This document shows positions 1 through 64,000 of a DNA stretch of 64,000 bases, piece by piece. The stretch spans positions 157,186 to 221,185 of the forward strand of contig WHVA01000158.1 of the NCBI GenBank assembly GCA_015179125.1. Direction: 5' to 3'. Under the pieces are notes generated by a model. It did no database searches and was not told the origin of the DNA. It saw only the letters and a program-made list of their open reading frames with translations. The DNA is from Gautieria morchelliformis (Eukaryota > Basidiomycota > Agaricomycetes > Gomphales > Gomphaceae). Position numbers and translations under genes: made by a program. Position 1 is the first letter of the stretch. Each line of letters begins with the position of its first letter.

Positions 1-194
1 TCTGGGCCATTCAGATCCCAGGGCCATTGGGCATCCTGTTTTGTCAACTGGTTGAGGTGCATAAACTTTGAAGCTGCAAGTACAGGTCATTTATTTCAAT
101 ATATTTTTAAATACATACACAAAGGTGACTTCCTAGTCTATTCTTTCACACTTTTTCTAAACAGATGTAGGTCCTGATTGCACATGGGTACATC
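1..194. other. Unassigned flank left of a truncated copia element
   Basis: Homology to the related copia copy near the right edge of the window starts at about position 195. The bases to the left match nothing else here and show no coding signal. They are probably the sequence that replaced the end of the copia element. Confidence 0.4.
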
Positions 195-1558
195 TCAATG
201 TCTGGTCGAGTGGCTACTGCTGCCCACATCAATGATCCTATCGCTTGTCTGTATGGAATTCTTGACATCTTTTGTTTGTCTTCGTCTGTGGAAGGGCATT
301 GGTCCCTGGATAATTTAACGGCTGGGTCGAGAGGCGTGGAAAATGTTTTGGCATCATCCAGATTGAATTTTTTGATGATTTTCTGGATGTATGCGGCTTG
401 TGATATTGCAATCGATTTGTTATTCCAATCTCTTTCGATTTTGAGGTTCAAAAGCCAGTGAATCTCGCCTAGATCTTTCATGCTGAAGATCTGGGCAAGG
501 TCATGCTTTACCCCATCGAGGATTGGTTGACTCTCAGCTGTGATAGTGAGGTCGTCCACCGCCGTTGCAATAATCGCATGCCCTCTCGGTCCACGTCTGC
601 AAAATACAGCTCCATCCGAAGCTGATTTAGTGAATCCTAACTTGAGAAATTCACCACTCAGACGTTTGTACCATTCCCTTCCAGACTGTTTGAGGCCATA
701 AAGTGCTTTCTTCAGCAGGAGGACATCATCTTTGTCTCCGGTCTCATATCCATACGGCTGCCTCATGTAAATAGGTTCTGGCAGTGTAGCATTCAAATAC
801 GCACTGTCCACATCCATTTGGTGAATAGGCCAGTTGTTCCTGGCAGCAATGGCACATATAATCCGTAAGGAAGTCATCCGAGCAACAGGTGCATAGGTTT
901 CATTGTAGTCGACTCCAAAACCTTGTGTAAAGCCTTTGGCGACCATCCTCGATCTAGGTGTGATGGGTTCACCTTCTGGATTGCGTTTCCAGAGGAATAC
1001 CCATCTATTTCCGACAATATTTGCCCCAGGAGGTGGTTTAACCACTTCCCATACACCTTTGTCGAGTAGCACCTTGTACTCTTTATCCATCGATGCTTTC
1101 CACATAGGATCATTTAAAGCTTCATCTGCATTGCTAGGCTCAGTCTGATTCAAATCCGGCAGCACCTTATCTTTGTTTTGATCGGAGGTCGAAAGTGTAC
1201 TGATGGCAAGGTTATAATCACTGATGCCATCAGTGACAGAGGATAAATCTTGTTCGAATAATTTGTCTTGATGGTCCTCAATGTCCTCGTAAGCTAGTGT
1301 AGTGATATCTGCACCAGCATGTCTCTTAGCTTGAGATCTTGTTACGGGACCACTTGGGGCCGGCTGCACCTGCTGCTGACGGATTCTCTCGCTTCTCCTT
1401 GTTGGAGCAGCTTCTTTAGGTCTGACATCAACAGTCTGACTGGGTTGCAGCTCTTCAAGACGTTCCTCTGGTTCATTATCGTCAATTTCTTCGATCTTTG
1501 CCTCCTCGCTGACTAAGCGACTAGGCATGGGTGCTGGCGCCGAAATGGCCTGTATCAC
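146..1558 (-). pseudogene. copia A reverse transcriptase, 3' truncated (fossil)
   Basis: The frame starts with a charged linker and holds the copia RVT_2 domain: KSRMVAKGFTQ-like block, the QMDVDSAYLNA motif, ALYGLKQSGREW, and the catalytic AVDDL motif. The homology to the younger copy stops at about 195, before RNase H, so the last bases of this open frame are unrelated flank. The enzyme copies element RNA to DNA inside the particle. Confidence 0.85.
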
Positions 1559-2734
1559 TTTTCTGGACGTAGGTAGCTGTGACTCTTCAATAGAAATGAT
1601 TGGAGCTTTGCCCCCTTAATCTCTGAGTCAAATATAACATTCCGCTCGACAGAAACCTTCTGAGAGTCAGGCCAGTAGATGCAGTGACCATGGCTCTGTC
1701 CAGAGATTCCTATCCACCGAGCTCTTTTGGCACGGGCTGCTAGTTTGTTTCCCTCTTTGACTTTAACGTAGACTTCAATTCCCCACACGTGTATGTCTTT
1801 CAGGTTCGGTTTCTCGTGATGGATCATTTCAAAAGGGTTTTGTCTGGCAAAGCTCTTGTGTGTGTCCGATTCCTAAGATAGTTGGCATGCAAAATTGCAT
1901 GCCCCCATAGAGTCTTAGGAAGACTTGATTCCAATAGCATGGTACGAGCTCTTTCAACTAGAGTTCGGTTTAAACGTTCAGCAACACCATTTGACTCTGG
2001 GGTGTCGTGCACGGTTAACCGATGCTTCGTGCCTTGCTTGGCTAAATGCTGTTCGAATTCCGAGCTTGTGTATTCGCCCCTCTGTCAGAAACAAGTGCTT
2101 TGATATGCACATTCCTCTGTCGAAGCATCAAAGCCTCGTAGAGTTTGTATTTTGAAAATGCTTCCGATTTGTTTGCCATCAAATAGATAACCGATTCCCT
2201 TGAGTAGTCGTCGATGAAGGAGACATAATAGGATTTCTTGTCAATTGTGGAGTGTCTCGCTGGTCCCCAGACATCAGAATAAATTCTGTCACCGAATTTT
2301 GATGATCGGCTTCTGGGTTCCTGAGGAAGTGATTTACGTGCAATCTTCGCTTGAATGCACGCATCGCAAACAACCTTGTCACCTTTTGAGCTCAATTCAA
2401 TGCCTAATATCATGCCACGGTTGAGCAAGTGCTGTAGGGACTTTTGTGAAATGTGCCCCATTTTCTGATGTATCTCCATGGCTGATGCGCATATATGTGC
2501 TTCGGCACTTGTGTGTTGTAAATCAAATCGATATAAGCCATTCAGCTTCGGTGCTTGCATCAATATCCTGCCTTTACGATTGGATATTGTGCATTTCTGA
2601 TCAGCTATTTGTGTGTTATAGCCTGCATCATCGCACCGGCCGATCGAGATCAGGGTAACAGCCATTTTGGGCGCGTAGAACATATCCTTCAATGTACTGT
2701 TCACAGTCTTATCTCCAACCTTGTTAGATAGCAC
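1555..2734 (-). pseudogene. copia A protease/integrase region (fossil)
   Basis: The region reads as the copia GAG-pre-integrase zinc region (H-x-H...CxxC: MGHISQKSL, then CDACIQAK) followed by the DDE integrase core (YSDVWGPA, SFIDDYSRE) and the typical ESNGVAERLNRT block. It is collinear with the integrase part of the copia at 58711-63969. It is broken and cannot be read as one protein. Confidence 0.8.
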
Positions 2735-3846
2735 GAGTGAGCCTGAACCGAAGGCATCAAAAGTGCCTTTGTTGGCTGTGAGAATGGACTGTAATCCCTC
2801 AATAAATTCTTGTGAGGGGTCATATGTGCGGTCGTTCCAGTGTTGAGGATAACAACAGTGTCCAGAGATAAACTACTCAAATTAGAGCAGTCGAAGTTGG
2901 CGAAAGCGGCTGGACTGCCACTCTCATCCTCCTCAGAGGACACTTCTTCGGCAACATTCGCCTTGGCTTTGCCCTTCTCCTTTTTGGCTTTCGCTTTCTT
3001 CTTCTGACGTGGCCCCTGGCCTTCTTTACCACCTCCTTTAGCCCAGCAACTCTCAATAGCATGTCCAGGCTTGTGGCAATTAGTGCATGCAAGCACCTTC
3101 GGGTCTTTCCGGCCCTTCTGCCCTTTCGTAGATGAACCAATAAATGCCTGCTCTTCTTGTGAAATATTGAGGGTCTTTCTCCTGTCGTATTGAGCCTTTA
3201 GTACTCTGATAATATCATCAGGAACTAAGGGCATTCCACATTCTTCGAGCGACATGGTAAGGGCATTCATAACTGCCTCATAGGAGGGTGGAAGTGACGC
3301 AAGGATGATGTCGGTGAACTCTCCTTCAGAAATTCTGGCTCCCATCTCATTGAGACGAGCATAGAGGTCTTGGGCCTTGTCCAAGTGATCTCTCAAGTCT
3401 CCATCCTCAGGACACCTCATACTGCGAAGCTGTCTCTGTAGGTTGGTGAGGACCATCTTGGGCTTTTTGGTCATCTCATTGACCAATGCATCCCAGACTT
3501 CTTTTGCTGTATGTCTCTTCTGTAGCATCAGAGCTAGTGACTCTGACACTGAGACGATTATTTGGGTTTTGGCCTGTCCTTCTCTGGCAAGATACTTCTC
3601 CAGCTTCTCCTCAGCCTTCTCTATCTGAGTTTCCTCAGCTTCTGTGAGAATATGGCCTGGGGGCATGACTGGAGGATCAGGAGGTCGAATGGCTCTCCCT
3701 TCTATATGCCTGAGTAGATTTTTGGACTCAAAATAACTTGTGAGAGTAGCTCGCCACAGAGGCCAATTACTTCCATCTGTTGCAAGCTTCTCCACACCCA
3801 AAAGCTTCTGCGAAGTGTCTGCGGGGCCCATAACCCTTGTTAGCAA
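2701..3846 (-). CDS. copia A Gag with protease start
   Basis: This is a fossil part. Gag would form the virus-like particle in the cytoplasm. The frame holds an N-terminal copia Gag region (the ...GSNWPLWRATL... signature near residue 25), a CCHC knuckle (CTNCHKPGHAIESC) near residue 255, a Lys-rich stretch, and the start of the aspartic protease with the TGTTAHM active-site version usual in copia. It is about 85% like the Gag at 62574-63467 by eye. Confidence 0.8.
   Translation of the reverse strand: MLTRVMGPADTSQKLLGVEKLATDGSNWPLWRATLTSYFESKNLLRHIEGRAIRPPDPPVMPPGHILTEAEETQIEKAEEKLEKYLAREGQAKTQIIVSVSESLALMLQKRHTAKEVWDALVNEMTKKPKMVLTNLQRQLRSMRCPEDGDLRDHLDKAQDLYARLNEMGARISEGEFTDIILASLPPSYEAVMNALTMSLEECGMPLVPDDIIRVLKAQYDRRKTLNISQEEQAFIGSSTKGQKGRKDPKVLACTNCHKPGHAIESCWAKGGGKEGQGPRQKKKAKAKKEKGKAKANVAEEVSSEEDESGSPAAFANFDCSNLSSLSLDTVVILNTGTTAHMTPHKNLLRDYSPFSQPTKALLMPSVQAHSCYLTRLEIRL
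3825..3837 (-). promoter_or_regulatory. Copia primer-binding site
   Basis: Directly inside the LTR the minus strand reads GGGTTATGGGCCC. This is complementary to the anticodon stem-loop of initiator tRNA-Met, the half-tRNA priming site known for copia. The same block stands beside the LTRs at 33960 and 63473. Confidence 0.75.
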
Positions 3847-4325
3847 CTAGGGGCTATGTCAGGGAAGGTTCGGTAGAGTTCTTAGAAAGCTAGAATCAAA
3901 TACACTCTCTCAGTGAATTTATTGTCCCTGATGTATTAATACAATACCTAGAATCAAATACACTACATGATTTTCAGTCAACATGCTATGTAAATATGAA
4001 AGATACTACTCGCCTCTCTCAGTGAATTTATTGTCACTGAGAGAGGAGCACTATCCTGTCTCAGAAGGCATATACGTGCACCCGGCCCTTTAGCGCCCAA
4101 GGGCTCGCGCGTCAAAGTCATTTAAAACTCCGCTGGGTGCAGCCGCCTGTGAAAATAGAAATAACAGAATGGAATGGAGAGATAGGGAGTGACTAGAAAA
4201 TTTCGAAAATAAGCAGAGAAGTGGATGCATGGTACAAGAACAGTATGAGAAAATATTGAAACACCACACAATAAATTGAATATATTATGCTTGATTTTGG
4301 TGCAGGAGCATAAATGCACCCAACA
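3838..4325 (-). repeat. 5' LTR of copia A (488 bp)
   Basis: The repeat runs TG...CA (TGTTAGCAAC to ATGCACCCAACA on the + strand). It matches the solo LTR at 21361-21849 nearly base for base and shares blocks with the 498-bp LTRs of the right-hand copia. It holds a CTCTCTCAGTGA/TCACTGAGAGAG hairpin. It abuts copia B at 4326. Confidence 0.9.
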
Positions 4326-5460
4326 TCATAACCGTCTGAAGAGATCACTCACCATCAACCAGTCGCACTATATTGAACGCATGCTGACATGTTTCAACAT
4401 GTCTGGCTGCAAACCCAATTACACCCCACTTGCTACAGGGACGCAGCTGGTCGCAAACATTGAGAGAGACTCAGATTCATCCCACACCTCCCAGTACCAA
4501 CAGATTGTCGGATCGCTCATGTACGCCATGCTAGGCTCTCGCCCCGACATCTGTTTCACTGTCAACCACCTCTCTCAATTCGGTTCTAAGCCTGCCCAAG
4601 AGCATCTCTATGCTGCACAGCACCTACTCCGTTACCTATCCGCTACACGAAATGCCATGCTGACATACGGATCAAACGATTCCACCGAATTGGTCAGGTA
4701 CAGCGACTCTGACTGGGCCTCAGATACCGACAACCGCCGCTCAACCACTGGCTACATCTTCATCCTCGCTGGGGGTGCCGTTGCTTGGCCATGCAGAAGC
4801 AATGCACAACTGCACTCTCATCCACTGAAGCCAGGTACATTGCTCTTTGTGAGTGCGCAAAACACGCACAGTGGACACTTTCCCTCTTAAAATAGCTCGA
4901 CTTCACCGTTGACCTCCCACTCGAAATCTTTTGCGATTCCTCTGGAGCAAAAGAAATCGCAGCTAACAGTGTTTTTCATAAGCGGACCAAGCACATAAAT
5001 ATTCATTATCACTACATACGAGAATTGATCAACAAACGCACAATCAATATCCTACCTGTTTCATCAAAGGAAAACATCACTGACCTTCTGATGAAATCTT
5101 TGCCTCAGAACCAACACCACTACCTCGCGAAGAATTTTGGTCTCGTTGATAGCTCAAGTACGGGGGAGTGTTGAAAAACTGGTCATATTTGACCGATCAC
5201 TGACCCTTTGTCCACTTAGCGCATTGTTCTCTGTGTGCAGTCCCTTTTGTGTTTCACCCCATTGTTTTATCCCATTATTCTATTCCTCTTTCTGTGTACA
5301 AAAGGACTCTCTAGCTAGTATAAGTAGAACCCGCTTGTACGACGACCTCTCAGCTTCTCCTGACGTCGTCTTAGGTATTTCTCTCTTTCCACTAATAACA
5401 TTAGCTTTGCCTGACGTCGTCTTAGCCTCAGAGTCTTTGTCTCAGACCTCTGCACCAACA
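4326..5460 (+). mobile_element. Ty1/copia retrotransposon B, 3' end fragment (fossil)
   Basis: This is a plus-strand copia of another family. The end of RT and most of RNase H are readable (SLMYAMLGSRPDICF, YSDSDWASD), then a polypurine tract (AGTACGGGGGAG at about 5157-5168) and a 3' LTR. The 5' part is absent. The copia A LTR abuts it, so copia A probably inserted here. The element is broken, with a few breaks besides the truncation. Confidence 0.8.
5169..5460 (+). repeat. 3' LTR of copia B (about 292 bp)
   Basis: It starts TGTTGAAAAACTGG right after the polypurine tract. I end it at ...GCACCAACA (5460), which pairs TGTTG with CAACA; an end at 5400 is also possible. A block CCTGACGTCGTCTTAG occurs twice (about 5359 and 5410). 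No second LTR is in the window. Confidence 0.6.
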
Positions 5461-6872
5461 CCACAGGCACAAGGCAAAGGAGAAAAAAATAGCAAAGAGT
5501 CAGTTAGCGGCCCAGATGACATAAGGGTCGTGGTCATATCGCCTGGAGTTGGATTAAATGACTCACGAGGTGGTTAACTCGGGGACAGCCATGGTGGAGA
5601 GATACGAGCTCGTGCATATGGAGGACTCTCTGGGAATATTCCCACCGGGGATAAGTACCGTGTCGAAGGATGGAATGGGCCAGTGCGAAGTCTGCGCTCA
5701 TAGGGAGGCTTCTTTGGTTGGACAAGGGAAGATATCTTCTGTGGATATGAGCATGCATGCGAGAAGCGAGCGATACATGGGTGCTGTTGCCTCAATGAAG
5801 GAGTCTGTGATTTGATCTCCGAAAGTCTGACAGTTGATGGGATGCCGGGGCGGCTGGCAGCCCAGAGGAGATAATGGAGAACACGATTGGGGGTCATCTT
5901 GAGCGCAGTGATAGTAAAGGACAAGAATAATATTCCTCGACTCGCAAGGTCTCAGAAAAATATACAGTGGACTAGCTACTGTAACTATGGGATTCGAGAG
6001 GAGCTTGAACTGGTGGAACCACGAGTGACCATAGATGGATAAGGAATGGTTGAGAGATGGACTTCAACAGGTCATGTGACAAATGGGGAGGAGGAGGGGG
6101 TGACCAGGGGAATATGCATTCCTGCAGCTGAGGCACGAATTTGCAATCCTCGAGGGTGTCTCACGAGTGATTGTAGCATGCACTGTATGAACTGATCCCG
6201 AACCACTCACGTTGAGATGCCGGGGGACTGGGGAATGGGATATTGTCTGTCTTCTTGCTGCGCGGGGAGGCAGGTGGCAGGCAGCGAGCATACTACAGCG
6301 TAGCGTAGGCTGACGCTGCCTGATCTGGTGCACGACCCTTTGGATCGCCAGAGTGGCCGGCATGCGTACTGATTAGGTAAAAGCCACGATGCAAGTCAGC
6401 GGATGCGTCCCAGTCCAGACTGATCAAGCGCCCCTGCTGACTCATCCAAGAAAGGCGTGGATATTGATGTTCGATTATAAATCAGAGCTCGCAAATATTA
6501 TTAAATATTGCCACCGCGCTTTTCAATTATTTCCTGAACCTAATCATAACATATCCAGGGTCACCCTCCTTTCCCCAAGCACATCCATCTTTCTCCCCAC
6601 CAAATTTCTTTATCGCCCACAACGTGTAAGCCTCTTCCTTTATCGTGCACGTCGAGCAAGGCACCTGCCGGCCTGCTGCCCTTTCATGTGCCGGTTTGGG
6701 CCGGTACTCAATTGTGTCTACATGTAGATCAATGATCTGAAAAAGCCAATCTAAGCAACTCCCCTCTCATATATTTATTTATTTTATTTTATTTTATTTT
6801 ATTTCGAAGGTCTCTTCTTACCCGGCTTCAAAACACGCTCCCAAGGTTTATCCTCTCCCTCCTCCTCCCTTC
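5461..6872. other. Intergenic region upstream of the Zn2Cys6 gene
   Basis: Short open frames exist (for example 5558-5815, ATG start, 85 codons) but none shows a known domain or paralogue here. The last 100 bases hold an ATTTT repeat (about 6776-6805) and lie just before the ATG at 6873, so the 5' UTR and promoter of that gene are probably in 6450-6872. Confidence 0.4.
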
Positions 6873-9235
6873 ATGTATCCCCACCAAGATCACCACCCCA
6901 TGTCGCCCCCAAACGACGACGACGATACCCCCTATAACCCTTATCCCATTGTCTCTTCTCTCCACTCTGATCTTGCCCCTCCGCCTGCCGTGGACCCACA
7001 CTATTACCCGTCGCAATACCAGGACTCATATCCGAACGCTTACCCACAGCCGTGTCTCCAGGACTACTCCCAGTATCCGCCCCAGCTCCATATCCAGACC
7101 GACGACCTCCACCCTCAACACCGCGACTCCCCGTCACCATACGCGTATGCGTCCACATCTGCGTCGACCTTGACTCCGTCGTACCCACCGCCTATGCCAC
7201 CCTCACCCACGCCCCACACGGCACCCTTTGGTCACACAGAGTACATGTACGGCTCCCACCCTGCCCATCAGCCGCCCCACCGCTCCCACCCCGAAGCGCC
7301 GGCGACCTCCCTATGGCACCCTTCGCCCCCTGCCGACAGCCCGCTATTGGCTTATCCACGCTCCATTTCCGAGCCAGTAGCTACTAGGCAAGTCCGATCA
7401 CCTCTCACATTCTGCCTGTCGCTGACTGTCAAACTGTCTCGCCTCCAGCCAGCACTGCTCTCCCACGTACGACGACATTCACCCTTGCCCGCCTTACACA
7501 CCACCTGCCCTGTCCTATTACCAAGATCCCTCGGCCCAGTCCCAGCCCGAGGGCGAGCAGTTTGCTGTTTTGGAGGTGTATCGCCCAGATCTACAACATC
7601 CCCATCCTTCGCAATATACAACCGGCCCCCTTTCGCAACCCGTCTACGAGCATGATCAGCACGAAGACACAATAGGCCTCTATCACCCCTCAGCGTCGTT
7701 TGCGCACGCGTCCCCGAGTCCAGTGGAGAACTCAGAAGGAAGGCCCCACGCCAGTGCCTTTGATCCCTCGCCACTGCCACCCAGCGAAGGCATCTTTGAT
7801 TCACCATTGCGTGAACCTCTTCGGGATTCTTTCGAAGAAAATACTGAACATGCGTATCCTGCTCTACCGGGCCCAGACATGGAGCAGGGACTGATCCACC
7901 ATATGCAAGTGGAAGGCGCATTCCAGGAGCATCCGCCGCCTTCCACGGTGTATTCGGAGGCGGGACCGTCTTGGGCATCTTCCTCCCTCGATGACTACGA
8001 TCAACCCCCGTACGCGCACGCTGGCACTGATTACCACGACCAGCACCTGTCCAAGCAATCCGGACTGGGGCTTAATCCCGCCCCGCAGCTTTCCCTGGCG
8101 GGGCCGCAGCCTGCGCATGCCATGCTGCCATTCCAGGGCCCATTGAGGCAGTCGCCCATGGAGGAGGAGAACCTATGATGCGTACACATGCCTGGGGGAA
8201 CACCATGGGCACCAATATGGCCCCCGCAACTCTTGGAGCCGGAACCGATCCCGCGCCTCACAAATCCCCGCAGATCTCGACCGCCCGCCGCGTCTGGCTC
8301 TGGCTCTGGCTCTAGCTCTGGCTCGGGGGAGGGACCTAGCATCTCCCCGTCGCACTTGACCTCGACGCGGAGCGACCGCCGAATGTCGCCTTCGTCCCAC
8401 CCCCACAGCACGCAGATGGAGGAGCCGCTCCCCCAGGCGCCCATCGTGCCCTCGCTATCGCACCTCGCCCCGCGCAGGGACAGGACGGACCGCCGCAGCT
8501 GTCACCACACCCAGCTGTCCTTCCGCCCCTTCCACCCGTACCCTTGCACCAGCGCGCCGGCGCCACGGCGGCTCCTCCTCCTTCGTGGGCGGGAGCGGAG
8601 GCGGCATATGCATACCCCCCGCGCCTGTGTTCGGGCTGTTCGTGTCGTACCCGCTGTCGCGTGGCCCCCGGGAGCAGCCCCTCCCGGGCTCGACGTGTGC
8701 GCCCGAGTCTTCGAGCTCGGTCATGCGGCTCGTGCTCACGCCGCCGTTCAAGCGGCCCCGGCCACCGCCCGTCCAGCCAGCCCGGCGCCCGCGCATGGCG
8801 TGCTTTTTCTGCCGGAAACGCAAGGTTGCCTGTAGGCTGGGCCCGCAGCCCCCGCCCAGTGCACAGCCTGGCAACATGGACGACAATGACAAGGATTCAT
8901 GCAAGTGAGAAACATTTCATTCATATTATATTATCATCAAAATAGGCTCTGACAAAAACTACGTATTTTATAGTCAGTGTGCGCGGCGCGGGCTCAAATG
9001 CAAGCGGCTGACGGAGTCACGCCGCGGTGTCCGGCCGGGCAACAAGGCGCGGGGGAATGAGGCAGAGCACAGCGAGGATGCGGTGGAGGAGGCTGAGGAG
9101 GGTCCGGGTCTGGGCGAGTCTCGCGTCAGGCTGGTGCTTAGTCTGCGGCCGCCGGTTGACCAGGATGAGACTGCCCCGTCAGATGAGGACGGTGTCACCG
9201 GCCTTGATGCCGATGACCGTGAAGAGGAGGAATAG
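6873..9235 (+). CDS. Zn2Cys6 transcription factor, C-terminal cluster (spliced)
   Basis: This is a probable nuclear DNA-binding regulator. The first exon (ATG 6873, MYPHQDHHPM) and the next are rich in Pro, Tyr, His and Ser, typical of a disordered activation region. The fungal binuclear zinc cluster is near the end: CFFCRKRKVAC at about 8796-8832 and, after a 67-base GT-AG intron (8907-8973), SCNQCARRGLKCKR, followed by ESRRGVRPG and an acidic tail ending at TAG 9233-9235. The six cysteines keep C-x2-C-x6-C...C-x2-C-x6-C spacing, with a long loop (about 32 residues) in the middle. A second intron lies at about 7390-7453. The exon path through the GC-rich stretch 8170-8580 is unclear because several frames stay open. 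The zinc cluster is certain; the full model is not. Confidence 0.65.
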
Positions 9236-11248
9236 CTCTTTCGCTGAGAAGGGGTGGCATCGCGGTAGCATCGCATGCTTGTTAGTTCCCTTGCCGCAAT
9301 AATGGTAAGGGAACTAGCGAGTAATGCTATGATAGAAGTATGCTGCCGCGGGGAGTCTATATATCTCCCCACCGCCGCACCTGGTTTCCATGACGGTGTA
9401 TATGCTCCTATTTTCCTGTTACTGTTTCTGCGACTTTGGCATGTGTTTCGTTGTGTTTGAATTCCACTTTCCATCCTGCTATCATCGTTATCATCACTAT
9501 CTTCTAGGTTTTCACCGGGATTTCTTTTTTTTGCTTTTCACGGGTCTTTGCTGTGCCACATTGATGTCTCTATCATATGCTACCCTCGATGTTCCATTAA
9601 TTTTCTTCACCACGTGTATCATGAAGCATTCACATTCAGTTTTGGTCCAGCACCTTGGGTCTCTGCGTTGTACTTAGAGTTCTGTACCATTGCGCCTCAA
9701 AAGTAAATAGTCGACTTCCACTTATAAATTGACTTAGGTGGGTTATCCGCGCTAAGTCGTAACTCCTCTCAAGAACCGACTCAACTGCATTGATCTTGGT
9801 TGTCGACTGTTTGACGCGCTTGGCGTTGGTCTCTATTGGCCTGTGCTGTATGCCAAGATCACATATGCTAGAGGGCGCCATCACGCATGCTCACTAGTCG
9901 GGGATGGTCTCAGAACTATGTTGGTGACCAGTAAAAGAAACCGGTTCACGAGCCGTGTACACCTGAGAAACCCGACTCGCCTGGATGAGATCCTACCAGT
10001 ATGGCGCTGATCTTCTAAGCAATTTATGTTAATGAAACATGACGAGGCGGTGCCGGTGCCTCATTTCAGCCAGAACATCACCCAGATTCGATCGTGAAAC
10101 TCACCAAATAGCGACAGGTGCATATGCCAGATAGTCTGAAAAGAGCAGCTGACAGCAAGCCAATACAAGGACACCGGTCCAAAAGGCGAACGGCTGCGAA
10201 GACAGCAACTGTTACGGTCAGTGGTGGCTTGACGTGTGCACCTGAATTTCTGAAGATGGAAGGTGTTGCCTGTGGAGTCAGTCAGCCGTCAGTGACCTCC
10301 CACACAGAATCGAAGAAACTCATAGCGCCGGTGCATGCGTGCCCTACACCTAATGCGAGAGTGAACAAGATGATAAAGTTCAAATGTGAGTCTACATTCA
10401 CACGCGTGATAACTTGAGCTAGCGACAGCAGCAAGTCTAACGCTTAGAGCTTAGCTGCCAAGGTCCCTGACCGACTGCCGAATGCAATGGGTGGAGCACT
10501 GACCAGGGGAAGCCAAAAAAAAAAAAGATCTGATGGCTGATGCAGAGGACCCATGAAACCCAGCCACAGACCACAGGAAAGTCACAGTATCTTTATGGTG
10601 AACCACCACACAGTCGGTGTCCAATCAATTGGCTTTAGCATGTTCAGCGGCCGTAATGCCGTATGATCAAGTGGTGGCATAAGTTGTCAGATCCAGGAGG
10701 CAAGCAGACGTAGATGGTTCATATCGATCGACACCTATATCTCCATCGACTGCCACTTCGGTCATCAGACGGTCAGAGAGCACGTGCCTGGGTGAGTGAT
10801 GTCGTCGCTTTATGACTATAAATTAGTCACCCCTTAGTTACAAGTAGCTTTTCGACCCATCTGTCCAATATCTTGAACACTAGTAGTTACTATCAACATA
10901 GTATAAATAGCTAGTACAAATGTATGAACGAAACAATCCAGAATCGATTATTCTACCCCTGAAACTGCTGTAGTCTTGTTTGATAGCTACAGAGTCCAAA
11001 CCTTGATAGTTTATTCCAAATCTTCGTTGAGGGTTCACTATCACTGGTTACTCTATACTACCTTAAAAGCGAACGCTTTTGATTTGGTTATCCCTTGGAT
11101 CGACACCATCCTTCTGTCGACACGCTCACGTGACTCTCATCCATCAGTGCCGGACGCGCCTCGAAAGGCTTAGTCAGCACACAGAAGAGAGGTGAACACA
11201 GTGGTTCCAACCACTGAGCAATAGATTTTATTTGTTAAAAGGCACCAA
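9236..11248. other. Intergenic, no supported gene
   Basis: An imperfect hairpin around GTTAGTTCCCTT/AAGGGAACTA lies at about 9280-9320. A 99-codon ATG frame at 10118-10417 is Lys/Arg rich and has a possible 5' splice site (GTGAGT) at its end, but has no recognisable domain. The stretch 10780-11170 has LTR-like composition (TATAAAT boxes at about 10820 and 10900) but I could not find paired ends or a TSD. Confidence 0.35.
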
Positions 11249-12397
11249 TTAACATCCTAATCCAAAAATCTCTTCGTATGTGAAGGCTGGGGGTGGGTAT
11301 TCGAAGTCATGAGGAATATGTGCACTGTCGGCCTGCGGAGGTGGGAAGAAAGTCCTTAAGAGCATATCAGATTTCTCGTTGTTGGTTGTTGCAGTCCATG
11401 CCGATCCATCCTTGTGTTTTGCCTTGAGCGTGGGTACCCTCGCTTTGCCCCCGTCGATGGAGTCCCCAGTGACGAAGCGGCTGGCTGTCCATACTGTATG
11501 CTTGTCCACCGTTGCTAGGGAAGCTTCCCAGTGGTCTTGTTTTGATCTTTCTATGGCAGCCACATACTGGTTCCTGGCTCTTTTGTATTCTGCGTGCGCC
11601 TCGTCTGTGAGATCATTGCGTCGGTCGTACGCCCTGCGCGCCAGCTTCCTGGTGGTTCTCCTCATCTTGGTGAGCTCTCTTGGCCACCATTGTTTCATGT
11701 ATGGTGACGGCTTCGTCTTGGGTACCATCTCTTCCATCGTTTCTGCTATCGCCCGGTTGACCTCCTCCAGCATCCTGTCGAATTCCCGCTTGCAGGTGGG
11801 TGCCTCTGCCTGTATCCCCCTATGATTCTCTACTAACCTCTTGTTGTACTCTGTCCAATCTACTACTTGGTAGTTATGCTTGGCGGGTTCCTGCGCTGCG
11901 GCTGTGGTCATGTCAAGCGTGGTGTCAACCGGCAGGTGGTCGCTACACGCTGGCTGATCTTCTGGGACTGTTGTGCACTGAACGATAGCGTCTAGGAGCG
12001 TTATTGACATAAATACATTGTCAGTTCTCGTGTAGTTGCCTGTAGTCTGAGCTATGAGTGTCGGTAGGTTTTTTGGCAGTGCCATTATAAGGTCCCTTTC
12101 CACTGTGGCGTCTAGTATGTAAGACCTGTGCTGGCACCTTCGCGGCTCCCTCCTCATCCTCCTGGCCCACATCCTTTTTCCCACTATGACTAAGCCATCC
12201 CTGATCGCAATGTTTGCGGCTTCTGTGGTCCTGAACCTTGCTATTAGGTGTGCTGTCCGTTGCCCTGGGCTGCGCCTTTGCACGGGTTTGATCCATCTTG
12301 TTGATTCTAGTGTGCTGTCTGGCAGTCCCGAGTTGTGCTCTATTCTCGTGTACTCTGCCAGCGCATCGGGGGTGTGACTGACCGGGATGTACTCCAC
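11249..12397 (-). pseudogene. LINE ORF1/endonuclease fusion made by internal deletion
   Basis: The 382-codon frame first gives the RRM-like end of ORF1 up to RREPRRCQ, where the CCHC knuckles should follow. It jumps directly to the late part of the endonuclease (ERDLIMALPKNLPTLIA, NYTRTDNVF, CSDHLPV with the terminal Asp-His pair). The last 200 residues are the helical linker that precedes RT in ORF2, ending in FTYEEIFG. The join marks a deletion of the knuckles and most of the nuclease. A functional fused protein is unlikely. Confidence 0.7.
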
Positions 12398-12510
12398 AAT
12401 GATGCAGGCAGACCGCTCCTTGACTACTGCGGAGGCGCTGAACTTCTGCAGGAAGTCTTCTCTGCGTGTCTGGATGACTTCTGCCGCTTCTTGTGTTTCG
12501 AAATCGAATA

Positions 12511-13014
12511 CTATCCCCCGTTCACTAGCTTCTTTACCCCCACGAATCTCGGTGCTTCCCCCTCCTCCAGAGTGTCCATGTACTCGACCGCTTCATTGGC
12601 CTTAGCTACGAGCTCCTGCTCGGTGAGTTCCTTGAATGGATTTAGCTCTGTGCCGGGATCTTTGTCGACTAGTATTTGACGGCTCCTTGTTTTCACCCTG
12701 GCTAATGTGTTGAGGTGAGCGAGCGGCACTGCGCCCTTGAGCGCTGCCGCATATGTTAACACTGAGGCCTGCTCTGCCATCCACACCCCTCTCGCGCCAT
12801 TCTCGAGTGCGTCCGCTGCCAGATCTGTGGCTTTTATGGTGTCGTAGGCTGCCTCTCTGAGCGCATACATCACTTCCTCTGCCTTCCACATTATCTTTTT
12901 CTCAACGTATTTCATAACCTGCTCACCAAAACTCTTGGCTGACGCGTCCATCATGAAGATCGCTACGGCCCTTGCCCTTTCTTTCAGGGCCTTGTGCGTG
13001 GTGCTTTGGGCCAT
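12511..13014 (-). pseudogene. LINE ORF1 (Gag-like), N-terminal part
   Basis: The 167-codon frame starts MAQSTTHKAL and is alpha-helical, with Ala/Glu/Lys-rich segments, then ARVKTRSRQILVDKDP, a block common in ORF1 proteins of fungal LINEs. The protein would bind the LINE RNA. It ends at 12511, but the homologous reading continues in another frame (FDFETQEAAEVIQTRRE), so a one-base-type frameshift has split ORF1. Upstream, reading continues to about 13304 in a different frame, so the start is not secure. Confidence 0.6.
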
Positions 13015-13539
13015 GGCAGTGCATAGCTCAAGCTCTCTTGAGATATCGGGTCGTCCTTTGCCACATACTGGTTTCTGTATAGGAAGTTTCGTGCCTGCTC
13101 TCTGCTCCGCACCGTTGAGCCCGCACTGTCTATCAACTCACCTCGTGTCTTTGCCTGCTCTCCCTGCTGCGCCGTCCCCACCCTGGTTCTCCCTAGGTGC
13201 ACGCCCCCTGTGCTCTGACCCTTCGCACTTGCCGGTGTGGTCATTTTGTATGCTTCTTCCTTCTGAAGCGCTCTACCTGTGTACAGTGCGACTGTGTGCT
13301 GCACTTGCCACGAGTAGGGTGAGATTTAGCATGGATGTGAGGATTTTTCGTTTTTTGGATGTGGTGGTAAGCGTGTGAAAGTTTTTTTGCTTAGCTTGGT
13401 GTCGTCCATGGATGGCATCGAAGGATCGTTTTTGTGGTATTTGGCAAATAAAGCCTTCGCTTCCTTCTATCTTTGTGGTGTCTCTGCAGTTCGGCCGCCT
13501 TGCTTCTGGGCAGTGTACCTCTGCACTCGATCAGGATGA

Positions 13540-14002
13540 TGTAAGGGCAACCCTGGCTAGTTGTGGAGATCACACTACCACACAACTGACAAGGGGAAAT
13601 CCAAAGTCTGTATAAATGAACAGAGCATACAAGAGAGGGGATTCTCACCTGACAAGGGGAAATCCAAAGAGAAAAGTCTAAGGACCCCCAATGTCAGCGA
13701 GCCCGTATTATACTACGCTGCGCAGCCAGGGACAACACTTGGCACCCGCCATCAACCCTGCACCTCCCTGACCCTTGATCGACCCTTGATGTCACCTATT
13801 ACGCGAGTCGCTTGATTTCCGACACTGTTCCGAGGGTGGAACTCGGAAATTGGAGTGGAACTGGGAAGGCGAACAGAACTGGTGGAAGTTCTCCCAGAAG
13901 CGGAATCATTTCCGAGAGCGGAGGCGGAGATGGAATCGGAATCGGAAGCGGAGTCGGAAATGGAGTCGGAACTGGAAATGGAAAACAGGGTGTCCCCTGA
14001 CA
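13540..14002 (-). repeat. 3' LTR of the chromovirus (463 bp)
   Basis: TG...CA repeat identical by eye to 19272-19734. The end of pol (13752-14002) lies inside it. A repeated GACAAGGGGAAATCC block occurs at about 13588 and 13651. Confidence 0.95.
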
Positions 14003-17000
14003 TCACCCCCTCTCTAGCGTGCTGCGTCCTCGAAGCACGGGACACGAGGGATTGAAATGCCAACGAGCGGATCCGGCGAGGGGCACCGGGATGTGTCCTA
14101 TAGAACTCCCCGAGCTTGTCCGGGGCGGAAACATCTTGCTCCGGGACCCACGAATTCTCTTCGTACCCATACCCTTCCCATTTCACGAGGAATTGGAGTC
14201 GTCCTCGCACAAACCGGCTGTCCAGGATCCGTTCCACCACATAGTGCTCCTCCCCATCTACAATCTCTGGCAGAGGTGGCGGATGAGCCTTCCGACCTGG
14301 AATTGGGTCCTCAAGCATCGGGAGTAACTTCACCACGTTGAAGACGGGGTGGAGGCGGGACATGGACATCGGAAGTCGGAGGTGGTATGCATTCCGTCCA
14401 ACCCTCCGCGTCACTGTGAAGGGCCCAAGGTAGCGGTGGGCAAGCTTCTGTGAAGGGCGTGTGGTGCGGATGTCACTTGCATCTAGATACACCTTGTCTC
14501 CAACTTGGTACTCTGGGGCAGGAACCCGGCGTTGGTCGTAGTACCTCGCCATGTCATCCTTGGCCTTTGCCAGGGCCGACTTGGCTTCCAAAAGGGTGGA
14601 GTCCATGCGGTCTCGGAACTCATTGACCGTCTCGAGTCGGGACTCAGCCTGGCGTGGTTCGAAGCCCATCCGCGGGTGTCGTCCGGAGTCGAGCATGAAG
14701 GGAGTCTGTTGTGTGGCGGAATGGACATGGTTGTTGTATTGGAATTCCGCCAGCGGAAGTAATTCATCCCAGTCGTCCTGCCTCTCATTGACAAAGAGGC
14801 GGAGATATTGCTCCAACTCCTGATTGACCCGTTCCGTCTGTCCGTCACCCTGCGGATGGTACGCCGTGGTGGTAGCTAGCTTTATGCCGAGCAGGCGGTA
14901 GAGCTCCCGAGTCAGTTCCGCGACAAACTGCGGACCTCGGTCGGAAACCACTTGCTTCGGGAGCCCATGCAACTTCCAGACATGGGCAAGGAACAGGCGG
15001 GCCGCTCCGAGGGCTGTGATCGTCGTGTGCGTCGGAATGAAGTGGGACACCTTGCTTACCGAATCCACGACGTTCATGATCGCGTCGTAGCCATGAGACT
15101 CTGGGAGTTCAACAATGAAGTCGACGCTGATGGTGTCCCAGCGGGATTCGGGAATCGGGAGCGGAACAAGTTCTCCGACGGGTGGATGTCGTTGCGCTTT
15201 GGTTCGGAGACAAAGGTCACATGTCTTCACGTACTGTCCAATGTAGCGGGACATCTGAGGCCACCAGTAATTCCGAGCCACTAACTCCAGCGTCTTCCAC
15301 CTGCCAGCATGCCCAGCGACCCGTGTGTCATGGTGCTGGGACACGATGCGGCGGCGGAGGTCCGCCCCATCTGGAACGTAGACCTTGCCTCTGAAGTGGA
15401 GCAGCCCATCCCGTTCCGACCATTCCGCTGCCCGTACAGACCGTGAGTGCCCTTTCCGAAGTTCCTCCACTGCCTTCACCACCGACTCCTCCTTCTCTCC
15501 ATTCCGATACTGTCTCCGGATGTCCCGGAGCATTTCCGCTTCCGCTCCAACTGCAGTCACTCCTTCTAGGGCGCGGATTGCAAAGAGACTTGGGCGGAGC
15601 AGTGTCATATCCGCATTGTCTCCGCTTCCGCTTCCATGATCCGCACGGCGGGATAGGGCATCGGGCTTGCCCATGGTGCGGCCGGGGCGGTGGTGGAGCA
15701 TGAAGTCAAACCGGGACAGGTGTAGGGACCACCGTGCTTGTCGTCGGTTCAACTTCTTAGACGTGCGGAAATACTCAAGGTTCTTGTGGTCTGTCCAGAT
15801 CTCAAATGGGCATAGAGCACCCTCGAGGAAGTGTCGCCACTCCTCCAGCGCTCGGATGATTGCCAGCATCTCCTTGTCATGGATCTCGTAGTTCCGCTCG
15901 ACCGGACTGAGACTCTTAGAGAAGAAGGCAATCGGATGCCACCCCCCACCTTCTTCCGATGACTGTTGCGACAAGACCGCTCCGGTAGCAGCGTCGGAAG
16001 AATCCGCCTCCACTCGGTAAGGGCGAGAGTCGTCGGGAAAGATCAGGACCGGGGCGGAAGTGATCAGCTCTTTGAGTTTGTCAAAGGAGGCCCGTTCCGG
16101 CTCTCCCCACCGCCATCCAACCTCCTTCTTGGTGAGGTCGAAGAGGGCACGGGCGTGGCAGGAGAAGTCCTTGATGAACCGCCGGTAGAAATTGACAAAC
16201 CCAATGAAGGACTGGACTTCCTTCTTGTTCCGCGGCACCGGCCAATCCGACACACCGGAAACCTTGACGGGGTCCATTTCCACCTTTCCTTCCGACACGA
16301 TCACCCCAAGATACTCTATCCGCGTCCGCTCAAATTCGCACTTTTCCGGCTTGAGACACAGGTTGTACTCCCGGAGTCGTTCCAGCACTCTCCGCACGAC
16401 TTCCCGATGTTCGGACATTGTTTTTGTGAAGATGAGGATGTCATCGAGGTAGACGCAGACAACCCCTTCTGCTATCATGTCACGGAAAATGTCATTCATC
16501 ATTGTCTGGAACGTGGCAGGACTGTTGGTGAGGCCAAAGAACATGACCTGTGGCTCAAAGAGTCCTCGGTTGGTGCGGAATGCGGCCTTCCACTCATCTC
16601 CCTCCCGGATCCGGACATTATTGAAGCCCCAGCGGACATCCAGCTTGGTGAAGTACTTCGCCCCGCGGAGTTGTGTGATCAATTCGGAAATGAGCGGAAT
16701 GGGGTACCGGTTCTTGATCGTGATCGCATTCAAGGCCCGGTAATCCTGCACAAGTCTGAGCGAGCCGTCCTTCTTCTTGACGAAGAACACCGGAGATGCC
16801 ATGGGTGACTTAGAGGGGCGGATCCTCCCTGTACGGAGATTTTCCGCAAGGAATGCATCGAGCTCTACCTGCTCCTTGGGTGACAGCGGGTAGACCTTGC
16901 AGTTGGTGGGCTTCGACCCAGGCTCCAACTCGATGGCATGGTCCCACAGTTTCCGCGGAGGCAGGGCATCAAACGACTCCTTGGAGAAGACGTCCTCAAA

Positions 17001-17912
17001 CTCCCGCAGGTACTCCGGAATTTCCGCCTCCACTCTATCATACCTCTTAGAGGCTTCAGCCAGGCGTTGCGAAATATTTCCGGTGGCGCGGACGTGTTCC
17101 GCCTCCAGCGGAAGGTTTACGTACAGCAAGCGCTCCCCTTCCGCCAGAATGTCTTCCGGGCCGAGTCGGATGACGTTGGAATCGGAATCGGAAGTGGAAT
17201 CCGGTTCAAATTCCGCTTCCGAGTCTTCTTCTGCAAGCAGTGGATGGGGGCCAGAACGACATGTCTGTATGAGCCGTTCAGTCTTCCGCTGCTCCTGGTG
17301 CTCCTTCCGCACTTCCGACCGGCACATGTGACACTTGGCTGGACATCGACTCATCAGTACCTTCCGAGTCTGCCAATTGATCTCCGGGTTGTGCTCTTGA
17401 AGCCAGGTAAACCCAAGGATGATGTCTTGCTTCCCCAGGCTGGTGACAGCGAAGGAAGTGCGTTCCGAGTGTCCATCGTAGCGGAGAATTGTGTCCACTA
17501 TCTCCGTGATGGACCCTGCCTCATTGGGGCTTCCATCCACATTGAACACCGGGATTGCACGTTGCAACTTCCGCGTCGTCAGTCGGTTCCGTTCCACATA
17601 GTCCCGGTCCATAAACTGACCAGTGGCCCCGCAATCGACAAGGGCGGGTCCGGATTTGACTTCCGCCGTATCTGTCGTCTGGATCTCTACCTTAATGACT
17701 AGTGACTTGGGGCCAGGGGTGGCAGCAACGACATAGCGCTTCGGAAGGCGTCTCTCCCAAGGGCGGATGCGGGATAGACGGGGTGTCGGATTTGGCTTTT
17801 GTGTGACTTTATCCGGTGGGTCTGTATGAAGTGAGGGGAGTCGGGGCTTTTCATTCTCTACTTCAAGACAGGCAAACCGGTTATGTACAGGCAGCAGGGG
17901 CACACATCTCAC
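13752..17912 (-). CDS. Chromovirus Pol: PR-RT-RNaseH-IN-chromodomain
   Basis: About 1386 residues. Aspartic protease LVDCGATGQF near 93; RT from about 370 with the YLDD catalytic motif (VCVYLDDIL) near 510; RNase H with DKEMLAI and WTDHKNLEYF; zinc HHCC integrase (H...H...CDLCLRTKA) and DDE core (VDFIVELPE, SDRGPQF, AYHPQGDGQTERVNQ); chromodomain near 1235-1290 (YVVERILDSR, LQFLVKWEGY, NSWVPEQD). The chromodomain would steer integration to marked chromatin. The C-terminal 80 residues, Ser/Asp rich, are encoded by the 3' LTR. The frame begins where Gag ends, in another frame; the exact N-terminus is unknown. Confidence 0.95.
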   Translation of the reverse strand: MRCVPLLPVHNRFACLEVENEKPRLPSLHTDPPDKVTQKPNPTPRLSRIRPWERRLPKRYVVAATPGPKSLVIKVEIQTTDTAEVKSGPALVDCGATGQFMDRDYVERNRLTTRKLQRAIPVFNVDGSPNEAGSITEIVDTILRYDGHSERTSFAVTSLGKQDIILGFTWLQEHNPEINWQTRKVLMSRCPAKCHMCRSEVRKEHQEQRKTERLIQTCRSGPHPLLAEEDSEAEFEPDSTSDSDSNVIRLGPEDILAEGERLLYVNLPLEAEHVRATGNISQRLAEASKRYDRVEAEIPEYLREFEDVFSKESFDALPPRKLWDHAIELEPGSKPTNCKVYPLSPKEQVELDAFLAENLRTGRIRPSKSPMASPVFFVKKKDGSLRLVQDYRALNAITIKNRYPIPLISELITQLRGAKYFTKLDVRWGFNNVRIREGDEWKAAFRTNRGLFEPQVMFFGLTNSPATFQTMMNDIFRDMIAEGVVCVYLDDILIFTKTMSEHREVVRRVLERLREYNLCLKPEKCEFERTRIEYLGVIVSEGKVEMDPVKVSGVSDWPVPRNKKEVQSFIGFVNFYRRFIKDFSCHARALFDLTKKEVGWRWGEPERASFDKLKELITSAPVLIFPDDSRPYRVEADSSDAATGAVLSQQSSEEGGGWHPIAFFSKSLSPVERNYEIHDKEMLAIIRALEEWRHFLEGALCPFEIWTDHKNLEYFRTSKKLNRRQARWSLHLSRFDFMLHHRPGRTMGKPDALSRRADHGSGSGDNADMTLLRPSLFAIRALEGVTAVGAEAEMLRDIRRQYRNGEKEESVVKAVEELRKGHSRSVRAAEWSERDGLLHFRGKVYVPDGADLRRRIVSQHHDTRVAGHAGRWKTLELVARNYWWPQMSRYIGQYVKTCDLCLRTKAQRHPPVGELVPLPIPESRWDTISVDFIVELPESHGYDAIMNVVDSVSKVSHFIPTHTTITALGAARLFLAHVWKLHGLPKQVVSDRGPQFVAELTRELYRLLGIKLATTTAYHPQGDGQTERVNQELEQYLRLFVNERQDDWDELLPLAEFQYNNHVHSATQQTPFMLDSGRHPRMGFEPRQAESRLETVNEFRDRMDSTLLEAKSALAKAKDDMARYYDQRRVPAPEYQVGDKVYLDASDIRTTRPSQKLAHRYLGPFTVTRRVGRNAYHLRLPMSMSRLHPVFNVVKLLPMLEDPIPGRKAHPPPLPEIVDGEEHYVVERILDSRFVRGRLQFLVKWEGYGYEENSWVPEQDVSAPDKLGEFYRTHPGAPRRIRSLAFQSLVSRASRTQHAREGVMSGDTLFSISSSDSISDSASDSDSISASALGNDSASGRTSTSSVRLPSSTPISEFHPRNSVGNQATRVIGDIKGRSRVREVQG
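14003..14015 (-). promoter_or_regulatory. Polypurine tract of the chromovirus
   Basis: On the minus strand AGAGAGGGGGTGA stands directly before the 3' LTR. This is the plus-strand DNA priming site expected at this place. Confidence 0.75.
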
Positions 17913-19282
17913 CCGCTGCGCGTCACAAAATCCGATGCATCTTCCGCTTCCGATGCGCCATGTTCCGCATTTTCGGAAACTCCTTCCACAGTAGGCACTC
18001 TGCTTATGTCCGCAAGTGCGAGGAACTCGGGAAGGAGCTCGAGTTTCTCCTCTGTGGTCATAAGCCGGATGTCAAATGCTTGGGGGCACTCGCGGGCATA
18101 GTGGCCTGGTTGTTGACATCGGAAGCAGGTGATAGTTCCGCGGCCTTTTCCGCGCATGCGGTCAACATCCATCGGGGCAGGGCCACTCTTCGAGGGAGGA
18201 GGGCTATGGTTCCTAATAGGAGCGGGCGGAGAAAGCGTCGGAAATACTTTCCGCATGGGAATGAATGCGCTTCCGGATTTTGGCACAGGTGGAGTAGGAC
18301 GAGTGGAACTGCGCGTCATATTCCGGCTCGTCTCCACGAAGGCCTCATTTGCTTCCCTGTTCCGGGACACCCTCTGTGCAGCTTGGTACCACCCTTCCGG
18401 GTCATCAAAGTCCGGAGCTCCATCCCCAAGCAGCGCAACTTGGTTCTGGAGTGTCGGATCGAGTCCTCGTCGGAATTTGATGACGATCGTCTTGTCGTCA
18501 TCATACTCCGCAAGGTCGATGAGCTCCTGGAAGCGATCGATATAGTCATCGACCGGATCCTTGGCCTGGTACCAGCTGGTCCCCTCGAGCTTCGTAAGGG
18601 CTGTGAGCTGCTCATTTTTTGGGCAGAACTGGTCGGAAAATGTTTTCTCGAAGGCGTCCCAGTCTCGGAAGTAGTTCCCCTTGCCCTTTGCTTCATGTCG
18701 GATCACCTTGTTTGCAAAACGGGATGCGCGGTCCGACTTGAAAAAGGACAATGCCCAGTGAATCCGGGCCTGGTCGTTCGGAAAGAGGTCTCCGACAATT
18801 GCGAAGTAGATGCTGCATGTGTTGAAGAATGCGCGTCCCTTCTCCCGATCTCCGTCAAAGTCCGCCGGAGTTGCGGGTTTGACCTTTGCTAACTTCGCGG
18901 ACTTTCTCTCCTCCGCTAGTTCCGCTTTTCCGAAATCCGGATCATCCAACATTTCATTTCCACCACCTTGTGGAATATCTAACTTAGCCAAAATCGCTTG
19001 TAAGGCTGTTTCAATCGCGTCGGTCTTCATCCGGTTCCGTGTCAATTCCTCCTCCATATTCCGAAGACGATCGTCCGGATCCATGTCGGAAGGAGAAATG
19101 TGGGACGGGATTTCCGGGGTTGGGAGCTCGACGTAAGAAGAAGGGCTGTCGTACGCTGTGTGTGCGGAAGAGGTTGCGATCTCCGAGTCGCTGTCTCCGA
19201 TTCCGAACGCACCTATGGCGGCTGCGACACGCAGTACGACCGCCGGTCCTCTATGGGAGAGACTTTTCTGCTGTAAGGGCAA
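17909..19282 (-). CDS. Chromovirus Gag
   Basis: The 457-residue structural protein of a retrotransposon forms the particle and binds its RNA. After an acidic N-terminus and a coiled-coil-like stretch (about 75-105) it has a retrotrans_gag domain at about 135-300 (AFFNTCSIYFAIVG, FEKTFSDQF, WYQAKDPVDDYIDRF), a Pro/Ser linker and one CCHC knuckle, CFRCQQPGHYAREC, at about 395-408. The start is just inside the 5' LTR boundary (19272-19282). TTCCG/CGGAA pentamers are very frequent along the gene. Confidence 0.92.
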   Translation of the reverse strand: MPLQQKSLSHRGPAVVLRVAAAIGAFGIGDSDSEIATSSAHTAYDSPSSYVELPTPEIPSHISPSDMDPDDRLRNMEEELTRNRMKTDAIETALQAILAKLDIPQGGGNEMLDDPDFGKAELAEERKSAKLAKVKPATPADFDGDREKGRAFFNTCSIYFAIVGDLFPNDQARIHWALSFFKSDRASRFANKVIRHEAKGKGNYFRDWDAFEKTFSDQFCPKNEQLTALTKLEGTSWYQAKDPVDDYIDRFQELIDLAEYDDDKTIVIKFRRGLDPTLQNQVALLGDGAPDFDDPEGWYQAAQRVSRNREANEAFVETSRNMTRSSTRPTPPVPKSGSAFIPMRKVFPTLSPPAPIRNHSPPPSKSGPAPMDVDRMRGKGRGTITCFRCQQPGHYARECPQAFDIRLMTTEEKLELLPEFLALADISRVPTVEGVSENAEHGASEAEDASDFVTRSG

Positions 19283-19734
19283 CCCTGGCTAGTTGTGGAG
19301 ATCACACTACCACACAACTGACAAGGGGAAATCCAAAGTCTGTATAAATGAACAGAGCATACAAGAGAGGGGATTCTCACCTGACAAGGGGAAATCCAAA
19401 GAGAAAAGTCTAAGGACCCCCAATGTCAGCGAGCCCGTATTATACTACGCTGCGCAGCCAGGGACAACACTTGGCACCCGCCATCAACCCTGCACCTCCC
19501 TGACCCTTGATCGACCCTTGATGTCACCTATTACGCGAGTCGCTTGATTTCCGACACTGTTCCGAGGGTGGAACTCGGAAATTGGAGTGGAACTGGGAAG
19601 GCGAACAGAACTGGTGGAAGTTCTCCCAGAAGCGGAATCATTTCCGAGAGCGGAGGCGGAGATGGAATCGGAATCGGAAGCGGAGTCGGAAATGGAGTCG
19701 GAACTGGAAATGGAAAACAGGGTGTCCCCTGACA
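19272..19734 (-). repeat. 5' LTR of the chromovirus (463 bp)
   Basis: TG...CA repeat, same length and sequence as 13540-14002. In the element's sense it lies upstream of gag and should hold the promoter. Confidence 0.95.
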
Positions 19735-20560
19735 GATGAGCCTTGCGCGCTTGAGGCGCCTCATACTGCTTTCATGGCTTCGCTCATTACTGTCAAGATT
19801 GGTTTTCAGGCGTTAATATCGTGTATTAGTGAACACAGAGAATGCCCGAATAACTTGTGCGAATAAGTATGCCGTTCGGCGAATAGGTGCACCAATGAAT
19901 GCTCACAAGGTAAGAGGGTTGCCTGAACGGGGCTCCCCCTATCTACAGTCGTAGCGAAATAGCCTGTGGCTCTTGACGATGTAACGTGCAAGGTCTCACG
20001 GAAGGGCTGTCTAAGTCTCGACAATCCCTTCGCTGGCGAAGGTGCTCCTTCGGAGCCCTTTTCCAACAGCACAGAAAATGGTTCGAAGGCTAAGGTAACG
20101 AAGACGAAGTATGAGAACTCACCAGTGATGCCTAAGTCCTCTGCTAGTCGAAGATGGAAATCTCCAAGAGTAGGCTTAAGACGATGACCACAGCGAGGTC
20201 AAAGCTGAGGTCAAAGCTGCACAAGATGAACGACGTATGATAATTGAACTGGGGAATATACATGCGAATGTAAACTACTTATATCGAATGCTCGTAGGGT
20301 ATCAGCGAATAGGAAAGAGGCCGTCACGAGTCAGGGTTGGATAAGGGTGCGCAGTCATGATACAACATAGATGGAATAAACATACAATAGAACGAGAGAA
20401 GAGGGAGAACATGAAACGATGGAGAGTGAAGGTGGCGAAGACACCTGTATACAAAATCATGTCTTGGGGCCCGCATATACATATACACCGCCCTGCACGG
20501 GTTCTTCATCTAAGATAGCGGCAGTATAAACCGCGCACCCTCTAAGCGCCCATTAGTCAT

Positions 20561-20578
20561 CTTAGGGTTAGGGTTTAG
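20561..20578 (+). repeat. Interstitial telomere-like run
   Basis: TTAGGGTTAGGGTTTAGG: two and a half units of the TTAGGG repeat used by basidiomycete telomeres, inside the mariner-type MITE and close to its left inverted repeat. Confidence 0.6.
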
Positions 20579-20932
20579 GCGGCGAAAATACACGAGATGC
20601 AAGTTTCAAATTTCGGTAGAACGTCCTGGTAGCTATGGTATATTACTTTGAGGCCTGATCTAAGCTGCTCCATGATTCTAGCAGACACACAATGTATGTA
20701 TTCAATCAGAGTCAAAGAAGGGAATGTACCTGTGTCCACGCAGGCGCATACAGGTGGATTTGGCTTTGATACTCGGGATCTTGCGGATTACCAATCTGCT
20801 TGTTCGGGCTCCATCTCCCATGAAAAAGTATTAAAACTCCGCTATTTGCTTATGTAATGCGGCGAAAATCGCTGGGTCAGAAAATTGAACTTGTGTTCCC
20901 TGGACAGGGAATCTCGTTTTATGAATTTTGAA

Positions 20933-20997
20933 ATGAAAAAATGAAAAAATGAAAAAATGAAAAAATGAAAAAATGAAAAAATGAAAAAATGAAAAAA
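20933..20997. repeat. Tandem array of GAAAAAAT (about 8 copies)
   Basis: Eight near-perfect 8-base units stand in a row inside the MITE. It is a simple microsatellite and should vary in length between strains. Confidence 0.95.
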
Positions 20998-21360
20998 CGT
21001 GATAGAAATTTTTATAGGCTTGATTTCAATAAAATAGCACCATAGAGTTGTTGAATAGTGTCTTATGAACAAACCTATGGTCTTACTTTTTGGAAATTTC
21101 GAGTGTCTACAATTGGGAATGTGTTCTGGTGAGATGGCTTAGATGGGCGCTTAGCGGGTGTGCAGTTTATACTGCCGCTATCTTACTGGGTTGATCCCAC
21201 ACAACCTACGGGTAGGACGTTCCGTGAACGCACCCTGCTCATATGAACACCAGAAGGGGGTTGGATCGAAAAGCTGATGGAGTTACTGACGAGCCATCAT
21301 GCCAGAGAGGGATGTTGATCGTGATTTGATGGTGTGCCTGTTGGCGAATGATGCGAGCAG

Positions 21361-21849
21361 TGTTAGCAACTAGGGGCTATGGCAGGGAAGGTTCGGTAGA
21401 GTTCTTAGAAAGCTAGAATCAAATATACTCTCTCAGTGAATTTATTGTCACTGATGTATTAATACAATACCTAGAATCAAATACACTACATGATTTTCAG
21501 TCAACATGCTATGTAAATATGAAAGATACTACTCGCCTCTCTCAGTGAATTTATTGTCACTGAGAGAGGAGCACTATCCTGTCTCAGAAGGCATATACGT
21601 GCACCCGGCCCTTTAGCGCCCAAGGGCTCGCGCGTCGAAGTCATTTCAAACTCCGCTGGGTGCAGCCGCCTGTGAAAATAGAAATAACAGAATGGAATGG
21701 AGAGATAGGGAGTGACTAGAAAATTTCGAAAATAAGCAGAGAAATGGATGCATGGTACAAGAACAATGTGAGAAACAATTGGAAACACCACACAATAAAT
21801 TGAACATATTATGCTTGATTTTGGTGCAGGAGCATAAATGCACCCAACA
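21361..21849 (-). mobile_element. Copia solo LTR (489 bp)
   Basis: TG...CA repeat flanked by AGCAG on both sides (21356-21360, 21850-21854). It is nearly identical to the copia A LTR at 3838-4325. It is the product of LTR-LTR recombination after insertion into the TGTCAAG-family LTR. Confidence 0.95.
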
Positions 21850-22080
21850 AGCAGTGAATGATTGTTCGGCGAAATGCGAGGAAGGACGAACAGAGGTGTC
21901 ATAGAGGAGGACAGGTCGAGGTGGAGGGCGAAGCCGAGCGAACACTGGGAAGGAGTAGCGAAAGGGGAAATGGGGATAACAAGGTGCAGGAAATACACAG
22001 GTCATGACAATCCAATTTACCAGAACACCATTGGAAGAGGGTCGAGCAGAGGAGGTGGTAGACCCAGCGATGACTGCTAA

Positions 22081-22755
22081 GGAGGGTGTTTGGAATTACT
22101 ATAATATCAGATGTTTACTAATAAAAGTGATGTTCCCATAAAACTCCATCTTTAAATAGTGATATCTTTTCTGAAACTATTCTATTATTAAACAGCAATT
22201 CTGGGAAATAGTTCTCCATGTTACATGCTAAACAATTAAAGGTCATTTAATAGAATCCACTGTATATGATTTCCTTCTGTTTCTAGATATCTGTTAATAC
22301 TTTTGTTGGTACTCCATTTTTTAAAAACTAAACTGCAGTTCTTTCCATATAAAATATGTAAGATATTATTGGAGATTTTTCATGCTACAACCTTCCTAAT
22401 TAAGCAAACCCGCCCAGGTATTCTTAGTATGTTGAATCAAATAGAAATATCTTCTAGTTAACTCACCCATTCCGAGGTAACACATATGTATTTAAAGGTG
22501 TCAATGGCATACATGTGTATGAAATGTACTATCTAAGGGAGTATACCTTTTAAAATTCTTAAAGTTCTAACTCAACACAGTGTTTGATAATCTATTCAGC
22601 TCTTAAAAGATGCTTTGTTTCACAATGTACAAATAAGTTTTAAAAATTCCAAAAGTTTTAAAATCTAAATTATGTTTAAAATAGATTTCAAGTATTTAAA
22701 TGATCTTAAGGAGATATTAGAGTTTGATACTTCTTATAGTTTCCGAACAACCTCC
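22081..22755. mobile_element. Tourist-like (PIF/Harbinger-type) MITE, copy 1 (675 bp)
   Basis: Imperfect terminal inverted repeats (GGAGGGTGTTTGGAA and GGAGGTTGTTCGGAA) are flanked by TAA on both sides (22078-22080, 22756-22758), the 3-base duplication typical of PIF/Harbinger. It is AT-rich and non-coding. A second 675-bp copy lies inverted at 45772-46446. Confidence 0.85.
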
Positions 22756-22927
22756 TAAGTCAGTCCAAAGATGTCGATCGTGCGTTTGACGGTGTAGCTA
22801 TGGTAATTGGTGCGAACAGCGAGAGTCAGTTGCCGAACACGACAATGGCGATCGGAACGAACATGGAAATGGGGTGAGAAATGGCAGGACAGAGCACCTG
22901 AGTATGAGAAATAAATGCGTCATGACA

Positions 22928-23162
22928 GTTACCTGCTATGCCTGCATGGAAAACTTCTCACCCTCTACCACAATCGTGTAGACTAAATACTATTACTTAT
23001 GCTGTAAAATGTTATCTACTAGTAATGTATACCTCTCTTAGCTACTATAGTGTATTAAGACCTACTGCGATGAAACTACAAGCCCAGATGTCGAACAACA
23101 CCTCGACCAGTGGTGGTTGGGGACGAGGTTACCCTATCTCTCGAGCGACCACGACTGCGAGC
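22928..23162. other. Short intergenic stretch
   Basis: Flank of the LTR fossil; no gene or repeat recognised. Confidence 0.3.
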
Positions 23163-23751
23163 CTAGAGTAACCCAAACATTATATATTGGGGAACCGAGT
23201 CCATAAAAGGATAGGTCCTATGCTGCACACAGAAAGACAAAAACTCAGCTTTATACTTGGAGTTTGCTATGTCAGGCATAGTGCCAATGAAGTTGGAAGG
23301 GAGGGTCTTGTATGCTTTAGCGGTCTCAAGTCCCACCTGTTCCCATATATGTGGCACTAGGCAATATCTGGGGTCAGCGGGGTCAATGGTCTTGAAGTGG
23401 CCCAATCCTGTCCAGTGCTCTTTTGATATTTTCAAAAAAAGGATCCATGATGTTGTGTAGAAAGGAATCCGACAGACTGAGTGACTTGAGGGGCAAAAGC
23501 CATGACAATCGGTTGACTCCATAGTGCATTCCAAGCCTGTCATGACAAGTCAGTTCAGCAGACAAGATCTGGGTGAGCTGTGGGATATGGACATTGTGTG
23601 TGCTGACAGGCAAGTTGTTTGGGTCCCACCCATCGTCCCTGCGCTGTCCTGGTCGTCGTAGCGCCTGTAATGTGGAATAGTAGATGGAGCTTGCTTTCTT
23701 CCCTGGCCGTTGGAACTTATCACATTCGCCTCGGATCAGACGCAAACGCAA
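23163..23751 (-). pseudogene. Tnp2/Plavaka-type (CACTA-like) transposase fragment
   Basis: Two overlapping minus-strand frames (23383-23751 and 23163-23543) read as the central part of the Tnp2-type transposase common in Agaricomycetes. Blocks such as SLSDSFLHNIMDPFFENI (family form: SFP-D-MHL--EN), YCLVPHIWEQVGLETAKAY and LPSNFIGTMPDI line up in order. The first frame gives way to the second near 23400-23450, so there is at least one frame change. Both ends are missing; no inverted repeats were found nearby. It is a dead piece of a DNA transposon. Confidence 0.65.
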
Positions 23752-23993
23752 GGGTAATATGCCGCAGGCCAGCGTACAGTCGCCGCCGAATTCTTGGGGT
23801 TATGGTTCCGACCGCCTGAGTTCCCCATTTCACACTCTCAAACACCATCCGCTTGAGCCTCGTCCACGGCGTTTCCTCCCTCTCTATTCGTCCAGCTGCT
23901 GCTCTCTTCTCTGTTTTCGTTGTTTGCTATCTCGTTATCGTCGCACGTCCTTGTTTCGCTTATTGCATTTGAAAAAGTTATAAGAGAGGAAGA

Positions 23994-24995
23994 TGGCTTC
24001 TCGCACGGAGTCTAGTGGGTGGTCGTATGTGGGGAGTGGGTCCATATGGCAAGAGATCAATTCACCCTTGCCGCGGCGTAGCGTTGGCCACGACGACCCA
24101 ACCTGGCGCGGTTGGCACGAAGGCGCGTGGAATCCAAGCGTGCCGGGACGTCGGGGAACGATATGTTAAGAAATGCATGAAATGCCACCGAACATAATCA
24201 CGAATATAAACGTGTAGACCGGCGACCGATCTCCGTCCCCTCCCACTTGCAGCCACCCGATTCTGACTCAAACACTCTTTATATGGGCAACCTCGAGCCG
24301 TGGATGGATCACGAATACGCCAGTCAAGTCGTTCGCCTGATGGGTTGGGATCGTTCCCCTACAGCCAGCATCAATCAGAACAGCTCAGTTACGATCCAAA
24401 TTCCACCACCCCCTCCTGACGCTATGCCACAGCCCAACAACGCCGGGTGTTGTCTGCTCACCTTCCCGAGCGCAGCACATGCGGCCAGTGTACTCGCGTC
24501 TTTGCATTCTGGTAATAACAAGGATCCTGCCTCTGCTCCTGTCCTGATGCCCAATTCGTCGAGGCCATTCAACCTCGAGTGGGCTAGCCCCTCGCACTTT
24601 CCCCCTGCAAGCACATGGGCAGTGTTTGGAGGGTCCTCCCAGAACGCACCCATCTTCAGCGGTGCCGCCATCCAACCTGGGTCTGCGATTCCTAGTCAAG
24701 GGCCGGAACGCGAATTCTCCATTTTTGTCGGCGATCTCGCCACCGAAACGTCCAACTCGGATCTGGTAGCGATCTTTAAGAATCCGACCCTGGGACTTCA
24801 AAACGATAGGTAGGTGGTAATTTGCATGATGTGCCTAAATGCTGTACATCTAACTCGCCCTCAGGGAGCCTAAATTCATACTCCCATTCTATAGCTGTAA
24901 ATCCGCAAAGATCATGGTAGACCCTGCGACGGTTGTCAGTAGAGGCTATGGCTTTGCTTTCAGTGTCAGACATGGGTGGAACTTGCTGATAATAT
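23994..24995 (+). pseudogene. RRM RNA-binding protein fragment (Nam8/Ngr1-like)
   Basis: Exon 24250-24812 carries RRM1 (NTLYMGNLEPWMD, RNP2) and the start of RRM2 (FSIFVGDLATE, RNP2; FKNPTLGLQNDR). A GT-AG intron (24812-24866) joins exactly in frame (NDR|EPKF) to an exon with FYSCKSAKIMVDPAT and RNP1 SRGYGFAF. This order is that of the three-RRM Nam8/Ngr1 family, which acts in splicing and mRNA decay. The third RRM and C-terminus are missing: after RNP1 the reading runs into other sequence and stops by about 25010. The first exon is uncertain: an ATG at 23994 opens a 57-codon Trp/Gly-rich frame. The RRM exon itself begins after an AG at 24249. A functional protein is unlikely. Confidence 0.7.
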
Positions 24996-25045
24996 ATTTC
25001 AGAACCTGAAACCGCGGCAAAAATAAATAGATACTTTGGTCTCGG

Positions 25046-26740
25046 CTCTCGCGGAGGCGCATGGGAGATATTTCGGGATTTGATATCCAAGCTAACAACT
25101 TTGTCTAGTGTCGTTTCCCAACTAAGTTTTATCTTCGGAGCCTTAAGATCCCAGCCCGGAGGATATTGGTTCGCATTAGTCTGTTTGGGGAAATCCGCGT
25201 TCGATAGTCTCTCACATGATTCTATTTGGAGTCACAGTTCGTCCTTGACTACTGTCATCATCGAGTGCTTCGAGCTCACCTTATTCCAGCTTCATTCTTC
25301 TGGGATTCCAACCCGCCCTACCGTCGAATGCGCTCCTTGGTGGACATGGTCACTGCCACAAATCACCGAGTAGAGATTATCACTGACGGCCTTAAGGGTT
25401 ATATACAGCGAGGTACGCCTCCATCACCGCCTCTGTTTCCACCCGCTCATTTCTCTCAGAGTGGGCGAAGGCGCGCGTTCTCCTTGGCGACACCTCGGTC
25501 GAGAATCCGGACCCCCTCTTGGGGTTGCAGAGGTCCAGTTTTCTCTCATTCATTGATGATTTTACAGAGGACTTCCCTCTCGTGAGCCTTCAGGTAGTTC
25601 ATCATTGTGAATATGATCTAAAGACTGTCTCAGATCTTTTATGCCTTCCAAGTCTATCTCTCCCCTCAAAATTTCTCTGACCTCCATCGCTCTAATTCAG
25701 AAAGATTCTTCATCGTTGACGTGGACATTTTATCGTATACTCAGGGAGGAAAACTCGTTCCGACAGCGCCTGGAAGAGATGAAGATGGTTTCTGAGCTTG
25801 GAAAGATCCAGAACACACTCGAGGACGGAGAACTGCATTACCCTAAAGACGTGCTCAAGCATTCGCCAGGAATGGAAATCAGATTTCAGCAAGTGCCATT
25901 GCGCTATTTTGCATGATGCATCAAGTACTCACCAGCCTTCTGACCATGTTTCCTTGCACAGAAATGTCTCCTTCGCATACCCTGAGAGCGAGAGCGTTAT
26001 CACAGATGTGTCTTTCACCATTGGAAAGGGTCAAGCTGTGGTGATAGTAGGGATCAACGGGAGTGGAAAATCAATGCTTCTCAAGTTGTTTAATCGACTA
26101 TATGATCCAATTTCAGGGGGTATTTCGATCGATGGTACCTCCCTTAGTTCCTTTGTCGCCTCTGATGTGCGGCGATCGATGGCCATGCTCTACCAGACTT
26201 ACACCCATTACCCGCTTTCCATCCGAGAAAACATATCTCTGGGACTCCCCGATGCACCTTACGAATCGGCACCAGGAGAAGCAGAAAAAAACCAACGTTC
26301 TGTGGATGATTGGTTAAAGAAGCTGCGCGGCTGGGGGGTTCAACTGAAATCATTGAGAAGCAACGCAATGGCTTTGACACGGGTCTTCTGCCGACAGTGT
26401 ATTCATTTTCAGCATCACCAGTTGAACGTGGAAGTCAAGCATTCCAAGACAAGATGAAGGACGTAACTAAAGGAGCGGAGGTGTCTTTGGGACAATGGCA
26501 AAGACTCGCTTTGTGAGGAAGCACATGCTCCCCTTCCCCTGCCTTCTATCTTTAATGTCTTCACTCTGCCTAGGTCTCGATTATTTTATCGCGCTGCAGC
26601 AAGTTGGTCGCCGTTGACGAGCCCAGCGCCTCATTAGATCCCAAGATGGAGTATGAACTCTTTGAGAGTTTGAGAGCCGTGACCACCGAGCAGGGTAAAA
26701 CAATGGTAACTGTTATTCTAGCGACAAGAAGCTGCTTCGA
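25046..26740 (+). pseudogene. ABC-type ATPase of the Agaricomycete single-domain family, degraded
   Basis: From about 25046 the text reads SKLTTLSSVVSQLSFIFGAL and TNHRVEIITDGLKGYIQR, the N-terminal region of a family of fungal P-loop ATPases. The nucleotide-binding domain follows at about 25960: FAYPESESVI, Walker A GINGSGKS (26053-26076), Q-loop MLYQTY and SIRENISLGLPD. A signature-like GAEVSLGQWQRLAL lies at 26473-26514. Then come an intron (about 26514-26574) and Walker B KLVAVDEPSASLDPKMEYELF. The frame changes near 26310 and after the last intron, and the N-terminal part is spread over several frames. It is probably a pseudogene. It starts where the RRM fragment ends, so the two were joined by a rearrangement. 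Confidence 0.65.
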
Positions 26741-26832
26741 TTCAAACTCTGAGCTCTGCATCATTTAGATTGTTCCTGCTTGTGACCGTGAGTCTGTCAC
26801 ACCGCCTGTAGCTTGGCGGTAATGGCACGACA

Positions 26833-27192
26833 TGTGAGAGGAGAACGCGTAAGCCAGAGGCAAACCGCGTCACCCCGTGTCACCCCATTGTGACTCAAAT
26901 ATGCGCCGCAGTCTCATTGTTCCACTCATCTATTGTTCTACGTGCCTATTGTAGTCTAGTTCCCATTGTTCTTCTATACTATATATTAGGTAGCTAGAAG
27001 CCACTCTTCCCTCAGTACTTTGCACTCGTGCAACTACTGAGGTAAGATATTCGGCATATTTCTCATGATCACTTTACTTATACGCATGTATAGATTATTC
27101 CCATAGGTAAATTTATATTAGTACTTTGCACTCGCGCAACTACTGAGATTATTCCCATAGATATATATATATATTTATAACCAAGTCTTACA
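26833..27192. mobile_element. Solo LTR (360 bp) with CGACA duplication
   Basis: TGTGAGAGG...CTTACA is flanked by CGACA at 26828-26832 and 27193-27197. The paralogous site near 37660 (ACGACAATGTACA) is empty, which confirms the insertion. It holds a direct repeat of AGTACTTTGCACTCG (about 27018 and 27120). No sister copy is in the window, so its family is unknown. Confidence 0.85.
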
Positions 27193-27819
27193 CGACATTT
27201 TACAGAGGATCAAGCCAACTCGTACTCCATGGCATAGCTACGTCATCTATAGCTAATCTATGGGTTTCATGTATGACGGCTCTATCGTGGGCGGGAGATT
27301 GGATACTCAAACGGTGCGACTTCAGTTTAGAAACCTCGCGTCATGCTATGAAATTCCACCAACGAATAAGGCTGTTGCTACTGTGGCTCGCAAAGCGTTA
27401 TGCTTGCTTGTATTTTGAGAAAAACGAGCAGCGTGCTAGAGGGCGTGCTAGAGACGCCGACGATCGACGCAAAATGCTCAAATCTGGCTTTCTGGACTTA
27501 GCTCAAACTAGTAACTCGTTTGAGAATATGTCCAGTGAGAGCTCAGGGCGCTCGTATCGGCGCATGCGGCGGCATGTTCATGTTACTGTGGGCTCCAGGG
27601 GACCTAGGCTATTGCCGGTACAAAACGGTTACTAATTGTTCTGGGGACTACCGGTGCCACAATACTCTGGGAAACGAGTCGAAGATTGACATCGCATCAT
27701 GAATTTTCTGTCTTCCGTTGATCCCGATACCATAGGAACACCGCGCTGTTTCATTTTTCTCCACTCCTCGCACGCGCCTCGGCGCGTACATCCGCTCCCC
27801 ATACAATGCACTAGCGACA

Positions 27820-29682
27820 ATGGCTTCCCTCTCCTCTGATTCGTCGATAAGCAAGTTTCATACACACTGACAGTTCCTGCATGCCAAAGTAAGTCGCATA
27901 ATCTGCCGCGGGGTTTGATGGCGGCAGCTGACCCTATATGTTCTACGCCCCAGAGTATCTTTTCTCCAGCCTCTGATATCTCCCCTTGCTCCCGACGTCT
28001 CATCCAATAACCCTGGACACATCACTCCCATCGCTCGCGCTCCTACCCCACGATCATCAGGCTACAATGGCCAGCCCACCTTCGCAGGACCGCCCACCCC
28101 GTCAGGCAAATGCTGTGAGCTACAAATTTTCCGTTAAACCATTGTTTTCCTTCCCTCTATTTCTTCACTGGCCGTTTTCCTATATAACTGTTGGCGATGA
28201 TGGACACGCGTGGCGAAAGACGGCAGTGACGCCATTGGCCTACAGGAAGGCTAACTAGTCCATCGTGTTTATAATGGTTTCCTTCGACATCCCTTCTTCT
28301 TCTACTCTCGTCATACTCTGTGGAACGGTCTTGTCATATACGTGTTCTCAGCCTATTGATCCCCATAGATCACGGCACTACCGCGTCTCGAAGACGCGAA
28401 TTCTCCCCCCAGTCAAACTGTCCGAGTTGGTGCGATGCCATTTTGCCTATGCAGTCATGGAAGGGTGTGCTCAACACACCGTCATCACAGCACCGTATCC
28501 GCCAGATTTCGTCCATCACGATGGTCGCTGGTTCATCAACCCGAACTACTGTGTGCAAGCGAAATCTTCTATGGCGACCCCGTACGTACTACCCTCTCAG
28601 CCACCACCAGAGAGCATTTGATGAACTGGAAGAACGAAACGGTAAACAAGCTACAATGTTGTCGTGCTAGTCACTCATCGTGTCCACAAGCCCAACCTCT
28701 AAGAGCAAAGCCGGACTTGGATCTGAACATACTGTCAAGCGGATCAGACCATGCAGATCGCCATCCTCTCCATTTCCTGATCGACACAGTGATCTGCGCG
28801 ATCCTTGGCTCACCACACAAGCGGCTAACGGAGATAGAGATCATGATTGCTATTAAAAGAAGGTTCGCGTATTATGCCAATCCCCATCATGACCAAGGAT
28901 TCTGGGTGAGTTGTGTCCTCTTCGATAGCTTTGCAAATCCTACATCGCTTTGTGGGATGCATAATTGTTTTCGTGTTTTCGTGGCGTAACTCGTAGTTCT
29001 TTCATGTTGACTTGTTGATTTGTGCAGGAACATCTACGCGACTTGTTGGAAGGCCATCCATGGCTGACTTTGATGCCCCGGCATGCAACGGATAACAACC
29101 CCTGTCAGGGGTGTGTTCCACGTGTGGTGTTTGCAATTAGTGGCATTCTAACCTCTGTGCACAGGATGGGGACTGGTGGTGGACAGTCGCGCCTAGTAGC
29201 AGGTCGTGTAAGTTCGACTACAAATCCAGGCCTAAATTCAAAACGGCGAAGAAAACGAGGTCGATACGGGCCGACAGTGACCCAGAGGATGTATGGGCGG
29301 GTGCATCAACGCCATCACCTAGCGGAGACGATGCTGAAGGAGGCGGTCGTAAGTTAGACTACAAATCCAGGCCTAAGTTCCGAAGAGCCAAGAAGACCAA
29401 GTCGATACGGGCCGACCGTGACTCAGAGGATGTATGGGCGGATGCATCAACGCCATCACCTAGCGGAGATGATGTTGAAGGACACGATCGTAAGTCAACA
29501 GTCATGGCCGTGGCCGCGAGGCTAAACGGTGCTATGCGTGAACAGCTGGAAGGCCAAAGGCAGAGCATCGACCACGACGAGCTCGCCGCCGCAGGATGGC
29601 AGAGCCCGGAATCGACTCCTGAAATTGGGAGGGTACTGGTCCCGGCACCAGCTACCCTCACCAAAACAAACATCACTATGCC
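27820..29682 (+). pseudogene. Forkhead-like winged-helix gene, copy A (interrupted)
   Basis: This is the paralogue of the gene at 38315. The readable core is LIDTVICAILGSPHKRLTE then IAIKRRFAYYANP (28768-28890), an intron (about 28912-29028), HLRDLLEGHPWLTL, and after another intron DGDWWWTVAPS. This order (two helices, FxYY, helix 3, GxxWTV-P wing) resembles the forkhead domain of fungal regulators. The N-terminus differs from copy B by an inserted stretch of about 45 bases near 27855 that brings an early stop. The second intron's boundaries do not keep frame as well as in copy B. An in-frame 47-codon tandem duplication follows, and copia C sits in the last codons. It is probably not functional as it stands. 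Confidence 0.45.
29211..29492 (+). repeat. 141-bp tandem duplication inside the coding region
   Basis: Two units start at 29211 and 29352 (and the first bases recur at 29493). The unit is 47 codons, in frame, and gives DYKSRPKF...TRSIRADSD-like and STPSPSGDD blocks twice. Copy B has only one unit. Confidence 0.9.
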
Positions 29683-29903
29683 TGTGGAACGAAGGAGATA
29701 TAATAATCTGATATTCTACGATCTGTACAAGATCATCTGTCCTTATATACTAATTATGATGTTCCTATATTACCAATCTCTTCGAGCTGCTGTGCCGATG
29801 CGATGCCGGTGCACCAGCAACCCGGGGTTGAGAGCGATCTCGAACCTCCGGCTAAGTGCGTGCCGGCTCTGCCTTGGCGGTGTCATCGTCCCGATTACTA
29901 ACA
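29683..29903 (-). repeat. 3' LTR of copia C (221 bp)
   Basis: TGTGGAACGAAGG...GATTACTAACA; next to a minus-strand polypurine tract CTGAGGGGGAG (29904-29914). Confidence 0.95.
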
Positions 29904-31399
29904 CTCCCCCTCAGCGAGAAGTCCCTTCGACAAAATCCTAATTTCCCTAATAGATACCTGTGTTGATGTAAATCCAATCCCTTTGTAAATATGTCCGCTA
30001 TGTTCTCCTTCGTCGGTACGTACGTAAGTGATGCCTCGTGAGAGGCCACTTTCTCACGGATGAAATGATATGCGACATTGATGTGTTTGGTACGCGCATG
30101 ATACATTGCATCATGCGATAGTGTAATGGCGCCTAGATTGTCTGATCGAAGTGACGTGGGCTGGGTTTGATCGATTCCAAGTTCCTCAATGAAACGCCTC
30201 AGCCAGATTAATTGCTTGGCGCCCTCGGTAAGTGCCATGTATTCGGCCTCCGTGGTAGATAGCGCAATCGTTCGCTGCTTCTTCGAGCTCCATGCGATAG
30301 CTCCCCCTCCTAGTATAGCTACATAGCCACTAATAGATAGTGCGTCGTTTCTATTAGCATAATCTGAGTCAATGAATATTTCGAGGTTGAGACCAGCGTC
30401 TCGTCGGAAGGTTATGCCGTCGTCACGTGACCCCTTGAGGTACCTGAGCGCGTGCTTGATCGCCGTCCAGTGCTCGGTTCCATAAGTAGTAGTGAATTGG
30501 CTCAGATGTTGTACGGTAAAGGCCAAATCAGGTCGCGTGCTGAGTGCTGCATACATTAATGATCCGATCACTTTAGCATAGGGTACTTTGGCAGTTGGAC
30601 CTGTTGAGTCCATGGGTGTCGTGAGTTTGATCATTTTATGCAGAGGTGTAGATATGGAATGTGCTGTTGTCATGTTGAATCGATCGAGTATGATGTCGAT
30701 GTAATGCCCTTGTGACATGATCAGTGTTCCCTCATCCTTATTCCTCTCAACTCTAATTCCCAATATTTTCTTCATTTCTCCTAAATCTGTTAAAGGGAAT
30801 TTCCCATGAAGCTCCCCCTTGAGCTTAATCATCCCTCCTTTGGAGTCAGCAAATAGTCCAAAGTCGTCCACATATACTGATATGACTTCGATTGAGTCCT
30901 TATCTTGTCTGATGTAGATGCATTCATCGGCTGTGCTTTGATGGAAGCCGAGATCGAGTAGGAATTTGCGTAAGCGCTGATGCCAAGCTCGCCCCGATTG
31001 TTTGAGTCCGTAGAGCGCTCTGTATATTCTTAGAACGCGTCCAGATCCATCATCAAAACCGTCGGGCTGGCGCATGTAGATCTCCTCATCTATGGTTGAA
31101 TTGAGGTAGGCGCCTTTGACATCCACCATTTCGATTTCCCAATCGAGTGTGTTTGCGATCGCTAATAGAACACGTAGTGAATCGAATTTGACCACGGGTG
31201 AGGGTATCTCGTAGTAATCCATCCCTGGCCTCTGTGTGAATCCTTGAGCCACAACCCTTGCTTTAGCCTTATCGAATTGTCCGTCCGGTTGTGTTTTGAC
31301 AGCGTATACCCATCGGCAACCGATAGCTACTCGTCCGGGTGGTAGTTCTGTTAATTCCCATGTTCCTAATGTCTTGTGTTGATCCATCTCAATTTCCAT
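29852..31399 (-). CDS. copia C reverse transcriptase-RNase H (fossil)
   Basis: 515 residues. RVT_2 domain: GCRWVYAVKTQPDG, KARVVAQGFTQ, VDVKGAYLNS, ALYGLKQSGRAW, catalytic YVDDF near 180. RNase H: IFIDSDYANR, TTEAEYMAL, LRSDNLGAI and ARTKHINVAYHFIRE near the end. It reads into the 3' LTR for its last residues. The enzyme makes cDNA in the particle. Confidence 0.9.
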   Translation of the reverse strand: MEIEMDQHKTLGTWELTELPPGRVAIGCRWVYAVKTQPDGQFDKAKARVVAQGFTQRPGMDYYEIPSPVVKFDSLRVLLAIANTLDWEIEMVDVKGAYLNSTIDEEIYMRQPDGFDDGSGRVLRIYRALYGLKQSGRAWHQRLRKFLLDLGFHQSTADECIYIRQDKDSIEVISVYVDDFGLFADSKGGMIKLKGELHGKFPLTDLGEMKKILGIRVERNKDEGTLIMSQGHYIDIILDRFNMTTAHSISTPLHKMIKLTTPMDSTGPTAKVPYAKVIGSLMYAALSTRPDLAFTVQHLSQFTTTYGTEHWTAIKHALRYLKGSRDDGITFRRDAGLNLEIFIDSDYANRNDALSISGYVAILGGGAIAWSSKKQRTIALSTTEAEYMALTEGAKQLIWLRRFIEELGIDQTQPTSLRSDNLGAITLSHDAMYHARTKHINVAYHFIREKVASHEASLTYVPTKENIADIFTKGLDLHQHRYLLGKLGFCRRDFSLRGSVSNRDDDTAKAEPART

Positions 31400-32169
31400 T
31401 GCTTTCTCCCAGATTGGCGATCATCACGTGATACCGCCGCTCTGTAATTCTCAGGTTCAGTGACGATTTCTCTCGTTATGTAAACCTGCTCGGTGCGTCC
31501 TGAATTATTCAGTTTCCGGTAATCCGGTCTTTGAGTGATACGCGCGCTCCGTCGGATCTCTGGAGCTGGTGCTTGTTCAGGTGGATCAGGAACGGGCGTT
31601 GTCTGGGGTGATGATGTCTGTGGGGTAGATGTGATCGGGTCCGGCACATGCTCACGCGATGAGTGCTCCCCCTCGAGCGGTGCCGTGTCGTCATCGTCGT
31701 TATCTGGGATAGGGTAGAGTTTGTTGTCGTTTTCGTCGAATGTAATATTTCTTGAAATTTGAACATGTTTTGAGGCTTTATTGTAATACCTCCAGGCTTT
31801 TGCATGTTCTGCTACTCCGACGAATATATGCTCTTCTGCCTTTGGATCAAGTTTGGCTCGGCGTTGATCCGGCACCATAACCCAACAATTTGTCCCGAAT
31901 TCCTCTAGACGTGCTATGTTCGGCTTCTTGCCGAATAGTGCCTGGAACGGTGTTGCGTCATCTCCAAGCGCTCGCGTGGGTGATCGATTTTTGATATAAC
32001 ACGCGTAAGCCACGGCCTCGGGCCAGAGTATTTTTGGCAGGTTCTTGGCAAATATCATTGCACGTGCGTGCTCGAGTAAGGTCCGGTCCGGTTGAGTCGT
32101 TCGGCGATTCCATTCTGGGCTGGGGAGTATGGAGCTGTGGTCTCCATGGTAATGCCATATTTTGCACAA
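31366..32169 (-). pseudogene. copia C integrase end and linker (fossil)
   Basis: The reading covers the C-terminal part of copia integrase (MIFAKNLPKILWPEAVAYACYI, TPFQALFGKKPN, KASKHVQISRNITF) and the Ser/Pro-rich linker before RT. It is a fossil part, collinear with 61150-61600 of copia D. Confidence 0.75.
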
Positions 32170-33881
32170 AATTCCTTAAAATTTTTATTGACATATTCCC
32201 CTCCATTATCTGAGCGAAACCTCTTCAGTTTCTGACCTGTTTGGGTCCCGAGGAATACCTTGTACGTCTCGAAGTGTTTGAGCGCTTCATCTTTGGTGCT
32301 CCCGAAATAAATGACCGTGTACCTAGATTTGATATCCGTGAAAGAATAAAAGTATTTCTCACGCGATGGTCCCTCGGTCTGGGCAGGTCCCCATACATCG
32401 GATACTGTTAGGTCACCGACCTGTTCTACAGTGTCCTCGGCTCTTTTGGGGAATGGCTCCACATGCCGTTTGCCTTGTATGCATGCTTTGCACTGGCTTG
32501 GCTCGTTTGACTCGTCAATCTCAAGTCCGGTGACTAGATCGTTAGATTTCAACATCTTTATAGAATTTATGTTGACGTGCCCGAGTATCCTGTGCCATTT
32601 GTCCCATGACCGTCCTTTTGCCGCTGCGGCAAAGTCCCGTGCCTCGACTGATCGAGTGACCCGTGCCTTCATACAGAATAACCGCCCGCGCTTCTGTCCC
32701 TGTGCGAAGGTAACTCCGGTGCGTGATTTGAATTCGACGCCGGTGCCTGAAAATGTGGCCGTGTTACCCTTATCAGTTAAACGCCCTACACTGATAAGGT
32801 TGTTCGGCGCATCTGGTGCGTGTTTGACGTCACGTAGCTCGATCGTGTTCGTCTTGGCGCCGACCTTGAATTCCATGTAGATCGTGCCTCGGCCTTGTGT
32901 ATGTAGTACCGCATCAGGTGAAATTCCTTCAATTTCCGATGGATCCTCAGCATAGCTAGCGAAATCGTTTCGACTTCTAGCTATGTGTGTTGTTGCCGCT
33001 GAGTCGGCTAGCCAGTCGGATGCAGATATAGCACTGTATGCTACCTCCTTAGATACAAATGCGAAATCCTTTTCTTCTGCTTGTTTGACTGTTTCTTTGT
33101 TCCCTGATTTGAACCATTTCGGTGCTTGGCCCTCCTTGCCGCCACCTTTCGCCCAACAGTCCTTCACGTAATGACCCTTCTTGCCGCAATTTCGGCACTT
33201 TCCCTTTGTTGCTCCTGAGTCATCTTTCCTGGTCCTGTGACGTTGTTGCGCCTTAAGCGCCGTCTGCCGTGCCGATCCAGCTTTCCGTGCTCGATCCTCG
33301 TCGAGGACCCGAGCTATTAATATATCAGCTGTTGTCCCGGCTCCACTGGCGTTTACTGCCGTAATAAACGCCGACCAAGAATCTGCTAATGACGTCAGCA
33401 ACGTGTTCGAGAACTCGGTGTCACTGATGTAATGCCCCCGCGCATTCAATTCCTGTTGAATGCCACGGAGCTTGCGTACGTGCTCCTCCATGTTCGTGCC
33501 GTCCTCGGCAAGCGTCCGGAAGAAGTCTCTTCGGAGATTTACAATCCCCACTGCTCCCTTAGATTCGAATATTGCTTGTAGACTAGTCCATACAGCAAAT
33601 GCAGACATCGTCTGATTGATGTAAACTAGTTGTTCATCGGCAACTCTGAGGCAAATCTCTTTTCTAGCTTTCTTGTCCTTCCTTCTCCAATCATCGATCT
33701 CCTGCTGCTCGGTTGCAGTGACGTTGTCGGCATCTGCCGGTCTCGGTTCCGTCTCCCTGCCGATAGCCACGTCCCACAGATCTGAATCATCGAGTATCCA
33801 CTCGAGCCGCCGGCGCCACACCGCGTAATTATCCCCGTTCAAGGGGTCGATCTTGTACGTGTTGTTGCTACTCGACATCAT
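32055..33881 (-). CDS. copia C Gag-protease-integrase (fossil)
   Basis: Residues about 1-200 are copia Gag (LNGDNYAVWRRRLEW near 14). A CCHC knuckle CRNCGKKGHYVKDC is near 235; the aspartic protease WLADSAATTHIA near 295; the integrase zinc region (WHRILGHVN...CKACIQGKRH) near 435; and the DDE core (VSDVWGPAQ, RSDNGGEYV, PAQNGIAERLNRT) from 490. These cleave, package and integrate the element. The start ATG (33881) lies 66 bases inside the primer-binding site. Confidence 0.85.
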   Translation of the reverse strand: MMSSSNNTYKIDPLNGDNYAVWRRRLEWILDDSDLWDVAIGRETEPRPADADNVTATEQQEIDDWRRKDKKARKEICLRVADEQLVYINQTMSAFAVWTSLQAIFESKGAVGIVNLRRDFFRTLAEDGTNMEEHVRKLRGIQQELNARGHYISDTEFSNTLLTSLADSWSAFITAVNASGAGTTADILIARVLDEDRARKAGSARQTALKAQQRHRTRKDDSGATKGKCRNCGKKGHYVKDCWAKGGGKEGQAPKWFKSGNKETVKQAEEKDFAFVSKEVAYSAISASDWLADSAATTHIARSRNDFASYAEDPSEIEGISPDAVLHTQGRGTIYMEFKVGAKTNTIELRDVKHAPDAPNNLISVGRLTDKGNTATFSGTGVEFKSRTGVTFAQGQKRGRLFCMKARVTRSVEARDFAAAAKGRSWDKWHRILGHVNINSIKMLKSNDLVTGLEIDESNEPSQCKACIQGKRHVEPFPKRAEDTVEQVGDLTVSDVWGPAQTEGPSREKYFYSFTDIKSRYTVIYFGSTKDEALKHFETYKVFLGTQTGQKLKRFRSDNGGEYVNKNFKEFCAKYGITMETTAPYSPAQNGIAERLNRTGPYSSTHVQ

Positions 33882-33959
33882 CGATCGGTATTGAGTTTGT
33901 TGGAGTATAGAGCGTAGTTAGATTTGTAGTAGTTTTAGTTATGCGCGGGGCCCATAACC

Positions 33960-34180
33960 TGTGGAACGAAGGAGATATAATAATCTGATATTCTACGATC
34001 TGTACAAGATCATCTGTCCTTATATACTAATTATGATGTTCCTATATTACCAATCTCTTCGAGCTGCTGTGCCGATGCGATGCCGGTGCACCAGCAACCC
34101 GGGGTCGAGAGCGATCTCGAACCTCCGGCTAAGTGCGTGCCGGCTCTGCCTTGGCGGTGTCATCGTCCCGATTACTAACA
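33960..34180 (-). repeat. 5' LTR of copia C (221 bp)
   Basis: Same ends and length as 29683-29903. The primer-binding block GGTTATGGGCCCC (minus strand) is at 33947-33959. Confidence 0.95.
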
Positions 34181-34185
34181 ATGCC

Positions 34186-37100
34186 CTCTCACAGGATTTG
34201 CCTGTCAGAAGGCAAACCGTTGAGAGAGGTCAGTCAATATCTGCTGTGAGGGATGGATGCAAGGACAAGCCATGCGTGGGAAGTCACGGGAGTCCCCGGT
34301 GGGGTACTTCGCGGGCTCTTATGGCCGAGCAGCACCATATGTCACTGCCAGACCTGCGACTCTCCCGAGTAAAATATTTATCGTACCCTATTCGACTCGG
34401 AATCGGTTCCTATCTCCCTGCTTCTTCACGCTCTCGACGTAGTCTTCGCTCTATTCCTGCCGTTTCCTTCGAGCCTTTCCTATGATGGCCAAATTCAACT
34501 AATGCATGTGTATAAGAGTTTGTACTACATTCCGTCTCCTGACTGTGTATTAAAGAATGTACACTTTTTTTGTTTTTTATTTTTATTTTTTACTTTTACG
34601 TATGGTTCCTCTTGTGAATGCGCTTCAAAGACTAGTCTGTCCACTTCACCGCGCGGATGGTGCAAAAGTCGTCGTCCGTCACTCATCTCGGCCGGCCGGG
34701 TTTATCGGTGATCGGGTTTTGGTGCGCTTGTACTGTCTTGGCAGTCATATGATAAACACGAGACACAGGACAGCGTGAATCTTACCAGTACTTGTCGTTC
34801 GATGAGTGTCGTTCGATGAGTCGAGGATAAGACTTCCCAATCACGGTTATATATTCTTGTAGATGAGGATCGTTAGCTTTTTCAGCCGAATGGCGAAATA
34901 ATCGTGTAGGACGAAGGGTATAAAGAACCTCGCGTATGCAGTACACACTGGGAGAACGCATTTCACCTCCACCAAAGGAAAGATTATCTTTCATGGGCTC
35001 GGGGTCATAATGTCCTTAGTCATTAGAGGCGCCGAACATCCCAAACATGATCATTGTCGCTGGGCCCATGAGCAAGAGGTCAGCAAAGATGCTGCGAGGC
35101 GCCCGCACGGCACAACGCAGCTGCCGTTTGAACGTCAAGGCGCAGATAGGGGGCACCGGACAATGCCACATGCCCCCTCGTCTCTTCTCTTCTTGCCACT
35201 CTCCTGTCCAGATTCTTCAAGAATTACTCCTCTCCCGGACAGTCGCCCCCCCTCGTCGTGAAACAAAATTCAAATGTCAGGACCCATCGATAAAGCCATA
35301 ACAAATGACGCATCAGTGCAGCATAATCAAAAAGTACACCATGTCACCTGGGCTCTACATAGTCACCGTTGTGCAGCACCGGCGCCGTGATTCTCCAGCT
35401 GCACAGAAGAAGCAAAAAGCACGTTAGACAACGATGGTTCGCAAAACAAGGATATGTACTCGCCTGGGTGCAGTTATGGGCATGAACACCTCTCCTCGTT
35501 TTCAACCCCAATAACCCATATCCACGCTGATGTAGTGCTTTTCATGGAGCACGTATGACACCAGGGTTCCATTTGTCCCACGTCCTCCGTATTGTTGGGA
35601 ACTCCAACCCCGACCCTTCTGCACGGTCGAGTGTGCGACGAGCAGCGCAGGACCCATGTCGTATAGCATTGCCTGCAGCAAGGGAGCAAAGCCGAGTGTC
35701 AGGCCGCCCATCTCTCACAATACCGAACACAACACATAATCTACAGAAACCCACCTGGACACTCGCACTTGCCACATCATGACACTAGGCGTCTGCTAGC
35801 TTGCGTCCTTCGCGGGACCCGCCACTTCCAACATCGCACCGATCTCCCAATTGGATCTTCCGTACCAAGGCTCCGAGTCCGCGCGTGAAAATCGCATTCC
35901 ATATCTACCACTGTTGACAAGATCCGATCCATCGCCTCATGCAGCGTCGTGAACTCGTCGGGATAAAGTGCTCTAAGAAAGAGCGGGAGGAGTCCAGGAC
36001 TCTAGGTATGGGGTGTCACCGTGTCAGCGTCAGCGTCAGCCTGCGCATGCATGCCACGCAGACGGGACACGCACCGAGCAGATTCACAAGGTCTACCCTG
36101 AGGAATTACGTCCAGCGCACCCTCATCAGTGTTGGAAACCTTGACCCGGGTGATGTGCTATCCTCTCTCGCTGGTTTGCTGCGTGGAAGCGTCGCGTCGA
36201 GAAAGTTTGAAGTCCTTTGCGCATAGTTTGCTTTTCAGCCGAAATCCATTGCAACGCGTATCGCTCGCCCTCGTCGCCGTCGTTTACCCCCCGCCGCCAT
36301 TCCCTTGACACAGTGAGGGCCTCCACCACTGCAACGCGACATGTGACGTGAACCATCGGAATCAGCATCAGCATCAATAACCTAGGACGACGATCAGACA
36401 ACAAGCAGTCCTGGTGCCGCGAACGGAGCGCTATCCACTTTTGCATCCTTGAGCGTATCATTGCGCCATCCGCACCCATGATCTGTGTTAGTCTTTTTAG
36501 TCACTCGCATCTCGGTCTCCAGTTGGTATGTCCGTGACATATTCCTGATATCCTCACCTACCCCGTGGCGCTGACGTCGTCGCCTGTTGCGCTCCGAGAG
36601 CTTCTTCGTTCCCCTCCGCGCAACGCCCACCGAGCGTCTCACCAGCACCTCGTCCCGCCCTGCCTTTCACCGAATCCCCCATCCCTCACTCACACGAGTC
36701 ACGCCCAGTGCATCAACCCACCTCATAGCAGATACGTGTTGATGTGCAGCACCAGCACGAATCTAAGTCTGAATGATAAATCACAGTCTCGGACCTCGAC
36801 GCAGCGTACTAAGTACGCTACCGAACCGGAACAACGCACCGCGTGGGGGCTCCGCCTGGCCCGCCCTTACTGTCTCCTTAGCCCCAGCTTTTGAGTTCGG
36901 CTTTTCTTCCCGCACAGAGCTGTCTAAATATGTCTCCAGCGGTAGCTTGACAAGCTCCGCCCTCCTGTTCAACATTGTCAAAGGGCATAATTCCTGGCTG
37001 AGGTGAAAGAGCTCACCTATTGTACGTCAGGATAGTTCCAAGTACCTTCACCGTCCTCAAGCTGTGGAGAGTTCATGGTGCTCTGCGGTACCATTTATCT

Positions 37101-37489
37101 ACTAGGAATAGGCACGGCTGAGGGTGTAACCATACCTTGATCATAGAGGTGATTGGAAATTTATTCGCATACTGAATGGTTGACTGACATATGAGGGGTA
37201 TAGCTAGATGTTTCAAATTAAGTACATCAGGAAATTGAAACCGCTGGGGTATATACATGAGCCCCAGTCACAGCCCGTATATATGGCGTACATACCGCTG
37301 GGTACGGCCGGTATATGGAGCATAAACTGTACGATTGACCCATACCACTTACATCGTCTATACACAAGTTGCGCCGCCTCTCCTAGATCCTGGTGTACGT
37401 CAAAAATTGTAAGGGTACAGCAGGAGTCCGCCGAATTCGATGATGAATGACCAGGTGAGAGTTGCACAATCACAGTTTATAAACGTGTG
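34186..37489. other. Right part of duplication copy A, then intergenic DNA
   Basis: 34186-34790 matches 40000-40470 (downstream flank of the forkhead-like gene). From 34790 to 37489 there are only short overlapping frames without known domains. A 14-base tandem repeat (GTCGTTCGATGAGT) lies at about 34796-34823. Confidence 0.5.
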
Positions 37490-40400
37490 CTAGAACCTGC
37501 TTCGATACAAACTCTGAGCTGTGCCCCATTTACACTGTTTTCCTGTTTGGCCGTTGTATATGTTTTGGTTTAATAGGTGAAACTTGTTAGTGACGGTAAC
37601 TATGTGACCGTGAGTCCATGACTCCGCGTCACGCTGTCTGTAGCTTCCCGGTAAGACACGACAATGTACACTGAGTATCAAGGGCAACTCGTATTTCATG
37701 GAATAGCTCGCCCATCTATAGCTAATCTATGTCAATGATTTTCAGTATGACGACTCTGGCGTGGGCAGGAAATTGCAAGGATACGGTGCGACTCAGCTTA
37801 GAACTGAAGTCTCGCGACATGCCATGGAATTCCACCAACGAAACCCTGCAATAGGTGCTATTGTGGCCCCCAAACCACTATGATTGCTTGTGCTTGGATA
37901 AATCAAACCGTGTGGGAGAGGGCGCACTAGAGACGCCGACGATCGACGCAAAATGCTCAAATCGCTGTCTGGCGTTCTGGGGAAGCTCGAGCTGCTAACT
38001 ACTTTGAGAATATGTCCAGTGAGCGCTCAGAGCATTCAGTATCGGCGTATGCTGCGGCAGGTTCATGTTGCTTGTGGGCTCCCGGGGACGTAGGCTGTTG
38101 CCGGTACTTCGCAAAACAATGGCTAATTGTTTTAGGGACTACCGATGCTACAATACTCTGGTAAACGAGGCAAAGATTGACAACTCATCATGGGTTTTCA
38201 GGCCCTTCCATTGATCCCAATACAGTAAGAACACTTTGCTGTGTTTCATTTTTCTACACTCCTCGCACGCTCTTCGGGGCGTAAATCCGCTCCCCATACA
38301 ATGCGCTCGCGACAATGGCTTCTCTCTCCTCTGATTCGTCGATAAGAAAGCTGCATAATCTGCTGGCGGGTTTGATGGCGGCAGCTGAGGCTATCTGTTC
38401 TACGCCCCAGAGTATCTTTTCTCCCAGCCTCTCACATCTCCCCTCGCTCCCACCGCCTCGTCCCACAACCCTGGACGCATCCCTCAACATGCTCGCGCTC
38501 CTACACCTCGATCATCAGGACATCCACTCTACAATGGCAAAGAAGGTTTTCTGGGACCGCCCACGCCGACCGACAAAAAAAAAAGCCTGTGAGCATACGA
38601 CTTTTCCGTTCCACCACTGTTTTCCTTCCCTCTACTTCTTCTTTGGCCGTTTCCACATATGCTCTGACATATGCTCTGTTGTCGATGACGAACACGCGTG
38701 GCGAAACATGGCAGTGGTGCCATTGGCTTACAGGACGGCTGACTAGTCTTCTGCGTTTGTCATACTCCCGTTGGACATGCCGTATTCTTTACCCTCCTCC
38801 TTCTCTATACCTCGATCTTGCCATATACGTGTTCTGAACCTATTGATGCCCCCATAGACCACGGAACTACCGCGTCTGGAAGACGCGGATCCTACGACCC
38901 GTAGTCGAACGATCAAATTTGGTGCGATGCCATGTTGCTTATGCAGTCATGGAAGAGTATGCTAAGCCCATTCTCATCACAGCACTATATCCCCCCGACT
39001 TGGTCCGCCGTGGCGATCGTTGGGTCATCAACCCGGAGTTCTACAAGCAGGCAAGACATTCTTCCGGGAGGAACCCCTCAGATCCTGTGCCAAAGCGTGA
39101 CTATTATCCACTCCTGCACCACCAGAGAGCCTTCGACAAGATGGAACAACGCAACGGTGAGCAAGTGCAGGTTGCAATGTTGTTCCGGCGGTCACTCATG
39201 GTTTACAACAAGCCCGATCTATAAAGACCTCGCCGGACTTGGATCTCACCTGGTTAGGCACCGACTCAGACCACCCGGACCGCCCGGATCACCACCCTCC
39301 TCACTCTCTCATTACGGCCATCATCTGTGCCATCAGAGGGTCGCCGGACCACCGGCTCACGGAAACAGAGCTTGAGATCGCCATTAAGAGAAGATTCGCG
39401 TACTATGCCAACCCCAAGCATGCGGAGGGATTCTCGGTGACTGGTGGTGTCCTCTTCAGTAACTTTGCCAGCCCTTTAGTGATTCTATAATGCATTATTC
39501 ATTGTTTTCGTTGCGTCACTCATGGCCGTCCCTTATATTCGTTCTTCCATCGTCCGTGCATGTTGACTCATTGACTCCTACAGGAAGATCTCAGTGAAGT
39601 GCTGAGCAGCCATCCATGGCTGACTTTGACGCACCAGCATCCAGCGGGTGACAACCCCTTTCATGTGTGTGTTCCACGTGCGGTGTTGGAAAGTAGCGTC
39701 ATTCTCATGTCTGTTGTGCACAGGATACCGACTGGTGGACGGTCAGGCCCAATAGGAGTTCATGGAAATCCACTGACAACTTCAAGCACAAGTTTGAATT
39801 CCAAAGACCTGATAAGACTAGGTCGAAACAGGCGTCGAGGGACTCTGACGATGGGTGGGCGGATGGATCGACGACCAGTCTCAGCGGAGACGATGCCAAA
39901 ACAGACGGTCGTAAGTCAACAGTCATAACCTGTGGCCGCGAAGCTAAATGGTGCTACTGGTCCCGGCACCCTACCCTCAGAAACGCGAACATCCATATGC
40001 CCCCTCACAGGATCTGCCTATTAGAAGGCAAATCGTTGAAAGAAGTGAATGAATATCTGCTGTGAGGGTTGGATGCAAGGACAAGGTGTGCGTGGGAAGT
40101 TCCCTCCGGTAGGGTGCTCTTATGCCCGCCAGCCTGCCACTCTTGCGACTGTCTCCCGAGTAAAATATTGTATCCTATTCGACTCGGAATCGGTTCTCAA
40201 TCCCCTATCTCTCTCAATGTATTCTGTCCGCTCTGCTCCTTCGAGCGATTTCCAATTTCCAATGACCAACGCATGTGTATATGTCATATGAGGTTCAGGT
40301 TGTTGTACTACATTCCGTCTGTTGCCTGTATGTGTATTAGAGAAACTTGTATGAGCTGTTCCTTTTTTATGTAAGATATGGTTCCTTTTGTGAACCCTCG

Positions 40401-40500
40401 ACCTGGAAGTATAACTTAAAGCCTACTCTGGATCAGCTTCACCGCACCCTGCCGTGTACGGCCCGGTCAGCGTTCTCAAATCCGCAAGTTGCCTCCACAT
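37490..40500. repeat. Segmental duplication, copy B
   Basis: Collinear with copy A at 26722-34790 but without the solo LTR, the 141-bp tandem unit and copia C. It therefore serves as the pre-insertion reference. It runs up to the F-box gene. Confidence 0.8.
38315..40065 (+). CDS. Forkhead-like winged-helix protein, copy B (spliced)
   Basis: Start ATG 38315 (MASLSSDSSIRKL). Several exons. A conserved N-terminal block VRCHVAYAVMEEYAKPILITALYPPDLV lies at about 38920-39010. The winged-helix core starts near 39300: LITAIICAIRGSPDHRLTE, IAIKRRFAYYANP, an intron (about 39437-39584, GT-AG), EDLSEVLSSHPWLTL, a second intron (about 39674-39723) that keeps phase (NPFH|DTDWWTVRP), then a basic and acidic tail. 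The pattern SP-RLT-EI-FxYY...WxTV-P is that of forkhead domains, so a nuclear regulator is likely. The stop is at 40063-40065. Exon 1/2 borders are uncertain because the 3' splice site differs from copy A. The family call is my inference from motif order. Confidence 0.5.
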
Positions 40501-40525
40501 CCTCTGCATCCTGTGATCAGCCCTC

Positions 40526-41872
40526 ATGACTTTAGACACTCAACTGCGAGAAGTCACTACTCGGGGCAGAGGGCCCCAGTGGGTTGTCCCCTCTACCTTA
40601 GAGCGACAACAATTCTCAATGGCCTTGCCCTTCGAGATCTGGAGTCATATTTTCTGTCAGCTCCCCAATACTTCTCCAGCAAAACTTATCTGCGTTTCTC
40701 GAGCCTGGCGAAACGTGGTCCATGCCACACCCCAGCTTTGGACAGACGTCCACATTTGCCATCCACGCCAATTTGCCGATCCTGATGGGCTCTCTCTAAG
40801 GGTAAAAAATTCGGGCCAGTGTCCACTTAATGTAGTGCTGAGGGTCCCACTCGAAGTCCATGGGTTGGGGCCCACCTTGGAGCTGTTGCATGGCCATGCA
40901 AGACGATTCCGAGTCCTCGACATCGATGTGCCTGTCCCTGATATATTGGACACAATCCTTTTATCAATGGCGCACTGCGGAGTGATATCCAAAGGGAATC
41001 CAGCACCACTTCTAGAGGAGTTGACCATTGACATTGACGAGGAACCCATATCCTCAAATACAAGGCAACTCCACTTTGAGCGTGCATTTTATCCAGCTCC
41101 GCGGCTTTGGAAACTAACTATATCTGCGTTGAGGTTTCCTCTGCCTTCATCCAAATTTATTTCAACCATCACTGCACTTACGATCACCGCCGGGGGTGAC
41201 GACGCACCTCCTAGGGTTGAGTGGATGTTGGACACTGTCGAGGCGATTCCCCGCCTTAAAAGCCTCAAGTATTTCGGATACGAGGTTTATTCGTACCAAC
41301 CTACCAGCAGCCTTGACTTTCCTCGCATCGTTCGCCTTCCTAACCTTGAAGTAGCAGATGTCACAGCTCCCGGCTGCGGCCTCGAAATGTTGCAGTGTTT
41401 GGAAGCACCGAACCTTCGCTTCCTCCGTCTAGACGGTGAAAGGGAGATGGGTTATCGAGAAGAATGGATTTACGACGGGGTGGCTGAAGTGTCTCCATTC
41501 CTCAGGCGCCTGCCTCAGCGAGCGCCAAGTATTCAGAGGCTGGATCTCCATCATCTCCAGTATTTGCAAGCCGAAACATACGTTTGGCTGTTCAACCAGA
41601 CTGATTTCACTCATCTCGAGGAGGTGCGCATCGAAGGCTCAAATATTGCGGACTCAGCATTCGTTCAACCCTCCTTGCATAGTCTGGGCTTACGCCGGAT
41701 CGAGCTGAGAGACTGTGAACTCATAACAGGCAGCGGCTTGATGGCTTATATCGAGGCCAGACAACTGTTGGGAAACAACGACTTACAGCTATTAGTGAGT
41801 GGATGTCCAGGCGTGGGTGGCGAGCATCTGGCGCAGTTGTCTCGATGGACTGCTGAGGAAGTTAACGATTAG
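40526..41872 (+). CDS. F-box/LRR-type protein (448 aa)
   Basis: An intronless frame with an F-box at residues about 31-75 (MALPFEIWSHIFCQLP, LICVSRAWRNVVHATPQLWTDV). A long Leu-rich region follows with irregular repeats (LEELTID, LWKLTISALRF, LEVADVTAPGCG, LRFLRLDGE, IQRLDLHHLQYL, LHSLGLRRIEL). Such proteins bind Skp1 through the F-box and offer substrates to an SCF ubiquitin ligase; Agaricomycetes have hundreds of them. The length is usual for the family (400-600). The ATG at 40526 is the first in frame and suits a full F-box. It begins right at the edge of duplication copy B. The best-supported intact host gene here. Confidence 0.9.
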   Translation: MTLDTQLREVTTRGRGPQWVVPSTLERQQFSMALPFEIWSHIFCQLPNTSPAKLICVSRAWRNVVHATPQLWTDVHICHPRQFADPDGLSLRVKNSGQCPLNVVLRVPLEVHGLGPTLELLHGHARRFRVLDIDVPVPDILDTILLSMAHCGVISKGNPAPLLEELTIDIDEEPISSNTRQLHFERAFYPAPRLWKLTISALRFPLPSSKFISTITALTITAGGDDAPPRVEWMLDTVEAIPRLKSLKYFGYEVYSYQPTSSLDFPRIVRLPNLEVADVTAPGCGLEMLQCLEAPNLRFLRLDGEREMGYREEWIYDGVAEVSPFLRRLPQRAPSIQRLDLHHLQYLQAETYVWLFNQTDFTHLEEVRIEGSNIADSAFVQPSLHSLGLRRIELRDCELITGSGLMAYIEARQLLGNNDLQLLVSGCPGVGGEHLAQLSRWTAEEVND

Positions 41873-42532
41873 CACCTTACACCACCAATTGTGTGCGGAA
41901 GCGAGCGTCCAGTAGTGTAGCTCGGCGCTTGGGAGGAGGGTCTGTGTATCAGACCCCTGTTTGCTTAAACAGGATACATATATGCGCACTGTGTTTTGTA
42001 TGTCACTCCCTAGTGCCTTGTCTTCGATAGTATCGTCACTTTTATGCAGATCCGTAACTGATAAGCCATGTAGCTCAATCTATTTTGTCTTTAGGTAGTT
42101 AACAATACTAATGCCTTGTCTTCAACACTAGGGACTCATTCTATTTTGTCTTTAGGTTATGGGCCCCGGCCCTACCTACTAGCGAACAAAATTGCAATTA
42201 TGTCTAGCCTTGATGAGATGAAAGACTATCCAGCGAGTCCAGGGGTGCATTTCAAGTATTCCAAAAGCTTCATGGTGATAACTACTTCCCTGGAGCACTG
42301 GTATGGAATCAGTCTGTGATTGCTAAACCAGTGGGAAGCCATAATGTGGACTTATCCTCTCCCTGTATGTGCTGTAAATGAGATCATCTTAATAGCTTGT
42401 ATCACAAGGGCAACAGAACTTGACCAATATGTATTCTGGTGCTATGTAGTGACAGTGTAAGGTAAAGGATAGATGGGGAACTGCCGGGTTACCATGCAAG
42501 AACTATACAGTGGGTCCTTGTGGACCCACTGT
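41873..42532. other. Intergenic, with a copia gag trace
   Basis: A block of about 100 bases around TGCCTTGTCTTC and CTATTTTGTCTTTAGG is present twice (about 42010-42095, 42112-42155). GGTTATGGGCCCC at 42155-42167 is the copia primer-binding block on the plus strand. Beyond it a weak Gag start signature (KLHGDNYFPW) is readable near 42265-42295. This is an old, short copia remnant; its LTR ends cannot be fixed. Confidence 0.5.
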
Positions 42533-42556
42533 TAGTGATGCTCAGGCACTGCAGGC

Positions 42557-42932
42557 ATATAAAAGTTTTCTTGTCTGAAAAACTGTTGAAGAAACTGTAA
42601 AAATTTTCCAAAAATTTTTAGTGTTTTTTATGTAAAAAAAATAATAAAATTTTGTGTTTTTATTAGAATTTGTTGAGCAAGAAAATTGTAAAAAAATTCA
42701 AAGTTTTTTCAGGGTTTTTTATGGGTTTCTTTGTTTTCACAAAGAAGCTTATAAAAAGACATAAAAAACCCTGCAAAAAACTTTAAACTTTTTTACAATT
42801 GTCTTGCTCAACAAATTCTTACAAAAACACAAATTTTGTTAAAGTTTTTTTACATTAAAAACACTAAAATTTTTCGGAATATCTTTATAGTGTTTTGAAC
42901 AGCTTTTCAGACCAGAAAATCTTTATATGCCT
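42557..42932. repeat. AT-rich foldback (about 170-base arms)
   Basis: The left arm from GGCATATAAAAGTTTTC and the right arm (reverse GGCATATAAAGATTTTC) pair along their length with roughly 85% match by eye, around a centre near 42745 (TTTGTTTTCACAAAG). It lies just inside the left end of the hAT element. Confidence 0.85.
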
Positions 42933-43198
42933 CCAGTGAGGCCAGGCTGGGCTCAGAAAGCCTGGGCTTGGGCTTGGCTTTAGCAGGCTCAGGCTCAATG
43001 AAACCTCGAGCCAGCCTATTAGTCAGGCTCAGGCTGGGTCAGGCTTGAGCCCGGGCTTCACCTATGAAAAAAAGAGATGAAAAAAAAATAATATGATTAA
43101 GCCTGTCAGCAAGTGCACTTGTATCCTAGGTAGTGTCCCCTTCATTGCTTCCATAAGACACTACTGCATCATCGTCCAAGGCCATCTCAGTTCTGGTG

Positions 43199-44180
43199 TG
43201 TCATGACCCATTTATTCCTGTATCCAGTCTCCATTTTCCCTTCCCTTTCTTCGCCCCTCTGTTTGATCTGTTTGCTCTTCGCCGAATTTGCCAAATGGTT
43301 ATTTGCTACTCACATCATTCGCCAGTAGGAACACCATCAAACACGATCAACATCCTTTACCCGGTGTGATGGTTCATCACTGATCCCATCATCTTCTTGA
43401 CTCAACCTCCCTTGGGTGTTCCTATGGCCAGAATGCATTTGGGGGATGTCCTACCTGTAGATCGTGTGGGATCAACCCAGCAGACGAAGAGCTGGTGCAG
43501 GGTAACATGCATGCAGGTCTCAAGGCATGTTTTCTTACATGGGTACCTTCATCCTCTCTCCCTCCATTGTTTCATGTTCGCACTCCCCCTTTCTTCCATT
43601 GTATATTTGTTTCATCTATTTGTATCCTGACTGCGCACCCCTATCCAACCCTGGCTCACAATGGCCTCTTTCCTATTTGCTGATATCATATGAGCATTTG
43701 GTATAAGTAGTTTACATTTGCATGTATATTCCCCAGTTCAATTATCATACATCTATCTTGTGCAAAACTTGACCTCACTGTGACCATCATCTTGAGCCCT
43801 CTCCTGTTGATCCCTATCTTCAACCAGAGGAGGACTTAAGCACCACTGGTGAGTTTTCGTACTTCACCTTCATTACCTTAGCCTTCATATTATTGTCAGT
43901 GCTGTTGGCGAAGGGCTCCGAAGGAGCACCTTCACCGGCGAAAGGATTGTTGCTGCTTAACAACCTTTCCATGACACCTTGCATGTTACATTGTCAAGTG
44001 TCACGGGCTATTTCGCTACGACTGTAGATATGGCGAGCGCCGTTCGGGCAGCCCTCTTACCTTCTGAACATTTATTGGTTCATCTTATCCGCCAAACGGC
44101 ATACCTCTTCGCACAAGCTATTTGGGCATTCGCTGTGCTCACTAATACATGATATTAACACCTAAAATCCAATCTTGACA
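43199..44180 (-). mobile_element. Solo LTR of the TGTCAAG family (982 bp)
   Basis: TGTCATGACCC...CAATCTTGACA on the plus strand, flanked by TGGTG on both sides (43194-43198, 44181-44185). It is the inverse-orientation match of the LTR at 19791-22009. It sits inside the hAT element, so it is younger than that. Confidence 0.9.
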
Positions 44181-44339
44181 TGGTGCATGGCCCAAGTTCA
44201 TGGAGAATTATTTCATGTTGCAACATACATTTGAGGCATTGAAGAGCTTCAACGATGTTGCCCTTAACGCAACTTTGGCGCTTGCTGGTGGTAATTCCTG
44301 CAGATGAGTCTTAATCTGGACAAATGACAGCATGTTATG

Positions 44340-45011
44340 TCACAACCCAGATATCAACCTGGTGCACATACCCATAAATTTTACAACATGACATTTCTGA
44401 ACTTTTCCATCCTTGCCAGTCACAGCTGCTGGTTCCTGAAAAAATTCGCCAAGGTCACAATTTGCATCCTTTCGAATTGTTTTTGTTGATGGTGCAGCAG
44501 AGAGATAAACAATATCAATGTCAGTGAGCACATTGTCAGCATCAACATCAATGGGATCTACAGCCGACTTGTGGTGCTTCATAGCTGGGAAACAAAGCAA
44601 GGTAAGCCTACTCAATCATCTGAACTGAGAAATTCCACTTACCATGCCTTTGTTTCTGATTATGCTGGGTTTTGGTGCTTCCAGTCGACTCACTGGACTT
44701 TTCTCTCTTGCTGGTGCAAGTTCTGAGTCAGTGAGTTCAACAATGTCGAGAGTCTTCCTCTTATTCACATAGGAAGAACTGTTGTCTTCAGTGGTTTCAC
44801 CAGTTTGAGAGCTATTTCCAGCAGATCCCTCCTCTGCAGCTGGTTCACAAATGCTCTCTGGCAATGGAGCAGAGGGCAGTTTGGCTGCTGCAAGATGTTT
44901 GGCAGCAGCATGTGAAGCAAGTGCTGGAATGGACACATTGCAGGGGTTGGTGACCTTCTCTGTTGCAGTAATTCTGCGCTTCGGTCGACTATTGTTGGTG
45001 ATCCCTGACAT
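44340..45011 (-). pseudogene. hAT transposase, N-terminal fragment
   Basis: Exon 1 (45011 to about 44644) starts MSGITNNSRPKRRIT and is Ser/Pro/Glu rich. An intron with GTAAGT...CCCAG (about 44587-44643) leads to exon 2, which has the block that opens the BED-like zinc region in fungal hAT transposases (DLGEFFQEPAAVTGKDGKVQKC). A further intron with GTATGT starts near 44387, and a last recognisable exon piece is at about 44215-44325. The RNase-H-like catalytic domain and the dimerisation domain are absent, so the element could only move with a helper enzyme. Confidence 0.6.
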
Positions 45012-45253
45012 ACGTCTTCAGGCAGGAGGGAAATCAAGAGAAAGAGCTTTGTTTAATGTTATACAGTTGCCGTCCAAATAAAGGCAAAGATATACTGTAT
45101 AAACACCGCAAAGCCTGGGCTTCCACAAGTTAGAAGCCTGGCCCATTTGGTGGGCTCAAACTGGGCTGGGTCAGGCTAGGGTCAGGCTCAAACAGGGCTC
45201 AGCCGGGCTTGGCTCAGGCTTGAGCCTGAGCCTAGAGCATCACTACCCACTGT

Positions 45254-45771
45254 GTTACCTGTCTCCTTGCCCAAACCTCCCTCTGAGTTTTGACCCCTGT
45301 CAAGATTGGTTTTTAGGCGTTACACCTGTTTGCAGTACCTAAGGCATGCATCAGATTTGCTTCCGTTTTAGTGCGCAAACCTTGAACAGCGATATCTTGC
45401 TTGATATCGGTCCGATTCGCTTGAAATTTCATATCTGAAGTTATGTGGACCATAACTAGGGCATAGAACTAAAAAATCCAAACAAAACAAGTTTTTTTTT
45501 CTATTTTGCATTGTGGGTGCTGAGGGGGGTACAATGTCAAGCTTAGCTTACTGTATGTAGTTCAATGCAGGTTTTAATTTTGTTTGCTACTTTGTACTAA
45601 TGGTGAGAACCGACTACAGGAGAATCTCCAGAAGAGGGTGTCGTAGGATTGGAGAGGAAGGGCTTAGCTTCTTCTGACGTTGGAGTAATGAGATCTGGCG
45701 GTAGGCATTCATTCTTGATGTTGGATTTCCTCCTGTGTAGCATAAGCCCCGAAAATCTGAGGGATCATATA
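45254..45771. other. Stretch between hAT and MITE, with an LTR end
   Basis: TGTCAAGATTGGTTTTTAGGCGTTA at 45299-45323 is the first 25 bases of the TGTCAAG-family LTR; similarity then ends. The rest has no gene or repeat that I recognise. Confidence 0.4.
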
Positions 45772-46446
45772 GGAGGTTGTTCGGAAACTATAAGAAGTAT
45801 CAAACTCTAATATCTCCTTAAGATCATTTAAATACTTGAAATCTATTTTAAACATAATTTAGATTTTAAAACTTTTGGAATTTTTAAAACTTATTTGTAC
45901 ATTGTGCAACAAAGCATCTTTTAAGAGCTGAATATATTATCAAACACTGTGGTGAGTTAGAACTTTAAGAATTTTAAAAGGTATAATCCCTTAGATAGTA
46001 CATTTCATACTTGTGTATACCATTGACACCTTTAAATACATATGTGTTACCTCGGAATGGGTGAGTTAACTAGAAGATATTTCTATTTGATTCAACATAC
46101 TAAGAATACCTGGGCAGGTTTGCTTAATTAGGAAGGTTGTAGCATGAAAAATCTCCAATAATATCTTACATATTTTACATGGAAAGAACTGCAGTTTAGT
46201 TTTTAAAAAATGGAGTACCAACAAAATTATTAACAGATATCTATAAACAGAAGGAAATCATATACAATGGATTCTATTAAATGACCTTTAATTGTTTAGC
46301 ATGTAACATGGAGAACTATTTCCCAGAATTGCTTTTTAATGATAGAATAGTTTCAGAAAAGATATCACTATTTAAAGATGGAGTTTTATGGGAACATCAC
46401 TTTTATTAGTAAACATCTGATATTATAGTAATTCCAAACACCCTCC
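45772..46446. mobile_element. Tourist-like MITE, copy 2 (675 bp, inverted)
   Basis: Matches 22081-22755 in reverse orientation over its full length with roughly 95% identity by eye. Ends GGAGGTTGTTCGGAA and ...TTCCAAACACCCTCC. A clean 3-base TSD is not visible (ATA on one side, TAT on the other). It ends 39 bases before the palindrome. Confidence 0.85.
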
Positions 46447-46485
46447 TATTAGTTATAGAATCATATGATTATTATCTACAGTTGC

Positions 46486-47044
46486 GGTGATATGAATATC
46501 ACAGAATATAAATTGTATAATTTTACCACAACAAAATAATATGATATATAGGGAAGGGGTGGGGGGTCACCGGCCTTGGGTCTGGATGCCAAACAGTAAC
46601 ATGGCTAACCGCTTAGGGGGGTCCCCGGTGGTAAAACTCCCCACTTCAGCATCACATTTTTACCACTACCATTGATAACATATAGATCAACATATCTTCT
46701 CACTAATTATATATAAACATTAAAATATCACTGTTTTGACCCTGTATTATTAACAAACCCTGTGTATAAACTGAGAACAGTATAAATATGTCAAAACAGT
46801 GATATTTTAATGTTTATATATAATTAGTGAGAAGATATGTTGATCTATATGTTATCAATGATAGTGGTAAAAATGTGATGCTGAAGTGGGGAGTTTTACC
46901 ACCGGGGACCCCCCTAAGCGGTTAGCCATGTTACTGTTTGGCATCCAGACCCAAGGCCGGTGACCCCCCACCCCTTCCCTATATATCATATTATTTTGTT
47001 GTGGTAAAATTATACAATTTATATTCTGTGATATTCATATCACC
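46486..47044. repeat. Near-perfect palindrome, 255-base arms
   Basis: Arms 46486-46740 and 46790-47044 are inverted copies with one mismatch that I can see; the centre is 49 bases. Each arm has a GC-rich block (GGGAAGGGGTGGGGGGTCAC) in otherwise AT-rich sequence. It lies directly upstream of the helicase gene. It could be a hairpin telomere, a replication origin or a head-to-head joint. Confidence 0.95.
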
Positions 47045-47127
47045 AAATTATTGATAATAATATTCTTATTGTTAGATATATATTTAGAAATTGATTTTTT
47101 ATGGTCTGTAATAGTATATGATAGAAT

Positions 47128-48534
47128 ATGACTGGCAGATATGAGAAGGCTTTATCTAAGTTACAAGAGCTATCTTGCATAGAATGGATAGGTAGCCATT
47201 GTGATAATATCCTTGTTGGTGTTCTGTATGAACTTCTTGTTGGAGAATTAGTTCACTCCGATAAAGAATGGTGGTATTTTGCAGATGGAACTTGGCAGAA
47301 GGATGGGGGTGAATACTTGTGGAATATCATATCGGAAACATTTGTATCTTTTCTCCGTGATGATATACCCAAGGATGACATTCCTGTTAAGGACATTATC
47401 AGATATCTTGGTTCTTCTATTACTACCATGAGGTTGATGAAGGCCTTATCTTATAAGCTGGGAGATCCTAAATTTGTAGGCAAACTTAACTCTAATGTAG
47501 GTCTTTTGGGAATGAAGAACGGGACCTATGATATTAACTCCAAATCTTTTAGAAAGACCTTATCTTCTGACTATATTTCAATGACATGCGGGGTTAAATA
47601 TAAAGAGAAATATAGAGATGAGGATTTAGTTGAATTCATGAAGATACTAAAACAAATTTTCCCAAGAAATGATGTATTAGATTTTTTCATACGAACATGT
47701 GCTTCTATGCTTGAGGGCTATAACAAATGTAAGATATTCTATGTATGGTGGGGGAAAGGAAATAATGCTAAGACGTTAATGCAAAGATTTATTTCATCTA
47801 TTCTTGGTGATTATGCAGCTTGTCTTTCCACATCCTTGATTACTGGTAAAAGAGCTAACTCTTCTGATGCTACTCCAGATATACAATATGCAAAGAATAA
47901 GTTGGCTGTTTTCTTACAAGAACCCAATCCTGATGAAAAAATACAAGTAGGTAGACTTAAGGAGTTGACAGGTAATGATAAAATATACTCAAGAGGATTA
48001 TTCAAATCTAGTGAAAGTATGGAGTTTAGAGCTAAGATAGTTGTTGTGGCCAACAATGCACTTGAAGTGCCAGGTATGGATGTACCCTTCAGAAGGAGGA
48101 TAGTTGTAATACCATTTGAAAGTACCTTTACTGATTCTATGGATGGTGGTGAACATGTTTTTTCTGAAGATGTAGAGATGGAGGAAAAGATTTCCAAGTA
48201 TAGAAAAATCTTTATGGCTATGATTCTAGATGAATATTCAAGATTTGTTAAGGAGGGCCTGAATATTCCTCAGTATATTAAGGATAAGACTTCAGAGTAT
48301 ATAACACTTAATAATTATGTTTTGAAGTATATAAGAACTGGACTCTCCAGTCCTGGTAAAAACTTACAGGGTTTGGATTTGTATGATAACTTCAAAGACT
48401 GGGTCCGGAAATCATGTCCTGGAAGAAATATCCCATTATTCACATCTTTCTTAACAGAGTTAAGGAATGAAGGATATGAGGAGATTTATGGACTTGTGAA
48501 GAATGTAACATGTGTTTTTATCGATTGCGAATAA
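47128..48534 (+). CDS. D5-type SF3 helicase (viral primase-helicase family)
   Basis: 468 residues, ATG 47128. It unwinds DNA at a replication fork, as a hexamer in known relatives. Residues about 30-200 match the D5_N region (GVLYELL, WWYFADGTW, VGLLGMKNGTYD, ISMTCGVKY). The SF3 core has Walker A GKGNNAKT (209-216), Walker B AVFLQE (260-265), motif C VVVANN (305-310) and arginine fingers FRRR (321-324). A winged-helix-like tail follows (DLYDNFKDWVRKSC). The archaeo-eukaryotic primase part found in front of many viral D5 proteins is absent, so this is helicase only. Relatives occur in large DNA viruses, virophages, phages and plasmids. No introns. It lies 83 bases after the palindrome. Confidence 0.88.
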   Translation: MTGRYEKALSKLQELSCIEWIGSHCDNILVGVLYELLVGELVHSDKEWWYFADGTWQKDGGEYLWNIISETFVSFLRDDIPKDDIPVKDIIRYLGSSITTMRLMKALSYKLGDPKFVGKLNSNVGLLGMKNGTYDINSKSFRKTLSSDYISMTCGVKYKEKYRDEDLVEFMKILKQIFPRNDVLDFFIRTCASMLEGYNKCKIFYVWWGKGNNAKTLMQRFISSILGDYAACLSTSLITGKRANSSDATPDIQYAKNKLAVFLQEPNPDEKIQVGRLKELTGNDKIYSRGLFKSSESMEFRAKIVVVANNALEVPGMDVPFRRRIVVIPFESTFTDSMDGGEHVFSEDVEMEEKISKYRKIFMAMILDEYSRFVKEGLNIPQYIKDKTSEYITLNNYVLKYIRTGLSSPGKNLQGLDLYDNFKDWVRKSCPGRNIPLFTSFLTELRNEGYEEIYGLVKNVTCVFIDCE

Positions 48535-48573
48535 TATAAGATATAGTTGGTTTTTAAAATTTCAGAACAGTGT

Positions 48574-48930
48574 TTACCTCTTACAGGCTTTCCCAGATCT
48601 ATCCTTATTTATTATTAAATTATTGAGTTTATCATTGATTTCCTCCAACTTCTCAAGAATATCTTCATGAAGTGTAGAGCATCTCTCTTTAAACAACTTA
48701 TCATTTATTTCCTCCAACTTATGGAAAACATCTGCACTGGATGCAGAGCCTCTTTCTTCAAATAGCTTATCAAACAACTTATCAACTATATCCTCTGACT
48801 GTTTTTCCTCTTTTATTTTTCTTCTTCGATCCCTCTGATATTTGTTTATACAGTCTTTACAACGTGAATCTGGTTCTCTATAAAAGAACACATCCATTCT
48901 CTCTTCCTCACATCCTATGCAGAACTTCAT
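48574..48930 (-). CDS. Small CxxC/CxxC zinc-binding protein with coiled coil
   Basis: 118 residues, opposite strand, tail to tail with the helicase (39 bases apart). Two Cys pairs (C4, C7, C24, C27) form a probable treble-clef or zinc-ribbon knuckle of a type common in phages and large DNA viruses. A basic stretch (QRDRRRK) and then a helical region with two copies of KLEEINDKL follow, so it may form oligomers. Function unknown; DNA or RNA binding is likely from the charge. Related by pattern to 50342-50602. Confidence 0.65.
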   Translation of the reverse strand: MKFCIGCEEERMDVFFYREPDSRCKDCINKYQRDRRRKIKEEKQSEDIVDKLFDKLFEERGSASSADVFHKLEEINDKLFKERCSTLHEDILEKLEEINDKLNNLIINKDRSGKACKR

Positions 48931-49115
48931 TGTTGTTATAAGAGTATGCGATAGTCAACAATATTCATTTTCAGGGTTATATATTAGTAGTGTTATATAG
49001 TTACTATAGAAATGTATTATTCAGTAATGTGGTGAGCAGATTCAAAAAATTGAATTAGTTCCAGATTGAATATATGTAGTAGGACAATAGTAGGTCATTG
49101 TGTGTAATAGGCATC

Positions 49116-50210
49116 ATGAATGTACTCTCAAAGATTGTAAGCTCCCGTCAGTCTGATAAAGATAGTAAAGATGATGGTACTCCTGTATCTGATACCAGAC
49201 ACAGATTTAAGTATCCAGATCTAAAAAGTGGTCTCACTGATCATATAACAGCTCATATGAAGGGAAACAAATTTGATTATGTAACTATAAGTAAGGCACC
49301 TAAGGTATCCAGAAATGCTATGTTACAAGCTCTCAGGGAATTTAAACCTTACAGTAGAGAGAAGATAGGACGGATTGACTTAGATGATATACCTCCAATT
49401 GATCTTGTTAAAGAGAAAGAAGAATTTGTCTTATCAGCTGCACTAAATACAAAGGGCCTTAACAAATACATTTTGATTGATAGTATATATGTTGACTTTG
49501 TTCCACTCTCATCATTCTTGGATTCATGTTCTGAGATAAGAATCTCATTGATTGACGGAAGAAAGGTCCATGATAAAGAAGTAAGGAGTTACGTTGGAAA
49601 TTCTAATATTAGTGAGAAAATAATAGGTGGTTTGGATTATTGCTTTCCTACCAAGAGTTTGGGAAAAATAAAATTTGTTATCAGTTGCAGGGGAACAGAT
49701 ATAGAGCAAGGAGAGGAATGGGGTGTGATAAAAGTAAAGATTGATATCCAACCTTTGGTATACCCTAAACAGGTTCCTGTGAAGGATACTGTAGGAATAT
49801 TAGACATGGATTACACAGCCTTTGAGGATCTCAAGACAGATCCCAGGCATTTCAATACATTAGTTGATCAGAAAGATCTAGATGCATTGAAAATAATGCA
49901 TAGAGATAATGATATAGTAGACCAGTCCAAACCCATCGAAGAACTATCCAAACCTGTAACATATGCAGGTACTAGATTCCTAGGTGGGGGTGCCCAAGGC
50001 TCAGATAATGCCAGCATTATTGATGATATCCCATCTGCATCTAGTAAGGAGGATGATGAGGATAGTAAAATTAAGAAATGGGTTAACAAGGTTGAGCCAG
50101 ATGATGAGATAAAGGATGTAGCAGCTCCTAAGAAGAATACATTATTCATCAAGGCGAATGGGAATAAGTCTCCTTTTAAGAAATCAACCAGGTTTAGTGG
50201 CGATAAGTAG
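49116..50210 (+). CDS. 30K movement-protein-like / jelly-roll-like protein
   Basis: 364 residues from ATG 49116. Residues about 114-210 look like a beta-rich domain: YILIDSIYVDFVP, then IRISLIDGR with an Asp in a D-x-R motif, then LDYCFPT, KIKFVISCRG and WGVIKVKIDI. This order of strands with the D-x-R element is that of the 30K superfamily of plant-virus movement proteins, for example geminivirus BC1, which share the jelly-roll fold of small capsid proteins. The C-terminal 100 residues are acidic then basic and probably disordered. I could not run a profile search; other beta-sandwich proteins remain possible. In a fungus its role would be nucleic-acid binding or a capsid-like one. Confidence 0.4.
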   Translation: MNVLSKIVSSRQSDKDSKDDGTPVSDTRHRFKYPDLKSGLTDHITAHMKGNKFDYVTISKAPKVSRNAMLQALREFKPYSREKIGRIDLDDIPPIDLVKEKEEFVLSAALNTKGLNKYILIDSIYVDFVPLSSFLDSCSEIRISLIDGRKVHDKEVRSYVGNSNISEKIIGGLDYCFPTKSLGKIKFVISCRGTDIEQGEEWGVIKVKIDIQPLVYPKQVPVKDTVGILDMDYTAFEDLKTDPRHFNTLVDQKDLDALKIMHRDNDIVDQSKPIEELSKPVTYAGTRFLGGGAQGSDNASIIDDIPSASSKEDDEDSKIKKWVNKVEPDDEIKDVAAPKKNTLFIKANGNKSPFKKSTRFSGDK

Positions 50211-50341
50211 GAATTGAGATTATGCTGAAGCTCCTTTCAAGAAATCAACCAGTCTAGTGATGATAAATAGGAATGTTATTTGAGATTATGCTGTTTTAAA
50301 ATTTATATACTCACCTAACTAAACTCTTAGTTTAATATAAA

Positions 50342-50602
50342 CTAAACTCTATCAATTGATAATTTTTTAATCCCATCTTTTAAGTTTTCTAGTGTATCTT
50401 TAACTTCTTTCCATTTCTTTTTATTGTATGCCTTCATGTAGTCCCTCCAACACCCTTTACAATACCTAGTAGCACTAGACTCATAAAATTCAACATCAGA
50501 TTTTTTACACTTAAAGCAAATACGAACTTCTTTAACTACATCTCTTTCATCTTCATCTTTTATACTAAAGACACCTATATCATCTATTCCATTTTCTTTC
50601 AT
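50342..50602 (-). CDS. Second small CxxC/CxxC zinc-binding protein
   Basis: 86 residues on the minus strand. ICFKCKKSDVEFY and RYCKGCWRDYMKAY place four cysteines (29, 32, 48, 51) as in the 118-residue protein at 48574, and a basic helix follows. The two probably arose from one gene. Like its sister it faces the plus-strand genes. It could bind nucleic acid; no closer call is possible. Confidence 0.6.
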   Translation of the reverse strand: MKENGIDDIGVFSIKDEDERDVVKEVRICFKCKKSDVEFYESSATRYCKGCWRDYMKAYNKKKWKEVKDTLENLKDGIKKLSIDRV

Positions 50603-50818
50603 ATACTCTCCTAATGTTTTCCTCCTGTCATTCTTAGTAATTGGTTTTATGATGTAGTCTTATAAATCATTGTCCTTTAAGAAGTCACCTAGTTTTTTAT
50701 TTAGATCTGGTTTCTTACCTGACATTCTGTCTTAGTTAAAAGATTAGTTTATACTGTTCATCAATCATTTTACTTTCCTAAATTGAATTATTATGAACTG
50801 ATATACTAGTGATAGGAA

Positions 50819-51526
50819 ATGAATACTATTAATAGTACTAGAGAGACAAGGAATAGGATAATACGTACAATTGTCTCTATTATTAGGGAGCATAATCCTC
50901 CAGATATAGCAGAGGCAGATTATACAACTGATTTCAAAGTATTAATACCCTCCCTTGACTATGATGTGACTCAATACTTCTCTCTCAAGATTTCACTATC
51001 AGAGGTTAGTATTGAGAAAGTTCTCTATTTCCTTGAAAATATAAAATCTAACAATGTGATTCTCCACGACATTGACATTACTCAAGATGTTCCATATATA
51101 ACAAATAGGGAGATAGTAGAAGAACATATTCTAGAGAGAGGAATAGAGAGAAGACTCATTGTCAGTGATCTATATAAGGTAGGGAAGAATTGTATATCTT
51201 TCTATAATAGAGATCCTTCAGAAGATACTGGAAGAACTCTTCTTAGGATTAAAGTGTATAACAAGTTCATCCAGATGCTAGAGAGCTCTAGTGTTAGAAC
51301 CACTCTAGGATCTAGAATACATAATATTTTTGTAGATCCTACAGATTCTATGGAGAGAACATTTGAAAGAACAAGAAAAGTTGGACTTACAAGGATAGAA
51401 ATGAAGTTCTATGGTCAAGAAATTCGGAACTTAGATTATTATATTAAGAAATTCACCAGAACCAAAAGAAAGTACTTACAAGGTTGCAAATTTTACAAAG
51501 CCTCATTTGATAGTCAATGGAGCTGA
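50819..51526 (+). CDS. Replication-initiator-like ORF (tentative)
   Basis: 235 residues, ATG 50819. The features that suggest an initiator are RIKVYNK (143-149) followed by a Glu (155), then IERTF-like spacing and LTRIEMKF (190-197). This K-x-Y-(D/N)-K...R-x-E pattern is found in Rep_trans and phage-type initiators that nick one strand. No HUH motif is evident and I cannot name the catalytic Tyr. It is AT-rich and intronless like its neighbours. It could equally be an unrelated viral protein. Confidence 0.35.
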   Translation: MNTINSTRETRNRIIRTIVSIIREHNPPDIAEADYTTDFKVLIPSLDYDVTQYFSLKISLSEVSIEKVLYFLENIKSNNVILHDIDITQDVPYITNREIVEEHILERGIERRLIVSDLYKVGKNCISFYNRDPSEDTGRTLLRIKVYNKFIQMLESSSVRTTLGSRIHNIFVDPTDSMERTFERTRKVGLTRIEMKFYGQEIRNLDYYIKKFTRTKRKYLQGCKFYKASFDSQWS

Positions 51527-51559
51527 CTTATTGACAAAATACATAAGGACCAAGTAATA

Positions 51560-52093
51560 ATGGTGTACCTAAAGAGTGATAATATGCTTGCATATTGTCA
51601 CTGGTGGAACTCCATAACAAAGAAAATGCAAGGGTGTTATAATACAATATCACAAAATGATGACCTGAAAACATTAATAGCAAACTACAGCTTCAATGAA
51701 ATGACTACAAAACTTATCATTGTAGATATTGATGGAGAAACCTGTAAAGAATATAGGAGGGTAACTAATGCAATTACTCTTATCCCAGGTCCTCAGAGGG
51801 GATTATATCCACAAAGTAGGGCTCAGCTATATTCAGAAGATGTAGGACTAGTAGAATACCAAGGGATTAATATAGGCTGGCCCGATTTTAGGATTAGACC
51901 AAGTGATAATTCTCTAGCACAGATAATAGAAGTATCTGAGTCAGAAGATTTAGAAGATATAACATGCTTCAATGGTTACCAAGCGGCATATAGCATATTG
52001 GAACCATATTCAAGATATCAGGCTATAGCAAAAGGAATGTCTGAATGGAGAGGAAGAGAATATTTATTCCTCAATGGAATATGTTCACATTGA
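51560..52093 (+). CDS. Unrecognised ORF of the virus-like element
   Basis: 177 residues, ATG 51560, 33 bases after the initiator-like ORF and on the same strand. It is rich in Trp, Tyr and acidic residues (CHWWNSITKKM, NIGWPDFRI, ISEWRGREYLF-like end). No domain recognised. Base composition matches the rest of the element. Confidence 0.5.
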   Translation: MVYLKSDNMLAYCHWWNSITKKMQGCYNTISQNDDLKTLIANYSFNEMTTKLIIVDIDGETCKEYRRVTNAITLIPGPQRGLYPQSRAQLYSEDVGLVEYQGINIGWPDFRIRPSDNSLAQIIEVSESEDLEDITCFNGYQAAYSILEPYSRYQAIAKGMSEWRGREYLFLNGICSH

Positions 52094-52691
52094 CAACAAT
52101 GTATATTCTTCTAGGATATATTAGATATCTTTTAAAATATCAACCCTAACCAAATTCATAATCCATCATTTTGAGCAACTTGTATATTGTGGACATCCTA
52201 AATTTTTTTGAATGTTCTGATATTTTAAAAATATGGTTGTATGTGCTAAAGCATGGTGTGTATTGATATAACAGAGCAATTTCAGATAGGATTTGGATGA
52301 CTATATATTAAAAGTATATATGACGCTTGTTACATGTATGATGATAGAATGTAGAGGCGAGTATGGACTATATGAGTACACGTTAGAAGTATATATGAAA
52401 CATGTTAGATGTACAATCACAGAATATAGAAGCAAGTATGGACAATACCTGTACTATATTATTATATATGGTTGATAGATCTGATTAGAAGGTATGTTTA
52501 AAATAATATGCATGTATAGTACAAAGATATGTAACTATTGATGTTTAGACAATGGGGTATACACCCTTTCCTGGGGGAGCAGCAGACTGTGAGAAAGAAC
52601 TTTAGGGCTAGGATTAAGCATGTCTTACAGATGCTGGCAACTGCCTCAATTGTGATATATTTTATGAAATATAGATGAGCTAAGCTATATA
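52094..52691. other. AT-rich tail of the virus-like element
   Basis: No gene. A 76-base direct repeat (about 52296-52372 and 52373-52447: ...AGAAGTATATATGAAACATGT-type units) shows roughly 75% match. A 60-codon frame over it is a by-product of the repeat. The palindrome at 46486 has no second copy here. Confidence 0.5.
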
Positions 52692-52744
52692 TCTATAGTA
52701 TAAAGTTCTAGGGGGGGCGGTTGTGGGCCTCCCTATATGAAAAC

Positions 52745-52905
52745 AGCACGCTCCGCTGACATAAGCCTGACATAAGCCTGACATAATCCTGACTAAGATG
52801 CAAACAACCCACACACTATGGCGGGGCTTGAATGCGAGCGGCGCAGCCGCGAGCAGCGTCTAATCCTGACTAAGACGCTGCGCACGACGCGCGTTCTCTA
52901 CCCCC
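52745..52905 (+). repeat. Short repeats at the Helitron 5' end
   Basis: CTGACATAAGC-type units three times (52757-52795) and TAATCCTGACTAAGA twice (about 52784, 52860), with a GC-rich GCGGCGCAGCCGC palindrome between. Confidence 0.7.
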
Positions 52906-53086
52906 TGCCATCACGCTCTCCCACCGTCCTCCCAGCATGCTTCTTTCATATCTATTTCTGTCTCAGGTATGTTCTCACCTCCTGGATCAATTGACTGACC
53001 CTGATGAGGCATGCAGAAGCTTTTCATTCACTGGTGTGTCTCTCATTTAATTTTCGCTTTTTTAACTCATTTTTGGCCCCTTTTTA

Positions 53087-53545
53087 GGCCAGATTACACC
53101 TCTCAGCTCCTCTTCACTCTGCCTGTGGGTGTCTGCCTGCATCCTGGTGAGCATCCTGGCCCCATTTTCGCTTTTTTGCATGGTTTGCTCATGCAAGCTG
53201 TTCTGCAGTGCCTTGGGTATGTTTTTCTCTTTTATTTTCGCTTTTTTAGGCTTATTATTGCCTCTCTCAGGCCTAATCTATATTCCCTGCCTCATATCTC
53301 TTAGGTATGGTTTCATCCTCTGAGCAATTCCCTTTTCTGTGTTAATTTTCGCTTTTTTGCCCCTTTTTTTCCCCTTTTCAGGCCAGATTACACCTCTCAG
53401 CTCCTCTTCACTCTACCTGTGGGTGTCTGCCTGCATTCTGGTGAGCATCCTGCCCTCATTTTTGCTTTTTTGCATGGTTTGCTCATGCTAGAAGCTCTGC
53501 AGTGCCTTGGGTATGTTTTTCTCTTTTGATTTTGCTTTTTAAAGT
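53087..53545 (+). repeat. Direct repeat, period 304, in the Helitron leader
   Basis: GGCCAGATTACACCTCTCAG... starts at 53087 and again at 53391 and runs about 155 bases with few differences, ending in CCTTGGGTATGTTTTTCTC. A second duplicated block (GGTTGGATTGTGCACTGG) lies at about 54085-54225 and 54258-54395. Confidence 0.85.
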
Positions 53546-54488
53546 TTATTTTGGCTGTTTTTCAAGCTTACTTAGGCCTTTTTCATCCCAGATATACTTC
53601 CAAGCCTCCTATTCCTTTGGTAGGTTTTCGTTCTCATCACATTGTTGCTTTTTTGAAATTAATTTAGACTTTGTTATCAGGTCCTCCAACAGGCCTTCCT
53701 GTCATTGGTGAGTTTGGCGGTCACTTTTACTTTTCTTAGATGCTTATTAGATATATCTAAGTCCCTCTGGTATATTTGGTTGTTTTATATAACTTTTTCA
53801 GGCTTGATTTAACCTCTTCATTCCAGATCTGTTCTCCAGGCTGTCACTCCTTAGGTATCTTCCTATTCTCATAGCAATTTTCCTTTTTGGCACCAATTTT
53901 GGGTTTGTCCATAACTGATTAGTTTGCTATTTCTTTCAGTCCCAGCTATCCAGTAAGGTTTTGCCATCTGTATGTTGGATTTTCAAGCTAATGTTGACTT
54001 GGCCATTAGTTTCCCTTCCTGGTTTTTGCTAGGCTCTGTGCGGTGCTAATCTCTCTGGCCTATAGTGATTGAGGTGGTTGGTTGGTTGGATTGTGCACTG
54101 GAAGCTTGCATTGCAGTTTGGTTCTGGCAAGAATTACAACTCCAGTGTGGTCTGTGAACTGGATTGGTTTGGTGGTGCATATTGGATTTAGGGGGTTTAG
54201 GTGGACATTGACCACCTTGCTGGTATCTGTGGTGGATTTGTTAGGTTGGGTGGTCAGTTGGTTGGATTGTGCACTGGGGCTTGCATTGCAGTTTGAGTCT
54301 GGCCAGAGTTACAACTCTGTTAGCCAGTGTGGTCTGTGAACTGGGATTGGTTTGGTGGTTTAGACAGTTTAGGTGGACATCGACCGCATCCCTGGTATCC
54401 CCTATTGTTGGTTGTGAGCTACAGTCATTGTGAAAATGTGAGTATCCTTGATAAAAAATTTTTTTTTGGCTTGATTTGAACTGACTGT

Positions 54489-55519
54489 AATCTAAGGGAG
54501 CCCTCTACACCAGAGCGTGATAGGCAGGAGGAGCGTGCTCTGGAGCGTCAGCGGCGGTTGCCAATGACGTCCCCTTCTGTGCGTCGTCGGGATAGGGTTC
54601 TCGCTGCAGCTCAAGAACGTCTTCGAAATCCTGACCCTCCACCTCCTCACCCATTTCCTCGACCTCTACTCCCTCAGGACAATGCAATTCCTTGGCCTCC
54701 TGTGGCTGGACCTTCAAATGCCATTCCACCTGATCTAAGTCCTCGGGATGCTGTACATGCCATACAGGAACGGTTAGCAGATATGCCTCTGGCACCTGTG
54801 CGTCAGAGACATCCCCTGTTAGCACCGCCACCTGTTCCTGTAGGCTCTGCAGCAGTAGCGGCACTGCGGGCCCAGGCTGCTAATGCCCAGATAGCACCTC
54901 CTCCTGTCCCTGTAGGCTCTGCGGCGGTAGCTGCCTTGCAGGTCCAGGCTGCTAATGCCCAGATAGCACCTCCTCCTCCCGTCCCTGTAGGCTCTGCAGC
55001 GGTAGCTGCCTTGCGGGTCCAGGTCGCTAATGCCCAGATAACACCTCCTCCTCCCGTCCCTGTAGGCTCTGCAGCAGTAGCTGCCTTGCGGCCCAGGCTG
55101 CTAATATCAATCCTAGACCTCTGCCACAACAAAGACAGGCACGACGGCGCGCACTACACCCTGAACCTCTCCCAGATCAAATGCCACTCCAGCAGCAGCC
55201 TGCACCACAACAACCTGTACCTCCTCTGCCTCCAGGGCCCCCTGTGCCTCCACAGCCTCTGCATCCACCTGCTCCTCCTCAGCCCCCTCCACTTCCACCG
55301 CCTCCACCAATGCCTTTAAGAACCCTTCCGCTAGCACGTCGCCCTTTGATTGAACAACAGATTGCACCTCATGACCTTGGTGCTATGGATGACAAAGGTC
55401 CAAAATGTAAAGCATGGCATTGGAAGGCAGAGCGTCTGTCCGACTCTACCATTGCTGAGCCCAAATTTGGTATATGTTGTTCAAAGGGCCAGATACACCT
55501 TGAATTGTTGATGGAACCT
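54489..55519 (+). pseudogene. Helitron Rep/helicase protein, N-terminal part
   Basis: The exon opens after an AAG (54497) with TPERDRQEERALERQRR and is Pro/Gln rich. Residues from 54826 to 55095 are four near-identical copies of a 23-24-residue unit (PPPVPVGSAAVAAL...ANAQIA). A one-base change near 55090 shifts the frame; reading goes on as MPLQQQPAPQQP with Pro runs. It ends in the zinc-like N-terminal block of fungal Helitron proteins (CKAWHWKAERL, FGICCSKGQIHLELL). This part may bind DNA or help assemble the rolling-circle complex. The solo LTR then cuts it. Confidence 0.75.
54826..55095 (+). repeat. In-frame minisatellite, 4 units of 69-72 bases
   Basis: Units start at about 54826, 54895, 54964 and 55036 and encode (A)PPPPVPVGSAAVAAL(R/Q)-Q-ANAQI. 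They differ at few bases and by one Pro codon, as expected of recent slippage or unequal crossing over. Confidence 0.9.
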
Positions 55520-56081
55520 TGTAAGGACCCGGCCTTTGGCCGGCTACTTACCGGTAGAACCTTCTTCCGAGCCCCAAGCCTTGTGATATCCGTGCCCGAG
55601 TACATATGATACTTATCCGCGCCCGAGCCCGAGCCCGAGCTTGAACTCATATCCGACCTTGATCCCATGCCCGTATCCCCCTTAGTTACTGATTCCGCTC
55701 CATCACGCATCATTCGTATATTACCTCGCCCTGACCTCGGTCTCCTGACCTCGCCCTGACCTCCACTAATCTGTTCGCCCCTGACTTGCACCTCGTCCGT
55801 ATATAACCCCTTGTATGCATTCCTACTCCTCAGTCTGAAAATCAACTATCGTGTCCCTTCGATCCCTAGCTAGTTTCTACGCCTCACCTCTTAAGCTAGA
55901 ACCTCGCCTCTTATTCGTTTACCTCCGAAGTTGGGACTCGTGCGTAGGGTCGGCGCAGCACATAAGCTGAAGCCAAGTCCCTCTCTGACTTCCCCATCCA
56001 AACCTCGCCCTGTAACCTCGGACCTTGACTCGGGTTTCGTCCCCGACCTCGGTCAACCTTACGACGGATCGTATCGTAACA
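55520..56081. mobile_element. Solo LTR (562 bp) in the Helitron gene
   Basis: TGTAAGGACCC...GTATCGTAACA is flanked by AACCT on both sides (55515-55519, 56082-56086). The Helitron reading resumes directly after it (PEPLKTLLVSQDRRGKQF). It contains GAGCCCGAGCCC-type repeats and a TATATAA near 55800. Probably a gypsy-type LTR from its TGTAAGG start, but no internal sequence is present. Confidence 0.92.
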
Positions 56082-58710
56082 AACCTCCAGAACCACTAAA
56101 GACTCTTTTGGTCAGCCAAGACAGGCGTGGCAAACAGTTTAGGGAAAAGATTCGGAACTATAATGCTGCACTGGCATTCATCTCTGTGGGAGTGAACATA
56201 GATGACAAGGTCGTGAATAGACCTGGGCCATATGTCTTCAAAATTCAGGGAGGCCTCTATCATATTCATGGCGCTCTTCTTCCTACTCAGGGTCAGGATA
56301 GGGCACCCAGCTATGCGCAGCTCTACTTTTATGATCCAGCAGAGGCTTTGCGATGTAGGGAGGCCAATAACAGTTTTGATCCTTTGGATTCAGATGTTTT
56401 AAGTGACCTCCAAGAAATGATGCAGGCTCACAATCCATTGGTTCCAATCTATCAGCAGGCGATGGAAAGGCTTAGGAACCAGCCAGATAGGTTGACTGTG
56501 GAGGCCAGACTCACCTACAGAGCACATACAGACCAGAGAAGATATAATATTCCTACAGCGGATGAGATTGCCATTGTGCTCCCTGGAGAAGGTGTGCCTG
56601 GAGACACTAGAGACATTGTCATTCAGCTTAGAGGTGGAGAACTGCAACGAATTCAGGCCGAACATGCTTTGTATGCACCACTACACTATGTGCTTCTCTT
56701 TCCCAGAGGTGAATCAGGCTGGGATTGGGACATTCCACGGATAGACCAAGCTCTTCCACGACAAGGCCAGGAGGGGGAGGAGGAGGAGGACCCTTCAAGT
56801 GACAGGCGTGTGACCATGTCAAAATACTATCGTTATCGTCTTTTTCCAAGGGAGGGTGAAGCTGAAACTCTCTTCCTAGCTGGCAAGCTCTTTCAGCAAT
56901 ACATTGTGGATGCTTGGGCAGCGACTGAACAGCAGAAGCTAAATTGGATCAAATACCATCAACACGAGCTGCGAGGTGAGGTCTACAATCAGATGATTGA
57001 TACATTTGGACCTGAGGACAATCAGGCCAATCCAGCTAACTTGGGACAAAAGGTCATCTTGCCTGCTACATTTACTGGGAGCGCCAGGGATATGAACGAG
57101 AATTTTCAAAATTCAATGGCAATCACTAGGAAGCATGGTCCAGCAGATGTCTTTGTGACAATGACAGCAAACCCCCACTGGAAAGAAATCAAAGATGCTC
57201 TCAAGCCAGGCCAGACTCCCAGTGATCGTCCTGACTTGGTTGCAAGGGTTTTTCATCTCAAGAAGGAGCAATTGATCAAATGTATCATGAAGGATGGTAT
57301 CCTTGGTCACACAGTTGCACGTGTCCATGTGATCGAATTCCAAAAGCGGGGCTCCCTCATATGCACCTTCTTATATGGTTTAAAGAGGAGGATAAGATCA
57401 GGACACCAGAAGCTGTGGATGCTTTTGTTTGGGCTGTCTTCCCTGATCAGCAAGAGCATCCAAGGCTCTACAAATTAGTTTGTGATCTAATGACTCATGG
57501 CCCCTGTGGACAAGCGCGTCCTCGGGCTTCTTGCATGACAGAGGGCAAGTGTTCTAAACATTTCCCAAAGGAATTTTGTGAGGTGACATCTGTCACTGAA
57601 GATGGCTATCCACAGTATCGCCGTCCTAATGATGGCAGACAGCATAATGTCAGAGGCAACATCATGGACAACCGCGACGTGGTTCCCTATTGTCCCACCC
57701 TCCTCTTGGAATTGAATGCCATATTAATGTGGAACCCACATTCAATGTGCGCTCTATCAAGTACATTCACAAGTATATGTACAAGGGGCCTGACAGGACC
57801 ACAATGACCATTAATAAGGAGAGGGATGAGGTTAAACAGTACCTCGATGCATGCTATGTCAGCTCACATGAAGGTGCTTGGAGACTGCTGGAATATAAAA
57901 TGCATGTTCAGGTCCCTCCTGTCATGGCACTTCCAGTCCATTTGCCAGGCCAGCACAATGTGATATTTGATCCTCATATGGATCCAGGCATGGCTTTGCA
58001 GAGGGCAGAGGATGCTAAGACCATGCTCATGGCCTATTTTGAAGCCAATGACAGATATCCTGAGGCACATGAACTACTCTATGTGGAATTTCCTGAGCAC
58101 TATGTTTGGAAAAAGCAAGCCAAGCGGTGGCAGCCTCGCCAGTGGGGTTTCAGTCTTGGTCGCCTTCATTTTGCAAGTCCAGCCTCTGGAGAGCGCTTTT
58201 TGTTGCAAACCCTCCTTACAGTTGTCAGAGGCGCAACGTCATTTGAGGAGCTTAGATCCTTTGATGGTGACCTTTGTCCTACTTACAAGGCTGCATGCCT
58301 GGCAAGGGGCCTGTTAGAAGATGATTCAGAGTGGACACAGTGTCTTCAGGAGGCTGCACATATACAAACAGGTTTCCAGCTCAGGAGGTTATTTGTCACT
58401 ATTCTCCTTCGGTGTAACCCTGCTCGGCCTGCTCAAATCTGGGAGGAGTTTCAGGAGCGTATTTGTGATGACCTTGAGTATCAGCTTCAAAATAGGCATG
58501 GCATTCACCATCCTACCAATGATCAAATCTATGACTTTGGTCTCTTTCTCATTGACAAGATCATACGTCAGGGGGGGAAGTCTCTGGATGAGTTCCCAGA
58601 TATGCCACAGATAATGGGGCACTGGGAGGGATTGGTAGGGAACCGTTGGATAGCTGAGCAGCGGGACTATGACCCAGCTACAGAGCTGGAAAAGGCCGCC
58701 ACCAATATTG
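56082..58710 (+). pseudogene. Helitron Rep (HUH nuclease) domain with frameshifts
   Basis: Reads first in 56084-57370 (KQFREKIRNYNAALAF, LLFPRGESGWDWDI, YYRYRLF, QQYIVDAWA), next to 57807, then from 57690. The rolling-circle nuclease is shown by the HUH motif in GLPHMHLLIWF (near 57350-57382) and the two-tyrosine motif KYIHKYMYKGPDR (57757-57795), the residues that nick and join DNA. Reading frame changes near 57345 and near 57710, each in the middle of a conserved block, so they are true frameshifts and not introns. The C-terminal part (to WIAEQRDYDPATEL) precedes the helicase and is cut by copia D. Confidence 0.85.
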
Positions 58711-59208
58711 TGTAGAGGACAGGAATTATAGGCAGTAGGTATGGACTTGTTATTCAAAAGAATAGACTAGAAATCAATTCACTCTCTCAGTGAATTTAGT
58801 GGTCACTCTAAATATATTATACACTACCTAGAAATCAATTCACTACAGAGGATTTCTAGGTCAATAAATGCAAAGACTACTAGACTAATTTACTTGCCTC
58901 TCTCAGTGAATTTAGTGGTCACTGAGAGAGGGGGAAATGTGTTCCACTGCGCATGTACTACTACCCGGCCCTTTAGCGCCCAAGAGCTCGCGCGTCGAAG
59001 TCATTTCAGACTCCGCTGGGTGCAGCCGCTTGTGAAAGTAGGAATAACAAGATGAAATAGAGAGATAAGGAATGAGTGGAAAATTTCGAAAATAACCAGA
59101 GAAATGGATGCATAATACAAGAACAATGTGAGAAGAAATTGGAAGGCCACACAACAAATTGGATATATTATGCTTGATTTTGGTGCAGGAGCATAAATGC
59201 ACCCAACA
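58711..59208 (-). repeat. 3' LTR of copia D (498 bp)
   Basis: TGTAGAGGAC...ATGCACCCAACA. Contains the CTCTCTCAGTGA...TCACTGAGAGAG hairpin at about 58899-58931. Confidence 0.95.
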
Positions 59209-59220
59209 CGCCCCCTCAAG
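59209..59220 (-). promoter_or_regulatory. Polypurine tract of copia D
   Basis: Minus strand CTTGAGGGGGCG directly before the 3' LTR; expected plus-strand primer. Confidence 0.75.
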
Positions 59221-59221
59221 C

Positions 59222-62200
59222 TTAATATATTCCGATTTTCTCGTTGAGAATCTTCACTCTAGGACTAGGAAGTCCTTTAGTGAGGATATCTGCCAACATT
59301 TGTTCGGTTGGCAAATAAACGAGCTTGGCTTGTTGATTTTTGATTATATCTCGAAGGAAATATAATCGGATGTCGAAATGCTTGGTTCTCGTGTGTTGTT
59401 GGGTGCCATACGTGATGGCAATGGCTGATTGATTGTCTGAATAAACTTGGATGGGTCTGTTCAGTGGTTGGAATATTTCAGAAATAAAATGGCGCATCCA
59501 AAGAGCCTCTTTGCCCGCATGGGTCAGGGCGACGAATTCGGCTTCAGTTGATGAGAGGGCTACTATCGACTGTTTCTGGCAACTCCATGAAACAGTGCCT
59601 CCATCAATCTGAAATAAGTATGCCGAATATGAACGCCTATGACTCTGTGAACCCCAATCCGCATCTGAATATCCCATCAAGCCGTCTTGATTTCTTCCAA
59701 GTGTGAGCTTGTAATGCTTCGTGCCTTTCAAATATTTGAAGACACGTTTGACTGCATTCCAGTGTGTGCCACCTGCATTTTCAAGGAATTGCGAGAGTAA
59801 TGACACCGCAAATGCAATGTCAGGTCGAGTGGCTACAGCCGCCCACATCAGTGATCCTATAGCTTGCCTGTATGGAAACTTCGACATGGCTTTCTTGCCT
59901 CTCTCTGTAGAAGGACATTGGTCTTTAGATAATTTTACGGCTGGATCAAGAGGCGTAGCATAAGTCTTTGCATCTTCGAGATTAAATTTTTTGATGATCT
60001 TCTCGATGTATGCAGGTTGTGAAATTGCAATGGTCTTCTTCTGCCAGTCTCTTTCGATTTTGAGATTCAATAGCCAATGAATCTCGCCTAGATCTTTCAT
60101 ACTGAAGACCTGAGCAAGATCTCGTTTGACTTCGTCCAGGACTGACTGATTTTCAGCTGTGATGGTAAGGTCGTCCACAGCTGTTGCAATGATCACATGC
60201 CCCTTTCCGCCACGTCTATAAAATACAGCCCCGTCTGTGGCTGACGTAGTGAATCCTAACTTGTGGAATTCACCACTTAGACGTTTGTACCATTCTCTTC
60301 CAGATTGCTTGAGGCCGTAGAGTGCTTTCTTCAAAAGTAGCACTTCGCCTTTGTCTCCTGACTCATATCCATACGGCTGCTTCATGTAAATAGGTTCGGG
60401 CAACGTAGCATTGAGGTATGCATAGTCCACGTCCATTTGATGAATAGGCCAGTCATTCCTAGCAGCAATGGCGCATATGATCCGTAGGGAGGATAACCGA
60501 GCAACAGGTGAGTATGTCTCATCATAGTCGATTCCAAACTTCTGCGTGAAGCCTTGGGCGACCATTCTCGATTTAGGTACTATTGGTTTCCCTTCTGGAT
60601 TACGCTTCCAAAGGTAGACCCATTTGTTGCCGACAATGTTGGCTCCAGGAGGTGGTTTGGTTCTTTCCCACACTCCCTTGTCGATTAGGGCCTCATACTC
60701 TTTGTCCATTGATTTCTTCCACATAGGATTATTCAGAGCTTCGTCTGCATTGCTAGGTTCAATTTGACTCAAATCCGGCGCCTTGTTATTGTTTTGACCG
60801 TCGGTTAGAAACGCACTGATGGCACACTCATAGCTACTGATGCCATCAATCTCGGAGGATAATTCTTGGTCGAATAAAACTTCTTTATGGTCCTCAACGT
60901 CCTCGTAAGCTAGCGTAGTCATATGTGCGCCAGTTTGTCTCTGAGTTTGAGATCTTGTCACGGGACCTGATGGGGCCGGCTGCACTTGTTGTTGACGGAT
61001 CCTTTCGCTTCTCCTTATCGGTTCAGCTTCTCTAGGTCTGTCATCAACTCCCTGAATAGGTTGCAGCTTTTCAAGATATTCTTCCGGTGCACTTTCATCA
61101 ATTTCTTCGATCTTTGCCTCTTCGCTGACTAAGCGACCGGGCACAGGCACTGATGCCGGAATGGCCTTCTTCTCTTCTTTAGACGTAGGTAGCTTGGATT
61201 CCTCAATAGAAATGATTGGGACCTTTCCCTTCTTCATTTCTGAATCAAAGACAACGTTCCGCTCGACAGAAACTTTGTGCGAGTCAGGCCAATAAACATA
61301 ATGACCATGGCTCTGCGCAGAAATTCCTATCCACCGAGCTCTCTTGGCACGAGCTGCCAATTTATCTCCCTGAGTGATTTTAACGTAAATTTCAGTTCCC
61401 CACGCGTGAATGTCTTTGAGATTCGGTTTTTCATGGTGAATCATCTCGTAGGGCGTTTTATCTGGTAGAGCTCTTGTATGCGTCCTGTTCCTAAGATAAT
61501 TGGCATGCTGTATCGCATAGCCCCATAATATCTTAGGAAGGCCTGATTCTAGCAGCATGGCACGAGTTCTCTCAGTGAGAGTTCGGTTCAGGCGTTCCGC
61601 AACACCATTGGACTCTGGTGTGTCGTGTACCGTCAACTGATGCTTCGTGCCTTGTTTGGCTAGATGCTGTTCGAATTCAGAGCTCATATACTCGCCCCCT
61701 CGATCAGAAACAAGTGCCTTGATGTGCACATTTCTCTGTCGAAGCATTAAAGCCTCGTAGAGCTTGTACTTTGAGAATGCTTCTGATTTGTTCGCCATGA
61801 GATAGATCACCGATTCTCTTGAGTAGTCATCGATAAAGGAGACATAATATGACTTCTTATCGATCGTGAGGTGTCTTGCAGGTCCCCAGACATCAGAATA
61901 AATTCTGTCACCGAATTTTGATGTTCGGTCTCTGGGTTCTCGAGGAAGAGGTTTGCGCGCAATCTTGGCCTGAATACACGCATCACAGACAATTCTATCG
62001 CCTGTGGAGCTCAGTTCAATGCCCAATATCATGCCATGATTTAATAGATGTTGTAGGGACTTCTGCGAGATGTGCCCCATCTTTTGATGAATTTCCATGG
62101 CAGATAAACACATATGGGCTTGAGCACTTGGTGACTGGAGGTCTAGTCGATATAAGCCATTGACTTTCGGTGCTTGCATCAATACTTTTCCAGCAGCATT

Positions 62201-62824
62201 AGATATTGTGCATTTCTGGCCACCGAGTCGAATGTCGTAGCCAGCATCATCGCACCGACCGATCGAGACGAGGGTAGCAGCAATTTTGGGTGCATAGTAT
62301 GTATCTTGCAACGTGACTTCTACTGTTCTATCTCCAACCTTATTGGATAATACGAGCAGTCCTGAGCCGAAGGCATCAAAGGTACCTTTGTTGGCTGCTC
62401 GGATAGTCCTCGGCTGTGAGAATTGACAGTAGTTCCTCAATAAATTTTTGTGAGGAGTCATATGCGATGTCGTTCCGGTGTCGAGTATGACTATAACTCC
62501 TGAGGATGTGCTCAAATTGAAATTAGAGCACTCGTCAAAATTGGTGAAGGCAAGATGCCCATCACCACTTTCCTCAGAAGTAGACTCTTCTTCCGGCAAC
62601 ATTCGCTTTTGCTTTACCCTTCTTCTTCTTCTTGCCTTTGGCTTTCTTCTTCTGACGTGGTCCTTGACCTTCTTTACCACCTCCTTTAGCCCAGCAATTT
62701 TCGATGGAATGTCCAGGCTTTTTGCAGTTGGTGCATACATGCGCCTTCTGCCCCTTCTGGTCCTTCTTAGTAGATGAACCAATAAACACCTGCTCTTCTT
62801 GCGGGAGTGTTTTCTTCCTGTCAT
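59222..62824 (-). CDS. copia D Pol: PR-IN-RT-RNaseH
   Basis: About 1200 codons open; the first 60 overlap gag in another frame and are probably not used. Protease VILDTGTTSHM near 110; integrase zinc region (MGHISQKSLQH, CDACIQAK) near 255-310; DDE core (YSDVWGPA, SFIDDYSRE, SDRGGEYM, ESNGVAERLNRT); linker; RVT_2 reverse transcriptase from about 705 (KSRMVAQGFTQKF, QMDVDYAYLNA, ALYGLKQSGREW, AVDDL near 855); RNase H (YSDADWGSQ, STEAEFVAL, YSDNQSAIA, TRTKHFDIRLYFLRD). The order fits Ty1/copia. The stop lies next to the polypurine tract. Confidence 0.93.
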   Translation of the reverse strand: MTGRKHSRKKSRCLLVHLLRRTRRGRRRMYAPTAKSLDIPSKIAGLKEVVKKVKDHVRRRKPKARRRRRVKQKRMLPEEESTSEESGDGHLAFTNFDECSNFNLSTSSGVIVILDTGTTSHMTPHKNLLRNYCQFSQPRTIRAANKGTFDAFGSGLLVLSNKVGDRTVEVTLQDTYYAPKIAATLVSIGRCDDAGYDIRLGGQKCTISNAAGKVLMQAPKVNGLYRLDLQSPSAQAHMCLSAMEIHQKMGHISQKSLQHLLNHGMILGIELSSTGDRIVCDACIQAKIARKPLPREPRDRTSKFGDRIYSDVWGPARHLTIDKKSYYVSFIDDYSRESVIYLMANKSEAFSKYKLYEALMLRQRNVHIKALVSDRGGEYMSSEFEQHLAKQGTKHQLTVHDTPESNGVAERLNRTLTERTRAMLLESGLPKILWGYAIQHANYLRNRTHTRALPDKTPYEMIHHEKPNLKDIHAWGTEIYVKITQGDKLAARAKRARWIGISAQSHGHYVYWPDSHKVSVERNVVFDSEMKKGKVPIISIEESKLPTSKEEKKAIPASVPVPGRLVSEEAKIEEIDESAPEEYLEKLQPIQGVDDRPREAEPIRRSERIRQQQVQPAPSGPVTRSQTQRQTGAHMTTLAYEDVEDHKEVLFDQELSSEIDGISSYECAISAFLTDGQNNNKAPDLSQIEPSNADEALNNPMWKKSMDKEYEALIDKGVWERTKPPPGANIVGNKWVYLWKRNPEGKPIVPKSRMVAQGFTQKFGIDYDETYSPVARLSSLRIICAIAARNDWPIHQMDVDYAYLNATLPEPIYMKQPYGYESGDKGEVLLLKKALYGLKQSGREWYKRLSGEFHKLGFTTSATDGAVFYRRGGKGHVIIATAVDDLTITAENQSVLDEVKRDLAQVFSMKDLGEIHWLLNLKIERDWQKKTIAISQPAYIEKIIKKFNLEDAKTYATPLDPAVKLSKDQCPSTERGKKAMSKFPYRQAIGSLMWAAVATRPDIAFAVSLLSQFLENAGGTHWNAVKRVFKYLKGTKHYKLTLGRNQDGLMGYSDADWGSQSHRRSYSAYLFQIDGGTVSWSCQKQSIVALSSTEAEFVALTHAGKEALWMRHFISEIFQPLNRPIQVYSDNQSAIAITYGTQQHTRTKHFDIRLYFLRDIIKNQQAKLVYLPTEQMLADILTKGLPSPRVKILNEKIGIY

Positions 62825-63467
62825 ACTGAGCCTTTAGTACCCTAATAATATTATCAGGGACCAATGGCATCCCGCATTCTTCAAGCGAAGTTGTAAGGGC
62901 ATTCATGACTGCCTCATAGGATGGTGGAAGTGACGCAAGGATTATGTCCATGAATTCTTCTTCAGAAACTCTAGCTCCCATCTCATTAAGACGAGCATAT
63001 AGGTCTTGGGCCTTGTCCAAGTGATCTCTCAAGTCTCCATCCTCAGGACATCTCATACTGCGGAGTTGTCTCTGCAGGCTGGTGAGGACCATCTTGGGCT
63101 TTTTGGTCATTTCATTGACCAGTGCATCCCAAGTCTCTTTTGCTGTCTTCTGCTTCTGTAGCATCAGGGCTAATGACTCTGACACTGAGACGATGATTTG
63201 GGTCTTGGCTTGTCCTTCTCTAGCAAGGTATCTCTCCAGCTTCTCCTCGGCCTTATCCATCTGAGTTTCCTCAGCTTCTGTTAGAATATGGCCTGGGGGC
63301 ATGACTGGAGGATCAGGAGGTCGAGTGACTCTCCCTTCTACATGCTTGAGCAGATTTTTGGACTCAAAATAGCTGATGAGAGTGGCTCGCCACAATGGCC
63401 AATTACTTCCATCAGTAGCAAGCTTCTCAACACCCAATAGCTTCTCAGAAGTGTCTCCGGGGCCCAT
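62574..63467 (-). CDS. copia D Gag
   Basis: 297 residues, ATG 63467 just inside the primer-binding site (MGPGDTSEKLLGVEKL). Copia Gag fold at about 15-215 (GSNWPLWRATLISYFESK, TAKETWDALVNEM, LQRQLRSMRCPE, LPPSYEAVMNAL), one CCHC knuckle CTNCKKPGHSIENC near 250 and a Lys-rich tail. It makes the particle and binds RNA. It overlaps the start of the Pol frame. Confidence 0.9.
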   Translation of the reverse strand: MGPGDTSEKLLGVEKLATDGSNWPLWRATLISYFESKNLLKHVEGRVTRPPDPPVMPPGHILTEAEETQMDKAEEKLERYLAREGQAKTQIIVSVSESLALMLQKQKTAKETWDALVNEMTKKPKMVLTSLQRQLRSMRCPEDGDLRDHLDKAQDLYARLNEMGARVSEEEFMDIILASLPPSYEAVMNALTTSLEECGMPLVPDNIIRVLKAQYDRKKTLPQEEQVFIGSSTKKDQKGQKAHVCTNCKKPGHSIENCWAKGGGKEGQGPRQKKKAKGKKKKKGKAKANVAGRRVYF

Positions 63468-63472
63468 AACCC

Positions 63473-63969
63473 TGTAGAGGACAGGAATTATAGGCAGTAG
63501 GTATGGACTTGTTATTCAAAAGAATAGACTAGAAATCAATTCACTCTCTCAGTGAATTTAGTGGTCACTCTAAATATATTATACACTACCTAGAAATCAA
63601 TTCACTACAGAGCATTTCTAGGTCAATAAATGCAAAGACTACTAGACTAATTTACTTGCCTCTCTCAGTGAATTTAGTGGTCACTGAGAGAGGGGGAAAT
63701 GTGTTCCACTGCGCATGTACTACTACCCGGCCCTTTAGCGCCCAAGAGCTCGCGCGTCGAAGTCATTTCAGACTCCGCTGGGTGCAGCCGCTTGTGAAAG
63801 TAGGAATAACAAGATGAAATAGAGAGATAAGGAATGAGTGGAAAATTTCGAAAATAACCAGAGAAATGGATGCATAATACAGAACAATGTGAGAAGAAAT
63901 TGGAAGGCCACACAACAAATTGGATATATTATGCTTGATTTTGGTGCAGGAGCATAAATGCACCCCACA
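63473..63969 (-). repeat. 5' LTR of copia D (497 bp)
   Basis: Sister of 58711-59208 with about three differences. The minus-strand primer-binding block GGGTTATGGGCC is at 63461-63472. Confidence 0.95.
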
Positions 63970-64000
63970 TATTGAGTTGCGTGCGAGAGAGCCATAAATG
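63970..64000 (+). other. TSD of copia D and resumed Helitron sequence
   Basis: TATTG (63970-63974) repeats the bases before 58711; the 26 bases after it continue the Helitron and run off the window. Confidence 0.7.

What the first reader, a model, noticed from the sequence alone, without database searches (positions are those of the whole stretch)
46486..52691. Undescribed AT-rich virus-like cassette: palindrome, D5-type helicase, twin zinc proteins, 30K-like and initiator-like ORFs
Seen: a compact, intronless, strongly AT-rich block with six ORFs unlike any transposon gene in the window, and a sharp composition change at both sides. Known: D5-type SF3 helicases and CxxC/CxxC small proteins are typical of large DNA viruses, virophages, phages and plasmids. 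Inference: the block is an integrated fossil of a DNA virus or linear replicon in a basidiomycete. I know of no family that joins a D5 helicase with a 30K-like protein. No polymerase, capsid or integrase was recognised, so replication would lean on the host.
Basis: partly seen in the sequence, partly recalled or inferred. Interest (0 to 1): 0.9.

Follow-up and report, generated by a model that had tools for sequence, protein, structure and literature searches.

The report
Transposon carrying a virus-type replication helicase
The block is a damaged copy of a DNA element, repeated in this genome, that joins a cut-and-paste transposase to a virus- or plasmid-type helicase and a large palindrome; it matters because such transposon-replicon fusions are rarely seen.

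Summary
The block is one copy, damaged at its right end, of a repeat family in a 122-Mb eukaryotic assembly. In C175 and C451 the unit spans about 8.8 kb (6.4 kb in C179, which has an inner deletion). It lies between 677-bp repeats in the same orientation with short inverted ends, and it ends in a DDE_Tnp_4 (PIF/Harbinger-type) transposase followed by a chromodomain. So this is a composite-like DNA transposon, built like KolobokP but with another transposase. Its inside carries a D5/P4-type helicase, two zinc proteins, ORF3 and a 557-aa protein (ORF5). C41 keeps a further gene, ORF0 (broken in C715). A second lineage in the same genome has a palindrome of the same layout whose sequence hardly aligns. 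A motif shared by both occurs 16 times in the genome, all inside palindromes or half-palindromes. The 30K claim is unsupported and ORF5 is unidentified. Best reading: a transposon joined to a virus- or plasmid-type replication module. Autonomous replication is inferred, not shown.

The parts
45771..46447 (+). Left terminal direct repeat (677 bp), ends AGGAGGTTGTT...AACACCCTCCT (imperfect inverted ends)
   Evidence: 40 near-whole places in own genome, this one included, 40 scored of 492 candidates; same-orientation partner at the other end of C175, C451, C179
46448..46485 (+). Short stretch kept from the ancestral region; ORF0, which follows here in C41 and C715, is missing in this copy
   Evidence: 46446-46485 matches L040 4-43 at 100%, after which L040 and L041 run on into ORF0
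46468..47061 (.). Giant palindrome; core arms 46486-46740 and 46790-47044 (254 of 255 complementary), 49-nt centre
   Evidence: palindromes in five other places of this family (C175, C451, C179, C41, C715) and, with different sequence, in lineage II
46611..46624 (-). Palindrome motif GGACCCCCCTAAGC, left arm
46906..46919 (+). Palindrome motif GGACCCCCCTAAGC, right arm
47128..48534 (+). D5/P4-type SF3 helicase gene, 468 aa, open
48574..48930 (-). Zinc protein 1, 118 aa (CxxC..CxxC; tail coded by a 69-nt direct repeat)
   Evidence: weak PHROG hit to endonuclease VII, E 0.001; in own genome only in C180, C175 and C451
49116..50210 (+).
   Evidence: no family hit; single-sequence model pLDDT 36
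50342..50725 (-). Zinc protein 2, 127 aa in C175 and C451; here one premature stop leaves an 86-aa ORF (50342-50602)
50819..52081 (+). ORF5 remnant (open over 557 aa in C179): 165 bp missing at 50967/50968, a stop at 51524-51526, cut off at 52081
52082..52695 (+). Part of the terminal repeat of a second chromodomain-transposase family, lacking its first bases and its far end; stands where the element's own transposase and right repeat would be
22080..22757 (-). Solo terminal repeat of the same family with TTA on both sides

Best explanation
The block is a damaged copy of a composite-like DNA transposon (LTR-like in layout). Its fullest form, put together from the order seen in different copies, is: terminal repeat - ORF0 - palindrome - D5 helicase - zinc 1 - ORF3 - zinc 2 - ORF5 - DDE transposase with chromodomain - terminal repeat. 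No single copy seen here holds all of these. Shown: the gene set, the same-orientation terminal repeats, a solo copy, 3-bp target duplications at some sites, the transposase and chromodomain, and a palindrome of the same layout in two lineages. Inferred: the transposase inserts the unit at TTA-like sites, the chromodomain guides it to chromatin of a certain type, and solo repeats either move in trans or arise by recombination. Inferred with less certainty: the helicase, helped by ORF5, copies the element outside or inside the chromosome from the palindrome. That would also explain why the two terminal repeats of one copy, and in some copies the two palindrome arms, resemble each other more than those of other copies. 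The replication module is of virus, phage or plasmid type, joined to a transposon lineage that also exists in the same genome without a detectable helicase.
For: Copies in C175, C451 and C179 are bounded by the 677-bp repeat in the same orientation. Within-copy repeat differences are 1, 7 and 11 substitutions; between copies 13 to 32. If the unit runs GGAGG...CCTCC, its neighbours are TTA/TTA at C175 and at the solo repeat in the window and ATA/ATA at C451. DDE_Tnp_4 2e-9 in C179; Chromo 6.6e-8 in C451; both domains in one protein at C437, 6e-13 and 2.3e-9. ORF0 and transposase neighbours: 25 same-strand pairs within 7 kb among 51 ORF0 and 64 transposase loci, 24 in the same order, about 0.2 expected by chance. 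ORF5 beside a transposase at 9 of 23 ORF5 loci. At C695 (lineage II) a palindrome of 232-nt arms with a 50-nt centre; its arms differ at 4 of 232 positions but align to the window family's arms over only a few dozen columns at most. Both-strand matches show a palindrome also at C248 and C249. The motif GGACCCCCC(N)TAAGC, which I picked by eye from the window and C695 palindromes, occurs 16 times in 122 Mb (0 for the reversed control pattern): 13 times inside palindromes or half-palindromes of the window family (places) and 3 times in those of lineage II. D5 helicase.
Against: No function was tested. All three near-full copies are damaged: C175 in ORF3 and ORF5, C451 in helicase, ORF5 and transposase, C179 by an inner deletion; some damage may be assembly error. 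C175, whose repeats are nearly identical, has a broken ORF3, so it moved with help in trans or its repeats were converted. C179 has no matching target duplication (TAA against ATA). dN/dS is mixed: helicase 0.90 on 18 changes, ORF5 N-part 0.78 on 4, ORF3 0.28 on 21, transposase 0.36 on 22, zinc 2 0.44 on 6, the 110-aa ORF of lineage II 1.07, so recent selection on the helicase is not shown. Helicase, ORF3 and zinc 1 were found in this genome only in this family and, for the helicase, in captured fragments, apart from a 41-aa helicase match at C337 and a different D5 helicase at C221. Arm likeness is not clean: C180, C451 and C179 arms differ from each other (1-6) about as much as within a copy (1-5), and C715 arms differ by 8 within and by 7-16 to others. 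Finding the motif in the window family's own palindromes is expected and adds little; its sharing by both lineages is the informative part.
Confidence: 0.75

Rival explanations
1. A DNA virus of fungi (or a linear plasmid) became endogenous and was joined to a transposase, so that the element is a virus-transposon fusion like Teratorn.
For: D5-type helicase related to the African swine fever virus C962R primase and to phage and plasmid primases; AT-rich compact genes on both strands; a giant palindrome, a layout recalled from ends of hairpin-ended viral DNA; zinc proteins with weak hits to phage endonucleases, E 0.001 and 0.005.
Against: No capsid, polymerase, packaging ATPase or protease was recognised in the Pfam, PHROG and NCBIfam scans, though ORF0, ORF3 and ORF5 remain unidentified. 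No relatives of helicase, ORF3 or ORF5 in IMG/VR (these find close relatives mainly). The palindrome and ORF5 also occur in lineage II, where no helicase was found.
Confidence: 0.3
2. The helicase cassette is inert cargo captured by a composite transposon; the palindrome is only a by-product of a head-to-head duplication.
For: Other repeats in this genome carry captured pieces of the element: a fused piece (47568 joined to 51769) in seven contigs and a helicase fragment of about 58 aa in a dispersed repeat. Helicase dN/dS between window and C175 is 0.90.
Against: The helicase is open over 468 codons in two copies. A palindrome of almost the same size occurs in lineage II with different sequence yet symmetric arms and the same motif, which a one-off duplication does not explain.
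Confidence: 0.25
3. The terminal repeats are independent MITE-like transposons that happen to flank the cassette; the composite moves only because its ends do.
For: Each repeat has its own inverted ends; in the capped list of 40 scored places most stand without a partner; a solo copy has TTA on both sides.
Against: Three copies have the same outer limits and orientation, and their two repeats resemble each other more than those of other copies. In the second family (C345) a repeat of the other kind stands about 5.5 kb upstream of the transposase and again directly after it, in the same orientation.
Confidence: 0.2

Closest known systems
KolobokP (Kojima and Bao 2022, PMC9587614; abstract, found passages and section 5 read)
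   Same: Long terminal direct repeats of ~450 or ~660 bp with their own short inverted ends, DDE transposase inside, many solo repeats, short target duplications
   Different: [quoted passage not shown] here the transposase is DDE_Tnp_4 with a chromodomain, and the inside holds a D5 helicase, ORF5 and a palindrome. The authors write 'Unlike any other DNA transposons' of their direct repeats
PIF/Harbinger (PHIS) DNA transposons (passages in PMC12730594 read)
   Same: DDE_Tnp_4 transposase, TTA duplication at two of four sites examined, short inverted ends
   Different: Long direct terminal repeats, chromodomain, virus-type helicase, no Myb/SANT partner found
D5 / P4-family primase-helicases (PF08706, TIGR01613; phages, plasmids, large DNA viruses)
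   Same: D5_N plus P4-type helicase domain
   Different: 468 aa without a recognised primase domain; sits in a eukaryotic transposon
Teratorn (piggyBac-herpesvirus fusion, PMC10175614; abstract and found passages read)
   Same: Cut-and-paste transposase joined to a DNA-virus-type replication gene
   Different: Teratorn is ~180 kb with an intact herpesvirus genome; this is ~9 kb with one recognised virus-type gene and no recognised capsid gene

Membership tests
KolobokP | Long terminal direct repeats with own short inverted ends | tested here: met
KolobokP | Solo terminal repeats | tested here: met
   Window 22080-22757; in the capped list most places have no partner, but unscored partners are possible
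KolobokP | Kolobok-type transposase | tested here: not met
   Pfam match is DDE_Tnp_4
KolobokP | His-Me finger nuclease | tested here: not met
   No such family among the element's genes; only weak zinc-region hits to phage endonucleases
PIF/Harbinger | DDE_Tnp_4 transposase with D-D-E positions | tested here: met
   IDGHDT, LDGGY and the E before FGE in alignment A2, read by eye; the first D is G in the C279 copy
PIF/Harbinger | 3-bp target duplication, TTA/TAA type | tested here: inconclusive
   TTA at C175 and the window solo repeat, ATA at C451, no match at C179
PIF/Harbinger | Second protein with Myb/SANT domain | tested here: not met
   ORF0, ORF5 and the 110-aa ORF have no Myb/SANT hit in Pfam
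LTR retrotransposon | Reverse transcriptase and integrase | tested here: not met
   No RVT or rve family in the genes scanned
Polinton / virophage-like | Protein-primed polymerase, capsid, packaging ATPase | tested here: inconclusive
   None recognised, but ORF0, ORF3 and ORF5 are unidentified, so a divergent capsid is not excluded
30K superfamily (ORF3) | Match to a 30K profile or fold | tested here: inconclusive
   No profile match; model too poor to compare, pLDDT 36
Rolling-circle initiators (ORF5) | Match to a Rep family | tested here: inconclusive
   No Rep family in Pfam, PHROG or NCBIfam; one comparison with a phage Rep_1 protein negative. A resemblance to Rep_trans motifs is recalled, not shown
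D5 / P4-family helicase | D5_N and P4-type helicase profile | tested here: met
   PF08706 2.2e-9 above its cut-off; TIGR01613 2.5e-31 at its cut-off of 108.7 bits

The most novel reading that the evidence does not exclude
A new class of eukaryotic mobile element: a composite-like PIF/Harbinger-type transposon that alternates between chromosomal insertion by a chromodomain transposase and self-directed DNA replication by a D5-type helicase from a giant, self-renewing palindromic origin. It would be the integrated stage of an otherwise unseen fungal DNA virus or plasmid.
Probability: 0.3. Interest if true: 0.88.

Novelty: new variant of a known kind. Interest (0 to 1): 0.7.

Why it matters
[quoted passage not shown] A small transposon family holding a virus-type helicase, with relatives in the same genome that have smaller gene sets (transposase with ORF0; plus ORF5 and palindrome; plus the helicase set), would make that question directly testable by comparison across species. 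It also suggests that the KolobokP layout arose in another transposase superfamily.

Tried and rejected
Assembly join of the whole block: rejected, since copies lie in several contigs with different flanks and some target duplications; the single junction at 52081/52082 stays unproven. Isolated viral fossil without integrase: rejected. LTR retrotransposon: rejected, no reverse transcriptase. Giant-virus arrays in C1, C915 and C237, suspected from helicase hits: rejected; the eight loci looked at hold only a fragment of about 58 aa. AT-rich inverted repeat at 42547-42938: judged unrelated by reading it. D5 helicase at C221: a different helicase, with no transposase or ORF5 hit in that contig. 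Folds of ORF3 and of the ORF5 piece without alignments: useless, pLDDT 36 and 35. Rep_trans idea for ORF5: B5 Rep is Rep_1, the SMA9 piece has no Pfam family, so the idea stays a recalled resemblance. IMG/VR scans with helicase, ORF3, ORF5 and the two-row ORF5 alignment found no relative; ORF5 had no plasmid match and only an E 2 phage match. Literature: the listings of searches showed no paper whose title or abstract start describes such an element; subscription papers and Repbase reports are not covered.
Full report
What is in the window. The region 45771-52695 is AT-rich (GC 0.28-0.36 by part, against 0.45-0.50 around it). It holds a palindrome with 255-nt arms, 254 positions complementary, an open 468-codon gene for a D5-type helicase, two small CxxC/CxxC proteins, ORF3 and two shorter ORFs. 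The left border is 45771, where a 677-bp repeat begins, not 46486.

It is a repeat family. The whole genome held for the window has 122,073,039 bases in 1113 contigs. Long copies were found in C175, C451 and C179 and a shorter one in C41. C715 has a palindrome and an interrupted ORF0, C271 a palindrome piece and an ORF0 fragment. Seven contigs (C154, C222, C648, C293, C311, C399, C449) carry a fused piece joining window positions 47568 and 51769; their loci also match each other beyond the piece, so it sits inside larger repeats. A helicase fragment of about 58 aa is scattered in another dispersed repeat.

Terminal repeats. The 677-bp repeat has 40 near-whole places, the window's own included, among the 40 candidates scored out of 492. 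In C175, C451 and C179 it stands at both ends of the element in the same orientation. Its ends are AGGAGGTTGTT and AACACCCTCCT, an imperfect inverted pair. The two repeats of one copy differ by 1, 7 and 11 substitutions in C175, C451 and C179, while repeats of different copies differ by 13 to 32. Taking the unit as GGAGG...CCTCC, the neighbours are TTA/TTA at C175, ATA/ATA at C451, and TAA/ATA (no match) at C179; a solo repeat inside the window (22080-22757) has TTA on both sides. The unit spans 63969-72783 in C451 and 202990-211750 in C175, about 8.8 kb; C179 has 114321-120718 and lacks window positions 48008-50422.

The missing genes. In C179 ORF5 is one open gene of 557 aa; in C451 and C175 it is interrupted. 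It is followed by a transposase: Pfam DDE_Tnp_4 2e-9 in C179, with a chromodomain after it (Pfam 6.6e-8 in C451; chromodomain relatives in the PDB; matching pieces in C175 and C179 by alignment only). Related proteins in the same genome carry both domains in one frame (C437; C279 by alignment). The right terminal repeat begins a few bases after the transposase stop. C41 has one more open gene, ORF0 (243 aa), between the left repeat and the palindrome; in C715 it is interrupted. The window copy lacks ORF0, the transposase and its own right repeat. In their place the sequence from 52082 is part of the terminal repeat of a second family, which at C437 and C345 follows directly on that family's transposase stop. 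At C345 a match to the same repeat also lies about 5.5 kb upstream of the transposase in the same orientation, so the second family seems to have the same layout.

Three lineages. From the hit positions I merged 64 transposase, 51 ORF0 and 23 ORF5 loci (lists). ORF0 and transposase lie within 7 kb on one strand 25 times, 24 of them in the order ORF0 then transposase; about 0.2 would be expected by chance. Lineage I: 20 of the 25, with unread sequence between the two genes (1.9-3.2 kb in 18 of 20; one of the 20 in reversed order). Lineage II (C154, C248, C249, C279, C538, C695): transposase then ORF5, with ORF0 0.4-0.5 kb upstream at five of the six and only a remnant at C279. At C695 a 110-aa ORF follows, then a palindrome, then a sequence whose first ~40 bases recur at many places in the genome, probably that lineage's terminal repeat. 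Lineage III is the window family. Helicase, ORF3 and zinc 1 were found only in lineage III and, for the helicase, in captured fragments, apart from a 41-aa helicase match at C337 and a different D5 helicase at C221. Zinc 2 was not searched on its own.

The palindrome. At C695 the palindrome has 232-nt arms and a 50-nt centre, almost the size of the window's. Its arms differ at 4 of 232 positions, yet they align to the window family's arms over only a few dozen columns at most. Both-strand matches show it also at C248 and C249, and half-palindromes at C513, C326 and C538. Within lineage III, arms of one copy differ by 1-8 positions and arms of different copies by 1-18; the contrast is clear for C175 and C41 but not for C180, C451, C179 and C715. 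One motif, GGACCCCCC(N)TAAGC, picked by eye from the two lineages, has 16 places in the genome and none for the reversed control pattern: 13 lie in palindromes or half-palindromes of the window family and 3 (C249, C513, C695) in those of lineage II. The 13 are expected from close relationship; the sharing across lineages is the point. A layout that stays symmetric while its letters change suggests a function of the symmetric form, such as an origin or a hairpin end. That is inference.

Relatives of the genes. The helicase resembles primase-helicases of phages (576 records; 26.4% identity at most in the 20 rows shown) and plasmids (288 records; 24.7% at most in the 20 rows shown), and African swine fever virus C962R among solved structures. 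The zinc proteins have weak PHROG hits to endonuclease VII (E 0.001) and HNH endonuclease (E 0.005). ORF0 and ORF3 have no hit. ORF5 has only weak ones (PHROG 29209 and 37286, E 0.006-0.007; DUF2666 E 0.0013, below its cut-off, for the C695 protein). No relatives of helicase, ORF3 or ORF5 came from IMG/VR. Codon comparison gives dN/dS 0.28 for ORF3, 0.36 for the transposase, 0.44 for zinc 2, 0.90 for the helicase and 0.78 for part of ORF5 between lineage III copies, the last two on 18 and 4 changes; 0.51 for ORF0 between C41 and C695, 0.35 for part of ORF5 between C695 and C279, 0.16 for the transposase between C437 and C279 and 1.07 for the 110-aa ORF. ORF5 keeps 47% identity between C179 and C695 with long open frames, which suggests past selection.

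How it most likely works. The transposase cuts and inserts the unit at TTA-like sites and the chromodomain may choose the chromatin. The terminal repeats look like those of KolobokP: they have their own inverted ends and occur alone (PMC9587614, abstract, passages and section 5). The likeness of the two repeats within a copy suggests that both are made from one template, as would happen if a circle or longer chain with one repeat per unit were copied before insertion; unequal crossing-over or conversion could do the same. The helicase, with ORF5 and the palindrome, is the natural candidate for that copying. None of this was tested.

What is known. The nearest architecture is KolobokP, the nearest transposase superfamily PIF/Harbinger, the nearest idea Teratorn (PMC10175614, abstract and passages). 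It shares KolobokP's layout but is not a member: the transposase and nuclease tests fail. The listings of nine literature searches showed no such element, in an open-access library that lacks many journals and Repbase.

Limits. Hit lists are capped, so counts are lower bounds. Broken genes may partly be assembly errors. The host was not identified beyond being a eukaryote with Copia, Ty3 and Helitron elements and an F-box gene.

Noticed in passing
window 13537-19734: Ty3-type LTR retrotransposon with 99.8% identical 466-bp repeats (13537-14002, 19269-19734) and a gag with zinc knuckle; a related sequence sits just upstream of the transposase in C437 (L065 3990-4501).
   Followed up: partly
window 58711-63969 and 196-4326: Two Copia regions about 80% alike; the first has direct repeats of 498 bp at 99.4% (58711-59208, 63473-63969).
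   Followed up: no
window 55895-57478: Helitron N-terminal domain ORF (Helitron_like_N, 3.4e-55).
   Followed up: no
window 42547-42938: AT-rich inverted repeat, self-complementary at about 82%, looks like a MITE; judged unrelated to the element's palindrome.
   Followed up: partly
window 40517-41872: F-box ORF, perhaps a host gene.
   Followed up: no
L067 2-748 (C221): A second, different D5-type helicase gene (249 aa of it seen), with no transposase or ORF5 hit in that contig.
   Followed up: partly
L013, L014, L015, L016, L021, L022, L025 and overlapping loci: A fused fragment of this element (47568 joined to 51769) is multiplied in seven contigs inside larger repeats, as if another mobile element had captured it.
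   Followed up: partly
L053-L060: A helicase fragment of about 58 aa recurs in a dispersed repeat; in L058 an ORF that looks by eye like a Harbinger transposase lies nearby.
   Followed up: partly
L065 3673-4068: 131-aa ORF upstream of and opposite to the C437 transposase with a weak PHROG hit of unknown function (phrog_2619, E 0.00016).
   Followed up: no
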